64,000 nucleotides of DNA from Hyaloraphidium curvatum (GCA_025558095.1 JAIVFI010000002.1:372001-436000); one strand, 5' to 3'. Shown: positions 1 through 64,000, counted from the stretch's first letter. Program-made: numbers and translations. The notes: generated by a model not told the origin, from the letters alone.

Positions 1-2
1 AG

Positions 3-653
3 TTCACCCTTATGGGAATGTCAGGATCCCTGGAACACCAGGAGTGGCTCCGCCCCGATGAGCCCAACGGCTGGTTCCGTCACACCGACCTGCTCAAGGG
101 CACCAATGTCTCCACGAACGGTGTGCTTTCCAGAGTTTCGCGCGGCGCCGGCAGATACCGCCCGTCGGACCGCCCAGCAGACGGTTCCCGGAACCGTCTC
201 TTGAGTAACAACTTCACGAAGGTCGCCGCCGCAATGTCGCCCGCTGGCCACGAGGCAAATTGCAAAAGCTCCGGCCACGCCAAGTTCCTTGGGCACACTG
301 TCTACGTCAAGCTGAAGAACGGAGGCAAAGGTCGCTGGCGCGTCGCGGTCGCACACCCCGACCCGGTTCACAAGCCGCTGAAGCCGTACGGGATTGGGAA
401 CCACCTTTCAATCACGTTCCACAGGGACCCCGACCAGCACGGGCGTGCCTCGGAGCCCGGCTGTGCTAGCTCCTTTGGCGGACCCGAGCTGCTTGAATCG
501 GTTGTGGAGGCTCTCCTTCACCGGTATCTGACGGAGACTGTGGCAGATCGGGATTGGCTGGAGGACACCACTGTCCCAGTGGAAGATCGAGCTGCCCTTA
601 CGTCGATCATTGAGCAACTGGTCGATGACGACTTTGAGTGGATCGAACGCTAG
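3..653 (+). CDS. Hypothetical protein, 5'-truncated by window edge
   Basis: The reading frame is open from the first bases of the window, so the first ATG at position 12 may be internal. The visible part is about 213 residues ending at a stop at 651-653. The C-terminal half looks protein-like: a basic stretch with HTVYVKLKNGGKGRW followed by an acidic tail rich in Leu/Glu/Asp (VEDRAALTSIIEQLVDDDFEW). I do not recognise a family. The N-terminal residues are of low quality and could include an unspliced intron, since introns are common here. No signal peptide or membrane segment is evident. Confidence 0.4.
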   Translation, partial: FTLMGMSGSLEHQEWLRPDEPNGWFRHTDLLKGTNVSTNGVLSRVSRGAGRYRPSDRPADGSRNRLLSNNFTKVAAAMSPAGHEANCKSSGHAKFLGHTVYVKLKNGGKGRWRVAVAHPDPVHKPLKPYGIGNHLSITFHRDPDQHGRASEPGCASSFGGPELLESVVEALLHRYLTETVADRDWLEDTTVPVEDRAALTSIIEQLVDDDFEWIER

Positions 654-703
654 TGGCTGAACGGGACTGCCGCATGAAATCTGACCTCTGTGGTGTACAA
701 GCT

Positions 704-711
704 CATATAAA
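704..711 (+). promoter_or_regulatory. Candidate TATA box upstream of the ORF at 736
   Basis: The sequence catataaa lies about 25-30 bp upstream of the ATG at 736, in the short gap after the preceding stop codon at 653. Spacing fits a core promoter with a very short leader. This is a motif match only. Confidence 0.3.
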
Positions 712-735
712 CTAGCCGCCATCCGATCATCCGAA

Positions 736-1053
736 ATGAAACCCTTGCTCGCTGAAGCTCCGGCCCTGTTCGGCTGCGGCTGCAACCGCGGCCCCGGGCT
801 GCGCATCGGCTACGCGCCGGGCACCCTCACGCACCAGCGCGACTTCAACGAGGCGCTCCCCGCCGTCGCGCGCATCCTCCGGGCCCGCCCGGACGTCCGC
901 CTTGTCTACTTTGCGCCGTACCTGAACGCCTCCGAGTTCCCCGCACTGGCCAACCTCACGTCCCGACCAAGGCGATGGTGGCGATGGAGAGGGCGGGGAC
1001 GACGCGGAGTGATTCAGCAGCGTTGCGCGAAATTTGGCCGTCTGTATGTATAG
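736..1053 (+). pseudogene. Glycosyltransferase fragment (truncated or partly spliced)
   Basis: Residues about 24-60 of this short ORF contain a stretch (YAPGTLTHQRDFNEALPAVA, then RPDVRLVYF) that resembles the signature SGTxTHDRDFxxAxPAL of bacterial-type glycosyltransferases that use nucleotide sugars. Family members are several hundred residues long, while this ORF is 105 residues and turns into an Arg/Trp-rich tail after residue 75, so it is either a remnant or has a 3' intron beginning near 960. It runs convergently into the 3' end of the GATA/NET gene at 1090. A candidate TATA box precedes it. The family call rests on one motif only. Confidence 0.45.
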
Positions 1054-1089
1054 GCACCGCATGGGGTTCAGCAGCACAGTACATCATAT

Positions 1090-2185
1090 TCAGGCATAAC
1101 CTCCCGAAAAGGCTGGCGCCGCCCATGGGTCCGTGCCTTTGATGAATCGCCACAGCTCAAGCAGAGTGTTCTGATCCATGATGTCCATGTCAAGCTCGAT
1201 CTCGTCGGTCTCTCCGATGCCAGGCATGCCACGGCGGATGATTTCGACGACCGTGGCCAGCCGGTCCGAGTTTTCGTTTCCCAGCTGTTCGATGGCCAAC
1301 GACAGCTCCCTCTTCTGCTCGTAAGTGACGGTCAAAACAGCCTTGGGCTTCTTCTGCCGCGGCTTCTTGACGCCCCCGTTCGCGTTCGCCTCCTGGGCAC
1401 GTTGCCGCGCCAAGGTGGTCGCCGTGTGCTGGTAGCGCAGCGTCCCGTCCTCGGCCTCCACAATCCTGCCAGCCTTCCACTTGACGCCGCACGCGTTGCA
1501 CAGAGTCCCCGAACCGTGCGGGCCGCTCCGCCCTGAGCGGCAAAAGCAGGCCAGGAATGTGGTTAGTCAGAGCCATAATGCTCAGAAGGGTGTACCAACA
1601 CGTCGGCGTGACCGTGATCTGGCAAAACTCGCACGTCCTGCCCGTCTTCACCTTTTTCGGCTTCGGTCGGGAGCTTGACGGTGGCGGAGGTGGGAAATCT
1701 TGGGTGGGGAAGGCCGGTGCCGGCTCCGGCGCGAAATGTCCATGATCTTCGGTTCCCGCCTCGGGCGCCCAACCGGCTGCCTCGGGTTGTGTCCAGTCAG
1801 CAGCTTCTGGGGTCCAGCCAGCGGTCTCTGGCGGTGCCCAATCTTCGTGGGCTGGCCCCGGAGCGCTGGCCTCTTCCCTCGCTGCCCGCTTGCTTCCGAC
1901 GGAAGACGGCGCCCTGTCCGACTCTGAATCGTCGCTGCTCGAGTCGCGACGCTTGGACTTTTCCTTCCTCCCCCGCTTCTTGCTCTGCTGCGTGAGGATC
2001 TGCAGCTGCTCCTGCAAGAGCGCAAGCTGGGCAGAGCGACCGTTGTACTATCGCCAGAAACCAGCTCATAGACCGACGCGCACCTGGCCCTGCATGGCCG
2101 ACACCTCGTCCCAAGTCGTGCTGCTCTTCGACGGCTTCGAGGCCTTCCCGCCGCCTGACGACTTTCCCTTCTTCGACTTTGACAT
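1090..2185 (-). CDS. GATA-type zinc finger and NET domain protein
   Basis: Likely nuclear chromatin or transcription protein. Start ATG is at 2185 (MSKSKKGK). Two introns restore the reading: 2027-2083 and 1533-1599, giving 323 residues. The second splice completes a GATA zinc finger: CEFC, then an 18-residue loop with TPTWRSGPHGSGTL, then CNAC. The N-terminal third is basic and Ser-rich, followed by Trp/Pro/Glu repeats. The C-terminal part (VTYEQKRELSLAIEQL through IELDMDIMDQNTLLELWRFI) matches the NET (extraterminal) domain of BET proteins. GATA fingers bind DNA and NET domains recruit chromatin partners. I see no bromodomain. The gene is divergent from NAD kinase, with a shared 259 bp upstream region. 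The exact combination is unusual; domain calls are strong. Confidence 0.85.
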
Positions 2186-2368
2186 CGCCGAGCCCGGTCC
2201 GCCGCGCCGGGCCCAGGCAAATGACAGCAAAGAGGGAACGTGAGCCTGGCCCGCGCTGGGTGCGCCGCTGTGGAGGCGGGACGAGGGGGCACAATGACGG
2301 AACAATCTCGCGGACGCAGTCGCCGACGCGCGCGCGTGCATTTCGTCCACCCATCCTTCCTCTTTGGC

Positions 2369-2377
2369 GTATATTTA
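2369..2377 (+). promoter_or_regulatory. Candidate TATA-like element for NAD kinase
   Basis: The AT-rich string gtatattta stands out in GC-rich sequence about 70 bp upstream of the NAD kinase ATG at 2445, within the bidirectional promoter region 2186-2444. Motif and position only. Confidence 0.35.
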
Positions 2378-2444
2378 GGCAGCAGCAGTAGCCGACGCTC
2401 GACTGCCTCGCTAAAGGCGTCTGTCATCGAAACGGACATCAGAT

Positions 2445-3875
2445 ATGGCACCTGAAGCCCCAGGGGCGAAGCGGGCAGAGGGTGCCAGATCTTCGACAGA
2501 GACACCCGTCAACGTGACGCCCTTTAACGTGCTTGTCGTTTGCAGACTCAACAACGCTTCTTGCTTGAACCTTGTTCGGGACATGGTTCCGTTTCTCATG
2601 CGGAGCGCGCCGGTGCCGGTCGCAGGCATCGAAAGAGCGAGCACCTCCGTGTTCCTCGACCACCGGATCCACGGGGATATCTTCTCATCGATGGTTGATC
2701 TTTTCGCCGATGAGCCGAATGGAACGCAGCTTCACAGGCGGCTTCTTCCCTACGTACCACACCTCACTGATCTCGCGTGCCCCGACCTCGTCATTGCCGT
2801 CGGCGGGGACGGGACCATGCTAAACGCCGCGTGGCTCTTCAATCGCCCCGACGTCGCGCTGCCCGCAATGATTGGCTTCAGGGCCGGTGACAATGATCCT
2901 TCGCGTCTGCAGGCCGCACGTTCGCCGGGGAGGATGATGATCTCGGATCACGCGGGCCCTGGACGCGGCATCGTGAACCGGGGCTTCGGTGGCCGGCGAG
3001 GTGTGCTCGCCGTGCACGAAGGCAAGCGCTGGAAGGAGACATTGGCGGGGCTTTTGGATCCTGCTGCGACCTCCGGGCGGCCAGGGCTGGCGCTCGAGTT
3101 CCAAGTCGTTCCCCGGACCCGCTTGATGTGCACGTTGCTTCGTGGTGCCGCCTGGGGCGGTCCGAGCTCTCTCTCTACCGCCACCCTCGCACGGCGGCCG
3201 CCATTTTCTCCTCCGACCACCTCCTACACGACCTATCTCACGCTGAACCCGAAGGATCCGCACCTCGCGGATCACGGGATTTCGCTTTGCGTTTTAAATG
3301 ATCTCTGCATCGACCGAGGTCCGAGCTCCTTGTTGCTGTCCCTGGACGTCTGGCTGGGTCGTGATGCCGAGGGAGCCGTGGAGAGGAACAAGGTGGTCAC
3401 GGTCGCCGCCGACGGCTTGCTCTTCTCGACACCCACTGGATCCACCTCGTATTCACTCAGCGCGGGCGGCTCGGTCGTCCACCCTCGGTGCGCTACGAGC
3501 GTCTCGATAACGCCGATTGCCGCGCATGAGCTCGCCATGCGGCCTTTTGTGCTACCCCTCGGCATCGATGACCCTCAAGACGGTGGCGCGGCCCCGTTTC
3601 TGGAGGTCGTCGTGCCGGCTGATGCCAGGGAACCCGCCGACGACTCCTTCTCCGCCCCCGCTTCCTCCGGCGGCACCGTGAAACCTGTTTGTTGGGCGTC
3701 CTTCGACTCTCGACTTCGAATCCCTCTCTACAGGAACGATCGGATTGTCATCCGGCGGGCAAAGCACCTCGTGCTTACGATAGAAGAGGGAAGCGGCACA
3801 GATTGGGGCGCGGAGCAATCGGGGGCCGACGGACCTGGCCTCACTGATTCCAGGTTGCGCGGCGAAAGACTCTGA
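2445..3875 (+). CDS. NAD+ kinase
   Basis: ATP-dependent phosphorylation of NAD+ to NADP+. The 476-residue ORF has the glycine-rich phosphate site VGGDGTMLNAAW (near residue 118), the segment VLNDLCIDRG corresponding to the usual LNE(x)xIDRG, and the hallmark DGLLFSTPTGSTSYSLSAGG followed by SITPIAAHELAMRPFVLP. It lacks an obvious match to the usual GSLGFLxPF strand between the GGDGT and LND motifs. Codons about 145-190 there are poorly conserved and may hide an unspliced intron. The last dozen codons (LTDSRLRGERL) come from a dispersed repeat that overlaps the 3' end. A divergent GATA/NET gene lies upstream. No targeting peptide is clear. Confidence 0.88.
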   Translation: MAPEAPGAKRAEGARSSTETPVNVTPFNVLVVCRLNNASCLNLVRDMVPFLMRSAPVPVAGIERASTSVFLDHRIHGDIFSSMVDLFADEPNGTQLHRRLLPYVPHLTDLACPDLVIAVGGDGTMLNAAWLFNRPDVALPAMIGFRAGDNDPSRLQAARSPGRMMISDHAGPGRGIVNRGFGGRRGVLAVHEGKRWKETLAGLLDPAATSGRPGLALEFQVVPRTRLMCTLLRGAAWGGPSSLSTATLARRPPFSPPTTSYTTYLTLNPKDPHLADHGISLCVLNDLCIDRGPSSLLLSLDVWLGRDAEGAVERNKVVTVAADGLLFSTPTGSTSYSLSAGGSVVHPRCATSVSITPIAAHELAMRPFVLPLGIDDPQDGGAAPFLEVVVPADAREPADDSFSAPASSGGTVKPVCWASFDSRLRIPLYRNDRIVIRRAKHLVLTIEEGSGTDWGAEQSGADGPGLTDSRLRGERL

Positions 3876-3995
3876 CTCCAGGTTGGTTGCTGGAAAGGGG
3901 ACCTGCGTTTGCCTCCAGGAGCTTACGCTCCCCCGCCGCTACCTGCCATGTAGCTTCGGAGCGGCCGCGAGCGCCAGCGAGCCCCGCGAAGACTT
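3846..3995 (+). repeat. Dispersed repeat, copy A
   Basis: About 150 bp beginning with two direct copies of a 14-mer close to ctgattccaggttg separated by cgcggcgaaagact, then a ttgctggaaaggggacctgcg block, a ccgccgctacc block and an end rich in gagcgccagcgagc. Copies B (6553) and C (16662) share the same order and orientation. This copy overlaps the last codons and stop of NAD kinase. Confidence 0.8.
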
Positions 3996-4185
3996 TGAGC
4001 TCTCTACGTGTAGGCACGCGAGCGACAATTGAAAAGTCCTCGCTCGTTCACTCGATCGCGTTCGAATCAACGTCGAATTCTACAGCCCGCCTGCCCGTTC
4101 AAAGCTTCTTGGAGCTGTTTTCTGAACTGGGGCCGGAATTGCAGTGGACCGTTGAAGAGACCGTCCTCAAACGCCGGAGCCCGGG

Positions 4186-6520
4186 ATGTCTGCGCACGAA
4201 GTCCACGCTCGCGGCCCGGCACCGTCCCCGGATGTCGGACCTGGACACGACGCCCGGTCAATGCTCCTGACGAACTTGATACTGCTTGGCTTTGACGCGG
4301 CGCGCCCGATGCGGTCTTCGGTGCTACCCTATCAAGGTGTCCTGGACGGATATACTGCCACGGAAGGCGCGGACGGCGAGACGGCGCTGGAAGCCGACAT
4401 GTTCTCCAAAAGCGGACCCAAAGGAGCCAGTTTGGCGTTCGAGTGTGTAGCGAGATTCTTGTTTGGACGGCTAAGCGCAGCCGAGGCAGCCGAGGTGGGG
4501 CAAGGAGCCGGCCAACGAACGGGACGTGCCTGAGGCAGAACGCAGCGCTTTGCAGGTTGCCTCTACGTGCTGACGCGGACTGATGCGAAGCAGTTTCGCA
4601 ACGTTGCTTTTGAGTGGATTTCAGCCCTCAAGAAGAATGGGCACCTTCGCGGCGCCGAGGTTGTGGTTCGCCGGAGCTTCTTCGACGATTGCAGGGGAGA
4701 ACGGTAGGGGTCGACCTTGAAACCACTGTCAACGTTCTGACCGTCCAAGATCAGATTTGAGGGTATGATGCTGGCTTTGTCCGAGTATGTGCTTCGGACC
4801 GAGCTGGGAAGGGAGCTGGGGGAGGACGGTGAGCTAAAGCTGCTTTCCGTACAGGACGAGAGGCACTGCTGACGCCCGCTAAGCTCTGCCAGCCTTTCTC
4901 GACATCGCCAATTTGCGAAGAACCTATGGGGCGGAATCCACCAGCGCCCTCCATTACTCCTTGAATTTTCAGTCGCGTGGGCTCGCTGAATCGGTGGCAT
5001 CGTGGACCATTCAGAGCTCTGAATTCCAGCAAAGGGCCCTTTCACTCGGAATTGAACTGGAGCACCGTCGGAGAGGCGCCATCGACGATTGCTTGGTGCT
5101 GGAAGACGACCTCGCACAGATCGATGCCGACAACGTTCCAGATCTTGCCGCACTTTTGGCGTCCATGGATCATGATCTGGCAAAGCTCCTGAACTCTCTG
5201 TATCGCTGGTTTCCTTCTCTCTTTGCTGCCCACGGTCATTATCTGAAAGCCCTGATCAGCCCTCGCGGTGCGGACCCTCTGTATCCCGATTGCGAGCCAT
5301 CTCACGAAGCATTTGCCGGACTGAATCGCCCGGTGTCTTTGGCCACGCCAGAATGGACCGCTGCGCTGAAAAAGACAGGCATCGTGCCCGCTGCAAACAG
5401 GGAGCTTGGACATGATTTTGTTGCCTCAGCCGAACTTTGGAAACTGGAGTTGTGCTTGATCTCCGGCGCGTTGAATGCGGCTGTGCCGCCCGGAACGGTG
5501 CAATCGGGTTTGGAAACTGTTCTGGAGCGCCACGGCGTTGGCGTAGCTGTTGACGCCCCGGGTCATGGAAAAGCTGCATCTATGCCCATTTCTGCAGTTT
5601 TTGCTGCGGTGGCCGAGTCCACATTGGACCTCTTGTCCCAACGTATGAATCTCGTCCATCCGCTCCCCAAGAAAGCTGTACAGACTCTCGATGACGTTCG
5701 CCAGCTTTCTGGGATTGATGAACACGCGGATCGGAAGGTCACGCGGAATCAGTCGGTCGGAGCGACGCAGTTTCAGAACCAACGCGGGACTCGAGACAAA
5801 GAACCTGCTTCCGGCCCAATGACTCTACTCGCCACAATGCCAACAAACAGCTCCCGAGAAACTGGACTGCATGTTGCATCGAATGATTCGCACGAATCGC
5901 AAGACTTCCTCTTGCCGGCTCTCTCTCTGCCGTCGTTCAGCTTGCTGGCTGCCCGTCCGTTGCTAGCATCGGGCGCTTTCGAGTTTCCACCGACTCCGCC
6001 CCGAGGTCGTGCCGAAGCTAAAGCAGTTGGCGAAGGACGCTCGAAGTTGCAAAAGTTCCCGTCTAGCTATGGATCCTCGGACCACACCCGCTCGCAGCGC
6101 CAGAGATTGGAAGCTCGCGCAACGGGACACGTTTGCCTGCCACTTCCCCCACAGTCTGCGCAAACACGCCAGAATGCCCTCCGAAGAGAACAGGATCGGG
6201 AACCCTCCAGGATGCTCGAGAGCGGAGCAGGGGCAACGGCTCGTTCCTTGCGCGAACCAAAAGCGGAAAACACGTCGTTCGATTCGAAGGAACGAAGAAC
6301 ATCCGCGACCTGGGAGGGTTCATCGCTGCCTTCAGGATGGGATGAATCCGGACGCTGCGAGGGTGTGAAAGACGATGACATGGCCAATGCTTCCCTCCCC
6401 TCCGGTGGCGCAGAATCCAGTCCGATACATGTGGAGCGAGGTGAGGGAGGTCCGATACGACGCGATGTTGCGTCAGCTGATTCAAGGTCTCAGTGTTCAA
6501 GCTCGATTCTCCATTTGTGA
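4186..6520 (+). CDS. HAUS augmin-like complex subunit 6 (HAUS6)
   Basis: Augmin recruits gamma-tubulin to spindle microtubules for branching nucleation. Three introns (4495-4545, 4704-4754, 4829-4892) give an in-frame 722-residue product from ATG 4186. ATG 4261, just before LLTNLILLGFD, is an equally good start. The HAUS6 N-terminal domain is visible in order: LLTNLILLGFDAARP, DMFSK...LAFECVARFLFGRL, then after splicing LYVLTRTDAKQFRNVAFEWI, then MMLALSEYVLRTELGREL, and DIANLRRTYGAES. The middle is helical. The C-terminal 250 residues are low-complexity, Ser/Arg-rich and probably disordered, as in the family. Repeat copy B begins about 30 bp after the stop. The family call comes from motif order and is fairly strong. 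Confidence 0.75.
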
Positions 6521-6552
6521 CGCCCAAGAAAGCAGCGCGACGGAGCCCGCCC

Positions 6553-6690
6553 CCCTGTGATTACAGGCTGCGCGGCGAAAGACTCTGATTCCAGGTTGCT
6601 TGCTGGAATGGAGACGTGTGTTGCACGGGAGGAGCCGCGTTGCCCCGCCGCTACCTTCCATGTAGGGCTCCTTGCCCGTGCCGTAGCCGA
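6553..6690 (+). repeat. Dispersed repeat, copy B
   Basis: Same module order and orientation as copy A: a variant 14-mer, gcgcggcgaaagactctgattccagg, a ttgcttgctggaa block, a ccgccgctacc block and ccatgtag. It is more diverged at the 3' end and lacks the gagcgccagcgagc tail. It starts about 30 bp after the HAUS6 stop. Confidence 0.75.
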
Positions 6691-6741
6691 TCATTGAGGC
6701 TGGAGGATGGAAGAGAGCATGTAGCATTGTCTCTGCTCGAG

Positions 6742-7759
6742 TCACCCTCGGCCCAGGAAGATCCGATCGCGAGCCACGACGTCGGAGTCTGTTGGAAAAC
6801 CGTCCGATCGCCCTGAACCTAATCTCAAGAGAATTCTGGCAATCCAGTCCTCGTCCAGTAGATTCTGCGTCCGCGCGAGAGCAGATTCCAAAGGATCATG
6901 GGGGACTTCGTCCCACTTTGCTTCCCGTACCGTGGAGACGCGGAGCAAGCTGTCAGTCCCGAACTCGTGGAACACTCGCGTATCATGCTGTTTGAGTAGC
7001 ACATGATCCACACGTGTATGCATACGGAGCAGCACGAGGAAGCACTTCGGCATGACACGCTACGCGAGAAAAGATGTTTCAGCGGAGACGACGTGCCTAC
7101 GAGTCGTTACTCACGATCTTGACGGAGCACCGAGTGACGCCATTGTCGGCAAGCTCATCTTCGTACAACACGACCTCCGAGAAAAGCAGTATCTTCTCGC
7201 GGGCATCGGTAAGCAGGTTCCAGTTGATCGCATCGCTGGCTTCGAATGTGCGAATCGCGGCATCCGGGAACACGGTGCCCCTGTACCGGGAATGGTAGGT
7301 CCAATCGTAGTCGTGCTGGATTCTGATGAGTGCCTCGGCGTCTGCGTGGTCCCTCGCTGCCGCTGTCCACACGGCGGCCGCCTTGACCTTCGGGACCGCG
7401 GGTGCCCCCGTTCCGACTCCAAAGCTCTCCGAGCATCGTTCCTCCTTCAAGGGCGACCACATGCCCTTCAATGCATCCACAGAGTCGAAAACCAACTCCA
7501 CGCCGCTGGCCCTGTGGACGATGGAGACACGGTTGGAAAAGACCATGTCGGGAAGCGCGGCAAAGTCGTGTGTTCGACGCAGGTCGTCCAGCTGCGACGA
7601 CGACAGAATGGGCGTTTGATTGACGACGGAAAATAGGAACCCTTCATGTTCCAGGCCCTTCTGCATAGGCGAGGTGTGTGTCGGAGGACGGGGTGACGAC
7701 GCCGAATGCCGATTCCCGTAGCCCACACAGTCCCCGCCCAAGCCCAATACGCCAGACAA
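6742..7759 (-). CDS. TIP41-like protein (TIPRL family)
   Basis: Regulator of type 2A phosphatases; the yeast homologue binds Tap42 and the animal protein binds PP2A catalytic subunits. One intron, 7060-7114, joins CSVKI to RVMPKCFLVLLR and keeps frame (320 residues from ATG 7759; ATG 7668 is an alternative). Diagnostic segments are HDYDWTYHSRYRGTV, KILLFSEVVLYEDELADNG and, in exon 2, VDHVLLKQHDTRVFHEFG, which corresponds to the conserved RVDxVLxRxxDTR strand. Length is close to the family norm of about 270-360. The first 35 residues are Ser/Pro-rich and unconserved. Cytosolic by family. Confidence 0.9.
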
Positions 7760-7873
7760 TGAGAAACTACTCCAGATTCAGCTCGGCCCGGCTCAGCTCA
7801 ACTCCTCGGAATCGCCTCCGGTTCATCATCCGCCTAGAAGGACTTCACTCGTCACGCAGATCACGAATCCTCC

Positions 7874-8690
7874 TCATTCTGGCTATCGTCAGGGAGAGAC
7901 TACGTCGGTCGTCCAAGTGCGCACTCACCGCGCCGGTACCAGCCGACCGCCAAGTGTCCAATTCATTGTCCAGGTCCTCCTTCGATTTCGGCTGCGCTCG
8001 CTCTCCCTTCGATCGTCCGGCCCGTCCTCCTCGACCTCCTCCCCGTCTGACAACACGACCATAAGACGCCGTCCGATTCACTGACGCGCCAATGACGCAC
8101 CCCGAGCGCGATCCCCTCCCATCCGACCCGGTGGTATTGTCCGCTGCCCGAGCGGTCTGCCTGCTCGTCTGCGGCACCTTCGTTTGAATCACCTGGACAG
8201 GAATGTGAGACTCAACCATTCGCTCAATAGCCGGCCCAGGACTTGCTTCGATCGACATGGGCCTGTCATCCAGCGTTACTCGGTCGTACCGTTTCTTGGC
8301 CTTGATCGCGTCGTTGGCCCTCGCAAACGTGACCACTGCCGTGCCGTCGCGTAGCTTGACATCCAAGACGGGGCCAACTGGGGAAGACGCGTGCAATGGA
8401 GTGCCCTGCCCCGCGGTCCGGTCGGTTGCAGCCGGGCCTTCACCTTGGCCAAACAGCTCCATTAAATCAGAGTCCGAGACTGACGTGAGGATACCAGAAA
8501 CGCGGATACGACCAGCACCCTCCGGAGCCCCTTTGCCCCCCGGAGCGGAAGAGGCAGCGTTGCGTGGGTTGCTCCGCGCGGGGGTTTCATTTCGAGCCCT
8601 GTTCCCGCCCCCTCCCTGGGGCCTCTTCGGACGATTCTGCTTGCTCTGCTTGATGAGATCGTCCAGGCTCAAGTCGAGGCGGTCCGCCAT
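7874..8690 (-). CDS. ALYREF/THOC4-like mRNA export adaptor
   Basis: RNA-binding adaptor of the TREX complex linking spliced mRNA to export factors in the nucleus. ATG 8690 starts with the UAP56-binding motif MADRLDLSLDDLIKQ. A Gly/Arg-rich linker and an RRM follow (IRVSGILTSVSDSDLMELFG, then GTAVVTFARANDAIKAKKRYD). An RGG-rich stretch precedes a second UAP56-binding-like motif, KSKEDLDNELDTW. An intron at 7883-7928 (GTGAGT donor) would end the protein shortly after as GAPE; if unspliced it runs to 7845. The RRM carries an unusual insert between its RNP segments. The two terminal motifs make the call strong. Confidence 0.85.
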
Positions 8691-8826
8691 GGCCAGTTGG
8701 CAACGGTCGATGCGCAGGTGGATGTTCCAGAACGGACGAGGATACCACACGCGCCCCCCAACCCCGATACATCACGCGATCACGCTTTGATTCCAACCAC
8801 CGCAATTACCAGTATACATCAACAAG

Positions 8827-10917
8827 CTATTTGAGCAGGTCTTGGATGATCGCGTTCGACAGAATCTCCCGGCCGTCCGTGAACAGTGCCCAACCGCGCG
8901 GATCGAAGCCCCCGAATGCAAACTTGAGCCGCTTCTCCATCATGGTGACCGGATCGATGGTGGGGTCGATCTTCAGCCTCGGAAGCGACGCCAAAGCCTC
9001 GCTCTGTCCTTCGCGCCGCTCAAGAGATGCCGAGGAGCCGTCCTCCTTTGCAACAGCTCCAGATTCGGATGGCCCCGTCAGGCGCTCAAGGGCCTCGGCG
9101 CTCAGCCTGATCTTGCCTTCATCGGTGCCAAGAACGCCCTGAACGTCACGGATGAATATGGCCAGCACTTTGAGAGGGATCAGTTTTTGACAAGTCAAGA
9201 AGCGGCATGCCGCCACAACCCACCTTGATCGGGGTACCTTTTCTTGAAGAAACTGTACAGGAACATGTCATCCTCGCCGGAATCGCCAGCCAGGATAAAC
9301 TTCCGACGTGGAAATTGTCGAAAGATCTTCTCGATCGACTCGAGCTTGCCTTGGTTCGATGGTTGGAACGCGTTTCGGAAGCTCGAGTCCGAGAAGAAGA
9401 TTGTCCTCATGTGAAATGAGCCAGGCGGAAAGCCGTAGCGGCGGAGGAGATCGACGACGGTGGGGAAGACCTGGCGCGGCAGCAACCAAATGAAGCCAAC
9501 GACACAAAACCATCACCAACGGTGTCTCACCTGCCAGGGGGCCGCAGAAACGTAATGCACGCTCACCCCCGCCTTCCAAAGCCTCTGATACGCCTCTGCC
9601 ATGCCCGGTGTGTCCTTGGTGTCCTGCAGCAGAGCGTTTGCAAGCACAGCAGAGGCGCCCTTGACAATGTCGGAGCGCTTGATTGTGTCGTCGACATCGC
9701 TGATCAGCGATATTCCCTCGCTATCCAGCAGCTCTGCGGTGCCAAAAGCGCTGTACGTATCCCGTGGAACTTCCACCTTCAAATGCACATGGCCATGCGA
9801 GTTGTTTACTTCCGGTGACGATCGCCACTCTGTTACAGCGTCCGACGGAATACAAATAAGGCTGGAAAAGCTTCCATTTGCATCGGATCGAGTTCGAGTT
9901 TCGTATCTGGACGAATCCTCCGTAGTGTTGCGATCCCGACCATCGTTGGCCTCATCCAAGCTGTCGTCATCGTCCTCCTCGGCAAGCAAATCGTCAAGCA
10001 ATGATTCGTCATCGGGCCTTGGAGATGTTCCCAGCTCTTCATCGTCCTCGGCATCGCCATTAATGGTTAGAGCACCAGCAGTGGACGCCTTTAGCACTGC
10101 CTCTGTTGCGCGCGGCGGAAGCGGAGGTGGTTCGGCACGGGCACTCAAGGTGAGCGTAACCGGTTCAGCAATGTTGCCTTCCTCGATTAAGGAGTCCGCT
10201 TGCGCCTGACGCTGCGAGCCATCGTCCCGGCGGACCTCGTAGGGATGTGGGTCTTCGCCAGAGGCATCCAATGGCCCCACGATCGAAACCGCCACATTGC
10301 ACTCTGCCGTCCTGGTTAAGTACATATTGAGACGCATGTCGAGCGTCTGGAGTGAGGTATTGGGATCGGCGGAGATAGTGCTCCGGAAGACGCGCTACGA
10401 CACTTAGTGTCTGTGACTACGCCGCGAAAAAGACCAATGGCCAACCTTTGTGAAAGATTTGATCACTCTTTTGCGCAATGAGTTGTCTTTCACCGTGTAT
10501 ACCCATCCGCGCACCTGGAAAAGTGTGTCGAAACGACCGCCTGGAAGAGGCCTCGGACGTTCCACGCACCTGTACCGACCATGTGCCGCTCTCCGATAGG
10601 TAGCCGTAGGTCGGAATTACCTGGATGGCGTCAGTCGGAACCTTGCTGAAACTCGATAGTGTGGTGCTCTCACAAGGCAGTGCTCCTTCTGTTCCTTCTG
10701 GACGGCAGAAGCGCTGCCGCTCGCTTCCCCCGATGATGCAGCCCACGGACTCGAAGAAGCAACGAAGGCGCCTAGCCACGAAGACTTGGAGCTGCGGCGG
10801 GCGCTTCCGGATGCAGATCCAGCAACTTTGGGCCCTGAATCGCCAGCAATGTCCCCCGCGGGCGAGTCTCTGCCAATCGCAGCAATCCCGGCTGCAGGTG
10901 CTTGAGCGGACTGCATG
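8827..10917 (-). CDS. App1-type phosphatidate phosphatase (DUF2183)
   Basis: Mg2+-dependent phosphatidate phosphatase family known from yeast App1, acting at actin patches and endocytic membranes. Introns at 10515-10569, 10347-10445, 9471-9530 and 9168-9223 preserve frame. The N-terminal domain reads VIPTYGYLSESGTWSVQ joined to VRGWVYTVKDNSLRKRVI. The catalytic domain has LISDVDDTIKRSDIV (DxDxT nucleophile), VHYVSAAPWQ, then LLRRYGFPPG, KFILAGDSGEDD and, after the last splice, AIFIRDV. About 130 acidic, low-complexity residues separate the two parts. The N-terminus is unresolved: ATG 10917 is plausible and would need one more intron near 10680. Divergent from the rhomboid gene. Confidence 0.82.
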
Positions 10918-10986
10918 ATGCTTGGAACTGGTACGATGCTTCGTCGCTCGTCGCCTATTGGGAGCCCGAAGCCAGGCAGCGCGACG

Positions 10987-12210
10987 ATGATGAGCGCGCT
11001 CGCACACATGCGGCCCCTCGTCCAACCTGTCCCCTCCCCCGGGAGTTCGAGCCGATTTTGCAGGAACATGCCTTTAGTTCACCTGGCTCGCAATGCCTCC
11101 AGGAAGATACCTATCCTGGCTCCATTCCGGACCTTGCATTCTTCTCTCGTTCACCGGACCCGCGGAACCCCGAGCGCACGCACGCGTTTCGCGCATGCGT
11201 CGGAAACTGAATCGTGGCATTCCCTCTCGGGACTTGTTCGACCGTTTCTTTTCGCGTCTGGCGTGTCGGCCGCGGCTTTCGCGCTCGCCGCTTTCAAGAC
11301 GGAACGCGACAACGTCGACGGTACCAGGCGCGCTGCTGAGCAGGCCGCGGCGGACTCGGCGCGATCGTTTTCTTCCCGCCTCTTTGGGCATCGCCCTCTG
11401 CAGCCGGATCCGCAGACCGTTCGCCACAACGAGGCCCCGACTGGCTTTTTCGGACGCGTCGCGAGCATGTTGCAAATGTCCCTGTTGGAGCTGACGCCGG
11501 AGATGCGCGTCATTTCCGGGCTTGTCACTCTGAATGCCGCGGTGTTCTTCGCTTGGCAAGTGCCGCAGCTGCAGGGTTTCATGATGAGGCACTTCCTGCA
11601 ATTTCCTTCCGACGGAGGTCGCGGAATTACCATGCTGACTGCAGCGTTTAGCCATATGAGTCCGATGCATCTTGGGATGAATATGCTCGGCCTTGTCAGC
11701 TTTGGGGGCATTTTGGGGTCTGTGTTTGCGAGCCCGGACCAGCGTTCATCTCCAGGAGGCGCCCGCTTTCGCGAGCATTCCGACCCCTGGGCCGGAGCGT
11801 GGGAGCTTGCCGCCTTTTTTGTTGCCGGCTGCATGGCCAGCTCTTTCGCATCGCAGGCAAACAGTGTGCGCTTGTTCGCCAAAACGGCGGGCAAGTCAGT
11901 CGCACCGAGTTTGGGCGCCAGCGGAGGCGTTTACGGTATCGTCACGGCCGTCGCGCTGGTGTTTCCTTGGACTGGGGTGCACGTTTTGTTCTTTCCGGTC
12001 TCGCTCAGGCTGGGGACCGTGCTGCCCATCCTCCTTTCCCTGGACTTTGCCGGGGTCGTCCTGAAATGGCAAACATTCGATCATGCAGCCCACCTCGGGG
12101 GTGCTGCGTTCGGGTACATGTTCATGAAGTGGGGAGGGAGGGAAGCGTACCTCGACCTTCGAAAGCGCATCCGAGCTCGACTATCCGGCGGCGTTACCGC
12201 GAAGGAATAG
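10987..12210 (+). CDS. Mitochondrial rhomboid protease (PARL/Pcp1 type)
   Basis: Intramembrane serine protease, probably in the inner mitochondrial membrane. The single-exon ORF could start at 10915, 10987 or 11068; the N-terminus is Arg/Ser-rich without acidic residues, as in matrix-targeting peptides. The core is complete: FLQFPSDGGRGITMLTAAFS, then HMSPMHLGMNMLGL, the catalytic serine in SLGASGGVYGIV (GxSG), and the catalytic histidine in FDHAAHLGGAAFGY. Hydrophobic helices lie between. The extra helix before the first core segment (PFLFASGVSAAAFALAAF) fits the 1+6 topology of the PARL group. Substrates cannot be inferred. Confidence 0.9.
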   Translation: MMSALAHMRPLVQPVPSPGSSSRFCRNMPLVHLARNASRKIPILAPFRTLHSSLVHRTRGTPSARTRFAHASETESWHSLSGLVRPFLFASGVSAAAFALAAFKTERDNVDGTRRAAEQAAADSARSFSSRLFGHRPLQPDPQTVRHNEAPTGFFGRVASMLQMSLLELTPEMRVISGLVTLNAAVFFAWQVPQLQGFMMRHFLQFPSDGGRGITMLTAAFSHMSPMHLGMNMLGLVSFGGILGSVFASPDQRSSPGGARFREHSDPWAGAWELAAFFVAGCMASSFASQANSVRLFAKTAGKSVAPSLGASGGVYGIVTAVALVFPWTGVHVLFFPVSLRLGTVLPILLSLDFAGVVLKWQTFDHAAHLGGAAFGYMFMKWGGREAYLDLRKRIRARLSGGVTAKE

Positions 12211-12331
12211 AAACGCAAGCCACTGATTTTCGCAATTCTATTGGCCCCATGACTTTTGCATCGGCGCAGCCGGCCTGGGCTTTCAGACGGCCTGGGCGGC
12301 GACATCGAAGTACTATCAGTTCCAATTGCGA

Positions 12332-13730
12332 TTATGATCGAGTCGCACAACCCACCCTGGCAAAGCCGACCCTGTTTTGGCCCAGGTCGTAAATGGAGTA
12401 GTACACCCTCAAAAACACGTCCCCGACGATCCACAGTGGCCCTGCCGGCGGCGGAATGTCGATACCCATGAAACCCGAGATGCACTGCTCTCCGCCGCCG
12501 ATGGGGCTCGCTCCGGCACGGAGCACGTAGTCGTCCGCTGTGCCCAAGTCTGTCAGCACGATCGCCTGCGCAGATCCCCAGCAACACACTTACGGGTTAG
12601 CTCAAACTCTTTCCCGGCAAACGTAAGGTTCAGGACGGGCAGGCTTGCGACCGTGCCGCAGTCCAGTATGTACTGGCCCGCAAAGTTCTTCTTTCCGCCG
12701 ATGCGCTGGTTGAGCTCGTCCGCTTCGGCCACCGGCATGGCAAACAGCGAAGAACCGGTGTCGATGGCCGCGCGCTTGGTCTCGATGGGCAGCTTCTTTC
12801 CCCCAAGCTTGGCGCCCTGGAGCTCGACCTCCCAGTAGCCCTTCCTGATGACGGGGGCCCACGTTACGGGACCCTCGTAATGCTCTTCGTTCACGCCGCC
12901 AAGGACAATCTCGCCGCCGTCGTCGTCGCCGCCGTTGTTGAGCCACACGCCGATGACCGGCTTGTCGACCAGCTTCCTGTTCACCATCGTGTAAAATGGC
13001 GGAGTAACGTGCTGAACCGAGATGGTGTCGTAGCCCAGGCCGAGGATGCCGTCGAAGCGTCCCAGTGCGAACGTGATGCCGGGTTCCTTGACGGACTCTC
13101 CAAAGTCCTGGCCCTCGATTTCGATGTCCGCGATGGTCACGACGTCGTTGCTGATCACCCCTTCGAGCGACCCCGTGCCGTAGCGGATGGCAAACTCCGT
13201 GCCGTTCTCCTTGAACGTCGACGACTGCGAAGCATCGAAGCGACGGTGCAGAAAGCAGGCGATTGAGCTGCACCGCGTGCTGGGGACCCAGAGGTTGCTC
13301 GACCCCGTGTCAAAGACCACGGTGAAGGGCTGCGGTGGGGTCCCTTCGGCCCATGGGCGCATCAGCGACATCCAGGCGACAAGCTGAGAATGCCCTCACC
13401 AATGCCAATCTCGCCAAAGTACTGAGCATTCATGTAGTTGGTCAGCGGCACGCCATGTTCCCCGGACGCGGCCACCGGGGACGAAGCCGCGTAGCGGGCG
13501 ATGTACTTTTGCTTGAGCGACGATCTCGCCTGTCCATAGTTGGCCATCATGCGCTCGTACGCGTTGGCATCGCGCTTGAGCTTGATGCTGCGCGGGAACG
13601 CGTCAGTTGCCCAGACGAGAAGGTTCTGTCGGCAAGCCTGCAGGCCGACGCACCTGGCGGCCTTCGCGTCGACGACTGCGATTAAGTATAGCGCAACGAG
13701 CGCAACCAGCAGTGCGCCGGGTCGCATCAT
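12332..13730 (-). CDS. Pepsin-family aspartic protease (cathepsin D-like)
   Basis: Secretory or lysosomal aspartyl endopeptidase. Introns 13344-13399 and 12538-12593 give 428 residues from ATG 13730. A signal peptide ([20 protein letters not shown]) is followed by a propeptide of about 75 residues, then [29 protein letters not shown] with the first catalytic DTG. The second is [13 protein letters not shown]. The flap Tyr is in [14 protein letters not shown]. The last splice restores [12 protein letters not shown] and is followed by [26 protein letters not shown]. Cysteines bracket both loops as in pepsins. Typical length and all catalytic residues present. Confidence 0.93.
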
Positions 13731-13838
13731 CTTCGTGACGCGGTGGGCCGACAGGCTTGCGTATCAGGATAGTAGGCCCCACTCCGTTCTAACCACTTCG
13801 GTCTACAGTACATCATCACATCACACCATCCGGGAAGT

Positions 13839-14987
13839 CTACTTGCCCGCGGAGTACTTCTTGTAAGTGGACACAAGCCAGTCGTTCACGAGGAGCGTGA
13901 TCATGGCGTGCGGAGCGATCCGGACGTAGTACTGGCATGAACCGGAGAATCCAATCAGGCGGAGAACACGGGTTGCGAGACTCAAGAGCCCCCACCGTAG
14001 GGAATCCGCGGTAGAAGGACAGAGGACCCTCGTTCCGAAGCACCTTGGCCGCGCAGTCCAGCGATCCTTTGTACGGCATGACTCCGTCGGGGCCGGGCTT
14101 CTGCTTCTGCATGCGGGTCTTGACGAAGTCGAAGGGCAGGGAGAAGAAAGAGGCAAAGAAGCCGGCGATTGCCGAGGCACCGAAGTTGGCCCCCGGTCCG
14201 GGTCCAAAGGCCTTGGTCAGACGATCCTTGGACTCGGCGTACCCAGCGAGCATGCCCAGGTTGAGCTGGAGGCAGTCCGTCAGCGAACATCGATCGCTTC
14301 AGCACGCTAACGCGCCAACGCACGGCCATGGCACGCGTCACGGTGGGAAGGCACCCGCGGAAGAGACCCGAGACGCCCTCCTCGCGCGTGATCCTGACAA
14401 GGGCGTTGCCGACCCCCTTGTAGTTCCGGCGCTGCTCCGGGGGCAGCATGCCGTCGGACTGCATGCGCACTAGAGCCAGATCCGCGGGAGTCCCGACCAC
14501 GGCACCGAGGCTGTTGCGACGCGGGACGGATCAGCGGCGAACGGCGCGGGAAAGATCGCCACCCACCCTCCGGCAGCGAGACCGGCGATGGCGCGCTCGG
14601 TGGCCCCCACCGGCTTGCCATCCTTGGGCTTCAGCATGTCCATGAACGTGTTGAAGAGGCCCATCCGCGCTGTGGTGTAGGTGGCCTGCCGCAGCCAGGC
14701 GGCACCGATGCCCCTGTAGAGGCTGCCAAACCCGTCGGACTTGATGATCTGGCTGGCCAAGGCAAACGGCGAGGCGCCGGCACCCTTTGCACCCTCCCCG
14801 GCAATCTGGATGCGGACCTTGATCATGTCAATGGGCTGGATGACGGTCTTGAGGAATCTGGGTGAGCTGGGCAGCCGAGCCAGGTGATGACGCGACGCAC
14901 CGTGGCAGCGATGCCCGAGAGACCGCCGAAAACATAGGGCTGGACGACCTTGAACGCCGCGGCGAAGGAGCTGCTGTCGCCGGACAT
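13839..14987 (-). CDS. Mitochondrial 2-oxoglutarate/malate-type carrier
   Basis: Six-helix solute carrier of the inner mitochondrial membrane (SLC25 family). Four introns (14848-14900, 14511-14566, 14266-14323, 13932-13995) give 305 residues, the family length. Three tandem repeats carry the signature PxDxxKxRxQ in variant form: PIDMIKVRIQ, PADLALVRMQ and PFDFVKTRMQ. Features of the oxoglutarate/dicarboxylate subgroup include FGGLSGIAAT, RQATYTTARMGLFNTF, RRNYKGVGNALVRITREEGV and, after the last splice, YYVRIAPHAMITLLV. Substrate is inferred from overall resemblance to SLC25A11. Confidence 0.9.
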
Positions 14988-15258
14988 GGTCTGGGGCGCG
15001 TGGCGTCAGAACGGGCCCGAAGCCATCTCTCGCCCGCGGGAAAAGACGCCAGCAAGGCCTCCGATAACGCGCGAGGCCCGTGTCATTCCGAGCACGCGAC
15101 GCACCTCGTTTCTCGGGCTTGGTGAGCGGAGGAAAAGTTTTCGGATGATTTCGGCCCGCTGCTGGCCGGCGCGCCGGCGGTACGTGCGATCACAAGCACA
15201 GGCCTAACCTTCCCCTCCCTCCGATCGCGTCGTTGTCGCGTTATTCGGTCGGGCTGCC

Positions 15259-16635
15259 ATGCCATCGTCAAGGACTTGCGTTCACCCGCGCGCGGCCGAG
15301 CTTGTGGTGGACTCTCCCTGGGTGTGCGTGATCGAGAGGGGACGTGACCAGCGCTCGGTCGCGTACTTGGCCTTCAGGCTGCCGTTGCACGTGGTCGAAT
15401 GGTATTGCCGCACCCAATACGGTAATCAGGACGGCACGGTGGGTCCTTCCTTCCTGCGCGGCGCTCATTCCGGTTGATTACTCCACCTTCAGATTCCGAG
15501 AGGTCCGTCTTACTTTGCATTCGACGACGGCAAATGCTACGTGGACCAACGATGCCGCATCGAGCCGCTTGCTGTTCAAAGACGGTCTCGGGATGAGCTG
15601 AAGTACATGCGAGGCTATCAAAAGGGGGCAAAGCTCATTCACAGGCCCCTCGCCGAGGTTGTTTCCGCAATCGTCCCGCTTTACCTGGAACTGGCCTGCC
15701 GGAAGTGCGGCGGCAGAGGCTGCACGACAGCCGATGCGGACGAAACTGCCGACACCGTCACTCGAGAGCGCAGCGCAACGCCTGAGCACGTGCAAGGGCG
15801 TGAACCTTCGGTCCCGCTGAAGATCGGTCCCTTCACCACCGATCTTGACGAAACCAACATCATTGACGGGTCCAGGAAGAGACGAGACCCGGATGCTTCC
15901 CGCGGGCAGTCTCTCCCAGACGTAGAAGGTGCTCGAGCTCCACGAACTCCAACGATACGCGATTTGGTTCCGCAGGCAGCAGACCACATGTGCCTGCATT
16001 GCAAAGGAACGGGGCTTGAGCCAAATGTTCCTCCCCATGCGGCAGCGGACAGCGCTGCGCACCGTACCGAACGAGGCGTCACCGGAGCAGGAAACCGGAA
16101 AGCAAAACGGCCAAAGCAACCTCGAGAGGAGATAGGTCGGCCGCCAGACAGCGATCACGCGAAAGCAGGAACGAGTGCAGTGCATAGGCACGGCCGCCAT
16201 ACCAGGGGTCCGAGAGGCGATGTCGTTTCGAGGGCTCCAACCACGGATGCTGAAGTTCCAGCCAAGGGCGATGTGGTCCTCGATCCCACGGACTGCGATT
16301 GGGAAGGTTTTGGCGACGATTCGGACCCGGATGATTCCTGCGATCGTGCCCAGCTCTCCAGCATGCAGTTGTACTCTTTGGCGCTCCGTGAGAGCGGCGA
16401 GGACATGTGCTCACAGGTGGATCCCCTTGAACTGCCTCCCGACGCCGTGGATCTGCACAATGAAGTCATGTCGGCGTACCTTGAGTGCCTTGTCGAATCG
16501 CAACGCGGGGAACGAGCGTGGTTTTACTCGCAGCGCTGTTCCAATTGCAAGGCAGAAACGGATCGCCGGACGTGTGAGGCGTGCGTCAGCTACTTCGATA
16601 TCCATGGAGTCAATCGGCCACTGATTCTGGGATGA
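15259..16635 (+). CDS. Hypothetical protein with CxxCxGxG and CxxC motifs
   Basis: Not recognised. A first exon from ATG 15259 (with VVEWYCRTQYGNQDG) appears to join, across an intron of about 60-80 bp starting near 15439, to an exon containing YFAFDDGKCYVDQRC and running to 16635. Two segments match the CxxCxGxG zinc pattern of DnaJ-type fingers (CRKCGGRGC and CLHCKGTG), separated by about 105 disordered residues. The C-terminus has a further pair, CSNCKAETDRRTCEAC. The middle is charged and low-complexity. Repeat copy C begins about 30 bp after the stop. A zinc-binding role is an inference from spacing only. Confidence 0.55.
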
Positions 16636-16643
16636 GCTGGCCG

Positions 16644-16658
16644 CCCCCCCCCCCCCCC
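16644..16658 (+). repeat. C15 homopolymer
   Basis: A run of 15 C lies between the stop of the preceding gene and repeat copy C. Length is likely to be variable or uncertain in assembly. Confidence 0.9.
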
Positions 16659-16661
16659 TCC

Positions 16662-16935
16662 TCTGATTCCAGGTTGCGCGGCGAAAGACTCTGATTCTGG
16701 GCTGGTTGCTGGAAAAGGGGACCTGCGTTTCCCTCGAGGAGCTTACGTCTCCCCACCGCTACCTTTATGTAGCTTCCACCGCGGAGCGGCCGCGAGCGCC
16801 AGCGAGCCCCGCGTCGGCGGGCACGTACCCGGCCGGCGCTGGCAGGCACATGCCCCGCCGCATCTCCCATGTAGCTTCGCGCGGAACGTGGCCGCGGAGC
16901 GGCTTGCGAGCGCCAGCGAGCGCCGGTGTCTGGGG
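16662..16935 (+). repeat. Dispersed repeat, copy C, with partial tandem duplication
   Basis: Closest match to copy A: the paired ctgattccagg modules, the ggttgctggaaaaggggacctgcg block, ccaccgctacc, atgtagcttc and gagcgccagcgagccccgcg. The 3' half (ccatgtagcttc ... cttgcgagcgccagcgagc) recurs at about 16868-16925. It starts just after the C15 run and 27 bp after a plus-strand stop codon. The remaining bases to 17158 hold no recognisable gene. Confidence 0.8.
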
Positions 16936-17158
16936 AGGGGCATGCCGGTATCTGGGATGAGCTGTTTGGTGGGCATCGTCGGTATCAGCGGCTAGGAGTT
17001 GGAGTCGGTGTGTTGAGGCCGGTCGATGAATACCCGCCAGCGCGCGCGAGGCAGGGGCGTCCCTTCAACCTGCTCTTCATCAAGAAGCCGCCTTTATTGA
17101 GTGATGTACAGCTCATTTCTTCTTCTCCAAAATCTACGGAAGGAGGGGCATCAATCAC

Positions 17159-19704
17159 CTAAACGCGACTAAACGCGACGAGCGTCGGATCAGTACCCAC
17201 CTTCTTGCACACTTCCTGAGCGGCGATCGGAACACGGGTGCCGGGTCCAAAGATGAGGCTGCACCCCGAGTCGTACAAGAACTGGTAATCCTGGGGCGGG
17301 ATCACGCCCCCCGCGACGACGACCATGTCGCCGGCGCCGAGCTTCTTGAGCTCGGCGACGAGCTGAGGAACCAGGGTCTTGTGGCCGGCGGCCTGCGACG
17401 AGATTCCCACAACGTGAACGTCGGCGTCCACTGCCTGGCGCGCGACCTCGGCGGGTGTTTGGAACAGCGGGCCAACGTCGACGTCGAAGCCGAGATCGGC
17501 GAAGCCGGTGGCGATGACCTTGGCGCCGCGATCGTGGCCATCCTGGCCCATTTTGGCGACAAGAATGCGCGGTCGGCGGCCTTCCTTCTCAATGAAAGAC
17601 TAAGAGGCGGGCGTAAAATGAATCCAAAGGACCGCGAGCGGTGTCGTCCCGCACTCACGTCCACGACCTTCAGCGTCTCGCTGATTTCGTCCGTCTTGCC
17701 ATATTCGGCCCGGTAGGCGCCGCTAACCATCCGCGTCGTCAGCGCGTGGCGACCATAGACCTTCTCCAGCGCGTCCGAGATCTCGCCAACAGTAGCCCTG
17801 GCGCGGGCAGCTTCGATCGAAAGTGCCAGCAGGTTGCCTTCCCCGGAACCGGCGGCCTTGGTGAGCTCCTGCAGGATGGTATTGACCTTGTCGTTGTCGC
17901 GAGACGCGCGGATCTTTTTCAGCCGAGCGATCTGCCCTTCGCGGACCTGCGTATTGTCGATGACGAGCACGTCGATGGGATCTTCCTTCTTCAACCTGTA
18001 CTTGTTGACGCCAACGATGACCTCTGTGCCCGTAGGCCGCAATCAGAAATCCATCAACCCGAGCCATTAAGCTAACGAACCTGCTCCCGAGTCGATCCTA
18101 GCCTGCCTCTTGGCAGCCGACTCTTCGATCTTCAGCTTGGGCCAACCCGCAGTAACGGCCTTGGCCATGCCTCCGACCTCCTCGCACTCCTTGATGATGT
18201 CGAGCGCGGAGTTGTAGATCTCGTTGGTCAGGGACTCCATGAAGTAGGATCCGCCCCAGGGATCGGCAACCCGCGGGATGTAGGCTTCCTCCTGAAGGAT
18301 CAGCTGCGTGTTCCTCGCGATGCGGGCCGAGAACTCGGTCGGCAGGCCGACCGCCTCGTCGAACGAGTTGGTGTGAAGGGACTGAGTTCCGCCAAGGGTG
18401 GCAGCCATGGCCTCGATGGTGGTGCGGATGATGTTGTTGTACGGGTCCTGCTCCGTCAGCGACCAGCCCGACGTCTGGCAGTGTGTCCGGAGCAGCAGCG
18501 ACTTTTCGTTCTTGGGCTCGAACTTTTCCTTGATCAAATTTGCCCAGAGGCGCCGCGCGGCACGCAGCTTCGCGACCTCCATGTAAAAGTTCATTCCGAT
18601 TCCGAAGAAGAAGGACAGGCGCGGGGCGAACTGGTCGATCGTCATGCCGGCGCGGATGCCGGTCCTCGCGTATTCCAGGCCGTCGGCTATGGTGAAGGCA
18701 AGCTCGAGGGCATTGTTGGCACCGGCCTCTTGGATGTGGTAGCCCGAGATTGAGATGGAGTTGAACTTTGGCATGTGCTGCGAGGATGAATGATCAATCA
18801 AGGGGATGACTGCGACCCAAGTTCAACCACCTTGGACGTGTAGGCGAAAATGTCGCCGATGATGCGCATGCTGGGCTCCGGCGGGTAGATGAAAGTGTTC
18901 CTGACCATGAACTCCTTCAGAATGTCGTTCTGGATCGTGCCCGCCAGCTCGGCTGGCTTCGCACCCTGCTCCTCCCCGGCCACGACGTACATGGCCAGCA
19001 CGGGGAGCACGGCACCGTTCATGGTCATCGAAACGGACATCTTGCTGAGCGGGATGCCGTCGAAAAGGATCTTCATGTCCTCGACCGAGTCGATCGCGAC
19101 GCCGGCCATGCCCACGTCGCCGACCACACGCGGATGGTCCGAATCGTAGCCGCGGTGGGTGGCCAGATCGAACGCGACGGACAGCCCCTGCTGGCCGGCC
19201 GCCACATTCGCCCGGTAGAAGGCGTTGGACTCCTCCGCCGTCGAGAAGCCCGCGTACTGCCTGACGGTCCACGGCCTGTTTGTGTACATCGAGGCGTAGG
19301 GGCCGCGGGTGTACGGGAACTTGCCCGGGATCTCGCCGGGCAGGTCCGCGACGTCGTCCTTTGTGTACACGGGCTTCACATCGATGCCCTGCGGGGGGCG
19401 TCAGCGGGCCCGGGTGGCGTCGCGCGGCACGCACCTCGGCGGTGCGCCACACGAGCGACAGCGGGTCCTTTCCCTTGAGCTCCTTCGCGACGAGCTTCGT
19501 CCACTCGGCATCGATGGGCCGCGCGAGCCGCACGGGGTCGGCGTCGCGCGCCGCGCGCGTGGAGGCGAAGCTGCGGGCCTGCGGGACGGTTGGCGGCGGA
19601 CGGGACGCGCGGCGGTGCACCCACGTGCGGCCGCCGGGCCAGCGCACGCGCTCGCGCGGACAAGCGGGCGAACGCGGCCTCCATCGGATGGGGAGGGGAG
19701 CCAA
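17159..19704 (-). CDS. Methylmalonyl-CoA mutase, mitochondrial
   Basis: Adenosylcobalamin-dependent isomerisation of (R)-methylmalonyl-CoA to succinyl-CoA. Introns 19389-19434, 18778-18830, 18024-18080 and 17585-17658 give 771 residues, the usual length of the single-chain mitochondrial enzyme. An Arg-rich leader precedes [14 protein letters not shown]. The catalytic barrel shows [51 protein letters not shown] and [15 protein letters not shown]. The B12 domain shows [20 protein letters not shown] (base-off DxHxxG) followed by [14 protein letters not shown]. The MMAA-type chaperone gene is 31 kb away in this window. The start lies only about 40 bp after the RagC/D stop. Confidence 0.95.
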
Positions 19705-19744
19705 ACTGCGGAGCCGGGTCGGGCCGGGCGGCGCCGGGTCATCA

Positions 19745-21195
19745 TCACCCCTGTCGACCCGACGGCGGGTAGGTTGAATTAAACGACAAAGGCCTAGGTA
19801 GGGTATCGATCAAATGCTCTTGGCTGCGGTTCATCGGTCCAAGCTTCGAAGGGCAACCAGCTGGTCGACCGCATCTGCAGAGTGACATCGCGAAATGAAG
19901 CATGAGGTCGCGCACGGAGGCGAGAATGGAAGCCCGACCTTTCAAAAGCCTAAAGTTGTAATCCAGCAAGGCTTGGCTTTCGAACCTTCCGTCGCGAAGG
20001 AGGGCAACGACCGCAAGGTGCCTCCAGATAGTCGTCAGCGAGGTGCGCAGCCGCATTGGTGTGCGCTTACCGGCCGACTTGCCGCAGATGGAGTACCATC
20101 CCACTGCTGAGTCGTATCGTGCTGCCGCTTTCCCCGTCAAAGACACTCTCCACGTTCTCGAACGACGCATCGCGGGAATAGATGGACGAAACGTCCAGCG
20201 CAACGTCGATCATGTCCGAGCAGAGCTCGTAAGACTGCACGTCCACCGGTGATGAGTCGGTTGCGATGTAGATCTTCGACACGACATCGAAAAGGAACGC
20301 TTTTTCGATGTTGGAGCTCTGACGGAGTGTCGGAGTGGTGCCCCAGCACGGCAACAAGGCGGTCAGACACCAACGCTACAGAGATTGTTGAGGAGATTCT
20401 CGAGGGTGGGAAGCTCAACGATGAGCTTCTGGATGACCTTGCTGAAGGCCTCGAAGATGGAATGGTCGTAAATGGTTGTGAGGTAGAAGCTGAGCTGGAC
20501 ATTTTCGAATCCGGCATCCCCAAGCTCGTCCGTGATCCTCTGATGGATATCGCGCTGGGTATCTGCGGCGTAGAGCAGCCTCAGGGGGCGCCGAATCACC
20601 CAATCATCGCCCAAGCCCACCAATCTTCTGGTCTTCCGACAGCCCGTCCACCTTGTGGATAAAGACCTCAAAGGCAATCTTCGGGTTGATTCGGTATGCG
20701 GCCGTGACGATCATGAAAAGGCGAGCCAGGGATTCCATGTAGTCGTCCTGGATGGCGAAGTGTCGGCGGCGATGACTCGGGTTTCGCCCGGCCAACGGTA
20801 CCTGGGCGTCCAGGACAAACACCAAAACGCCGCACCGCTTGTAGACGGCCTCCGCGTCAAAGCTGCGGTCGAAAGCGTCCGCATGCCCGGGAAAATCCCA
20901 CAGCTCAAAGTCCGTGAACGATCTGGGCAGCTCAAGACGTCAGGCCCCGTCCATGCCGCGATCGCGGGCCGGGAGGACGCACGCCACATCCATGCGACCT
21001 ATCCTGCTCGTGCTTTCCAGGAAGAGCGTCTCGTTGGGCGACATTTTGTGGAACACGACGCGTTGGATGCTCGACTTGCCCGACCTTTCGCGGCCGCCGG
21101 AATGGACGTTCAAGAGGGGCGGGGGCGCGGCTTGGGGCGCTCGCCCACCTCCGAAGGCCCATCAGGATCAGAAGCGGCCGGCCCGGGTCCCCCAT
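19745..21195 (-). CDS. RagC/D-type GTPase (Gtr2 family)
   Basis: Ras-related GTPase that pairs with RagA/B (Gtr1) on the lysosome or vacuole to signal amino acids to TORC1. ATG 21195 begins [16 protein letters not shown]; a 64 bp intron (21085-21148) restores the P-loop as [20 protein letters not shown]. Later exons give [26 protein letters not shown] (G3), [37 protein letters not shown] (G4 HKVD, diagnostic of RagC/D), [30 protein letters not shown] and [20 protein letters not shown]. The C-terminal roadblock-like domain ends [11 protein letters not shown]. Several short introns remain; only the first is placed exactly. Confidence 0.92.
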
Positions 21196-21296
21196 CGCGA
21201 CCGCGGTAGCACAACGCGTACAGAGTTTCCGCTGCTAAAAGCTAAGCTAAGAACTCCTCGCTGCTAAAGAGCCATTTATGGCCGTTTCGGCAAAGC

Positions 21297-22442
21297 TTGC
21301 CCACCCTACCCGCGCGCGCGCTCCACACCGGACAGCCCCGAATTGGAATCGCCCGTGCACCCCGAGCTCGAGAACAAATGCCGCCAATCCGGTGGAGAAG
21401 GTTCATATTTGTTGCTGCCTTCCACCTGGCGTGCTCTAATGGAGCAAACAGAGTCGTCCGCTCGACACGGTCTCCTGTCGGAACCACTCGCGCCCTGCCT
21501 GACGCTTTGCGGTGGAGGATCATTTGCAAATGGGCAGACGGCCAGCCAAAGGCGCAGATCGCACGGGAGCTTTTGGTTTCTCGTCGGAGCGTGGCCCGCG
21601 TCGTTACCTGCTTCACGACGTGGGGCTGCGTGACGAGCCCGCTCACCGGCCGCCGAGGACGCAAACGCCTTCTGAGCCCGGGCCAGGAGCAGCAAGTCGT
21701 AGACTTTGTCGTGGCAAACAACACTCTCTACCTGGATCAGATCGTCTCGCGCGTCTCGGATGCCTCTGGAGTACAGTTCTCCGTCAGTGCTCTTTGGGAA
21801 CTCCTCCACCGGAACGGAATCACCCGGAAGGTCGTCGAGACGGCGGCAAAGGAGCGCTGCGAAGCACAGCGCATTGATTTCCAGCTGAGGATATCAAAGT
21901 ACGACCCGCGAATGATCGTAGCCGTGGACGAATCAGGGTACAACGAGAACACGCTTATCCGCAAGTACGGCTGGGCTCCCATTGGGCTACGTGCGATTGC
22001 TTCCGTTCCGTTTGTGAGGGGCCAAAAGTACAGCATCCTGGCCGCTATGGACATGAAGGGCTACGTTGCTTGGCGTTTTCAAGAGGGGTCAATCAAAGGG
22101 GCTGACTTTTGCGACTTTCTCGAGAAGGACCTCCTCCCACGCATTCCAACGTTCAGTGTCATCCTTCTGGACAATGCAAGCATCCACAAGGATCCGCGCA
22201 TTCGTCCTCTCTGCGAGAGATTCGGAGTTTTCCTCGAGTTCCTGTCACCATACTCCCCGGACTTTGACCCCATTGAGCACTCCTTTTTTCACCTCAAGCA
22301 GCTCATGAGGAGGTACGAGGACTTTGTCAGGACGTTTCCAGACGCAAAGGACGCTATCAACTTCATGTGCACTCAGATTACTGAGGCCATGGCACGGGCT
22401 TGCTTCAAAGGGGCGGGATACCGCATTGACTTTGACTGCTAA
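21297..22442 (+). CDS. IS630/Tc1-mariner-type transposase
   Basis: DDE transposase, apparently intact, 381 residues from the first ATG; the domain itself begins about residue 65. An N-terminal helix-turn-helix (LRWRIICKWADGQPKAQIAR) precedes a second one (FSVSALWELLHRNGI). Catalytic Asp residues lie in MIVAVDESGYNE and VILLDNASIHKD, and the third carboxylate in SPDFDPIEHSFFHLK. I could not find convincing terminal inverted repeats in the flanks (21196-21296, 22443-22504). It is not closely similar to the transposases of the two large elements. It sits between RagC/D and the PHD gene. Confidence 0.88.
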   Translation: MPTLPARALHTGQPRIGIARAPRAREQMPPIRWRRFIFVAAFHLACSNGANRVVRSTRSPVGTTRALPDALRWRIICKWADGQPKAQIARELLVSRRSVARVVTCFTTWGCVTSPLTGRRGRKRLLSPGQEQQVVDFVVANNTLYLDQIVSRVSDASGVQFSVSALWELLHRNGITRKVVETAAKERCEAQRIDFQLRISKYDPRMIVAVDESGYNENTLIRKYGWAPIGLRAIASVPFVRGQKYSILAAMDMKGYVAWRFQEGSIKGADFCDFLEKDLLPRIPTFSVILLDNASIHKDPRIRPLCERFGVFLEFLSPYSPDFDPIEHSFFHLKQLMRRYEDFVRTFPDAKDAINFMCTQITEAMARACFKGAGYRIDFDC

Positions 22443-22504
22443 ACGAGTACAGGGCTACTAATGTAACGTTGCGATTACTTGCAAATAACAGATGTTAAAT
22501 TCGT

Positions 22505-24930
22505 TCACGAGTTGCTGTACAGATCGGACCCGACCATGACAACATCTTTGGTGCGCTTCCCAGGGAGGCAGTACAAAGCAATGTGCCCTTCAACGGCGGG
22601 AACGTCGATGAGCTTCTGCTGGGGAGAAAGCATCTCGAAGGGGAGGAGGTGAAAGGTCATGGTCTTTTCCCCTGCAGGGTCCTGCCACTCAGCCTTGTGG
22701 TGATCTTTGAACTGGGGACACTTCGTGACGATGCTCCAGACGGTCTCGTCCCCAAGTAGTCTCTCCTTGGGCCACAACGGAGCTGATGCGGCAATCTCGC
22801 CGTCATCGTTGCGCTTGCTCAGCGAAACGGAGTAGGTCGGCTTGAAGTTGCCCATGGGGCCGTCGGGCGTAAAGGCCATAGGCTCAGTCACGCCTGCAAT
22901 ATGGAGATGCATCCAGATGGGTGTGAAAGACGCTGTACGCACGGTCGCACCTGGCGAGGGGCCCGCGTTGGGGGCAGCGAGGGGGCTCATGAACGGGTTC
23001 CCGTCATTCTGTTCTCGGGGGGCACCACCAGTGCCCCAGTCCGGCTTGGACATGACAGGAACGGTCCTGGCAAGACCTTGCTTCCGAAGCGATGCCCGAA
23101 TGGCGTCGAGAGCCGTCGTTCCGCCCGGGGGGTTTTCGAAGTCGACGTAGTCGGGGTCGGTCGGGGTCAAGCCTTTCTTTTCCGTCTCTATCTGAATTCG
23201 GTGTAAGCGTACAAGACAACGCGGTAAAGTAACGATACATACGGCCATCCGTACCCAATGATGGGAGTCCTGAAGGTCGAACTGGCCGTGGCACATGCCG
23301 TGCATCAGGAAACAGCGTGGGCCGTGAACCCGGGTCATCAGGTCCCCGACGTGCGTGTGGCCCCTCGTCTTGCACACGGGAATGTAGAGCTTGTTGAGCT
23401 TAGACAAACGATCGGGCAGGCTGGATGTTGTGCCAGCTGTTCCAACTTCTCTCCCACCAGTGACCTGCTCGGGCCACGGAAGTCTCGTCGACATAGACAT
23501 AACCAGCAAAGACGCCGAATCCTACCACACCGGTCGACGTCCCCAAGGGGTTGGCAGTCTGTGTGGCAGCCTGGACGGCGGCGGGGTCGAACAGGGGCGG
23601 GGCACCGAGAGCGCCGGCCTGGGACAAGCCAAACGTGATGCCCTTGACCTCCACAATGTCGATTCCCGGAATGAGCTGACGCCGGCGCAGCAAGTTACGA
23701 AGCGCCTCGTCATCGGTAACGTGGCAGACATGCACGTCTTTGGGCTTTGTCGAGTTATGGTTGCCCGAGATGTAGGTGAGCAGAGGTGCCCCATCCGAGC
23801 GGTGCGGAACGAATACGCCGATGTGCCAATTGGGGCTATGGATCTGCTTGGCAGCTTGACCCAAGAACGCCGCGATGGTGATGCTGTCGATCGGCCCCAG
23901 ATCGAGCTGGACGGTGGACATCGTAGAGCCCATCATCTTGGTGCCAGTTACAGCCGCAAACTTGACTGGAACATCGCATGTGAGCGTAATGCAAGAAAAA
24001 GCGCGATTGCTGCGATTCCACACCCTCATAGACGGTAGCGAGCTCAGCCTTCTCCTTGGCCGTCAATGGCTTGGTCGGTTTCTCGTCTGCCTTCTTTCCT
24101 CCCTTCTTCCGCTTGGGCCCCCATTCGAAGTAGGCGGCCTCCACGACCACGGACGACTCGCTCGAAGGGGTGGGCGGCGGTTTGGGCAGAGCATGGGTGA
24201 TTCTGGACGGTGTGTCGTCGAGAGGTGCCGATGCCGGCTCGGATTCCTCGACAACCACGGCGGGCTTGGGTACAGTGCTCTGCGTCTGATGCTTCTTGCT
24301 CATGCGTGCTTTCTTCGGAGCCTGTTGGGAGCCATCTTCTGCGTGGTGGCTTGGGGATGGTAACGGTCGTGACGAATCACCATCCAGTGCCCACCTTTCC
24401 CTTGCTGGCAGCCCGAGCAAATCCAGCTCATGCTTTTGCCGGGCCTCTTGTTGATGCCGTTGCACCTTGTGTGCTGGTAAACCTTGCACTCGTCGCAATC
24501 GATCATGGGCTTGCCGTCGTCGAAGTCGTGCCCCTCGGCACCGCAGACGCACTTGAAATCCCAGCTCTCCGCGTCCGCGCTGTCGACGTCCTCATTGCTC
24601 GTAGTAGTGCCTTGTTTTCCTGAAGGGGAGGAGTGCTGTCAGTCCGGCTGCCAAACGGGAACCGACCTGCAGCTCGGACTGCCTCGTAGCACGTCTTGCA
24701 CACGGAGTGGTCGCCGGCCTGGAGCTTCTTCTGTCCCTTGATTCTCGTGCCGCAGACCTCGGCATTGTCACGGCTCAAGGTGATCCAGCGCAAGTAGTCG
24801 GAAGGGCGGCCGGCCTTCTGGAGCGTGGACTCGTGGGCGTCGCGCTGCCTGCAGTTCCTGTTGCAGACGACGCAATTGTCACATAGAGCGCATGAAATCT
24901 GAAACTTCTCCGGGTCCTGCGGAGGCGCCA
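22505..24930 (-). CDS. PHD-finger protein, multi-exon
   Basis: Probable chromatin reader. ATG 24930 starts MAPPQDPEKFQISCALCDNC, a Cys-rich region with CxxC pairs (CALCDNCVVCNRNC, later CKTC). After a short intron the PHD finger reads CVCGAEGH, CDECKVYQHTRCNG, WICSGC, a C4HC3 pattern. A basic, disordered linker follows (KKARMSKKHQ, KRKKGGKKADEK). The C-terminal 450 residues contain conserved-looking stretches (STVQLDLGPIDSITIAAFLG, THVGDLMTRVHGPRC, MHGMCHGQFDL, FKPTYSVSLSKRND) that I cannot assign; a PINIT/SP-RING SUMO-ligase architecture was considered but the cysteine spacing does not fit. Exon limits are partly unresolved. Confidence 0.65.
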
Positions 24931-25232
24931 TTGCCTTCTTCCGTGGGCTGGGGGGGGGGGCAGATTCGAGGACGTTTGGTGCCTGAGTTTTGCGCGCGCG
25001 CGGGTGGGCAAGCTTTGGAGAAAGGGCAATAAGGCTGAACAAGCCGTCAAGCGGCTAGCCCTGACAAACATTTCGCCTATGCACGATGCAGGAACAGCGA
25101 AATCAGTCTGCCGGGGTAAAGGTTTGTGGAGGCCACGATCAACGCAGAAGGGCGAAAGTGCCCGATCAGCGAAGTACGGGCAAAGAGGCGAGAGAATAAA
25201 TAAGAGGGAGAGGAGAGGAGGGATGGAGGCGT

Positions 25233-27264
25233 TCACGACTTGGAAGGAGCCGCACGACGCCGGCGGGCCGCGGTGTCCCCGCTGCCTTCCGAGCCTCGAG
25301 CGCGACCCCCAGAGCGTCCGCCGGGCATGTAGTCCCCATCTCCGTCATCATCAGGAGCACCCCGAGCCTGCCCACGAGCACGACGAGGAGCGGCGGCATC
25401 CTGGGCGGGTTCGACGGCCGTCGGGCTCGCGATCTCCTGGGATTCGGCAGCCCGCAGTCCGCGGGAAGACGGGTGCGCACGGGCTCCCGACCCCGGCTTG
25501 AAGCCGAGCGGCCGCGCGCCGTCGAACAGGAGCTGGTGCCAGAACAGGTAGAGCATGTTCCGCGCGCTGTTGATGTCCCGGTTCCAGCGCACGTGGCAGG
25601 TCCGGCACTCCTTGACGCGCCACGTCTTGCCCACGAGCTGGCCCGATTTGCACCGGTTGCACTTCTGGCTGCTGCCGTGCTCGTGGATCGAGACGCCGAC
25701 GACGACCTTCATGAACTCGCGACGGTAGGTGATGAGGGGCGCGGAGGCGTGGCCTTGGCTGTTGTGGGGGAAGACAGCAGCGCCCACAGCGGCCAGAAGC
25801 GTGCCGATCCGGCAGGTCAGGGGATCCTTGGCACCTTGCCGCACCATCCAGAAGAGCACCTGGCGGGAGCGGAAGTAGCGCGCGAGTCGGCGCCGCCTGG
25901 GCATCAACGAAGAGTGAGCGAGGTCAAGGTGGTCTGCAAGCCGCGAGACTTGCCTCAGTTCCTCCTGACCGTAGAAGGTCGTGACCTCCCGAAGATCCGC
26001 GAGAACGTAGTCGGCGTACTCGGCGTAGCCCTTGTACGTCAGAGACCGCGAAGTCGGGATCCTGGACTGCCACTCGGCGATCGAGATCCCCGTCCGCGCG
26101 AGCGTCGTCTCCTTGAGCATCCGCTGCAGCTTTGCCTCGTCGCGGACGAAGCCAGACTTGTGGCGGTACAGCGAGGTCGAAGCACGGCGCTCGATCTCCC
26201 AGCTTCCGCGGGTGCCGAAGCCCGTAATCCCCCAGATGCGGTCCCGCGCGGCGTCGGTGCCCACGCCGAAGAACTCCTTGAGGTGGCGACGGTGCTTCTT
26301 CTCCTCCGATTTGGAGCGTTTGCGGTACGTGGGAGGAGGGGAGCGCGCGGCGGGGTGGCTGCGGCGAACGGGATCATCGAACTGCGAGTACGGGCGGAGC
26401 TGGTGGAGCGGGTTGTTGCACACCGGCGGGCGACCCTCCCGGGCGGCCTTGGCGGTCTCGTCGCAGTAGTGCTGCCGGCGCAGCTCCTTGATCCGGCCAG
26501 TGGAGAGGAGGGTCTTGGGCTGCTCCCTGATGATGATGTACCGCGTGATTTTGCCGTCGGGGTGCCGCACGACGATCGCGCTGTCGAGATCGGACAGGCG
26601 CCGGTTGGCGTTGGCGTACCCGTTGCGCGGGTCGAGCAGCTTCAGCCCAAGCTTCTTGCCGATGGTGAGGTCACCGGCGAGGAACTCTTTCCTGTTCGGG
26701 TCGAAACCGGCCGGCGTGCAGTTGAGCCTCCCCGCGTTGTAGCCGATCCGCTCCTTGATCTCCTCGCGCCCCTGCGGAGTGTCCAGCGCGTAGCGCGTGG
26801 CCGCATCGCCGAGCCGATGCTTCTTTGGCTTCGCGGGCTGTCCTGCGCTTGGGACGCGGGCACCCCTCGAAGGCGGCTGCGCCGGCTGCCCTGCACCCGG
26901 TATACGAGCACCCCTCGAAGGCTGCCCGGCGCCTGCGCTGCCCGCCTGCTTGCCGCCGCCCGCCTGCTTGCCGCCGTTGTCCGACTGCCCGCTTCCAGAG
27001 CCGCTCCGATTCGTCTCGCCCCGCTTGCGCACGATAACGATCTCGTACGTAGTCGTGAGGAGGTGCAGGCTGGCGCCGTCGTAGCTGAAGTGCCGAGGGA
27101 TCGACTTGGTCGTGGCCGTCTCGTGGAAGGTGAGCGCCGAGACGCCCTTGCGCGAGTCCTTGCTCCCCGTCTTGCGCCGCTTGCCGGTCCGGAAGATCTC
27201 GTTGAGCCAATACCCCGGGTCCTGCTTCATGACCGCGACCTCGGGCAAGGCGTGCGCACCCGCC
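25233..27264 (-). CDS. Fanzor (TnpB-like RNA-guided nuclease) module of element 1
   Basis: C-terminal exons of the composite gene, about 658 residues after splicing. Family role: RNA-guided DNA endonuclease related to TnpB and Cas12. RuvC-I is AGFDPNRKEF. The stretch AAVGAAVFPHNSQGHASAP corresponds to the RuvC-II strand but lacks an acidic residue there; the Glu in IHEHGSSQKC is placed as in the rearranged Fanzor active site. The zinc ribbon is CNRCKSG and CRTC. RuvC-III is VRWNRDINSARNMLY, with the Asp and Asn intact. A Gly/Gln/Pro linker with imperfect RGARIPGAGQP repeats lies at about 26850-26990. The opposite-strand 663-codon ORF is a shadow. Confidence 0.88.
25897..25953 (-). other. Probable GC-AG intron in the Fanzor module
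   Basis: Minus-strand gcaagt donor and tgcccag acceptor define 57 nt. Removal joins EELR to RRRRLARYF, exactly the product of splicing the 57 nt GT-AG intron at the same site in element 2 (55007-55063). Being a multiple of three without stops, it leaves an open frame if retained. Confidence 0.75.
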
Positions 27265-27312
27265 CTGGAATCTGTCAGGATCGAGCTATGCACAGAGAAA
27301 CAATGAACTCAC

Positions 27313-30300
27313 TTGACCAAAGCCTCGTGAATGGCGGTCATGGAGAAGGGCATCATCCGAGGACGGAAGCGGATCTCCGTCAGCAAGGTACCGGGAGACT
27401 TGGATGCGATCCAGGCGGGTGCCGCCGGTCCAGCCTTGGCCGCGTCCTTGCGCGAAGCTTTTGAAGCGGCCGTCGCCTCGACAGCAGCGGCGTGAACGCT
27501 GGCGATGCCTTCCCGGAGTTCGCGCTCGCGCTCAAAGAAAGGATCGTCCTCGGCCGCATCTTCGTCTTCCGCGACGCGGTCTTTGGAAAGGTGCTTCTCG
27601 AGCTGCACCGGCTCGCCGCTGCGTGTACCGTGCAGAGCCGCCGTGCGCATCCGGACGGAGCGCTCTCTCTCGAAAAAGTCATCGTCCGCGCCGTCGTCAG
27701 CTTCCTCCACGACCAGGGGCTCCGAGAACGGCGAAGCGGAAAACTTGGTGTACCCGTGATCGGGCCCCCGGTGCGGCACAGGTACCGCGGCCCGCTTCTC
27801 CGCCCGCCTCTGCTCGCCCGGCCGCGGCACGGCTTTGCCGTGCTCCCAGTACACCCTCTTCAGCTTGAAAAGGCGGTCGATCCGCTGCGCCTCCGTCTCG
27901 GGCTTGCGGCGCCGCTGCGAGGCGAGCTGGTGGGCATCCGTACCCGCCTGCGGAGCATCGACCGGCGCGCCGACGTCCATAGCGTCTCCGGCAGCCAGCG
28001 TTCCACCGACATTGGACGGACCGCCAGCACCGGATGACAGTCCTTCCCGCGCGCGGAAGAGCTCGGGGTGGTTCTCCCGATTCCTTGCCTCGATCCGGCC
28101 GCGTTGCACCTTGAGCTTCAGCTTCACCGCGTAGAAGGGATGAACGCTGGCTGACCAGTCCTTTTCCTCCAGCCCCGCAATGCCGAGCACCTTGGGGTCC
28201 GTCTCGCCGGCCTCGCGCCTGCGGATGAGCTCCCGCACCTCCCCTTCGGTCGACCGGCGCAGATGAGGCGGCACGTAGAGCTGGCCCTCGCGCGCGTTGT
28301 GTGCGCGCATGGCGTCGTTCGTGGGGAAGAAATAGGGCAGGTAGACGAAGGGGAGGTGGTGCTGGAAGCAATAGTCCATCGAAGCACGGATCTTGTAGTT
28401 GGCTTTGGTGATGGCCAGCGCCACGGCCTTCAGCTCCGGGTCGCCAAAGGTCCCCTTGAAGCGCCCCTCCGTATACTCCTGGAAGTGCTCATAGCTCTCC
28501 TTCTGGTCGTCAGTCCACACCCTTTCCTGCGTGATCCGCGGCGGGAACGAATGTTTGATCGGCGGCAGCCCCTTGGCCTCGCGCTCCAGATGGCCCCAGA
28601 CCACGTACGTCGGCGGGGGCTTGGGGATGCCTTTGCCAGAGGTCTTGCCGTTCGCACCGGAAAGCTGCGACCCCTGGACGTGCTCGGGATAGCAGCCGCG
28701 AAGCTCCTGGACGCAGTAAGCACCGAGCAGCGAAGCGTCGATGCTCATCTCGTAGGCGCGGTCTTTGCGAGGCTGCAGGAGGATCGACTCGCGCACCGCG
28801 GGGTCGACCTGCGCAAAGACCGCGCGGCGGAGGCAGTGTACGGCGGGATTCTGCGATTCGGCGTCCCTGACCCAGAAACGGGCCTCTGAGTGAACACGAC
28901 GAAAGCTCTTGTCGTCCGAGAGATAGTGCCCAAGGCCACCAGGGCGCTTCCAGAGCGGGAGAAGGAGGTCGTAATGCCGGTACCCGCACAGCAAGAGGCA
29001 CAGCACGGGATCACCCTCGCGCTTCTCGGCAGCGCCTTCGACCGCGATCTCCCGAGCGACCTCGAAGTGCAGACCGTGCTCGCCGTTTACCACGCAGATC
29101 CTGACGCGCAGCTCCTTGACCAGGGACTGCAGCGCGAAGTGATCGCCCCAGTAGAGGGCCTGGTCCGTCCCTTCGACCGCGGGTGCGTCCAGCCGCATAC
29201 GCTCCGCCAGCTGCGCGACGATGCGCTCCGGAACCAACTCCGGCGCCTCGAACTGCTCCAACCCGAGGCCCGCGGCCCAGCGAACCTCGTGCATGGGGTC
29301 GATCGTCTCGTCCAGCCTCGCGAAGAGCTCTTGCCGACGTTGCGGGCTCGTTGCCTCGTCCTCGAGCTCCCGACGCTCTTCTGCGGTGAGCTCAGGCGGC
29401 CCAAGATGCCCTTGCCGAAGTCCGTCGAGCAGGCACTGCACGAAAAAGTGCGCGGGAGTTCCAGGCTGCCGCGCTTCGCCCATCACCTCGTCCGCCACCA
29501 CGGAGCGCAGCTCGCGAACGGGACGACGGGCCCCCGAAATGCGGCAACCTTCCGACACCGATTCGAACAGGCAGTCCCCCTTGTCCGGCATGGTCTTGAT
29601 TTTCGCGAGCACCGCACCAACCACAAGGTTGCTCGCCCCGCGCGAATCGATAAGCTCCTGAATCTTGTCGATCTGCCGCACGAGCTCTCGGGCGCGAACC
29701 TTCAAAGTCTCGGCGGTGTGCATGTCGTAGGCGCTCAGCTGGCCCCGCATCACGACCAGGGAATGCACCTTCCCGCGCACAATGTCCTGGTCGATGGGCG
29801 ACAGAGGGTGCCGGCACGCGAGCTTGAGCAGCGCCGGAAGCTCTTCCTTCTCAAAGGCCTGGATTTGGAGGGCACAGTCGGAAAGGCTGGCCGCCGCGTG
29901 AACGTCGATGTTGAAGTGCCGAAGCGCCGAGAGCTCCTTGGCAGTCAGCTCGGGCCGGCAAAGGTCTGCGATCGGCTCGCCGCCGTGGGCAAAGTCCACG
30001 ATCTTGTCCGCCACCTTGGACGCCTTCTTCGAGGGCAGCGCAACGTCCTCGAGCTTGTAGGCGCGCTTGACGAACGCCTTCTCGTGCGAAACGAAGTTGA
30101 CGGCGATCTTGGTCTTGAAGTTCGCCTTGGCCATGGAAACCATGTCCATCACGGCGGTCTCGACGATGCCTTTGTAGGTGAGCTTGAGCCGCGGTAGGTG
30201 CGGGACGAGGATGCGCTTGGCGGCAGCCAACATGACCACGACGAGAAGCTTGTTCTTCCTCTTCCTCTCCGCGACCTCCTCTGCGGTCTCCTTCCGCTTC

Positions 30301-31350
30301 CCCGCATCCTTGGTGGCTGCCTCACCCTGCTGCGCGGGCGCGGGCGCTGCGGCGGAGCCCTCAGCGCCCTCGGGGTCGATCGTGATCTCGGCGGCCGCGG
30401 CGTCGACCTCCATTCCCTCGCGCGACTCCTCGTCCAGCGAATCGAGCATTGTCACGTCCTTGTCGCCGCCCGAGTCCTGCGGCAGCTGCATGGACATCAG
30501 CGCGTCCTCGAACGGCTCGTCCACGTCGATGGCGTCGGCGCTTTCGTCCGGCCCGCTCCCCCCGGCTGCATCATCGCAGCCTTCCTCCCCATCCCCAGCA
30601 TCCCCAGCATCCGCCCGCGCCGACTCGCGCAAATGCCCGGCCTGCTCGTACAGCTCCTCGTCGAGGCGGTCGACGTCGACCTCGGCCTCCCGGGCAAGCA
30701 GTTCCGCGGCGCACTTTCCGATCTCCTCGATCTGACGCCGGAGCTCGTCGAGGTCGGGGGGCTTCGGCACCTTGACGGATGGCGCGTTCCTCGCGTGGGC
30801 ATTGCCAAGGTTGGGCGAGACCCTGGAGCCCGTGGCCAACGACTTGACCACCGAGTAGGCGATGGCCCACAGGTTCTCAAAGTCTGCGTCGCGCAGGTCC
30901 TTGTGGAACGGCCCTATGTCGTAGTGCTTCTCGCCGTCCGGATCCATGATGAGGTGCATGGTGCAGTTGACGAGCAGAAGGACGACGATGACGATTGGGG
31001 TCCCCTCCAGCGCAGTCTTCTCGAGCACCTCGATGGTCTGCTTGGCAAGGTCGCCGTAGCTCTCGAACTGCCTCCCGTCCAGCACCACGGTCCTCTGCAT
31101 GGCCTCGCGCAACACAGCAGCCACGTCCTCTCGCCCGCGCAGGGTCTCGGTCGATCGCGCGTACCAGTTCAGCGCGCTGGTGGGACAAGAGCAGGGCCTG
31201 TCGACGAGGCTGGCGGCGCATATCGGGCAGGTTTCGAGGCGAAAAGGGGCAGCAGCGCCGGTCGCGGTTCCGCCGTCCGGCAGTCGGCGCCGGATAGCCT
31301 CCCGCATGATCTCGTAGGCCTTGTCCAGCGCGTCCTTGGGCATGAGGTCG
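27313..31350 (-). CDS. OTU-domain region of the element 1 polyprotein
   Basis: Middle exon, about 1,346 codons. It opens with MPKDALDKAYEIMRE and a Cys motif (CPICAASLVDRPCSC), then an acidic Asp/Glu/Ala-rich stretch (30,250-30,650) and helical regions. The OTU-like cysteine protease domain begins at MPDKGDCLFESVSEGC (catalytic Asp and Cys codons at 29571-29576), continues through LYWGDHFALQSLVKELRVRICVV and ends at CGYRHYDLLLPLW (His codon at 28974-28976). OTU proteases usually cleave ubiquitin or ubiquitin-like chains. Downstream lies a conserved block shared with element 2 (ITKANYKIRASMDYC, HLPFVYLPYFFP, ETDPKVLGIAGLEE). The exon ends TAIHEALVK at the intron joining the Fanzor. Fully open, which suggests recent activity or constraint. 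Confidence 0.82.
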
Positions 31351-31405
31351 CTGTGAACGAAAGGCATCAGGACGAGGTCCGCGCGAGACGAGGAAAAAAC
31401 CTTAC

Positions 31406-33158
31406 TCGATCCGCATGTGCGCATGCTCCGCGGTTACGTGGGTGACGTAGTTGAGCGGCGAGTCGAGCACCTGCTCGCACCCCGGGCAGCCAAAGTGGCG
31501 GCGCTTGTAGTGTCCCGCCAACCACTTCTCCGCCTCCTCCTTCGACTTGAACCCCCTCGCAACCTCGTGCGTCGGGCTGTCGCCGCAGCAGAAGCAGCGC
31601 ATGTTGGCCCAGGGCTCCAGCATGGCGACTGTCCCGCGCGTGACCCCGACCCAGCGCTCCAGGTAGCGATCGAGCGCGGTCCGCTGCTGGCTTCCCGCTT
31701 GTCCCAGGTCGTCGTACCCGAGCAGAGCAAGCATCACGGTGAGCTCTTGCGCGCCCTGGTACACCGCCTTGGACGCCAGCTCGTGCAGCTGCACGGGGAT
31801 GGGCCTGTCGCCGGTGATCGCGATCCCGGCCGCAGCGAAGGCCTCCTCGATGGTTTGCGCCTGCGGAGCGCGTTGCATCAAGGCGATGCACCGGGATCCC
31901 AGCTACGAGCCAGACCCACCGGCACGAATGCGCTACGTGCCCGGAAGTCGAGGCCCGCTGCGCGCGCCACCGAGCCGCCGACATCGACAAACTCCTTCCA
32001 AAACGGCACTATCTCCGCGTGTACAGCGGGTCTCCACTCGACCTTTCCGGACCCCTGCGCCTCAACCGGCACGCGAACGTTGACGTAGAGGGTCAGGAGC
32101 GAGAGGTCGTTCTCGGAGAGCCGCCGCACTAGCTCCCCGGTTACTCGCAGTCGTATGTCGATTCCGATCTTGGCGAGACCATTGCGGATGCTCAGCGCCA
32201 GATTCTTGTCCTTGGCCACGGGGTGCTTCATGCCTCCCAGGATCGTCTCGACGAGCAAGATACCCCGGTTCGGTGCTGCGCCCTCGGGCTCCTCGTCCTC
32301 GCGCTTCAGGGCCAACTTGAACCGCGCCAGCGTGTTGTGCATATTCTCCATCATGCTGTCCCTTTCCGCGATGCTTGCGGTCACCTTCCGAGAAAGGAGC
32401 AGCTCCTCCACCTGCTTGAAGAACGCGCGGGACACATCCGACGAAGCGTTGACGAGCTCAGGGACGAGGTGAAGATCAAAGTAGTAGTCCTTGATGTTCA
32501 GGAGCGGTAAGGCCGGCAAATGCTTGTCGGCGGCCGCGAAGAGCACCTTCAGAACCCCTTGCTCGTTCCTGCCACCGCTTATGATGCGCGCCAGCGCTTT
32601 CGCGCTCGAATGATCCCTGCTGTCCGCGATGAGGTCGTCGACGGTATAGGGAAGGTGGTCGTCCTTCTCGCCGAACACTGCAGAACGGGGCACGTCGGGA
32701 GCAGGATCCGTGCACGCGCCAGTCGCGACGGCAGCCCGTGCCCCGGCGGCTCGAAGCAAATGCTCTGCGACCTTCGGGTGAATGGCTTCCAGGAAGTCCG
32801 CGAGTCTCCCATTGTGGGCAAGCTGGCCGACGATGCAGAGGTGGAAGTTGACGAACTCGTCGGGCAGCTCTCCGTTCCACTTCTTGCGCTGGGCGTCCGA
32901 GTACTTCTTGCGCTGGGCGTCCGAGTACCTTCCAATGACGTCGCCGACGGGCGAAAACGGCTGCGCGAGAGTCAGCGCGTGTCCCAGGAAGTCCGATTTG
33001 AAAGCAGGCGGAGCCGTCTGCCCCAAGGCGATAACGTGCTTGTTCAACGTCGAGTTGAACTTCTTCCCGAGTCGGCACCCCGAGGACACTTCGACAAACT
33101 CCTTCAGGGTCCAGGGGCGCGCGAAAGCGCTTTCTTCGATCCCCAAGAGCGACGCAGC
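31406..33158 (-). CDS. N-terminal cargo exons of element 1 polyprotein
   Basis: Two exons split by intron 31861-31919. The upstream exon begins AASLLGIEESAFARPW after the phase-0 intron 33159-33237 that links it to the transposase frame. It contains an exact 8-residue tandem duplication (YSDAQRKK twice, near 32880-32930). The downstream exon (AQTIEEAFAAAGIAITG to the Cys/His stretch CFCCGDSPTHEV ... HFGCPGCEQVL ... VTHVTAEHAH) resembles a zinc-binding domain with CxxC pairs and spaced His. Element 2 has the corresponding Cys region (CFFCGETPTLRV ... CQTCYADE). I do not recognise either part as a named family. Confidence 0.7.
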
Positions 33159-33237
33159 CTGTGATGAGGACGCGAGAGGGATGAAAGAGTCAGAATTCGG
33201 CAGGGTGATAGGAAACGAGGGAGGCGTCTGAACTCAC

Positions 33238-34558
33238 GGAGCGTTCAATCTCCTCATGTGAAAACGAGCTCAATGAAGGCAGATCCTTTTCCGCAGTAAC
33301 GTTTGACGGCGCAGCCTGCGCTCGACGGGCGGGGACCGGTGCTGCAGCGCCCGGCGCGTTCAGAGAAAAGGCATCCCCGGGATGCGTGGCGCCCCTGCCC
33401 ACCGTGGCCGCCGTTGTCGCGTTGCACATTGCTCGGACAGGGTCCTGCGTGATGCTGAGTGCCGTCTTCGCACATTCTGACGCGTTTGGGCGCGCCCGTT
33501 CGACGGCCTCGTTTTCTCTGTGAGGAGCGATCGTGCCACGAATCCGTGCGGCCTCTTCTTCGCTCAACCTCACACAGTGCCGAAAAGTCGGCGCCAAATC
33601 CATCGCCGCAATTTCGCCAATCGCCCTTTCTATCGATCTGACCAGCTCCTGGACCGTGGACGGACAGTCCTTGCGGACCCTGCTCTTGATCATCCAGAAC
33701 ACGTGCTCAGCCGGGTCAAACTCGGGCGATCGCGGCCTCAAATAGACAATATCCAGGCCGTTCCTGCGAGCTATCTCCTGGACTGCTTGGTAGGCTTTGC
33801 CAGTTCCTTTTCGACGCAAGATCGGGACCCGTCGGGCCTCCGGACGGTCCTCCAGGGGGAGCCGTGGAAGCCCGCGTTGTCGGCGATGACCTTGACGGGA
33901 CCAGTGCTATCACCCGCCTTGATGGACTCGAGGAAGGCGCAGAATCGTTCGGTGGTCATGTTGCCCTCGTAGATCACATAGGACACTATGTTGCCGCCAA
34001 AGTTGCCCTCCCTCGGCGCCATGGAGATGCACAGGCAGAGGAACAGCTTCTTCCCGCGGCCGGAAGGCAATTCGATGACAGCACGCTCTCCCTCGGGAGC
34101 ATAGCCGTAGGGAAGGGGCTCGTTGATGTGGAACGACGACTCGTCGAGGGCGAGCAGGTTGCCCGACGCGGCTGCAGCCTGAATGGCCTCGTTGAAGTCG
34201 AGATGGCGCTGCGGCTGCTCCAGTCGCTCCACGTTCCTGATAGTTAGCCGCTTCCGAGTAATCTTTCGCGCCCGAAGCAGCCGCGAGACGTGCTGCTGAC
34301 AGATGGAGACGCCGAACTCCTCCTTCACCGCCTTCGCCAGCTCCTTCTGCGTGATGACAACCTTGCCCGTCGCCATCTTGACGATGAAATCGACGACTTC
34401 AACTGTCGCTTTCCGGGGTCGCACCGAGGATCGTAGCCGTCCCGAAGGTAGTTGCGAACCATTCTCGGCGAGACGTCAACAACGCCGCCGATTTCCGCGA
34501 CGCTCATCTGAGTACGCTGCCGCAAGCGCTGAGCAACAAGGCGCTTCTCAATGTGCAT
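33238..34558 (-). pseudogene. IS630/Tc1-like DDE transposase of element 1, frameshifted
   Basis: ATG 34558 begins with a helix-turn-helix (LVAQRLRQRTQMSVAEIGGVV). The DDE core keeps LLALDESSFHIN, VKVIADNAGFHG and FDPAEHVFWMIKSRVRK (Glu codon at 33706-33708). Compared with element 2, 16 nt are missing near 34435 and 1 nt near 33813, so three frames are needed. The final frame runs on past the transposase end (RLSEEEAARI) through about 100 disordered residues to a splice donor that joins the cargo exon. Probably not functional as it stands. Confidence 0.8.
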
Positions 34559-34976
34559 CGTTGGTTTTGGGCTTTTAGGAGCAAAGGGATGGAACGACCT
34601 TGCGGAAATGAAATTTAAGGGACTTTGCGCCAGGCGTCGGGGTTTGCAGCTCTACGGGACCGTAAACACACGCGACTTACGCCTCCTCATCACGAAAATG
34701 CCCCCGGCACAGGTCAGTATGGACATCAGCTTGCGTTTCTGGGCGGAGAGCTGCGTTCCTGGGGGGGGGAGCTGCGTTCCGGAGGGACGCGTGCCTCTCC
34801 GGGCCGGAGCCCCACGCACGGCTGGGCTGCAGGACGAATGAGTAGCCTGCCCCCGCTTCGCGGTCGGGGCGACGGTTTGCTCAAGTCCAGGCTCTGACTG
34901 CTTTTTTGCCTACGTGCGTACGGGAACACATCGCCATCTCGCCCGCTACGACCTTTGCGGTTGTGCCGACGCGCTC
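34559..34976. other. Intergenic gap between element 1 and eL22
   Basis: Similarity to element 2 continues only to the string gaccttgcggaaat near 34610. The rest includes a G-rich stretch with two copies of gagctgcgttcc (34748-34780). It must hold the eL22 promoter and probably a tiny first coding exon, which I could not place. No other gene is visible. Confidence 0.5.
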
Positions 34977-35488
34977 CAGAAATCCAAAGTCGCAAAGGCG
35001 GGGGCAAAGGGCAAGGGCGCGAAGGGGAAGAAGGCCGCGCCGTCCAAGTTCACCTTGGATGCCTCGGAGCCCGTCCGGGACGAGCTTTTCGACGTGGCTG
35101 CCTTCGAGCGGTATCTGAAGGAGCGGATAAAGGTCGACGGGCGCACCGGGAACCTCGGGGATGCCGTGACCGTGAGCCGTGGGTCCTAGTGCCGCGAATT
35201 TGGAGCGGAACGGATTCTGACCGTCATCTCTAGGCGCGGGCAACATTGTCTCCGTGACCGTGCAGCCCGGCACGCCGTTCGCGAAGCGCTACCTGAAGTA
35301 CCTGACGAAGAAGTTCTTGAAGAAGAACTTAATTCGCGAGTACTTGCGGGTGATTGCCACGGAAAAGGGGGCGTACGTTCTTCGGTGGGTCGAGATCGCA
35401 GGGAGTGCCGTCGCTGGTTGCTGACCCATCGTCTCATAGCTACTACAAGGTTGACCAGGGCGAGGACGAGGAGGGTGCTGACGAGTAG
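34977..35488 (+). CDS. 60S ribosomal protein eL22 (first exon unresolved)
   Basis: Component of the large cytosolic ribosomal subunit. An acceptor before 34977 opens the exon KSKVAKAGAKGKGAKGKK, followed by KFTLDASEPVRDELFDVAAFERYLKERIKVDGRTGNLG. Introns 35179-35233 and 35385-35439 restore VTVSRAGNIVSV and VLRYYKVDQ. The core FAKRYLKYLTKKFLKKNLIREYLRVIA is diagnostic, and the acidic tail GEDEEGADE is typical. The start codon must lie upstream across an intron, because no in-frame ATG precedes the Lys-rich exon. Short introns and compact size fit a highly expressed ribosomal gene. Confidence 0.92.
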
Positions 35489-35493
35489 ATGCC

Positions 35494-36807
35494 GTGTACG
35501 ACGTTGCATCGATTGTGACGGTCTCAAGGATTCAGTCCACTCTTGGGTCACTTTTCCCGGCAAAACAGATTTGCTCAATTCCTCCACAATTCCCAAGTTG
35601 GCAGATTCTGCCCAGTGTCGCTCCACACGACACGGTGAAAAACGAGATGGAGGCTCAACGATCGCGGGATGGTTATGCTCGTCCAAGTGAGCACGGCCGC
35701 GGCCGGCCTCCTGTCACCTCCTTGTCACCCTGCTCACCACCTCGGCCAGACTTGGAAAAGAATCCCGTGCAGCTCCCTTCGATCCCTTTCCCTCATGCAG
35801 AGCCAGGACTAGCCATCGTCGGACACGCCGCTGCTTTGCGCCCCGCGGCCCTACATCACATCATGCCGTCGCGGCCCAGGGCGACACGTGCGGTTCGCCT
35901 TCCGAGTTCTCCACCGAAGCAGCGAACGTTGGAGGGCCAAACGAACAATAATGCTTCAAAGGACGCGAAGCCAGTGCATCAGGAAGAACCTTCCGTGGAA
36001 CAGGCCAACCGCGGCTCAGCTGCCGCCCACTTTCTCGAACGCCAAGTTACCACCAGTCATGGCACAGGAAGCCCTCCAATGCCCGTTGCTGCAGACGGTG
36101 AGATTTCAGTTCCCGCGGCTGCAGAGGGCGAGAAGGCCAGAGGGGACCGGGATAAGACTCTCGGAAACGGGACGCACAATGGCACCGAGCCTAGCGGGCT
36201 TGCATCAGATTCGTCAGACGTGGTGTCTGCGCAGGAAGCCGTGGAGCCAGCTTCCGAAAGCCAGCTCGAGGGAAACACAGCCGCCGAAACTCTGGAAATT
36301 GACACACCAGGTCCTGAGCGCGCGCTGGACATGAACGAGGTTCCCCCCCCCCTGCCGCTCACCAGCGCAGACGCATCGGAGTCACCCACCGAGCAGGAGG
36401 GCCCACAGGAGTCTCAAGATCCATCCAACCATTTGGGCGTCCCAGCCCACGATGACGTGCAGAGCGGGGATCGCCCGATCGTTGAAAGCGAGACGGTTGC
36501 ACCCGAGATTGCTGCGGTTTCGGACTCGATCGCTCCTCCTTCGGACGCGGTCGCCCCTCCTTCGGCGGATATCGCAGCTCCTGAACCAGACCTTGTGTCG
36601 GCAACCGCAGGAGCTTCGGGCCTGGAATCTCAAGCGCATGCTTCAGCCAGCTTGCACACCTCCATTCCCGAGGAGGGCCGCAAGGGACCTGATCCCGGCA
36701 ACGAAGAGGAGCACAGCGAGCAGACAAACGTGACTTTAGAGGGACCCTCGGAGTTGGAGGCAGCCGCTTCGACAGCAGATATCGTCCACAGCACAGAAAG
36801 CACCTGA
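35494..36807 (+). CDS. Hypothetical acidic, disordered protein
   Basis: Not recognised. The ORF is 437 codons; ATG 35644 region (MEAQRSRDGYARPSEHG) is a more likely start than 35494, which would lie 5 bp after the eL22 stop. From residue about 150 it is rich in Glu, Pro, Ser, Ala and Thr without globular signals, including a PPSDAVAPPSADIAAPEP stretch. Absence of stops over 1.3 kb and uniform composition support coding, but no homology is evident. Confidence 0.5.
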   Translation: MYDVASIVTVSRIQSTLGSLFPAKQICSIPPQFPSWQILPSVAPHDTVKNEMEAQRSRDGYARPSEHGRGRPPVTSLSPCSPPRPDLEKNPVQLPSIPFPHAEPGLAIVGHAAALRPAALHHIMPSRPRATRAVRLPSSPPKQRTLEGQTNNNASKDAKPVHQEEPSVEQANRGSAAAHFLERQVTTSHGTGSPPMPVAADGEISVPAAAEGEKARGDRDKTLGNGTHNGTEPSGLASDSSDVVSAQEAVEPASESQLEGNTAAETLEIDTPGPERALDMNEVPPPLPLTSADASESPTEQEGPQESQDPSNHLGVPAHDDVQSGDRPIVESETVAPEIAAVSDSIAPPSDAVAPPSADIAAPEPDLVSATAGASGLESQAHASASLHTSIPEEGRKGPDPGNEEEHSEQTNVTLEGPSELEAAASTADIVHSTEST

Positions 36808-36938
36808 TTTCTTGATGTATGCTACAAAATCAGCGTGCCCGACAAATCAAAAGCCAGACTAGACCTAGCACCGCGTCTCCTTTGCCCATAAGCACCGAGA
36901 GTTCGCCGCGGTTCGTATTGTCCGTGCGCTCCGAACCT

Positions 36939-37652
36939 CTACCAAACCGAGCTGTTGCTCGCCGCAAGGAGCTTCGTCAGCGATTCAAAACGGATCGATT
37001 CCGTCACCACCGCAGCTTTGATGTCGTTGTCGCTCGTCAGAGGGGGGCATGCAACGTCCCGGTCCGACTCGTCCATGCTCCATCCCAGGCCGGCAACGTA
37101 GTCGCGCGCGCCCTCATCGTCCAGCTCCAGCCACTCCCCGACGAGCTTGATGCTGACCGACTGGTAGGCAGCGGCGAGGGTGCGGGCAATGAAGTCGCGT
37201 ACCCTGTCGTCAAAGTTGCTGCAAATGTCCACGATCCTCCTCGCCTCCTCGTTCTCCTTCAGAAACGCCCAGAACTCCTTGAAAGACGCCGTTTCGAGCA
37301 TCTGCTGCATCTTGGTCAGGATAACCAGCGCAGTTTGGGCGCAGACTTCGTCCGTGAGGAGGCAGCAGCAGAGGCCGAAGTCCGGATCCGGGAGCGCCGT
37401 GAGCGCCTTGACGAGCGCGGCGGCCGCAACATCTGGATTCAGGAGATCCGGGTTGAACTGGTACAGCTTGAGCAGGGCCAGATTCGCGTCGCGGTCGTAC
37501 GTGTCGTTCCTCAGCTGCGAATCGAGGTACCCTTCCAACGCCGGTATCTTTTCCGGATTGTAGCGCTCCACCGAATCGATAATGTCACGAATCTCATCGG
37601 GGCGGCTCTGCTCGGCCGCCTGAAGGTAGTCGCTGAGCTCAATCCCGGGCAT
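36939..37652 (-). CDS. Translation initiation factor 3 subunit K (eIF3k)
   Basis: Peripheral subunit of the eIF3 complex. The single-exon, 237-residue product matches the family along its length: VERYNPEKIPALEGYLDSQL, YDRDANLALLKLYQFNPDLL, VKALTALPDPDFGLCCCLL, FKEFWAFLKENEEARRIV, FDDRVRDFIARTLAAAYQ and the C-terminal GWSMDESDRDV. These are the HEAT-like and winged-helix segments. Length is close to the human protein (218). The small N-terminal extension is helical. Confidence 0.93.
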   Translation of the reverse strand: MPGIELSDYLQAAEQSRPDEIRDIIDSVERYNPEKIPALEGYLDSQLRNDTYDRDANLALLKLYQFNPDLLNPDVAAAALVKALTALPDPDFGLCCCLLTDEVCAQTALVILTKMQQMLETASFKEFWAFLKENEEARRIVDICSNFDDRVRDFIARTLAAAYQSVSIKLVGEWLELDDEGARDYVAGLGWSMDESDRDVACPPLTSDNDIKAAVVTESIRFESLTKLLAASNSSVW

Positions 37653-38102
37653 CGCGTCTCGAAGAAAAGCTAGAAGTTCGACGCGTTATTTGTTTTCATC
37701 ACGCCGGGCGCTGAACCAATGCTCGCGTAAAGGAGCCAGACGTTGTCACCGGCGCGCCCGCGGATGATGCTCCCGGACCGCCTACGACCGTGGCTCTTGG
37801 GTTAAGGTCCCGGAAAAACCGCCAACGACCCTCGCGGGGTGGGCCACGAATGTGGCCGCGGGTCACCAGCGACGACCCACGACCTTTCTGATGCACTTGA
37901 CGGGCTCAGCACGCACGTGCCGACTCGGATGCTGATTGGTCTGTGGTTGGAACGAGGCCCGTGGTGGATGGCTCTTCAGTGCAATTCGCGAGGCGGCACC
38001 GGCGCGGTGCCGTAACTCAATCGGGACTACACTCGGTTCAGTACCCCCTCTCCTTTTTCGGGTCTTAAAGTGTGGGAATCGAACGAATTCCTTGTATTGC
38101 AA
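37653..38102. other. Intergenic region between eIF3k and the cyclin
   Basis: 450 bp without a credible coding frame. It contains an inverted match in the string ccctcgcggggtgggccacgaatgtggcccgcgg-like segment near 37840-37862, which could form a hairpin. It must hold the eIF3k promoter and the 3' end of the cyclin gene. No tRNA or repeat recognised. Confidence 0.4.
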
Positions 38103-38739
38103 CTAGCGTGCCTTATCCGGCGGTTCTGGTTCCGCCATCGTCCCCCCGTCGGCACGGGATGGGGATTCCAAGGCACCGCCACCGGCCTCTGGGAGGCTGA
38201 AGACGCCACTTTGGCGAACCAAGTTCACGTAGTATGCCTGTAGCTCGTCCGCTTGAATGGAGAGCCTCCAGTCGATGAGAAACAGAAACTCCAGCTCCAA
38301 AGTGTTCAGCTCGCGCAGCGAAATTCCACCGACCCGCGCGTAGTGAACGTTGGTACAGAAGGAATCGCAAAGCTCTTTCGCCGCGACCGTCAGGGCCGCT
38401 ATAATGAATCTGGCGACGAGTCAGCACATTGAAAAGCTTTACGGCCAATTCGTACCTATGTACAGTTAGGCTTGATATGACAAACATGCGGTGCCGCTCG
38501 CAGACGCGATCGATGTACACCAGGAGCATGATCAAAGTTGTCTTCTCCAGAGAGGCGTATTTGACACAGCGGCGGAGGTATTCGATGATGGTTATGGGGG
38601 GGATTTGCCGCGAGTGGAAACGCGTCAGATTGGCCGGAGTAACGCTGATCCGGTCGTTGAACTGGGTCAGGCGAAGCAGCATGTCGCCTGGCGGATAAGA
38701 GTCAATTGCCGGGGCAACAGTTTGATTGCAGATGCCCAC
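38103..38739 (-). CDS. PHO80-like (P/U-type) cyclin
   Basis: Regulatory partner of a cyclin-dependent kinase of the Pho85 type. One intron, 38410-38455, gives 196 residues. The cyclin box shows RFHSRQIPPITIIEYLRRCVKYA, LIMLLVYIDRVCER, SLTVHR joined to FIIAALTVAAKELCDSF, then TNVHYARVGGISLRELNTLELEFLFLIDWRLSI. The HR...AKVGGI...LNxLExxFL order is diagnostic. The C-terminal 45 residues are disordered. In fungi and plants such cyclins act in phosphate sensing and cell-cycle entry; the specific process here is unknown. Confidence 0.9.
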
Positions 38740-39132
38740 CTATCATCTGAATCAGCTGTTCTGGCTCGCACGCGTGAAACTCGCCCGCCACTGGTTGAAG
38801 CGCCCCGCGTGACGCATCTGCGCCTCCCATTCGTGCCGAGTTGCGCAAGAAGAAAGTCCGTACAAGGCGAGGCGATCACGCTCGTTCCGTTGAACGCGAG
38901 AGCGCCGCCCTGCTCCCGCTCCAGACGAGGATGCTCCCGAGGTGGCGCCGATTCCTCGAGTACCAGTCCCACTGTGTCTACGGCCCGTGGTTCGCGATGG
39001 GAGGACCAATGACGCGTTTCCAGCATGGCACACTGCCCGCACTATGGACCCGGATTGTCGGGCGGAAAGTTGGCCTCTCGGCAATGGGAAGACCCATCAC
39101 GCACCATTTGGTCCTTTTGCGCCTCACACGTT

Positions 39133-41340
39133 CTATTCGTCGCGGCGGCTGGAATCAACGACCCTTCGCACCGCTCCTAGAATCAGAGGGGTGACCCCCG
39201 GCTCTGCCTGCAAAGCCGCCAGGACATGGGACTCGCCGTGGGCAATCAGTCCCACAGCGATTCGCTCGATCGCCAGTACAACGTTTGCGCTCACGATGTG
39301 GAGCGCGCCCGAAGACTTCAGATGGCCAAACAGTTGCTCATGGGCTCCCGAGCGCCGATGCTCCGTCGCTCGGATGGCAAGAATGCCGGCCGCATATCCC
39401 ACACGATCCGCCCATCTCCTGCGGTCGCGATCGCCGACGCAGGCATCCCGCAGTGCGATCAATTGGGCAAAAGCTCGCTCGGCCGCCGTGGGATCGTCGT
39501 CTGCTCTGCTCTCAACCAGCAAGCTCCAGGTCCAAGCATCGGGCCCGCTGCCCCGCTCGCGCATCTGCGCCAAGATACGATCCGCTTGTTCCAGATCTCC
39601 TGCCCACAAGTGTGCAGCAATGAGCCAGTTCCACGAAACGATGTCATGCTCTTTCAACTTTCGGAAGGCAGCAAAGGCCCGGGACGAGTCTGGGACGCAC
39701 GAGGCTAGAGCGAGCGCCTTGCGACCGGAAACATGAAGCCGCGAGGTGTCTCCCAATTGGTGCCGGAGCTCTGCAAGTCTCGGAGAAGCATCGTCCACCT
39801 CTTCCAGGCGACTAAGATAGCCTCGTGCAAGCGTCCGGCCAAAACTGGGCTCCTTGTCTAGTGCAGGCTGCGAGCCGCGAGCCTCGACGACAAGGGAATC
39901 TAGGCGATCGAGGTCCCACCTGTTCATGTAGTGCAAAGCAAGCTGACGGAAGATGGCCGGATCTTTCTGCACATTATACCGTTCCATTGTCGCGAGGGTC
40001 TGCAGCACCCCATCGGCGTTCCCGTCCTCGACAAAGTCCTTGAGCGCATGCGCATAGAACCCGCTCCGAGGCTCGATGCCCATGCTGTCCATCTGGGACA
40101 GCACGCGCTGCATGCCCGCGCTGTCGCGCAGGTGCGCGAGTTCCTTGTAAATGGTGAGGTACACGGATTCGTCCGGTTCGACGCCAAAAGATTGCCCCAT
40201 CGTGGCTGCCAGTCGCAGCGCCTCGCTGGCGTTTCCAGCGCGGACCCAATCGCGCACGACGAACCTCAGCACGTCCAAGTCCGGCTCGCAGTCCATATCC
40301 AGCATGGCCGTGAAAAGTGCCATGGACGACGTAATTGAAGGCGAATACGCAATCACGTTGCGGAAACTGTTCAGGTTCGGCACTAATGTGGAGTCTTTGC
40401 CGCTCGCAGCCGCCAGCAGAAGGTCCATGGCATTTTGGAACTTGCCGTTCCGGGACATCACCAGGAGCAACAGATTCCACGCCTCAATCCGCTGCTGACC
40501 GCGCAGCGCCGGCCCGGCATTCTCCCAAGCACGGCGCGCCAAGGCCACATCATTCAGCGAGGATGCAACCCGGATGCAGGCGGCATGTGTCTCTGGCGCC
40601 ATCGCCAAGCCGCGGGTGTGCAACGCCTTGTAAAGCCGCACGGCACCAACCTCGTCTCCAGAACGCCCAAGTTCACGGAAAAGCAGATGGCGCGACTTTG
40701 CTAAAGCTTTGTCGGAGACGAGTTTCTCGAGCTCCGAAATGAACGACTCTGCTGCGGCCAACCCCGGCTTTCCCCGCAATGCAAGATCACGAACGATGCG
40801 CTCCGCGAGTTCCTCGACAACCCCAGTGGGGAATGATGCCACTCGTTGGGGTTCTTTGTGGCCAGGCAGCAGACCGCGGCCGGCCATATCGTCCATGATG
40901 CGCGCGCACGTAACCGAACCGTGGAAATTGGCTTTGCTGCTCGCTGTCCTCCAGCCCCTGGTCCATGTGTGCAGCCAGCCCCCCGAGGCCTGGTCGGCGT
41001 AGAGTCGAAGAAGGGCAACGTAGTCTGCTTCTCGCAGTAGCAGGACTTCCGACGCGGTTGATGAGACGCTGCCGTAAAGTGCAGCCGCCAAGGGCCAGTT
41101 TCGGGATGAAACTGCGGCTCGGAGCTGATCCACCCGGTTCCTCCGTGGAAACGATGCTTCATCAGCCCGCTCATCCCGGCCAGCTTCCGCAGCGGCCGAC
41201 AACGTAAAGTGGCAAGCGGGTTGCACAAGCCGCGACTCGCGATGTTTGCCAGACAATTGCACACTGGCAAAACGCGGCACCAATTCCGAAAGCTCGCGAG
41301 GCAAGAGCCAACGTCGGAGCAGCATCGCGGTAGTGGCCAC
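39133..41340 (-). CDS. Pentatricopeptide repeat (PPR) protein, probably organellar
   Basis: 735 residues, single exon. The N-terminus (MATTAMLLRRWLLPRELSEL) is basic and Leu-rich, fitting an organelle-targeting peptide. From residue about 220 helical repeats of about 35 residues follow, for example GDEVGAVRLYKALHTRGLAM, AWNLLLLVMSRNGKFQNAMD, VRAGNASEALRLAATMGQSF and SWNWLIAAHLWAGDLEQADR. PPR proteins bind single-stranded RNA for processing, stability or translation in mitochondria or plastids. No DYW or SMR domain is visible. The RNA target cannot be predicted reliably. Confidence 0.82.
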   Translation of the reverse strand: MATTAMLLRRWLLPRELSELVPRFASVQLSGKHRESRLVQPACHFTLSAAAEAGRDERADEASFPRRNRVDQLRAAVSSRNWPLAAALYGSVSSTASEVLLLREADYVALLRLYADQASGGWLHTWTRGWRTASSKANFHGSVTCARIMDDMAGRGLLPGHKEPQRVASFPTGVVEELAERIVRDLALRGKPGLAAAESFISELEKLVSDKALAKSRHLLFRELGRSGDEVGAVRLYKALHTRGLAMAPETHAACIRVASSLNDVALARRAWENAGPALRGQQRIEAWNLLLLVMSRNGKFQNAMDLLLAAASGKDSTLVPNLNSFRNVIAYSPSITSSMALFTAMLDMDCEPDLDVLRFVVRDWVRAGNASEALRLAATMGQSFGVEPDESVYLTIYKELAHLRDSAGMQRVLSQMDSMGIEPRSGFYAHALKDFVEDGNADGVLQTLATMERYNVQKDPAIFRQLALHYMNRWDLDRLDSLVVEARGSQPALDKEPSFGRTLARGYLSRLEEVDDASPRLAELRHQLGDTSRLHVSGRKALALASCVPDSSRAFAAFRKLKEHDIVSWNWLIAAHLWAGDLEQADRILAQMRERGSGPDAWTWSLLVESRADDDPTAAERAFAQLIALRDACVGDRDRRRWADRVGYAAGILAIRATEHRRSGAHEQLFGHLKSSGALHIVSANVVLAIERIAVGLIAHGESHVLAALQAEPGVTPLILGAVRRVVDSSRRDE

Positions 41341-41515
41341 AGGCCCGGTGCCGGGTGATCGATAGTGGTGTTTTCAAAACAACCGGGACTCTGTGCCAAT
41401 AGAAGGTCTATATCACTACCTAAAGCGGAATATAGGCCCTTGAATTCCTAATCACCGCATATCATTCTGACGCTCTGACGCTTTGATCCCTTCACGTCTC
41501 TATCTCCACCATGAG

Positions 41516-42694
41516 CTAAACAACAACTACCAAATTGCCGAGCTGGAAGCGCACGTCAATCGTCAGCGTCGTCAGCCCGGTGGTCATGGGGAAGGCGGTT
41601 CCGGAATTCTGGCCGATGAAGTCGATGATCAGAGGCTTGATCCTCAGGTACCGAAAGTGCATCAGAATGGGTATTGCGTCGATGTTTTGAACCGTCCTGG
41701 TCGAGCTATGAAGTCAGTAGTAGAGGTCTCGATCGATGATTGCTTACGCACTGCCAGAGGGCGGGTCCGTTGAAGACGTTCTGGCAGAAGACCTTGATGA
41801 CCGCCTGTGCAGGCGGAAACCCGGGCGTGCCTTGATGTCCAGGTATGAGCAGTATGGCAAGAATGTGGGGCGCCAGTCCGTTCATGATGGCATTGCCAAG
41901 CGCCCGGAACTCCCTGTTGACCATGTTGGATGTATCACCGTTGGCGATCTGGAAGTAGCGTCCGATGGATCCCGATTGCATTCCATGGTTCATTCCCATG
42001 TTGATCACATTCATTTTCTTAACTGCCGGACCGACGGGCTGCGCCATCAGGATGTTTCCATGGAGCACCCTATTCATTGCGTGCAACGGGAACCAGGGAG
42101 GCATTGGCAGCCACCAATATGCTGGATTGAAGACCGCCAGAGAAGGTATGAGGGCCCACTGCAAGGGGCCGAAGACGCCAAAGTTTTGAAGAAAGTTGTG
42201 CACAGTCCCGTGAACGGTGGGATCGTAGACCAGGGCGCCCCAACGCACCCGAATGAAGTGGTCTATGGAAAGAAAATCCCGAGGACCGGCCAATGCCAGG
42301 GGAAAAGCCATGTGCCGGCCTCAAGAAACCGGGGGTGCAGAGGATTGACGGGATTCGCGCGGGGATCCGCCCGTGCTCGAGCCGGGTGAGCCGAACCCCA
42401 GTCAACCTCATTCACACAATTCCTGCAGCTCGTTGGTGAGCTCCACTCGGGATTGCCTCCGACGTAGCCGCTGACCTTCTTTTTTTCAGACGTCGGTAGT
42501 CTGCGCCCGCTTCGCTCTCCGCCGGCATGGCATTCGGGTGCCGGGTCCGAGTCCGCCTCGCCGGCTGCATGGCCATCCACTGCACCAGCCGGGTATAGGT
42601 GGGCCGCAAGTACACGGTTCGCGAAGTGCGCAATGCTGACCTCGTCCTTGTTCCTTCGCACCTCCTCCAGGACGCTGGTGACTAGAGCCGCCAT
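41516..42694 (-). CDS. Hypothetical multi-exon protein
   Basis: Not recognised. ATG 42694 opens MAALVTSVLEEVRRNKDEVSIAHFANRVLAAHLYP. A central exon in another frame reads DFLSIDHFIRVRWGALVYDP, WALIPSLAVFNPAYWWLPMPPW and MGMNHGMQSGSIGRYFQIANGD, then HILAILLIPGHQG. A last exon reads RYLRIKPLIIDFIGQNSGTAFPMTTGLTTLTIDVRFQLG and stops at 41516. Aromatic and Met-rich hydrophobic stretches suggest a compact or membrane-associated protein. Intron limits are unresolved. It is divergent from the Fanzor gene and shares its start coordinate, so the two 5' ends abut. Confidence 0.5.
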
Positions 42695-45600
42695 TGCCTC
42701 CGACCTCGACCCCTGCCCAAGTCACCGCATCGAGGTCCGTTCCCTCGACCGTCGACGAGGATCAATCGAGCTCTAACATTGTTTGCAATAGCAGTGACAT
42801 GGGGTCGAAACGAGGGCGAACATCGGACAAGGGGTCGGACAGCGACGATCCCGGCGAAGGGTCTTCGGCACACCCACCTGCTCCCCGGAAGCGCGCCAAC
42901 CAAGCCGGCGAATCCGAGGTCGTCGATGCTGCAGCTCAGCTTCCCGTGGGCGTGGCCGTGCCGCCCAACTCCGAGTCCGACGACACGGAGCTCGCATCGT
43001 CGCTGGTGGCCGCCGTGTCGCAGAATGAGACCGAGTCGGACGACTCCCGGCCCAAGGAGGCGATTCCCCAGAAGCGGCCCCGCAAGGACGGCGACAAGGG
43101 CAAGGAGCAGGCCGAACCCGTCCCGTCGTCTCCGAAAGGCCCCGAGCCCAAGAAGGCGAAGAAGAAGGGCTACGATGCCGCCGCCGCCACTGCCCAGGCG
43201 GCCCTGGCGCCCGAACATTCTGCCCACCTCGAGCAAGCCAACGTGCCCACCGGTTGCCCCGCCCTGCTTTGCGGAAACACTGATCATTGGGATGCCGGTC
43301 ACGGCGACGGGAGCGGCTGCCAGTTGTTTCCCTGCGGGAGCCTCTACCACAACACCAAGGAACATCTGAAGCGGCCTGATCCCCGCATGCCTTTCATGTG
43401 CCCGCACTGCGACCCGCTTAACACGCTCGACCACGACGAAGGCTTCCACTCGGTCTGCGGCACGTGTGGCGAGCGTGACCATGGCGACATCGCCCACGCG
43501 CACCCTTGCGACGCCCTCGTGTGTACCGGGAGGATCTGGGCGTCGCGTTCAAAGGAGGAACTGTGGGAGATGGTCGCAAATGGCTTCCTGTCCGAGAACG
43601 TGCTGTACTCGTGGTTCCCCCTGATCTCGTACGAGGACCACGTGCTCGAGCACAAGCATACCTTCGTTTCCGTGGAGGAGCCCAACGGTTGCCGGCCTTT
43701 CCTCGTTCACTGCGGCTCGCTGGGCCACACGCGCGCGGCGCACGGCGGGGTAGAGCCTCTGTACTGTTCGCAGTGCGGATCGTTTGAGCACCGGGCCAAG
43801 GAGCACGTGCACTACATGTCTGCGTGCCACACGAGCGCCAACGGCTGCGGACAAAGGGGTCACTCGAAGGTTACCGCCGGGGCCTGCGTGCTCAACATCA
43901 ACGATCTGAAGAAGCTCACGCCCAAGGAGGCGCTGGACGAGCTCATGGGCCCGCAGTCTGCCCAGAGGACCGTTGTCATGGCCTTCCAAAAGTTACTGAG
44001 GTACGGGGACCGGACGGCGCGGGAACCCGCGAGCCCAGAGGAGGAACTAGCTGCCACGCTCTACGAGGTCATCGAGGATGCCATCGGGCGGTTCACGAAG
44101 CTCTCGTTCGAGATGTCTCTGTTCATGGACCTCTTCTTCAAGTACGTGCGCGACTTGCGGCTACTGGGAGGGAACCTTAGGTACCCTCACCTGGACATGA
44201 GCCTCGGCCTGAACGCCTTCTTCGCCGTGGCGGCGCCACTCCACGGCGACGAAGACCACGCCGATACTCTGGTGCCGCTTTTGAACACGTTCCGCGACAC
44301 GGAATGGCTGGGCTGCGTCAAACGAGCTGCTCTTCACGGCTACAAGCGGACGTCACGCGTTGGCCTCGACCAGATCATGCGGACCGCGTCACAAGGCTAC
44401 GTGACGGCTGCCATGAACTCGGTGAAGGAAAACCTGCACGATCGGGTGCGCGCGTGGACGATCTGCAGGCTGCGCATCCCGCTGCACAAGCACGGTCGGT
44501 TTGGCCCCCAGCAACCAAGCCAGGGCCGTACGCTCACGAAGGGCGAGACCACGGCCATCGCGACCCACTTTGTCAACAGCCTGAAGTTCTGGGATCCGAG
44601 GGAGCACCCCGCCAACACGAACCGGCCCTTCACGCTGCCAAACAACGAGCTCTACGACAAGGTCATGACCGACCCGCTGCTCCTGGAGATCGCGACGTCT
44701 ACACCGAGCTGCGCGACGACCTGCTCAAGGGTCTCTACCTCAACCCGTACTGGGTCGCGTACCACTGGCAGAGGTTCTTCGACGTCCTGTTCCGCATCCA
44801 GCGGGAGCACGAGGAGCTGCGCAAGAAGCTGGTGCAGTGGACGGAGAACTTGAGCAAGAGCGAGAGGAAGTTCGCTCTCCGCAACTTTCCCTACAACCAC
44901 AAGCTCGTGAAGCCCTTCAACGTCCTCCCGCGCTTCTCGACCGAAGCCAAGCACATCCTCATCGACCGCATCGCTCTTCACCAGCTCATCCAGGTGGCGC
45001 AGCGGCGGCTCGGCCAGGAGCCCACCTCGATGGCCGACTACCTCGCCGCGGAAGCCGAGGATCCGGAGCACTGGTGGCGTATGTTCTTCCGGCCGGAGAA
45101 GGTCAACACCGGCGGCGCCGAGAATCCATCGAGGCACTTCGACTACTCCTTCTCCACCAACGCCGTGCAGGCCTCGATCACGGTTCTCGTGCGGAAGCCG
45201 TCGGAGGAGCAGCCCGGCACGTCGTTCTCCGACATCAAGATCCCCGGCATGTCCGTTGCCGGGCTCGACCCCGGCAGAAAAGACATCCTCACGGTTTCGA
45301 CGGGGCTCTCGACGCCGGGGGACGACAAGCACCACGGCCACAGCAAAGCCGTCAGCGTCTCCGCGGGCGAGTACTACCACCTCGCCCGGTACAAGAACAA
45401 CACGTGGAAAGCAAACCAGCGCAAGAAGCGGCACCCGTCCATCCTTGAGATCGAGCGCGACACGCCCGTGGCCAAGGCCTCCACGGTCGCGGACACCAAG
45501 CTGTACATCCACCACTGTCTCGAGCACCTCTCCACGATCGTCGGCTTCTACGGGACAAAGGTCCACCGGCGGTCTCGGTTCGACCGGTACATCGGCAAGC

Positions 45601-46111
45601 ACACCGCGCAGGAAGCCGTTGCCGAGAAGGTCATCAAGGGCTGCGGCGTCGAAGCGGAGCGCCTTATACTTGCGTTCGGCAAGGCCAGGTTCCGTCACAA
45701 CATGCGCGGCGGCGTAACGACTCCAGGGTCGGCACTGGCGTGGCTGAAGCGCATCCTGCGCCGCCGCGGCGTCACGGTCACCGAGGACGTGGAGGAAGAC
45801 ATGACGTCGCAGATCTGCGCGGCGTGCTGGGAAAAGGTCGGCAAACAACACCCGAAGAACGGGCACTACCAGATCAAGGATTGCAGAAATCCGGATTGTT
45901 TGATCAAGTGCTGGAATCGGTTCGTTGCCTTGGGTTCTCGTCACGCAGCTCCTGACACTTCGGCCGCAGGGACGTCATGGCTGCCACCAACATCCGCACC
46001 ATTGCCTTGTCGGAGATCCTCCACGGAGGCAGGCCTCCCGTGTTCTACTCGACGCGGAGGGCCAACTTCGAGGGACGCGATCCGGCGGGCGCGGGTGTCA
46101 TCGTCAACTAG
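42694..46111 (+). CDS. Fanzor nuclease with N-terminal zinc-knuckle array
   Basis: Separate Fanzor of about 1,120 residues. The N-terminus is Ser/Lys-rich with basic nuclear-signal-like runs. Residues about 180-400 carry five or six CGxxxHxxxxH-type repeats (LLCGNTDHWDAGH, FPCGSLYHNTKEH, VCGTCGERDHGDIAHAH, HCGSLGHTRAAH, CGSFEHRAKEH). RuvC-I is VAGLDPGRKDI; AFGKARF marks the RuvC-II strand; the Glu in EEDMTSQIC is placed as in rearranged Fanzor sites; the zinc ribbon is CAAC and CRNPDC. A 50 bp intron (45920-45969) splits RuvC-III: CWNR joins DVMAATNI. A one-base deletion in a G run at about 44688 shifts frame 1 to frame 3 (LLLE to DRDVYTELRDD), which is either a real lesion or an assembly error. 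Confidence 0.85.
44686..44690 (+). other. Single-base frameshift in the Fanzor coding sequence
   Basis: Upstream reads ...DPLLLE in frame 1; downstream reads DRDVYTELRDDLLKGLYLN in frame 3. Only one base separates the readings, so an intron is excluded. One missing G in ctggagatcgc would explain it. Confidence 0.75.
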
Positions 46112-46966
46112 GGTCTTTTGGCCCTCCAACGACTCTGCGTGTGTGACGATCCCGCTCAACGGTCAACTCTTGCGATCTTGAGTTCGCTCTCGAAAGCAAG
46201 GGTCGTGGCCGATCCGATCCCGACTGAGCTATGCAATGATGTTTTGATCGGGCGGGGCATCTATCCGCGAGCTCGGTCCGGGCGATCAGTGATCCTGAGA
46301 AGACCCCGGCGGGTGGGAGCAGGAACCAAAACAATGGAGGTAGGGTTCATTGCTCCGGAGTCGGCGTAACCAATCGCCGTAGTACGAGCAGGATGCCGGG
46401 AGGTATTGTGGTTGGCTTAGTTGTGGGTCAGAGGCTCCCGTTCATTCTGTAAACGGTACTATGTTGATCGGCTCCACTGCAAAAACGGGGGGGACCAAAT
46501 GCCCCGATTTCGGCGCGATTCGTCTAATCCCAGCGGCATTTTTGGGCTGCGGCCGGACAGGTGCGTCCACGTGAACGCGGGAAAGGGCCTGCGGGAAGGG
46601 AGACGCCCTTGCGGCCGGGACGTTTGAGCCGGCCGCTTGGGACGCCCGCTGGGCCGCCGCTTGAGCTGGGGATGACTTCTTTTAGATGACGAATCTGAAA
46701 GCTGGGCCACGAGCCTAGCATACGATGTCACGTACGAGGCATTTGTCTGAAGCTCGAAGACGCTCCGCCTCCTCGCGAAGCTGTTTGTTGGGACCGTTCT
46801 AACGCTACGCCTTCTCCAGCAGCTCGTTTACCCGTCATCTCGATTGTTCCTTGATTTGTGGCAACAGGGGGCTCGGGCGCCGCGCTGAATCGGTCATGGC
46901 AGCCATTCAGGGGGAATAGAAGTCTCTTCGGTAGCCTGCCAAGCAAGTCCCCATCCAGGCCGTACA
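46112..46966. other. Non-coding region downstream of the Fanzor gene
   Basis: 855 bp without a convincing gene. Short opposing ORFs (up to 90 codons) look random. In known Fanzor and TnpB loci the guide RNA overlaps or follows the 3' end of the nuclease gene and ends near the transposon terminus, so this is the most likely place for one. I could not identify a terminal repeat or a conserved structure. Confidence 0.4.
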
Positions 46967-47817
46967 TCACGCCGAAGCCATGTTAACTCCTTGCTTCTTC
47001 TTTGGATTGGCAATCGTCCTCGGCTTCTGTCCGAGCGCCTCCGCGACCCCGACGCTCCTCAGGGTGGTGCCCCGGCAGACGCCGCAGTACTCGATGGGCA
47101 TTGTCCGCGCGGCTTTGATCGCCGCGGCCCGTGCGGCTTCCTCGGCGCCGTCGCCGGGTTCCGACGGTTTCCCGTACTTTGCCGCAATCTCCGACTCCCA
47201 CAGAACGATGCGCTCGTGCGCGCCAGAAAGCCCGGTCCCCTCGCACCATTCGCAGCTTTCGTAGTCGGCTGAATCATTAATCAATGAGCATTCGACGAGG
47301 CAAGACATACCGGCTGTCGAAGAAGTCGGAGGCGAGTGTGGCCACCGCCTCGAACATCGGGCGGTCGAGATCGGGGCCGAGCACGGCGACGGCCTGCTCG
47401 TACCCGAGCCATTTGCGCATTTCGGCCCTGTCCACCGTGGCGAGGTCAACTTCATCGACCTTGGACGCGTTGTCGACGAAGCTGACAGGGGAGGCGGCGA
47501 ATGGCGGTCAGGGCGCCGACGCGTCGATACCTGTACTTGAAACCCACAAGGCGCCCTCGTGGAAGCTGAAATAATAAATGTTCCGGGGCCCGTACTGCAA
47601 GACCTTGGTCTTCCTGACGTTGAAGTAGTCTGACGGACGGAGTGGCTTAGGAACACGGCAGCGACGAGCGCGGGAGGGGTGACGGCTTACACCACTCGCA
47701 GATATGGCGCGGCATGAACAGCACGAGCCACTTGCTATTTTTGAAAGTGACCTTTCCGAAGCGGTTCCTCGGCGGTACCAGGGGAACCGGCGCCGCCGGA
47801 GCCGCCGCGGTGGCCAT
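46967..47817 (-). CDS. Hypothetical multi-exon protein with CxxC zinc motifs
   Basis: Not recognised. ATG 47817 starts MATAAAPAAPVPLVPPRNRFGKVTF, followed by KNSKWLVLFMPRHICEW. After short introns come DYFNVRKTKVLQYGPRNIYYFSFHEGALW, then FVDNASKVDEVDLATVDRAEMRKWLGYEQAVAVLG, then a C-terminal exon with YESCEWCEGTG and EYCGVCRGTTLRSVGVAEALGQKPR. The paired CxxC(x)GTG/CxxCRGT motifs suggest a zinc-binding fold of the DnaJ Cys-rich kind. Four exons can be read but the limits are approximate. Confidence 0.55.
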
Positions 47818-47906
47818 TGTATGCGTTGTGGGACCGTGGGACCGAGGGACGGCTGTTGACCAAGTGTTGTCGTCATTGAGGTATTGACGATCACATCCTG
47901 ACATAG

Positions 47907-50342
47907 TCAGATCTTTGCAACCGCTCTCTCCGGCCTCGAGTCGGCCGCCTTGATCGCCCGCACCTCCTTCCTCGCCCTCGCTTCCCAGGCCAGCACGCGT
48001 TTGCGCTCCACCCCAATGGCCTCCCAGCCCCACCATCCCGACCCCATCCAGCGCCGGCGCAGGTGGCGCTGCACCTCCTCTAAGGGGGTGTCGGGCTCCT
48101 CCGGGACCAAGCGCCGCAGATTTCTCAGCGGGCCAGCATCGCCGTCCGTGGCCAGGTCCCAGCAGAGCGCCAACACGGGCGAGAGGTCCCGGGCGTCGGG
48201 CTTGGCGAGGTAGTACGGCTGCCGGAAGGCGTGCATGTCGGCGATGGTCCGGAACGCGGCCTCGTGGTCGCCCGTGCGCGCGGCGCCGTTGGCGAGGCCG
48301 ACAAAGAAGCGGGACCACTCCTTCCGGCCTCGGCCCTCGTCGGCGCGGCGCTTTTCGCGCTCGCCGGGGCTCAGCGAGAGCCGCTCCAGCGCGGCCTCCT
48401 TCCGTGCGTCCCAGTCGAACAGGTGCTCGCGGAAAAAGGCGTCCCCGTGCCTCGCCATGAGCCGCGCATCGTTGGTGACGGCCGTCGCGACGTAGAACCT
48501 CGAGAGCCCGCCCCACTCCTGCCCCTGGAGCAGCGGTTCCAGCACCTCCATGGTCTCGACCAGTTTCAGGCGCAGGAGCGGGTGGCGCCCGTGTAGCTCC
48601 AGGTAGCGGTGCACGGCGGCCGCGCCAACGAGGCGACCGCCCTTGGAGCCGTCTGTGTGTCGGTCTCTGCGTACCATCCAGTTAAACAGGGCCCTGCACT
48701 CTGCTACGGCATCGTCGACGCTCGCGATGCCGTGCAGCAAGTTCGGGAAAGGAGGAAGGGCGCCCTCGGCGCGCTCCTCCGGAAAAGTCAGTAGGACGGC
48801 GGCCGGAGGCACCGTTGGCGGCGGGTCGTAGGCCGGGGGCAGATCGGCCGGTTCCGCGGGCTTCCAGCCCGCCGCGGCAAAGAGGTCGCCCGCGACGTCG
48901 CCGAGCGGGACGGCCACGCCGTCAAAGGGCACCGGGCCCCCCAAGTCCGACCCGTCCTCGGCGCCCACGCCCGACTTGCGCGCGAGCCGCCGCCGCTCGA
49001 GCCACTCCGCAAACGGCAGCACTCGCCTGGAAGCGGCGGGATCGCGGGCGTGGTCCCGGATCCTGCGGCCGCGTGTTGCGCGCTCGACCTCGCCCTCGAG
49101 GTGCACGAACCAGTCCCCCACCGCGTACGCGTACGCCATGAGCATGTTTGCCGCGAAGCGGTCGTCGGGCGCGATCTCTGGGTGCGCCATCGCGGCGTTC
49201 CAGACGTCGCGGGCGCCCAGCAGGTCGCCCGCGCGCGCGCAGGCCACGAGCAGGCCGTCGTAGGTGGCCAGGCTCGGCACGAGGCCGCGTGCCAGCATCT
49301 GCGCGAGCAGCCTGAAGGCTTCGGCATGGAAGTCGGGGCGGCGCATGCACGCGGCGATTGCGGCGGTGTACGTGAATGCGGTGGGCTCGATGCCCCTGTC
49401 GCCGACCATCTCGGCGTGCAGGTCGAGAGCGCGTTCGGCGCTGCCGTCCTTTGCGGCGCACGACATCATTGTGGCGTACAGGTCCCTGTCTGGCAGGATG
49501 TTGAGGGCGTTGCGTGCGTGGTCGAACGTGCGCCACGCGCGGGCCAGGTCGCCCGCGTCGACGCAGCCGGCGATGAGGGTCGTGAAGATGTGCAGGTTGG
49601 GAGCGATGCCGCGCGCCTTGAGGTCCTCGTACAGGCGGTATGCGGCATGCAGCTTGCCGGCGTCGACGCAGCCCTTGATGAGCGTGCCGAAGGTGTGCTC
49701 GTTTGGGGCGACGCCCGCGGCGAGCATGGCGCGGAAGGCGGCGGCGGCGGCGGGCAGGTCGCGCGCGCGCACGTGTGCCAGCAGCACGCCGTTGTGCGAG
49801 CGCACGTCCGGAGCGAAGCCGAGGTCGGGCAGCAGCTCGAAGGCGTCGAGCGCGGCGGCGGTGCGGCCGGCGAGCGCGCAGCCGTGGATGATGCGGTTGA
49901 CCTCGAGCAGCAGCGCGGGCGCGCCCCCGCCCTCGGCCCCGCCCTCGCCCCCGGGTGCCTGCTCGCCCGCTAGCCCGGGTGCCTGCGTGGGTGCCCCGTC
50001 TGCCCCGTCGGCGATGACCGGCTCGAGGGCGGCGAATGCGGCGCGCAGCGACAGCAGCCGCGGGTGCGGGGGCGGGTGGCGGGGCGCGGGCGCGGGCGCG
50101 GCCACGGCGTGCAGGATGCCGTCGGCGAGCAGCGACACGCGGGCGGCGGGCGGCCCTCCCGCGGGCGGCGCCGCCTCGAGCGCGTCGGCGCGCGCGCGCA
50201 GCCCGCGCAGCGTCGCAGCCGCAGCCGCCTCGCGCCGCCGCCGGAACGCGTTCGCCGCGCGCTGCCGCTGCTTGGCCGCGCTGTGCTTGGGCCGCGCCCA
50301 GCCGGGGACGGGCACCGGCGGCCGGCGGAGGTGTCGAAGCAT
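47907..50342 (-). CDS. Large PPR protein, probably organellar
   Basis: ATG 50342 (MLRHLRRPPVPVPGWARPKH) gives 811 residues with a basic Ala/Arg-rich leader. At least six PPR motifs follow, for example VRSHNGVLLAHVRARDLPAA, PNEHTFGTLIKGCVDAGKLH, PNLHIFTTLIAGCVDAGDLA, DRDLYATMMSCAAKDGSAER, PTAFTYTAAIAACMRRPDFH and SLATYDGLLVACARAGDLLG. The C-terminal 400 residues have no recognisable domain but contain long helical segments. The ORF is open further upstream to 50504, overlapping MMAA, so the nearer ATG is preferred; the MMAA stop lies 26 bp upstream. RNA-binding role in an organelle is a family inference. Confidence 0.85.
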   Translation of the reverse strand: MLRHLRRPPVPVPGWARPKHSAAKQRQRAANAFRRRREAAAAATLRGLRARADALEAAPPAGGPPAARVSLLADGILHAVAAPAPAPRHPPPHPRLLSLRAAFAALEPVIADGADGAPTQAPGLAGEQAPGGEGGAEGGGAPALLLEVNRIIHGCALAGRTAAALDAFELLPDLGFAPDVRSHNGVLLAHVRARDLPAAAAAFRAMLAAGVAPNEHTFGTLIKGCVDAGKLHAAYRLYEDLKARGIAPNLHIFTTLIAGCVDAGDLARAWRTFDHARNALNILPDRDLYATMMSCAAKDGSAERALDLHAEMVGDRGIEPTAFTYTAAIAACMRRPDFHAEAFRLLAQMLARGLVPSLATYDGLLVACARAGDLLGARDVWNAAMAHPEIAPDDRFAANMLMAYAYAVGDWFVHLEGEVERATRGRRIRDHARDPAASRRVLPFAEWLERRRLARKSGVGAEDGSDLGGPVPFDGVAVPLGDVAGDLFAAAGWKPAEPADLPPAYDPPPTVPPAAVLLTFPEERAEGALPPFPNLLHGIASVDDAVAECRALFNWMVRRDRHTDGSKGGRLVGAAAVHRYLELHGRHPLLRLKLVETMEVLEPLLQGQEWGGLSRFYVATAVTNDARLMARHGDAFFREHLFDWDARKEAALERLSLSPGEREKRRADEGRGRKEWSRFFVGLANGAARTGDHEAAFRTIADMHAFRQPYYLAKPDARDLSPVLALCWDLATDGDAGPLRNLRRLVPEEPDTPLEEVQRHLRRRWMGSGWWGWEAIGVERKRVLAWEARARKEVRAIKAADSRPERAVAKI

Positions 50343-50367
50343 TCCTGCGTCTATTTGTTTAGGCTGC

Positions 50368-51554
50368 TCACAGCTGCACCCCTTGTGCCCGACTCTCAAA
50401 GAACCGTGCGAGCACCTCGTCCGACGCGCGCCCCGACGTGATCTCGCCCTCAAACACCTCGCGCTCCAGCCGGTCCATCGTCGTCCGCACAGCCTCGGAC
50501 GCACGCAGCTGGTCGATCAGCGCGTCAGAGATCTGCCGCCACATGGCCTGCCGGACCGATCGGTGAGCGTCCGCGCCTCCGACGCAAGACAGCACGCCCC
50601 GCCCGAGATCCCACCTTGACGTTCTGGCGCCCGCGCTTCTCGTCCCACTCGCCCTTCTCGACCATCACGCGCTGGTACTCGCACATCGCGTCCCACACCT
50701 CGGGTATGCCCTTGCCCGTGAGCGCGGAGACCCGCATCGCCCGCGGCCGCCAGTGCGGCGACACGGGCGGCAGGTACATGAGCGCGGAGCGGTAGTCGGT
50801 CTGCCCGCCGGGAGGAGTGTCACACGAATTGCCCACGTCCGGCGGTGTACGGCGGGGAGCCGCCCACCTGGGTGCGCGTCGCCTGCGCCTCGAGCTCGCC
50901 GTCGGCCTTGTTGACCACGAGCAGGTCCGCCAGCTCCATGACGCCGCGCTTGATGCCCTGCAGCTCGTCGCCGCCGGCAGGCGGCACCATCAGCACGTAC
51001 ATGTCCACCATGTCGGCCAGGATGACCTCGGACTGGCCCACGCCGACCGACTCGACAAACACCGTGTCGTAGCCTGCGGCCTCGCACAGCAGGATGGCCT
51101 CCTGCGTGTTGCGCGCCACGCCGCCCAGCGCGCCGCGCGACGGCGACGGCCGCACATAGGCGGCGTCCGCGGCGGCCAGCCGCTCCATGCGCGTCTTGTC
51201 GCCGAGGATCGAGCCGCCGGTGCGCTGCGACGACGGGTCGATCGCCAGCACGGCCAGCCGCCGGTGCGCGCCCAGCAGGTGCACGCCGAACGCCTCGATG
51301 AACGTCGACTTGCCGACGCCCGGCGGGCCGGTGAAGCCGATGCGGAACGACCGCCGCGCGCGGCCGTACCGCGCCCGCCGCGCGTGGCGCAGCGCCGCCG
51401 CGAGCAGCTCCTGCGCCGCGAGGCGGTGGTCCGCGCGGCTCGACTCGACCAGCGTGATGGCCTTGGCCAGCGCGCGCCGCGACCCGCCGACGAGATCGGC
51501 AAACAGCGCTCGCGCCTCGGCCGCCGCAGCCTCGGCTGCTAGCCCGGCGATCAT
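50368..51554 (-). CDS. Methylmalonyl-CoA mutase-associated GTPase (MMAA/MeaB/ArgK type)
   Basis: G-protein chaperone that gates cobalamin delivery to and protects methylmalonyl-CoA mutase. Introns 50801-50867 and 50548-50614 give 350 residues. Motifs: [21 protein letters not shown] (P-loop), [68 protein letters not shown] and VVNKADG (G4). The spliced C-terminus has [24 protein letters not shown] and the dimerisation segment [14 protein letters not shown]. The N-terminus lacks an evident mitochondrial leader. Its client enzyme is encoded at 17.2-19.7 kb. Confidence 0.94.
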
Positions 51555-51666
51555 TGTTGGGCGGGATACCCGGGGTATGCTTATTGACTTGTTTACTACC
51601 TCCCTTCCTTCTTGCAGCTACTATATTGTCTCATACTCAATACGCTGGGGCCGGGGCTAGCACGTT

Positions 51667-52719
51667 ATGCTGCGAGCGCTTGTCAGGGGCGTCCACGCTC
51701 CTGCCGGCAGGCGGACGCCGGCTCCTGCTCGCAGTGCCGCCCGCCGCTTCCTGTCGGCGGACGCCGCGGCCGCGATCAAGAGGACCCCGGCAGAGGCCGC
51801 CGCCCGCGTGGCATGCCTCCATCTGGTGCTGTCGCGCTGGGGTTTGGAGCGCACCTGGGACGCGTGGAACGGCCCCGAAGGAGGAGATCCGCGGCAGCGC
51901 GAGCTCGTGCGGAACCGCATCGCGCAGGGGTTCGACCTGCTGATGTCCAAGGTTTACTCCACCGGAGCGCACGACCGCATGACGCCCCGCGAGAAGCAGC
52001 TGATGGACTTGGACCTGGGGACGTGGTGTGCCAACAAGGAGCGCGAGGTGGAGGGACGCTGGGAATCGGCCGGCATGATCTGCTGGGCGCTGCAGCTCAC
52101 GGGGGCCGCGGTGCCGCCGTACTGGGAACCTTTCGAACGCAAGGAGCTGTTCCAGGCCACCGGGATCCAGCCGTCCGTGCCGGACAGCGTGTCGCGGTTC
52201 CTGGACGGGCGCGTGCACGCTTTCCGGCCTGCCGGAGATATCGCGGACGCTCTGCGGACAGCCGAGGTCTGGTACTGGCGTGCAAGGGCCCAGAGCGTGT
52301 GGGAGCTCAAGCGCGACGTGCTGGAACCCAGTGCAGCGGACAGTGATCCGGAGCTCGAAGCGAAAAGGAAGGAGGCTCGGAAGCGCATCCCCAAGGCGCT
52401 CAAAGATGTGGCCAACGGCATCGAAGGTGCGATCGGCCAGGCCGCGGTGCGATGCGCGGAGGACGGTCTGATCCCCAGAGAGGTCGGCGGCGACTACGGG
52501 GTCCAGGTGGCCGGCACTGGAGAGGCCGGCACCGGAGGGGCCTCCGCGTGGGCCCGCTACTCGGAGCTGGATCAAGCAAGCATCGACAAATTACGGGAGA
52601 TTGCCGAGTATCGCTGCTCGGCCCTGGGATGGCTCGCAGGCCACGAATGGGATAACGACGGCAACCTCGCGTTCGTCAGCCCGCTTTCCATTTGGCAGCC
52701 AACGGAGAATGCGACATAA
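51667..52719 (+). CDS. DUF4272-like protein with probable mitochondrial leader
   Basis: 350 residues, single exon. The first 35 residues (MLRALVRGVHAPAGRR ... AARRFLSAD) are Arg/Ala-rich and resemble a mitochondrial presequence. The body shows the pattern of DUF4272: LSPxE-like MTPREKQLMDLDLGTW, then VEGRWESAGMICWALQLTG, HAFRPAGDIADALRTAEVWYWRARAQ, and near the end YRCSALGWLAGHEWDNDG. No enzymatic function is established for the family. The gene is divergent from MMAA with a 112 bp spacer, so shared regulation is possible. Family assignment is from pattern recall only. Confidence 0.65.
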   Translation: MLRALVRGVHAPAGRRTPAPARSAARRFLSADAAAAIKRTPAEAAARVACLHLVLSRWGLERTWDAWNGPEGGDPRQRELVRNRIAQGFDLLMSKVYSTGAHDRMTPREKQLMDLDLGTWCANKEREVEGRWESAGMICWALQLTGAAVPPYWEPFERKELFQATGIQPSVPDSVSRFLDGRVHAFRPAGDIADALRTAEVWYWRARAQSVWELKRDVLEPSAADSDPELEAKRKEARKRIPKALKDVANGIEGAIGQAAVRCAEDGLIPREVGGDYGVQVAGTGEAGTGGASAWARYSELDQASIDKLREIAEYRCSALGWLAGHEWDNDGNLAFVSPLSIWQPTENAT

Positions 52720-52781
52720 CGGATCGCTCCTGCGAACACCATTCTCGCGGCTTTGCACCCAGGTCCTGCTGCCAAAGCGGA

Positions 52782-54072
52782 TCACGCTTGCAAATGCAAT
52801 TTGCCTGCTTCGGGGACGGCTGGCCTGTCGGGTATCATCGACCGATCAATCCCGTACATGTCGACGGCATCCTGGCGGGCGGGATCAGGCTTCCCTTCCA
52901 AAAGTAGGGCGGGGCACGGCACGGACAATACCTTCCAGTCGCCATAGGTCAAGTTGAATATGAGCTGCCGCTTGCCCTGCTTCGCGGCTTGCTGGTTCTC
53001 TGCCTCGTATCCCTCGTCTATCTCGTTGCTGTCCTCTAGAGCGTGCGTGAACATAGAGAGGACCAACGGATCAGCGCGCCCGTACCGATGTAAAGCAGTC
53101 CGTCCTCTTCCGATACAGCGCACCGAACCCGATCGTCGCGCACGAGAAAGGAAACGAAAAAGAGGTTCTCGACCGTCTGGCCGAACCCCCGCACGGGATC
53201 GGGGTTGCAGATGAATCTGAACAGGTCGACGGGGCCACCTGCACGATGCACCTCGTTCTTGAGGCACTTGTGCACCCCCTTGACCAGCTTGGTCGTTTCC
53301 TGAACGGACTGCTTCTCCAATTCTTCGGCGCTGACCTGTCAGGTTTCCCGGTGGGTCGCTGGCGGCATTCGCCGGGGCCGATCGCGCTCACTTCCGCCAC
53401 AACCACGGCCTCTTGGTTCCGCTTCCGCTCCCCGACCTTGCGCTCCCGTTTCTCTTTGGGTTTGACCTCCAAGGGTCCGAGCCTGTCTGGGTCAGTCGCC
53501 TGTGCGCCGGCTCCGGAGCAAACACCCACATAAAGCCCAGTGCCGGCGGACGTCGGCTGAAGGTGAACGCCACCTGGCCGGCGGCTTTCCAGTCCAGATC
53601 CGCACGGTCCCCGGCCCCATACGCGAGCTTCGCTGCCACCCGTTTGATGAAGTCTTCGACGTCGAACTGGCTGGAATCGGTGCGCAAGTTCTCCGCCTTG
53701 ACTGCCGCAATGTCCGCAATGGTCTTGAGGACCTTTGAGTCGAGAACGGCCTCCTGGGTACGCTGGACTGCAGGGAGTGCTCTAGTAACGCTTGACCCGA
53801 GACGTAGTCCCGCCACCACCTTTCTTGTGCAGCTTGTCCACGCGCCGCACGTGCGATGCAAGATCGTAGCTGTCGGCATTCAAGAGAGATTCCTTTTCGC
53901 CTGGACAGGCCGTGAGCGCGGGATAGGGGAAAGTGAAACGGGCGTCCCAACGCTCGAGGTTCTCCAGCTCCTTCCGGTAGTCCCTCCGAATCTCCCGAAT
54001 CGTCGCCTCGTCCTGAGCCGGCATTTCGGGCAGCTCTGCCGGCTCGTCGCCGGCATCGCTGTCGCGGGACAT
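52782..54072 (-). CDS. SMC5/6 complex kleisin subunit Nse4
   Basis: Kleisin that bridges the SMC5 and SMC6 heads in DNA repair. ATG 54072; the first intron, 53768-53819, joins LHKK to VQRTQEAVLDSKVLKTIADIAA, the classic Nse4 N-terminal helix. Then come FDVEDFIKRVAAKLAYG, DWKAAGQVAFTFSRRPPALGFM, KGVHKCLKNE, and the conserved C-terminal block PVDLFRFICNPDPVRGFGQT, ENLFFVSFLVRDDRVRC and RQLIFNLTYGDWKVL. The product stops at 52782. Two or three further introns lie around 53050-53100 and 53330-53520. Motif order matches human NSMCE4A. Confidence 0.88.
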
Positions 54073-54384
54073 CGGGAATGGTTCACCTCGTCACTAGCTT
54101 ATGGTGGTCTGTGTTAGCCTAACTCATACACAGTTTCCTACGGAACCCTTATCCATCCTCGGAAACTTTTCGAGTGCTAAAAGAGGTCCCTAAAAGGGTA
54201 GATCAAGCCATGATCACGATCTGTGATTCGGCTGCCCAGACGCGAACGTCCGGGAGTGTTGGTGAAGATGTCCGTTCACCAGAGCCCGGCGAGCGATCCC
54301 GATCGCGTCGCACAAGGTAAGGTGTCCGGAGAGGAAGGAAGCAATAAATAGTGTCCAGGAGGCACCCGATGAAGGTAGCGCCCT
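54073..54384. other. Gap between Nse4 and element 2
   Basis: 312 bp containing the Nse4 upstream region and the 3' flank of the element 2 Fanzor. An aataaata string at about 54342 parallels one 3' of the element 1 Fanzor (near 25195). No gene is seen and no terminal inverted repeat was identified. Confidence 0.4.
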
Positions 54385-57300
54385 TCACCGGCGGCTCGAA
54401 GGCCGGCCTCGGCTTCCCGCAGAACCACCAGGCCGGAAATCGTCGTCGTCCTCGCCGGTGTCAACAACGCGCACATTCCTCCGCGCGGCAGCGGCCCTCT
54501 TGCGAGGCCCGCCGCCCTCGGAGGCATCCGCAGCGCGCTTGGCACCCGCTGCCTTGGCCTTGCCACCCTTCGGAGGCGCCTTGGCACCGCTGGCGGGCTT
54601 GTAGCCCAGCGGCCGGGCACCGTCAAAGAGCAGCTGGTACCAGAACAGGTAAAGGATGTTGCGGGCGCTGTTGACGTCGCGGTTCCAGCGCTTGCGGCAC
54701 AGCCTGCACTCCTTGACACCCCACTTGCGGCCGTGGAGACGCCTGGAATGGCAGTCGGAGCAGTTGGCGCTGGACCCGTGCTCGTTGGTGAGGACGCCAT
54801 CGACGAGCCTGAAGACTTCGCGTCGGAAGGTGATGATGGGCGCCGAAGCATGCCCCTGGCTGTTGTGCGCGAAGACAGCTGCCCCGTACGCCAGGACCAT
54901 CTTGCCGCGCTCCTTCCCCGGTTCCTTCAGCGGATCTTTCGCGGTTTCGCGAGCCATCCACATGAGGATCTGGCGGGAGCGGAAGTAGCGCGCGAGACGG
55001 CGGCGCCTGGAAAACGGCAAGGTGTCAACGATGTTGGCTAAAGGTACCGCTCCAACGACCTACCGGAGGATCTCCTGCGCGTAGAACTGCGTGACCTCGC
55101 GGAGGCGCTTCACCACGTACTTGACGTAGGCAGCGTAGTCAAGCAGCCTCATCGACCGCGAGGTCGGAATTCCAGACTGCCACTCTGCGATGGACTGGGC
55201 CGGCTTCCCGTCCAAGGGCTTGAGCATTGTCGTCTTGAGCATCGACTGCAGCTTCTCCTCGTCCTTGACAAAGCCGGCTTTGCGGCGGTAGAGCGACGTC
55301 GAGACCCGGCGCTCGAGCTCCCAGTGCTGGATCCGGCCGAATCCCGTCTTGCCCCAGACCTGGTCCCGCTTCTCGTCCGTGGGCACGCCGTAGAACTCCA
55401 TCAAGTGGCGAGTGTGCTTCTTGGACGCCACTCGTCCCCTGAACCGGTCCCTCGGCACGGGCTCAAACTCGCGGTAGACGTCGTGCAGGGGGTTGCTGCA
55501 GCACACGACGCCGCCCGCTCGGCTGGCCCTTGCCGTCTGGTTGCACGAGTGCTCGAAGCGGACGCCGTAGATTCGGCCGGTGGAGAGCAGCCCGCCCCGG
55601 TCCTGGCGCCGGAGGAAGACGCAGCGGGTCTGGGTGCCGTCGGCGTGCTTCACAACGAGGCAGGAATCGAAGGCGGACAGGCGCTCGTTGGCGAACGCGT
55701 ACCCGCCCGACGAGTCCAGGAGCCGACGACCGAACAAGGCCACCAGCTTGATGATGCCGACGTAGAACTCGCGACGGTTCGGATCAGCGGCCATGACGGT
55801 GCGCAGTAGCTGGGGATCTCCGTCATAGACGACCCGTACGAGCTCCTTCCGAGACTGCGCATCATTGAGATCGTACTTCCTGGACAGCTCGCTCGCCCAG
55901 CTCTTGCGCGGCGCCTGCTGCGAGATGTTGAAGGCCGCATTCGCCGCGAGCTGCGCCGCACGCTCGGCCGTCCCGCTCGCCCGAGACGCAGCCGCCTGCT
56001 GCGACGCCGCCTGCCCCGACCGCTGCCGACCTGCCGCACCGGTGGCCGCCCTGCCTTTGCCGCTGGGCGGCCCCGTTCCCGAGCTCGGCCGCGGCTCCGA
56101 CCCCAGCCTCTTGCGCGGCATCTGCTTCCCCGTCCACGTCTGCGTTGTCACGTGAAGGGATACCCCGTCGCTCCGCACGATGCACCAGATGGTCTTTTCG
56201 TTGAGCGTCTCGTTGAACTTGAGAGCGGAGACGCCATCCAGCGCGCCCTTGCTGTCCCGAGAAGCCTTGCGGTTGCGCGACCGCTTGCCCGTGCGGAAGG
56301 CTTCCTGAAACCAGAAGGCCCTGTCGCGATTCATCACCGAGACTGGCGGCAGGCACCGCATCCCGGCCTTCTCGAGAACAGCACGCCAGGCGGTCATGTC
56401 GTAGGAAAACATCCGGGGAGCGAAGCCGACCGACAGCGCGAACGAGCCCGCAGGCCTCGACCTGATCCAAGCCGGCCCTTTGTCCGCACCGTTCTTGGCC
56501 GTGCTTTCAGTCTGCTTGACGCTGCCGCCGTTGATCGCCTCGTTGACCGTGACATGGCCCCTCGGCGTCTCGGCGTTGCGCTCCGTGGCCGTCTCCGCGG
56601 GGATTCCGGCCGCCTGCGCCTTGAGATGAGCTTCACGCGTCCGATCTCGCAGCTCCGCTTCGCGGTCGAAGAAGGTCACGTCGCCTTCGGCGTCCACGTC
56701 CTCCACGACCGTAGGCGCGGACAAGGATGCCGATGCGAACCCGCGCTTGGTGTACCCGTGATCGTGCTGCGTCTCGCTTCGGATCTTGTCTTTCTTGCCC
56801 TCCAGCTTCGCCGCACGCCTCGCCTCGCCCTCGCGCATGATCAGCTTGTTGTGCTGCCACCGAAAGCGCTTGTCCTGGATTGCCTGGTCCCGCTTCTGCT
56901 CGTCGGTCAAGTGCCTCCGGCGCTGCCTCCCGGTCCGTCCGCAGCACGAGTCCTCCGCATCCGAGTCGACCTCCGCGAACTCCGCGCGTGGCAGCGGCGC
57001 CTGCGGTCCGTCCACGTCCATCGCGTCGCCGTCCCCCGACCTGTCGCCCTCGCGCGACACGGCATGCCCGGCGGTGCCCCCCTGCGGCTTCGGCTTCATC
57101 CGGGGGAACTTGTCCGGGTGGTTGCGCTTGTTCAACGCCGTGCTCTCCTCCCTCACCGTCGCGTTCATGCGCTTGAGGTTGTAGTAGGCTCGGATCGCCG
57201 CGTACCACGGACGCTTCTCCAGTCCTTCGATGCCCAAGACCTTGGGGTCGGTCACGCCCGCGAGCCTTTCGGCGATGAGCTGCCGTAGCTCCGCCTCAGT

Positions 57301-57720
57301 CTTGTGCCGGAGGTGGGCCGGGGCGCGGATCTGGCCGGCGAGCGAGTTGTGCTTCTCCATGTCCGCACCGATGGGCACCAGGTAGGGGAGGATCTCGAAA
57401 GGCATATGGTGGCGATTGCAAAAGTCCATGCACCCGTATGCCTCGAAGTTGGCCTTGGTGATCGCGATGGCCTTGAGCTTGAGCGGGTCGCTGGCGTGGA
57501 GGCGCTCGAAGTCCTCCTTGCCATGCTTCTTGAACCACTCGAACTTGGACCTGTCCTCGGGCGACCAGTTCCTTTCCTGCGACAGCTTCGGCGGGAAGTA
57601 GTTGTGGAACGCCGGCAGACCCTGCTGGATTCGCAGAAGGTGTGTCCAGACGACCCAAGCAGGCCGGGGCTTGGGGACACGGCGCGCGGAGAAGGGGCTG
57701 CGCGAGTCGGCGATCTGGTC
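54385..57720 (-). CDS. Fanzor module of element 2
   Basis: Continuous from about 57715 except for the 57 nt intron 55007-55063. Upstream it carries the conserved cargo block (ITKANFEAYGCMDFCNRHHM, VTDPKVLGIEGLEKRPW), then FRTGKRSRNRKASRDSKGALD, which starts the Fanzor part. RuvC-I is MAADPNRREFYVG; AYGAAVFAHNSQGHASAP marks the RuvC-II strand; NEHGSSANC holds the relocated Glu; the zinc ribbon is CSDCHSRR and CRLCRKR; RuvC-III is WNRDVNSARNILY. A Lys/Ala/Gly-rich tail follows. Catalytic residues are intact even though upstream regions of the same element are broken. Unlike element 1, the linker between the OTU region and the Fanzor has no intron. Confidence 0.82.
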
Positions 57721-60360
57721 CGCGGATCTCGGGTCCGTAGGCATCCCGAATCCGTTCTCCGCAATAGGCAAGCGCGAGGAGGACGTCCGTGCTCGCCTCG
57801 TAAGCACGCTCCTTGCGATTCTGGTGCAAAATCGCGTCCCTGACGCTCGGAGCAATGTCGGCAAAGATGGAGCGGCGGAGGCACGGAATTGGAGCTCGGT
57901 TGCCGCCCCGCAGCCAGTACCTTCCCTCCTGCAACGCGTGCTCGAAGGATGCGACGTCCGACACGAACAGCCCGAGGCCCTCGGCGCGCTTCCACCCCGG
58001 CTTCAGCATGCCGTAGCGGCCTTCCGGCTCGGCAAGCAAGCAAACAACCATCCTCTTGCCCCGCTCCTTTTCCGGCGTCGCATCCCTGCCGGCCTTGTCC
58101 ACGATGACCTCGAAAAGGTTAGTATCCGACCTGACGATGCAGAAATCCATCGACAGCGACCCGGCGAGGATGCGGAGCGCCCCATCGTCTGCGGCAAAGA
58201 GCGCGGCGTCCGTCTTGCCGTCAAATTCCGGGTCATCCGTGCGAGACCGTCGCATCCTCGAAGCGAGCCTCTGCACCACACTGTCGGGCACCTCCGTGGC
58301 TGATGCAAAAGTCTCGAGGTTCAGGTTTGCCGCCCACTGCACGATCTCGTCCGCCGTCGATCCGCTGGCCTTGATCTTGCCGATGAGCTTCTCCAGATAC
58401 TCGTGCGCAGCCGTGCCCTTGCTGCGGCAGCCGCGCTCGAACTCATCAGCGAGGCCCGCGCGCACCTTCTTGGCCGTGAACGGCCCTCTCGGATGGCCGG
58501 CGCCGGAAAGAGCGAGAGCGATGCCTCCAAACACGTGGTTGGGACCGTCGGGCAGTTCGTGCAAGGCGGCCATGACGGCGCCCGGAGGAAGCGCTGCAGG
58601 CGGGGGGTCGATGATCGAGCTGCGCAGTTCATCCACCTCGTTCCACAGTTCCGTCGCTTCCGCCTTTTCCGGCGGATCTACCTCACTGCGCTCCTCCTTG
58701 AACACGAACAGGATGTCAAGAACCCTTTGGAGGCGGCGCACGTGGATGTCGACGATCTCGTTTTCGGCCCGGGTCCGCGCCGGCAGCGCCACGAGCTTCC
58801 GCAGCGCGGGAAGCTGCCGAGTCCGGAAGTCATCGACGAACACGCGCGCGGTGGGGACGTTGGTGACGAGGGAGTCGACATCCAGGTCCGAGTCGATGCG
58901 GAGGGACCTGTAGTCGACCTCGCCGAGGTCGGATCGCCCAAAGTTTTCCAGGGGATCCTTGCCGTTGAAGAACTCGATGGCGTACTTGACGAGCTTGCCG
59001 CCCTTCTTCGTCGGAAGCTTGACGGCGTGGAGCGCGAGCACTTGACGGATGTAGCGCTCGACCTGCTTCATGAATGTTCCGGAGATCTTGGTGGCAAAGT
59101 TGGTCCGCATCTGCTCCACAGCCCCCAACAGAGCTTCCTCGATAACCTTGTCGAACTGGAGCATGGCATCCTTCAGCCCCTCCTCGGGAATCTCGGCGTC
59201 AAAGACGGCGATTATGAGCTTCAAAAGGAGTTTGCGGAGCCGCTCGCGCTCCTTTGCCTCCTCCTCCGACTCCTTGGGACGAGGAGCACCGGCATCGGCA
59301 TCCCCCGACGCAGCCGCCTCTGCAGTCGTGGGGTTCTCGGCCGCGGGGACTTCGCCCTCCTGCACCGCGCCAACGTTGACCTCCTCGGCGTCGAGCAAGT
59401 GGTCCGCGTCGACGGCCTCCCCAGCATCAGCGCCTCCATCCGCCGCCGGATCCGCCGTCATCATATCAAACGTCTCGGCGAGGAGGTCGGCGTCCGATGC
59501 GGCGTCGTGACCTCCATTTCATCCCCGCTTTCGGAACCGTCGTCCGCGTCCGCCCCGGTGCTCGGCTCGATCTCGAGGCGGCCCGCGTCGTCGAAGAGCC
59601 CGGCCACGGTCGCCGGATCGTCCATCTCCGCCCCTGCCATTTCCACGTCCCCAGCCTCTTCTCCGTCCGAGGCGGGCTCCGCACCAGCTTCCGCCGAATG
59701 TCCGAGCGTTCCGTCGAGTCCGAGCTCCTGGCACTTCTGCGTCATATCTGGCTGCTTCGGGATGTTGCGCAGCACGGGGGCGTTGCGCGGGCGCGCGGAA
59801 CCAAGGTTTGGCGAAGGATCCTTGCCCGTCGCCCTAGCCTTGATCACGGAGTACGAAAACCTGAACAAGCAGTCCATGTCGGCCATTGCAAGGTCCTTGT
59901 GGATCCCGGGCACCTCGTACTTCTCCTCCCCGACGGGGTCCTGGATCGCGTGCAGCGTGAGCGCAGAGAGCAGGGCAGTCATGATGACAATCGGCGTGCC
60001 CTCCACGATGGTTTCCTCCAGGACCTTGAGAATGTCGTCCGCCATCTTGCTGTGCGCCTTGAACTCGCCCACGTCCAGCACGATGGTCATCATCTTCACC
60101 ATCTGGACCGCAATCTCGATCTCCTCCTCGCCCTTATTCCGCTGCCGTGCACTTTCGATCAGACGATGCGCAAAGATAAGCAGCTCCGGATGACAGGTGC
60201 ACGCCTTCTTGGCCGCCGTCGGCTTGAAGTGGCACAGCGGGCACTCCTGCCCCTTCTGCACCGGCGGCACGGGCGGTCCCAGATCGCGCCCGACCTCGAG
60301 CAGCCGCCTGCGGAGCTCCTCTCGGATGAGGAAGAAAGCAGTCGTCGAGAGGTTCTGCGG
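57720..60360 (-). pseudogene. OTU-like and acidic region of element 2, catalytically degenerate
   Basis: Two frames (60360-59512 and 59512-57720) align with element 1. The first starts LLMPQNLSTTAFFLIREELRRR, has a Cys motif CPLCHFKPTAAKKACTC and EGTPIVIMTALLSALTLHAI (compare EGTPIVIVVLLLVNCTMHLI in element 1). The second has NEIVDIHVRRLQRVLDIL, then LPDGPNHVFGGIALAL where element 1 has the catalytic GDCLFES. The Asp and Cys are replaced by Asn and His (58535-58540), and the C-terminal His block reads AEPEGRYGMLKPGW. Frameshifts near 59512 and 57715 look like single-base losses in G/C runs. Confidence 0.75.
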
Positions 60361-60391
60361 CATCAGCAGCCTGTACAGACGCGCGTCAGTG

Positions 60392-62535
60392 CTAGTCGCG
60401 CAAGCCAGCAAACGCAGGCACGCACTCGAAATCCGCCTCCGGGTGCGCCTCGACGACGTGGTCCAAGAAGTCGTCCTTCGAATTCCGAAAAGCAGTCTTC
60501 CGCGAACGCTCATCCGCATAGCAGGTTTGGCACTTCCAGTGACTCCCTTTCTCGTGCTTCGCCTGCCATTTGCGTGCGTCCGCGTCCGAGTGGAAGCCCT
60601 CGACGACGCGCAGCGTGGGTGTCTCGCCACAGAAGAAGCACGGAGCGCACTGAACACCCAGCGAGATTTGGTAGCGGTGGATGAAGCAGAACAGCTGGGT
60701 CATGTAGGAGTCCAGCTTCTTGCGGTCAGGCGTTCCGGGCTTGATGACGCTTGTCCACTGAAGAAACGACAAGGCGCCGGAAATCCGGGTCGGGTCCCGC
60801 GATCCGTAAGCCCGGAGCAAGAGAGGAACGAGGAACTCGTCGTCGCGGCCAATGCCGGCAGGCGGACCCGGGATCGCGCACGCCGTGGCGCACTCCTGCA
60901 GGGTGCGTGCCTGCGTTCGAGAGGAACATCAGGTGCTCATACCAACGCGACAGCGCGCTGCGAAACCCACGGGAACAAAGACCGGCCCCTGTGACGCCAA
61001 GGAGATGCCCCTCTGCGATGCGAGCTCGCGGAGAACGCTGAACACTTCCTTCCAGAACTGCATCTTCTCGGCAAACGATCCGGCTCGACAAGCCAGCTGC
61101 GTTCGCTTGGCGACAGGTGCCGGTGTCCCGTCCGATTGCGCCTCTCCCTGCGCGGGAGAACCGGGACCCGTACAGGGACGGGGACCTTGACATGGAGCGC
61201 GAGAAGCGACACCTCCTCGTCCGAAAGCGCGCAGAGATGATCGCCCATGTCCAAGTGCACGCTCAGGCCCAGCCTGTCCATCCCCTCACGCATCAGCTGG
61301 GTCGTCTTCTTCTTGATTTCCGCCGCGGGATGCTGCATCTTTTCCAGAACCTCGCGGAATTCAACGCGCTGCCTCGCCGCACCGCTATCGTTGCCTTCGC
61401 CGCCGAAACGGAGCACCGGGCCGAACTTCTCCAGGATGGCCCGAAGCGTCGCAATCATCGTGTCCTTTTCCGGTTCGCTCGCCGCGGCCTTCTTCTTGAG
61501 CAGAGCGGCATCGATCGCACCCAAAGCCAGGTTCTGCCGGTCCTCAGGCGCGTTTGCGAGCTCGGAAAGGAATCGTTCGCGGAAGGGACGGTTTCGGGCA
61601 TCCTTCTCGTCCTTGAGCGCGCCGAGGTGCACGCATGCGGAAAACAGCGCGTTCTGCACGGCCTGCACGTTCTTTCCGTTGCCCATGACGGAGGCAACGA
61701 CCGGAGCGGAAGAATGAGCCGAGTTGTGCACGTCCATGTCCTCGAGCTTCGTGGGCACCGAGCTGGCAGACCCAGCGCCGCTCCCTTCGTCCGAGCTTCC
61801 CTGGAGATTGAACGGCAGGCTTTTCGGGTAGAAGGGAAGGCCATCTTGTACGAGTTTGGCGGCGACGAGGAGGTACGCGTTTCGGAGGAATGGTGGCAGG
61901 CCGGCGAAGTCCTTGACTGCTGATTTCGCCAAGCCCTGCGTTTGCTCGCGCCATAACACCCGAGCACGGCGGGAACGAAAGACAGGGGATCGCTCTTGCT
62001 GATTATGCCTCCCAGAACGTTTCCCTTATCAAGGCCCCAATTCTCGACGATCTTGGCCAGGTGGGGCTTCAATCCCCTCTTGATGCTGCCGTTCGTGTCC
62101 GGGACGCCATCCATGCAAAGAGTCAAGAATTCTTCCTCAGAGACGGCTGCAGAGAGGTCCACATTGCGTCCGGCCGTAGTGGCAGCCCAGATCTGGGGCA
62201 AGAATTGGCGGGTCAGAGTGCAGTCGCACAAGGAGGCGCCCCCATCCGCGCGACCTACCCGACCCAAAAGCGCGTTCCTCGATGCCAGTCCTTCCGCCTG
62301 CACTTCAGCGCCATTTTCCTGAGCGGGAGCCGCGTGTTCGGCCTCCGGCGTGGGGTCCAACCGGTCGGGAACTGCGCCGCCCCGTGAAATGAGCCCCGCC
62401 GCCGCCGCCGCGTCCTCGCCCCTTACCGTGCTCGCTTTCGCCCTTGCAGTGCCCTGCGTCATGCTCAGCGCGGTTTCTGCACATTCTTGCTGTTCTAGAC
62501 GCGATTGTGTGTCGTTTTCGTTTTCTCTTGCTCGG
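60392..62535 (-). pseudogene. N-terminal cargo region of element 2, frameshifted
   Basis: The transposase frame continues without a stop through about 150 disordered residues into NVDLSAAVSEEEFLTLCMDG and LKPHLAKIVENWGLDKGNVL, confirming that transposase and cargo share one reading frame. The reading then shifts near 61960 (LAKSAVKDFAGLPPFLRNAYL ... VSLLALHVKVPVPVRVPV) and again near 61150. The Cys region (LFCFIHRYQISLGVQCAPCFFCGETP ... HWKCQTCYADE ... FLDHVVEAHPEADFEC) occupies 60392-60820. Homologous to 31406-33158 but much diverged. Confidence 0.7.
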
Positions 62536-62539
62536 CGAA

Positions 62540-63564
62540 TCCGATCAGCCTCTTCCTCGCTCAACCTCACGCAGTGCCGAAACGTCGGCCCCAAATCCAT
62601 CGCCGCAATTTCGGCAATCGCCCTTTCTATCGATCTGACCAGCTCCTGGACCGTGGACGGGCAGTCCTTGCGGACCCTGCTCTTGATAATCCAGAACACG
62701 TGTCCAGCAGGGTCAAACTCGGGCGATCGCGGCCTCAAATAGACAATATCCAGGCCGTTCCTGCGAGCTACTTCCTGGACTGCTTGGTAGGCCTTGCCAG
62801 TTTTCTTTTCGACGCAAGATCGGGACCCGTCGGGCCTCCGGACGGTCTGCCAGGGGGAGCCGTGGAAGCCCGCGTTGTCGGCGATGACCTTGACGGGACC
62901 AGTGCTATCGCCCGCCTTGACGGAAGGCGCAGAATCGCTCGGTGGTCATGTTGCCCTCGTAGATCACATAGGATACTATGTTGCCGCCAAAGTTGCCCTC
63001 CCTCGGCGTCATGGAGACGCACAGGCAGAGGAACAGTTTCTTCCCGCGACCGGAAGGCAGCTCGATGACCGCACGCTCTCCCTCGGAAGCATAGCCGTAG
63101 GAAAGGGGCTCGTTGATGTGGAACGACGACTCGTCGAGGGCGAGCAGGTTGCCCGACGCGGCTGCAGCCTGAATGGCCTCGTTGAAGTCGAGATGGCGCT
63201 GCGGCTGCTCCAGTCGCTCCACGTTCCTGATAGTTAGCCGCTTCCGAGTAATCTTTCGCGCCCGAAGCAGCCGCGAGACGTGCTGCTGACAGATGGAGAC
63301 GCCGAACTCCTCCTTCACAGCCCTTGCCAGCTCCTTCTGCGTCACGACGACCCTGCTCGTCGCCATCTTGACGATGAAGTCGACGACTCCAGCTGTCACT
63401 TTACGGGGTTGTGCCGAGCGTTCCCCCGACCGAGGAGCGTAGCCGTCCCGAAGGTAGTTGCGGACCATTCTCGGCGAGACCTCAACGACGGCGCCAATTT
63501 CGGCGACGCTCATCTGAGTGCGCTGCCGCAAGCGCTGGGCAACGAGGTGCTTTGCGATTGACAT
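62540..63564 (-). pseudogene. IS630/Tc1-like DDE transposase of element 2, inactivated
   Basis: ATG 63564 (MSIAKHLVAQ) starts the same helix-turn-helix as element 1. It is open to about 62915, where an 8 nt deletion relative to element 1 replaces FLESIKAGDS with a frameshift. The core keeps LLALDESSFHIN and the second Asp region, but the third catalytic residue is changed: FDPAGHVFWIIK, with Gly (codon at 62703-62705) in place of Glu. The C-terminal half reads on into the cargo frame. Confidence 0.8.
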
Positions 63565-64000
63565 TGTCCCGCAGGTTTGGTTGAACGTGCGCGGCGCGAC
63601 CTTGCGGAAATACAGGGAGAGGCACTTGTGGAACTGCACCACGCAGTTGACACGCAGTTGAACCCGCGCCCGATGGCGAGCATTCTCGCGGAACGCGTTG
63701 AAGAAATCCAGCGCGGGTCGAATGGCGCTCAAAGTAGCTTTAACTTGCTCGTTCGCGAGCTTATGCGGATCGCGGACCGCTTCCCAGGGGGCCTGAGCGA
63801 CTCTGTCATTCGTGGCGAACTGGAGCAGGTGCAACCTATGGCAGCCACGAAGTTGTGCTCCTGATGCATTGAAGTCGGCAGGTCGTATCCAGAGGACCAA
63901 GACGGACCCACGGTCAGCGCCGGCGGACTGTTGCGTATCCGCAATCTCACGGACTTTGCAGAGAGCGAACAGGCGGTCGGGGCATCGACTTCCGGAGCTG
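63565..64000. other. Flank of element 2 to window end
   Basis: Similarity with the element 1 flank ends near the string gaccttgcggaaat at about 63600. A direct repeat of cacgcagttga occurs at 63640-63660. The transposase frame stays open upstream to 63900 without recognisable motifs. No other gene is supported. Confidence 0.4.

Follow-up and report, generated by a model that had tools for sequence, protein, structure and literature searches.

The locus at the centre of this analysis raises the question of whether a DDE transposase, an OTU-like domain, and a Fanzor-type nuclease are encoded in one polypeptide, and whether such a polypeptide belongs to a mobile element. The window that was analysed is a 64-kb stretch of DNA within a 31.9-Mb genome of 55 contigs. 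The 96 Zn2Cys6 domain matches in this genome, along with the lack of any chlorophyll-binding protein, point to a fungus or something closely related. Two related copies, A and B, are found in the window, while two further families, C and D, occur elsewhere in the genome; positions there are given as contig:position (such as C7:376233), and these contig labels are distinct from the name of family C.

Organization of Copy A

Copy A extends from 34558 to 25233 on the minus strand. ORFs and Pfam matches give the order transposase, linker, Cys/His exon, OTU-like domain, and Fanzor-type nuclease, which agrees with the parts and order proposed in the first-pass annotation. Exon 1 (33238..34558) contains the DDE_3-type transposase (DDE_3, 3.4e-9; HTH_33) and linker sequence, and is 92% identical to copy B at the DNA level, with indels. 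Exon 2 (31920..33158) is an open frame that forms a linker region without known domain and is 28% identical to B over 228 aa. Exon 3 (31406..31860) is a Cys/His (zinc-finger-like) exon bounded by introns J1 (phase 0) and J2 (phase 2), and families C and D carry the same exon with the same flanking phases and the same Cys/His pattern. The long exon 4 (27313..31350), a 1,374-codon ORF, is 27–40% identical to B along its length and comprises a CxxC start, acidic and helical regions, the OTU-like domain (28950..29585), and part of the Fanzor N-terminal region. Exon 5 (25954..27264) carries RuvC1 of the Fanzor (DPNR near 26702) and part of REC, with 55% identity to B and 30–34% to C/D. Exon 6 (25233..25896) includes the alternative Glu of RuvC2 (25682), the C4 zinc finger, the RuvC3 Asp (25577), the C-terminal tail, and the stop codon, and the zinc ribbon sits in a 691-codon ORF. 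All of these exons are on the minus strand. Beyond the transposase exon, the exons add up to 7,707 nt, i.e., exactly the 2,569 codons including stop that had been counted before.

Families C and D

Searches of the genome with the Fanzor and the transposase revealed two multi-copy families of near-identical copies, C (n = 10) and D (n = 5). Family C transposases were located at C7:376233, C7:476824, C6:418475, C6:610989, C3:625256, C5:12663, C15:552871, C28:412419, C11:285212, and C35:360340, and those of family D at C4:417298, C5:544289, C16:401495, C25:336548, and C36:99183. In each of the 15 copies, the transposase is followed, approximately 6–7 kb downstream and on the same strand, by a Fanzor. 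With regard to other genomes, in which the same order had been suggested as worth looking for, no relatives were detected in viral contigs (Fanzor, OTU, and transposase alignments) or in bacterial and archaeal genomes (transposase alignment).

The C copies are 99.7–100% identical to the reference copy in the parts that were read, and their flanks differ completely. The elements are 8,629 bp (C) and 8,663 bp (D) in length. The ends of family C are T[CA]GTTTCACACACAG and GAGAGTGTAGCTA. In 9 of the 10 copies (by script), the two flanking bases match on either side, which rules out a simple TA duplication; the 2-bp target-site duplications are variable (TG, CC, AC, AT, GC, CG, and AG). Family D ends in AGTCGCACACATCG and GTGTGTAGCCA(G), and 2-bp duplications can be recognized by eye in 5/5 copies if two of them carry an extra G. 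A single copy per family was read over its full length. In family C, this yields a single spliced ORF of 2,688 codons from the transposase start to the Fanzor stop with five GT-AG introns, and in family D a single spliced ORF of 2,647 codons with seven introns; one of these, 40 nt long, and an AAG acceptor are weak choices. Comparison of C with D points to purifying selection on both enzymes (transposase, dN 0.29 and dS 1.5; Fanzor core, dN 0.43 and dS 1.3).

Families C and D are recently mobile transposons containing both enzymes. Because their copies have defined ends, duplications, spliced ORFs, and shared introns and phases, the transposase–Fanzor fusion is very probably real and recently mobile. 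For the family, there is strong support for the earlier proposal that one transcript encodes a giant fusion; in copy A itself, the transposase is frameshifted. The main reading is that A is a member of a DNA transposon family of ~8.6 kb that encodes one giant transposase–middle–Fanzor polypeptide and acts by the mechanism proposed below, and we assign it a probability of roughly 0.7.

By hhalign, A/B and C/D are related in the transposase (E = 1e-66), the Fanzor (5e-31), and, weakly, the Cys/His exon (0.027). The linker and the other middle parts were unalignable by sequence between A/B and C/D in this comparison; thus, shared ancestry of the middle is argued from the intron positions and the Cys/His pattern.

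Several individual copies show additional features. In the C28, C11, and C35 copies, the first 15–20 nt of the left end are kept, a deletion lies directly inside, and the target-site duplication is intact, a pattern which suggests internal deletions before or during transposition. The C35 copy is probably not autonomous, since its start region is lost and its Fanzor part contains a stop. Isolated Fanzor fragments (C15:378582, C13:344096, C3:874428, C12:33714, and C23:297272) and further transposase relatives of 42–50% (C5:421938, C23:314477, C15:359278, and C13:321599) were also observed, which may belong to additional families of this kind or to decayed ones.

Transposase and Fanzor-Type Nuclease

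By profile, the transposase is related to the IS630/Tc1/mariner DDE_3 group: DDE_3 is matched at 2.3e-14 in C in addition to the match in A, and HTH matches occur in both. No integrase family was found among the transposase hits, which gives no sign of a Ginger1-type Gypsy integrase. The catalytic residues are arranged as D-(87 to 89)-D-(56 to 57)-E, the second gap being 56 in C/D and 57 (with one X) in A. In Tc1/mariner transposases, the second Asp and the third acidic residue are separated by approximately 34–41 residues. Owing to this spacing and to the variable 2-bp duplications, which are not TA, the transposase was not filed under Tc1/mariner.

It was reported by Yoon et al. that Fanzors are marked by a Glu six residues before the zinc finger and by a DPG motif, which was described as nearly, not absolutely, exclusive to Fanzors (PMC10711439). 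All four elements match E-x6-CxxC-x-CxxC-x(4-8)-D, with RD present, and only A and B match E-x6-CxxC-x-CxxC-x-D in the six frames of the window. Against the pattern of Bao and Jurka, D-X(125,275)-[TS][TS]XX-C4-X-RD, the [TS][TS], C4, and RD elements are present, and the D-to-Glu spacing of 321–335 is longer than the pattern allows. The Cas12f1-like_TNB zinc ribbon is found in copy A at 1.3e-7, over its cut-off, and in a PDB search, a profile of the four sequences matched GtFz1 (Guillardia Fanzor1; E = 0.0018) and the TnpB-like LaTranC (5.8e-4), with the matches confined to the zinc finger and RuvC3. The AlphaFold2 model of the Fanzor core had a pLDDT of 36, and Foldseek was uninformative. The Fanzor assignment rests on the repositioned Glu, the C4 zinc finger, and the RD motifs. 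Since the RuvC1 motif of A, B, C, and D is DPN in place of DPG, the protein is described here as a putative divergent Fanzor-type nuclease.

OTU-Like Domain

The call of the OTU-like domain is much weaker than those of DDE_3 and the Fanzor. PF02338 matches copy A with E = 0.03 on the whole ORF and 5.6e-4 on the trimmed domain (20.9 bits versus a cut-off of 23.3 bits), and the domain is named "OTU-like" because this score falls under the curated Pfam cut-off. Among the three profile similarities for which the first-pass annotation had suggested a search, DDE_3 and the Fanzor zinc ribbon were recovered, and the OTU match was found below threshold. PF02338 is, nevertheless, the only Pfam family matched by the region, and the blocks KGDCLF (Cys at 29573-29571), WGDHFALQSLVKELRVRICVV, and GYRHYDLLLP occur in the right order, with the motifs KGDCLF, WGDHFALQSL, and GYRHY retaining both the Cys and the His. 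Hhalign to host OTUs gave E = 0.002 for copy A, compared with 0.61 for a control segment and 0.29 for copy B.

The stretch is probably a true OTU-derived domain, and it is rather unlikely that it is a lineage-specific segment with a chance motif. The latter would fit the sub-threshold score, the absence of a Pfam match in the OTU region of copy B, and the AlphaFold2 pLDDT of 43 with no Foldseek fold match. It would also fit the residue three before the Cys, which is Lys and not the usual Asp; however, two host OTUs of the same genome also read xGDCLF. No OTU-like domain was detected in C or D by profile and hhalign comparison.

The triple with OTU that had been proposed is borne out as an order of parts in A and B, and only there, B being a pseudogene in which the OTU Cys and His are lost. 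A broader reading, in which one polypeptide would combine transposase, deubiquitinase, and RNA-guided nuclease, would physically couple movement, protection against the ubiquitin system of the host, and RNA-guided re-copying, and would owe its OTU to a gain followed by loss in one branch, is tentative and holds a minor share of our confidence.

Introns and the Possibility of Separate Products

The short introns with good splice signals and matching phases that had been noted in copy A are confirmed as five predicted introns, all on the minus strand. J0 (33237-33159) reads GTGAGT..TCACAG, with the branch A at 48. J1 (31919-31861; phase 0) and J2 (31405-31351; phase 2) are common to A, B, C, and D, each of which has the branch-site A of J1 at a distance of 42 nt from the donor. 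J3 (27312-27265) reads GTGAGT..TTCCAG, with the branch A at 38, and is absent from B. J4 (25953-25897; phase 2) is a GC-AG intron that can be read through in frame in copy A; its positional counterpart in B, C, and D is GT-AG. J1, J2, and J4 recur with these phases in A, C, and D; in B, they do so to the extent that its frames can be followed. Over the four related elements, a branch-site-like motif with an A 35–50 nt from the donor is present in 17 of the 20 predicted introns; under a strict criterion, 13/20 introns had a branch site versus 4/122 control GT sites.

J1 also bears on a different account of the locus, in which internal promoters, re-initiation, or intron retention give rise to two or more proteins and translation of the complete spliced frame is rare or does not occur. 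Were J1 retained, the first product would end at a TGA that is in frame at codon 14 after the J1 donor in A, B (J1 at 60970-60911), C, and D (an 808-codon first ORF in C). An ATG directly follows J1 in C, the TGA overlaps an ATG in A, and known Mariner elements with Fanzor1 encode separate proteins (PMC3627910). On the other hand, D has no ATG after J1, and the phases of J1, J2, and J4 are conserved. The TGA overlaps the predicted branch-site motif, which lies at its usual distance, and this accounts for where the TGA stands; the possibility that J1 holds a regulated stop was weighed, but the TGA coincides with the branch site. In addition, copy B runs without intron or stop from its transposase to the linker and, again, from its OTU exon to the Fanzor, and these intron-free joins independently support the transposase–Fanzor fusion. 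Separate proteins are, on balance, an unlikely outcome, and a regulated transposase-only product from J1-retained mRNA is possible. A single spliced polypeptide is the reading preferred here.

Frame Breaks and the Fate of Copy A

The first-pass annotation had described a single-frame chain running through the transposase of copy A, and this did not hold. Relative to copy B, the transposase exon has two frame breaks, caused by deletions of 17 nt (near 34415) and 1 nt (near 33803). Every candidate intron that would restore the frame was listed, and none had a branch site at the usual distance. Since these frameshifts have no plausible intron, copy A is not one open chain: its frame is uninterrupted downstream of the transposase domain but not within it. 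The DNA-integrase half of copy A is probably dead, as its transposase is frameshifted.

Such a pattern might be expected if copy A had been adopted by the host, i.e., if the transposase died and the 2,569-codon OTU–Fanzor part was kept as a gene with a host function. Both frame breaks fall within the transposase, which is about 1/8 of the coding length, and the rest is open with intact introns; copy A also retains the Cys and His of the OTU and the D-E-D residues of the Fanzor. However, two events are too few for statistics, the sole comparison is the pseudogene B with synonymous sites near saturation, and the loss of the transposase may be recent. Host adoption is considered unlikely. As a member of the transposase–Fanzor element family, copy A is an old, apparently immobile relic.

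A comparison of the termini of A and B with the ends of C and D gave no significant match. The idea that another element splits the right end of copy A was tried and was not significant. As a separate observation, the stretch 21246-25036 beside the 3′ end of copy A looks like a different DNA transposon with passenger genes: imperfect inverted repeats of ~31 nt (87%; arms 21276-21306 and 25002-25032) bracket a DDE transposase ORF (21246-22439, plus strand), which is ~30% identical to that of copy A, plus minus-strand ORFs.

Copy B and the Divergence between A and B

Copy B (63563-54385, minus strand) has the same order of parts and is more degraded than A, with several frame breaks, and its protein was compared with the others piece by piece. 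Its transposase (62536..63563), which is 92% identical to A in DNA over 62536-63552, has an 8-nt deletion and a Gly in place of the catalytic Glu. The OTU region (57719..58648; 37% identity to A) has lost the motif Cys and His, and identity to A varies from 27 to 40% by stretch across the OTU-exon region. The Fanzor part (54385..56370; 49% identity to A) contains J4 at 55063-55007 and the alternative Glu at 54783. All of these parts are on the minus strand. Copy B is, from these lesions, a pseudogene.

At synonymous sites, A and B diverge by 0.15 in the transposase and by ~0.6 to >2 in the body. Since the transposases are 92% identical in DNA and the bodies share 25–65% of residues, the two regions appear to have different histories, for which recent gene conversion or recombination of the transposases would be the simplest reason. 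A similar pattern, with conserved transposases and exchanged 3′ parts, was described by Bao and Jurka (PMC3627910). Although such different histories might also be expected of unrelated elements brought together by nesting or chance, this is extremely improbable, given the 17 elements of four lineages in which order and strand are unchanged and the spacing is near-constant within defined ends, the conversion or recombination that explains the A/B mismatch, and the ends and duplications that already refute it for C and D.

Right End and Proposed Mechanism

Just inside the right end, C and D have a common non-coding segment of 37 nt that is 92% identical; it has been kept, yet synonymous sites between C and D are near saturation (dS above 1.3). 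The 19-nt core of this segment has exactly 15 occurrences genome-wide, only in C or D. A guide RNA of the Fanzor would be expected to map to this position. The fold of the segment was no better than those of shuffles, and a search for the right-end motif in A or B gave no significant match.

Under the main reading, the giant polypeptide would consist of an N-terminal DDE_3-type transposase, a fast-evolving middle with the Cys/His exon, and a C-terminal Fanzor-type nuclease. The transposase half would bind the element ends and move the element, and the Fanzor half would use a guide RNA made from the right end to cut the empty donor site, with the result that the element might be copied back by homologous repair. 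The fusion would deliver both activities together. In the A/B branch, the likeliest role of the OTU-like domain, speculative and by analogy with Ginger1, for whose OTU-bearing transposases such a role was proposed (PMC2836005), might be to deubiquitinate the fusion protein or repair factors.

If the transposase and the Fanzor are one protein, the benefit of Fanzors to eukaryotic transposons becomes directly testable with recently mobile, end-defined elements: excision and RNA-guided cutting of the empty site could be assayed in the same protein, and either half could be removed. The OTU branch, if true, would be another case of a ubiquitin-protease-like domain joined to a DNA transposase, and would be relevant to the ways in which transposons cope with protein turnover and repair in the host.

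Relation to Known Systems

In the Fanzor papers considered here, transposases have been described as separate proteins or as absent (PMC10432273, PMC3627910). Similar to the present elements, Mariner elements with Fanzor1 are DNA transposons with a DDE transposase and a Fanzor, and combine a conserved transposase with strongly differing 3′ parts; however, their proteins are separate and their duplication is TA (PMC3627910), whereas the present elements have one spliced frame, a variable 2-bp duplication, and a catalytic spacing of 56. Spu-1/SpuFz1 and GtFz1 (Saito et al. 2023, PMC10432273) share the Fanzor nuclease type, with the profile match to GtFz1 covering the zinc finger and RuvC3. Unlike the present elements, no transposase was found within the Spu-1 ends or at the GtFz1 locus, and these have neither a fusion nor an OTU (PMC10432273). 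Ginger1 DNA transposons also carry an OTU (or Ulp1) domain in the transposase polypeptide, but the transposase is of the Gypsy-integrase type, the OTU is C-terminal, and there is no Fanzor, in contrast to A/B (PMC2836005). The IS200/605 and IS607 elements with TnpB likewise pair a transposase with an RNA-guided nuclease, for which cut-and-copy retention has been proposed; however, they are prokaryotic, encode two separate proteins with different transposases, and their TnpB usually does not have the repositioned Glu (see also PMC10711439). No description of Fanzor, OTU, and transposase together was found in the literature searched, and a published fusion may exist.

Other Observations

Short dispersed repeats in the window (3844-3988, 6546-6665, and 16651-16813) are 79–88% identical. 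An ORF at 36939-37685 (minus strand), close to an RNase P RNA gene, is presumably eIF3k-like. The gene in question, for nuclear RNase P RNA, is located at 37787-38037 on the plus strand (Rfam RF00009, 84.7 bits). Elsewhere in the genome, several predicted ORFs on contigs C35, C26, C16, C4, C8, and C40 have two Zn2Cys6 domains side by side, and contig C40 carries three evenly spaced Zn2Cys6 matches, ~5.2 kb apart.
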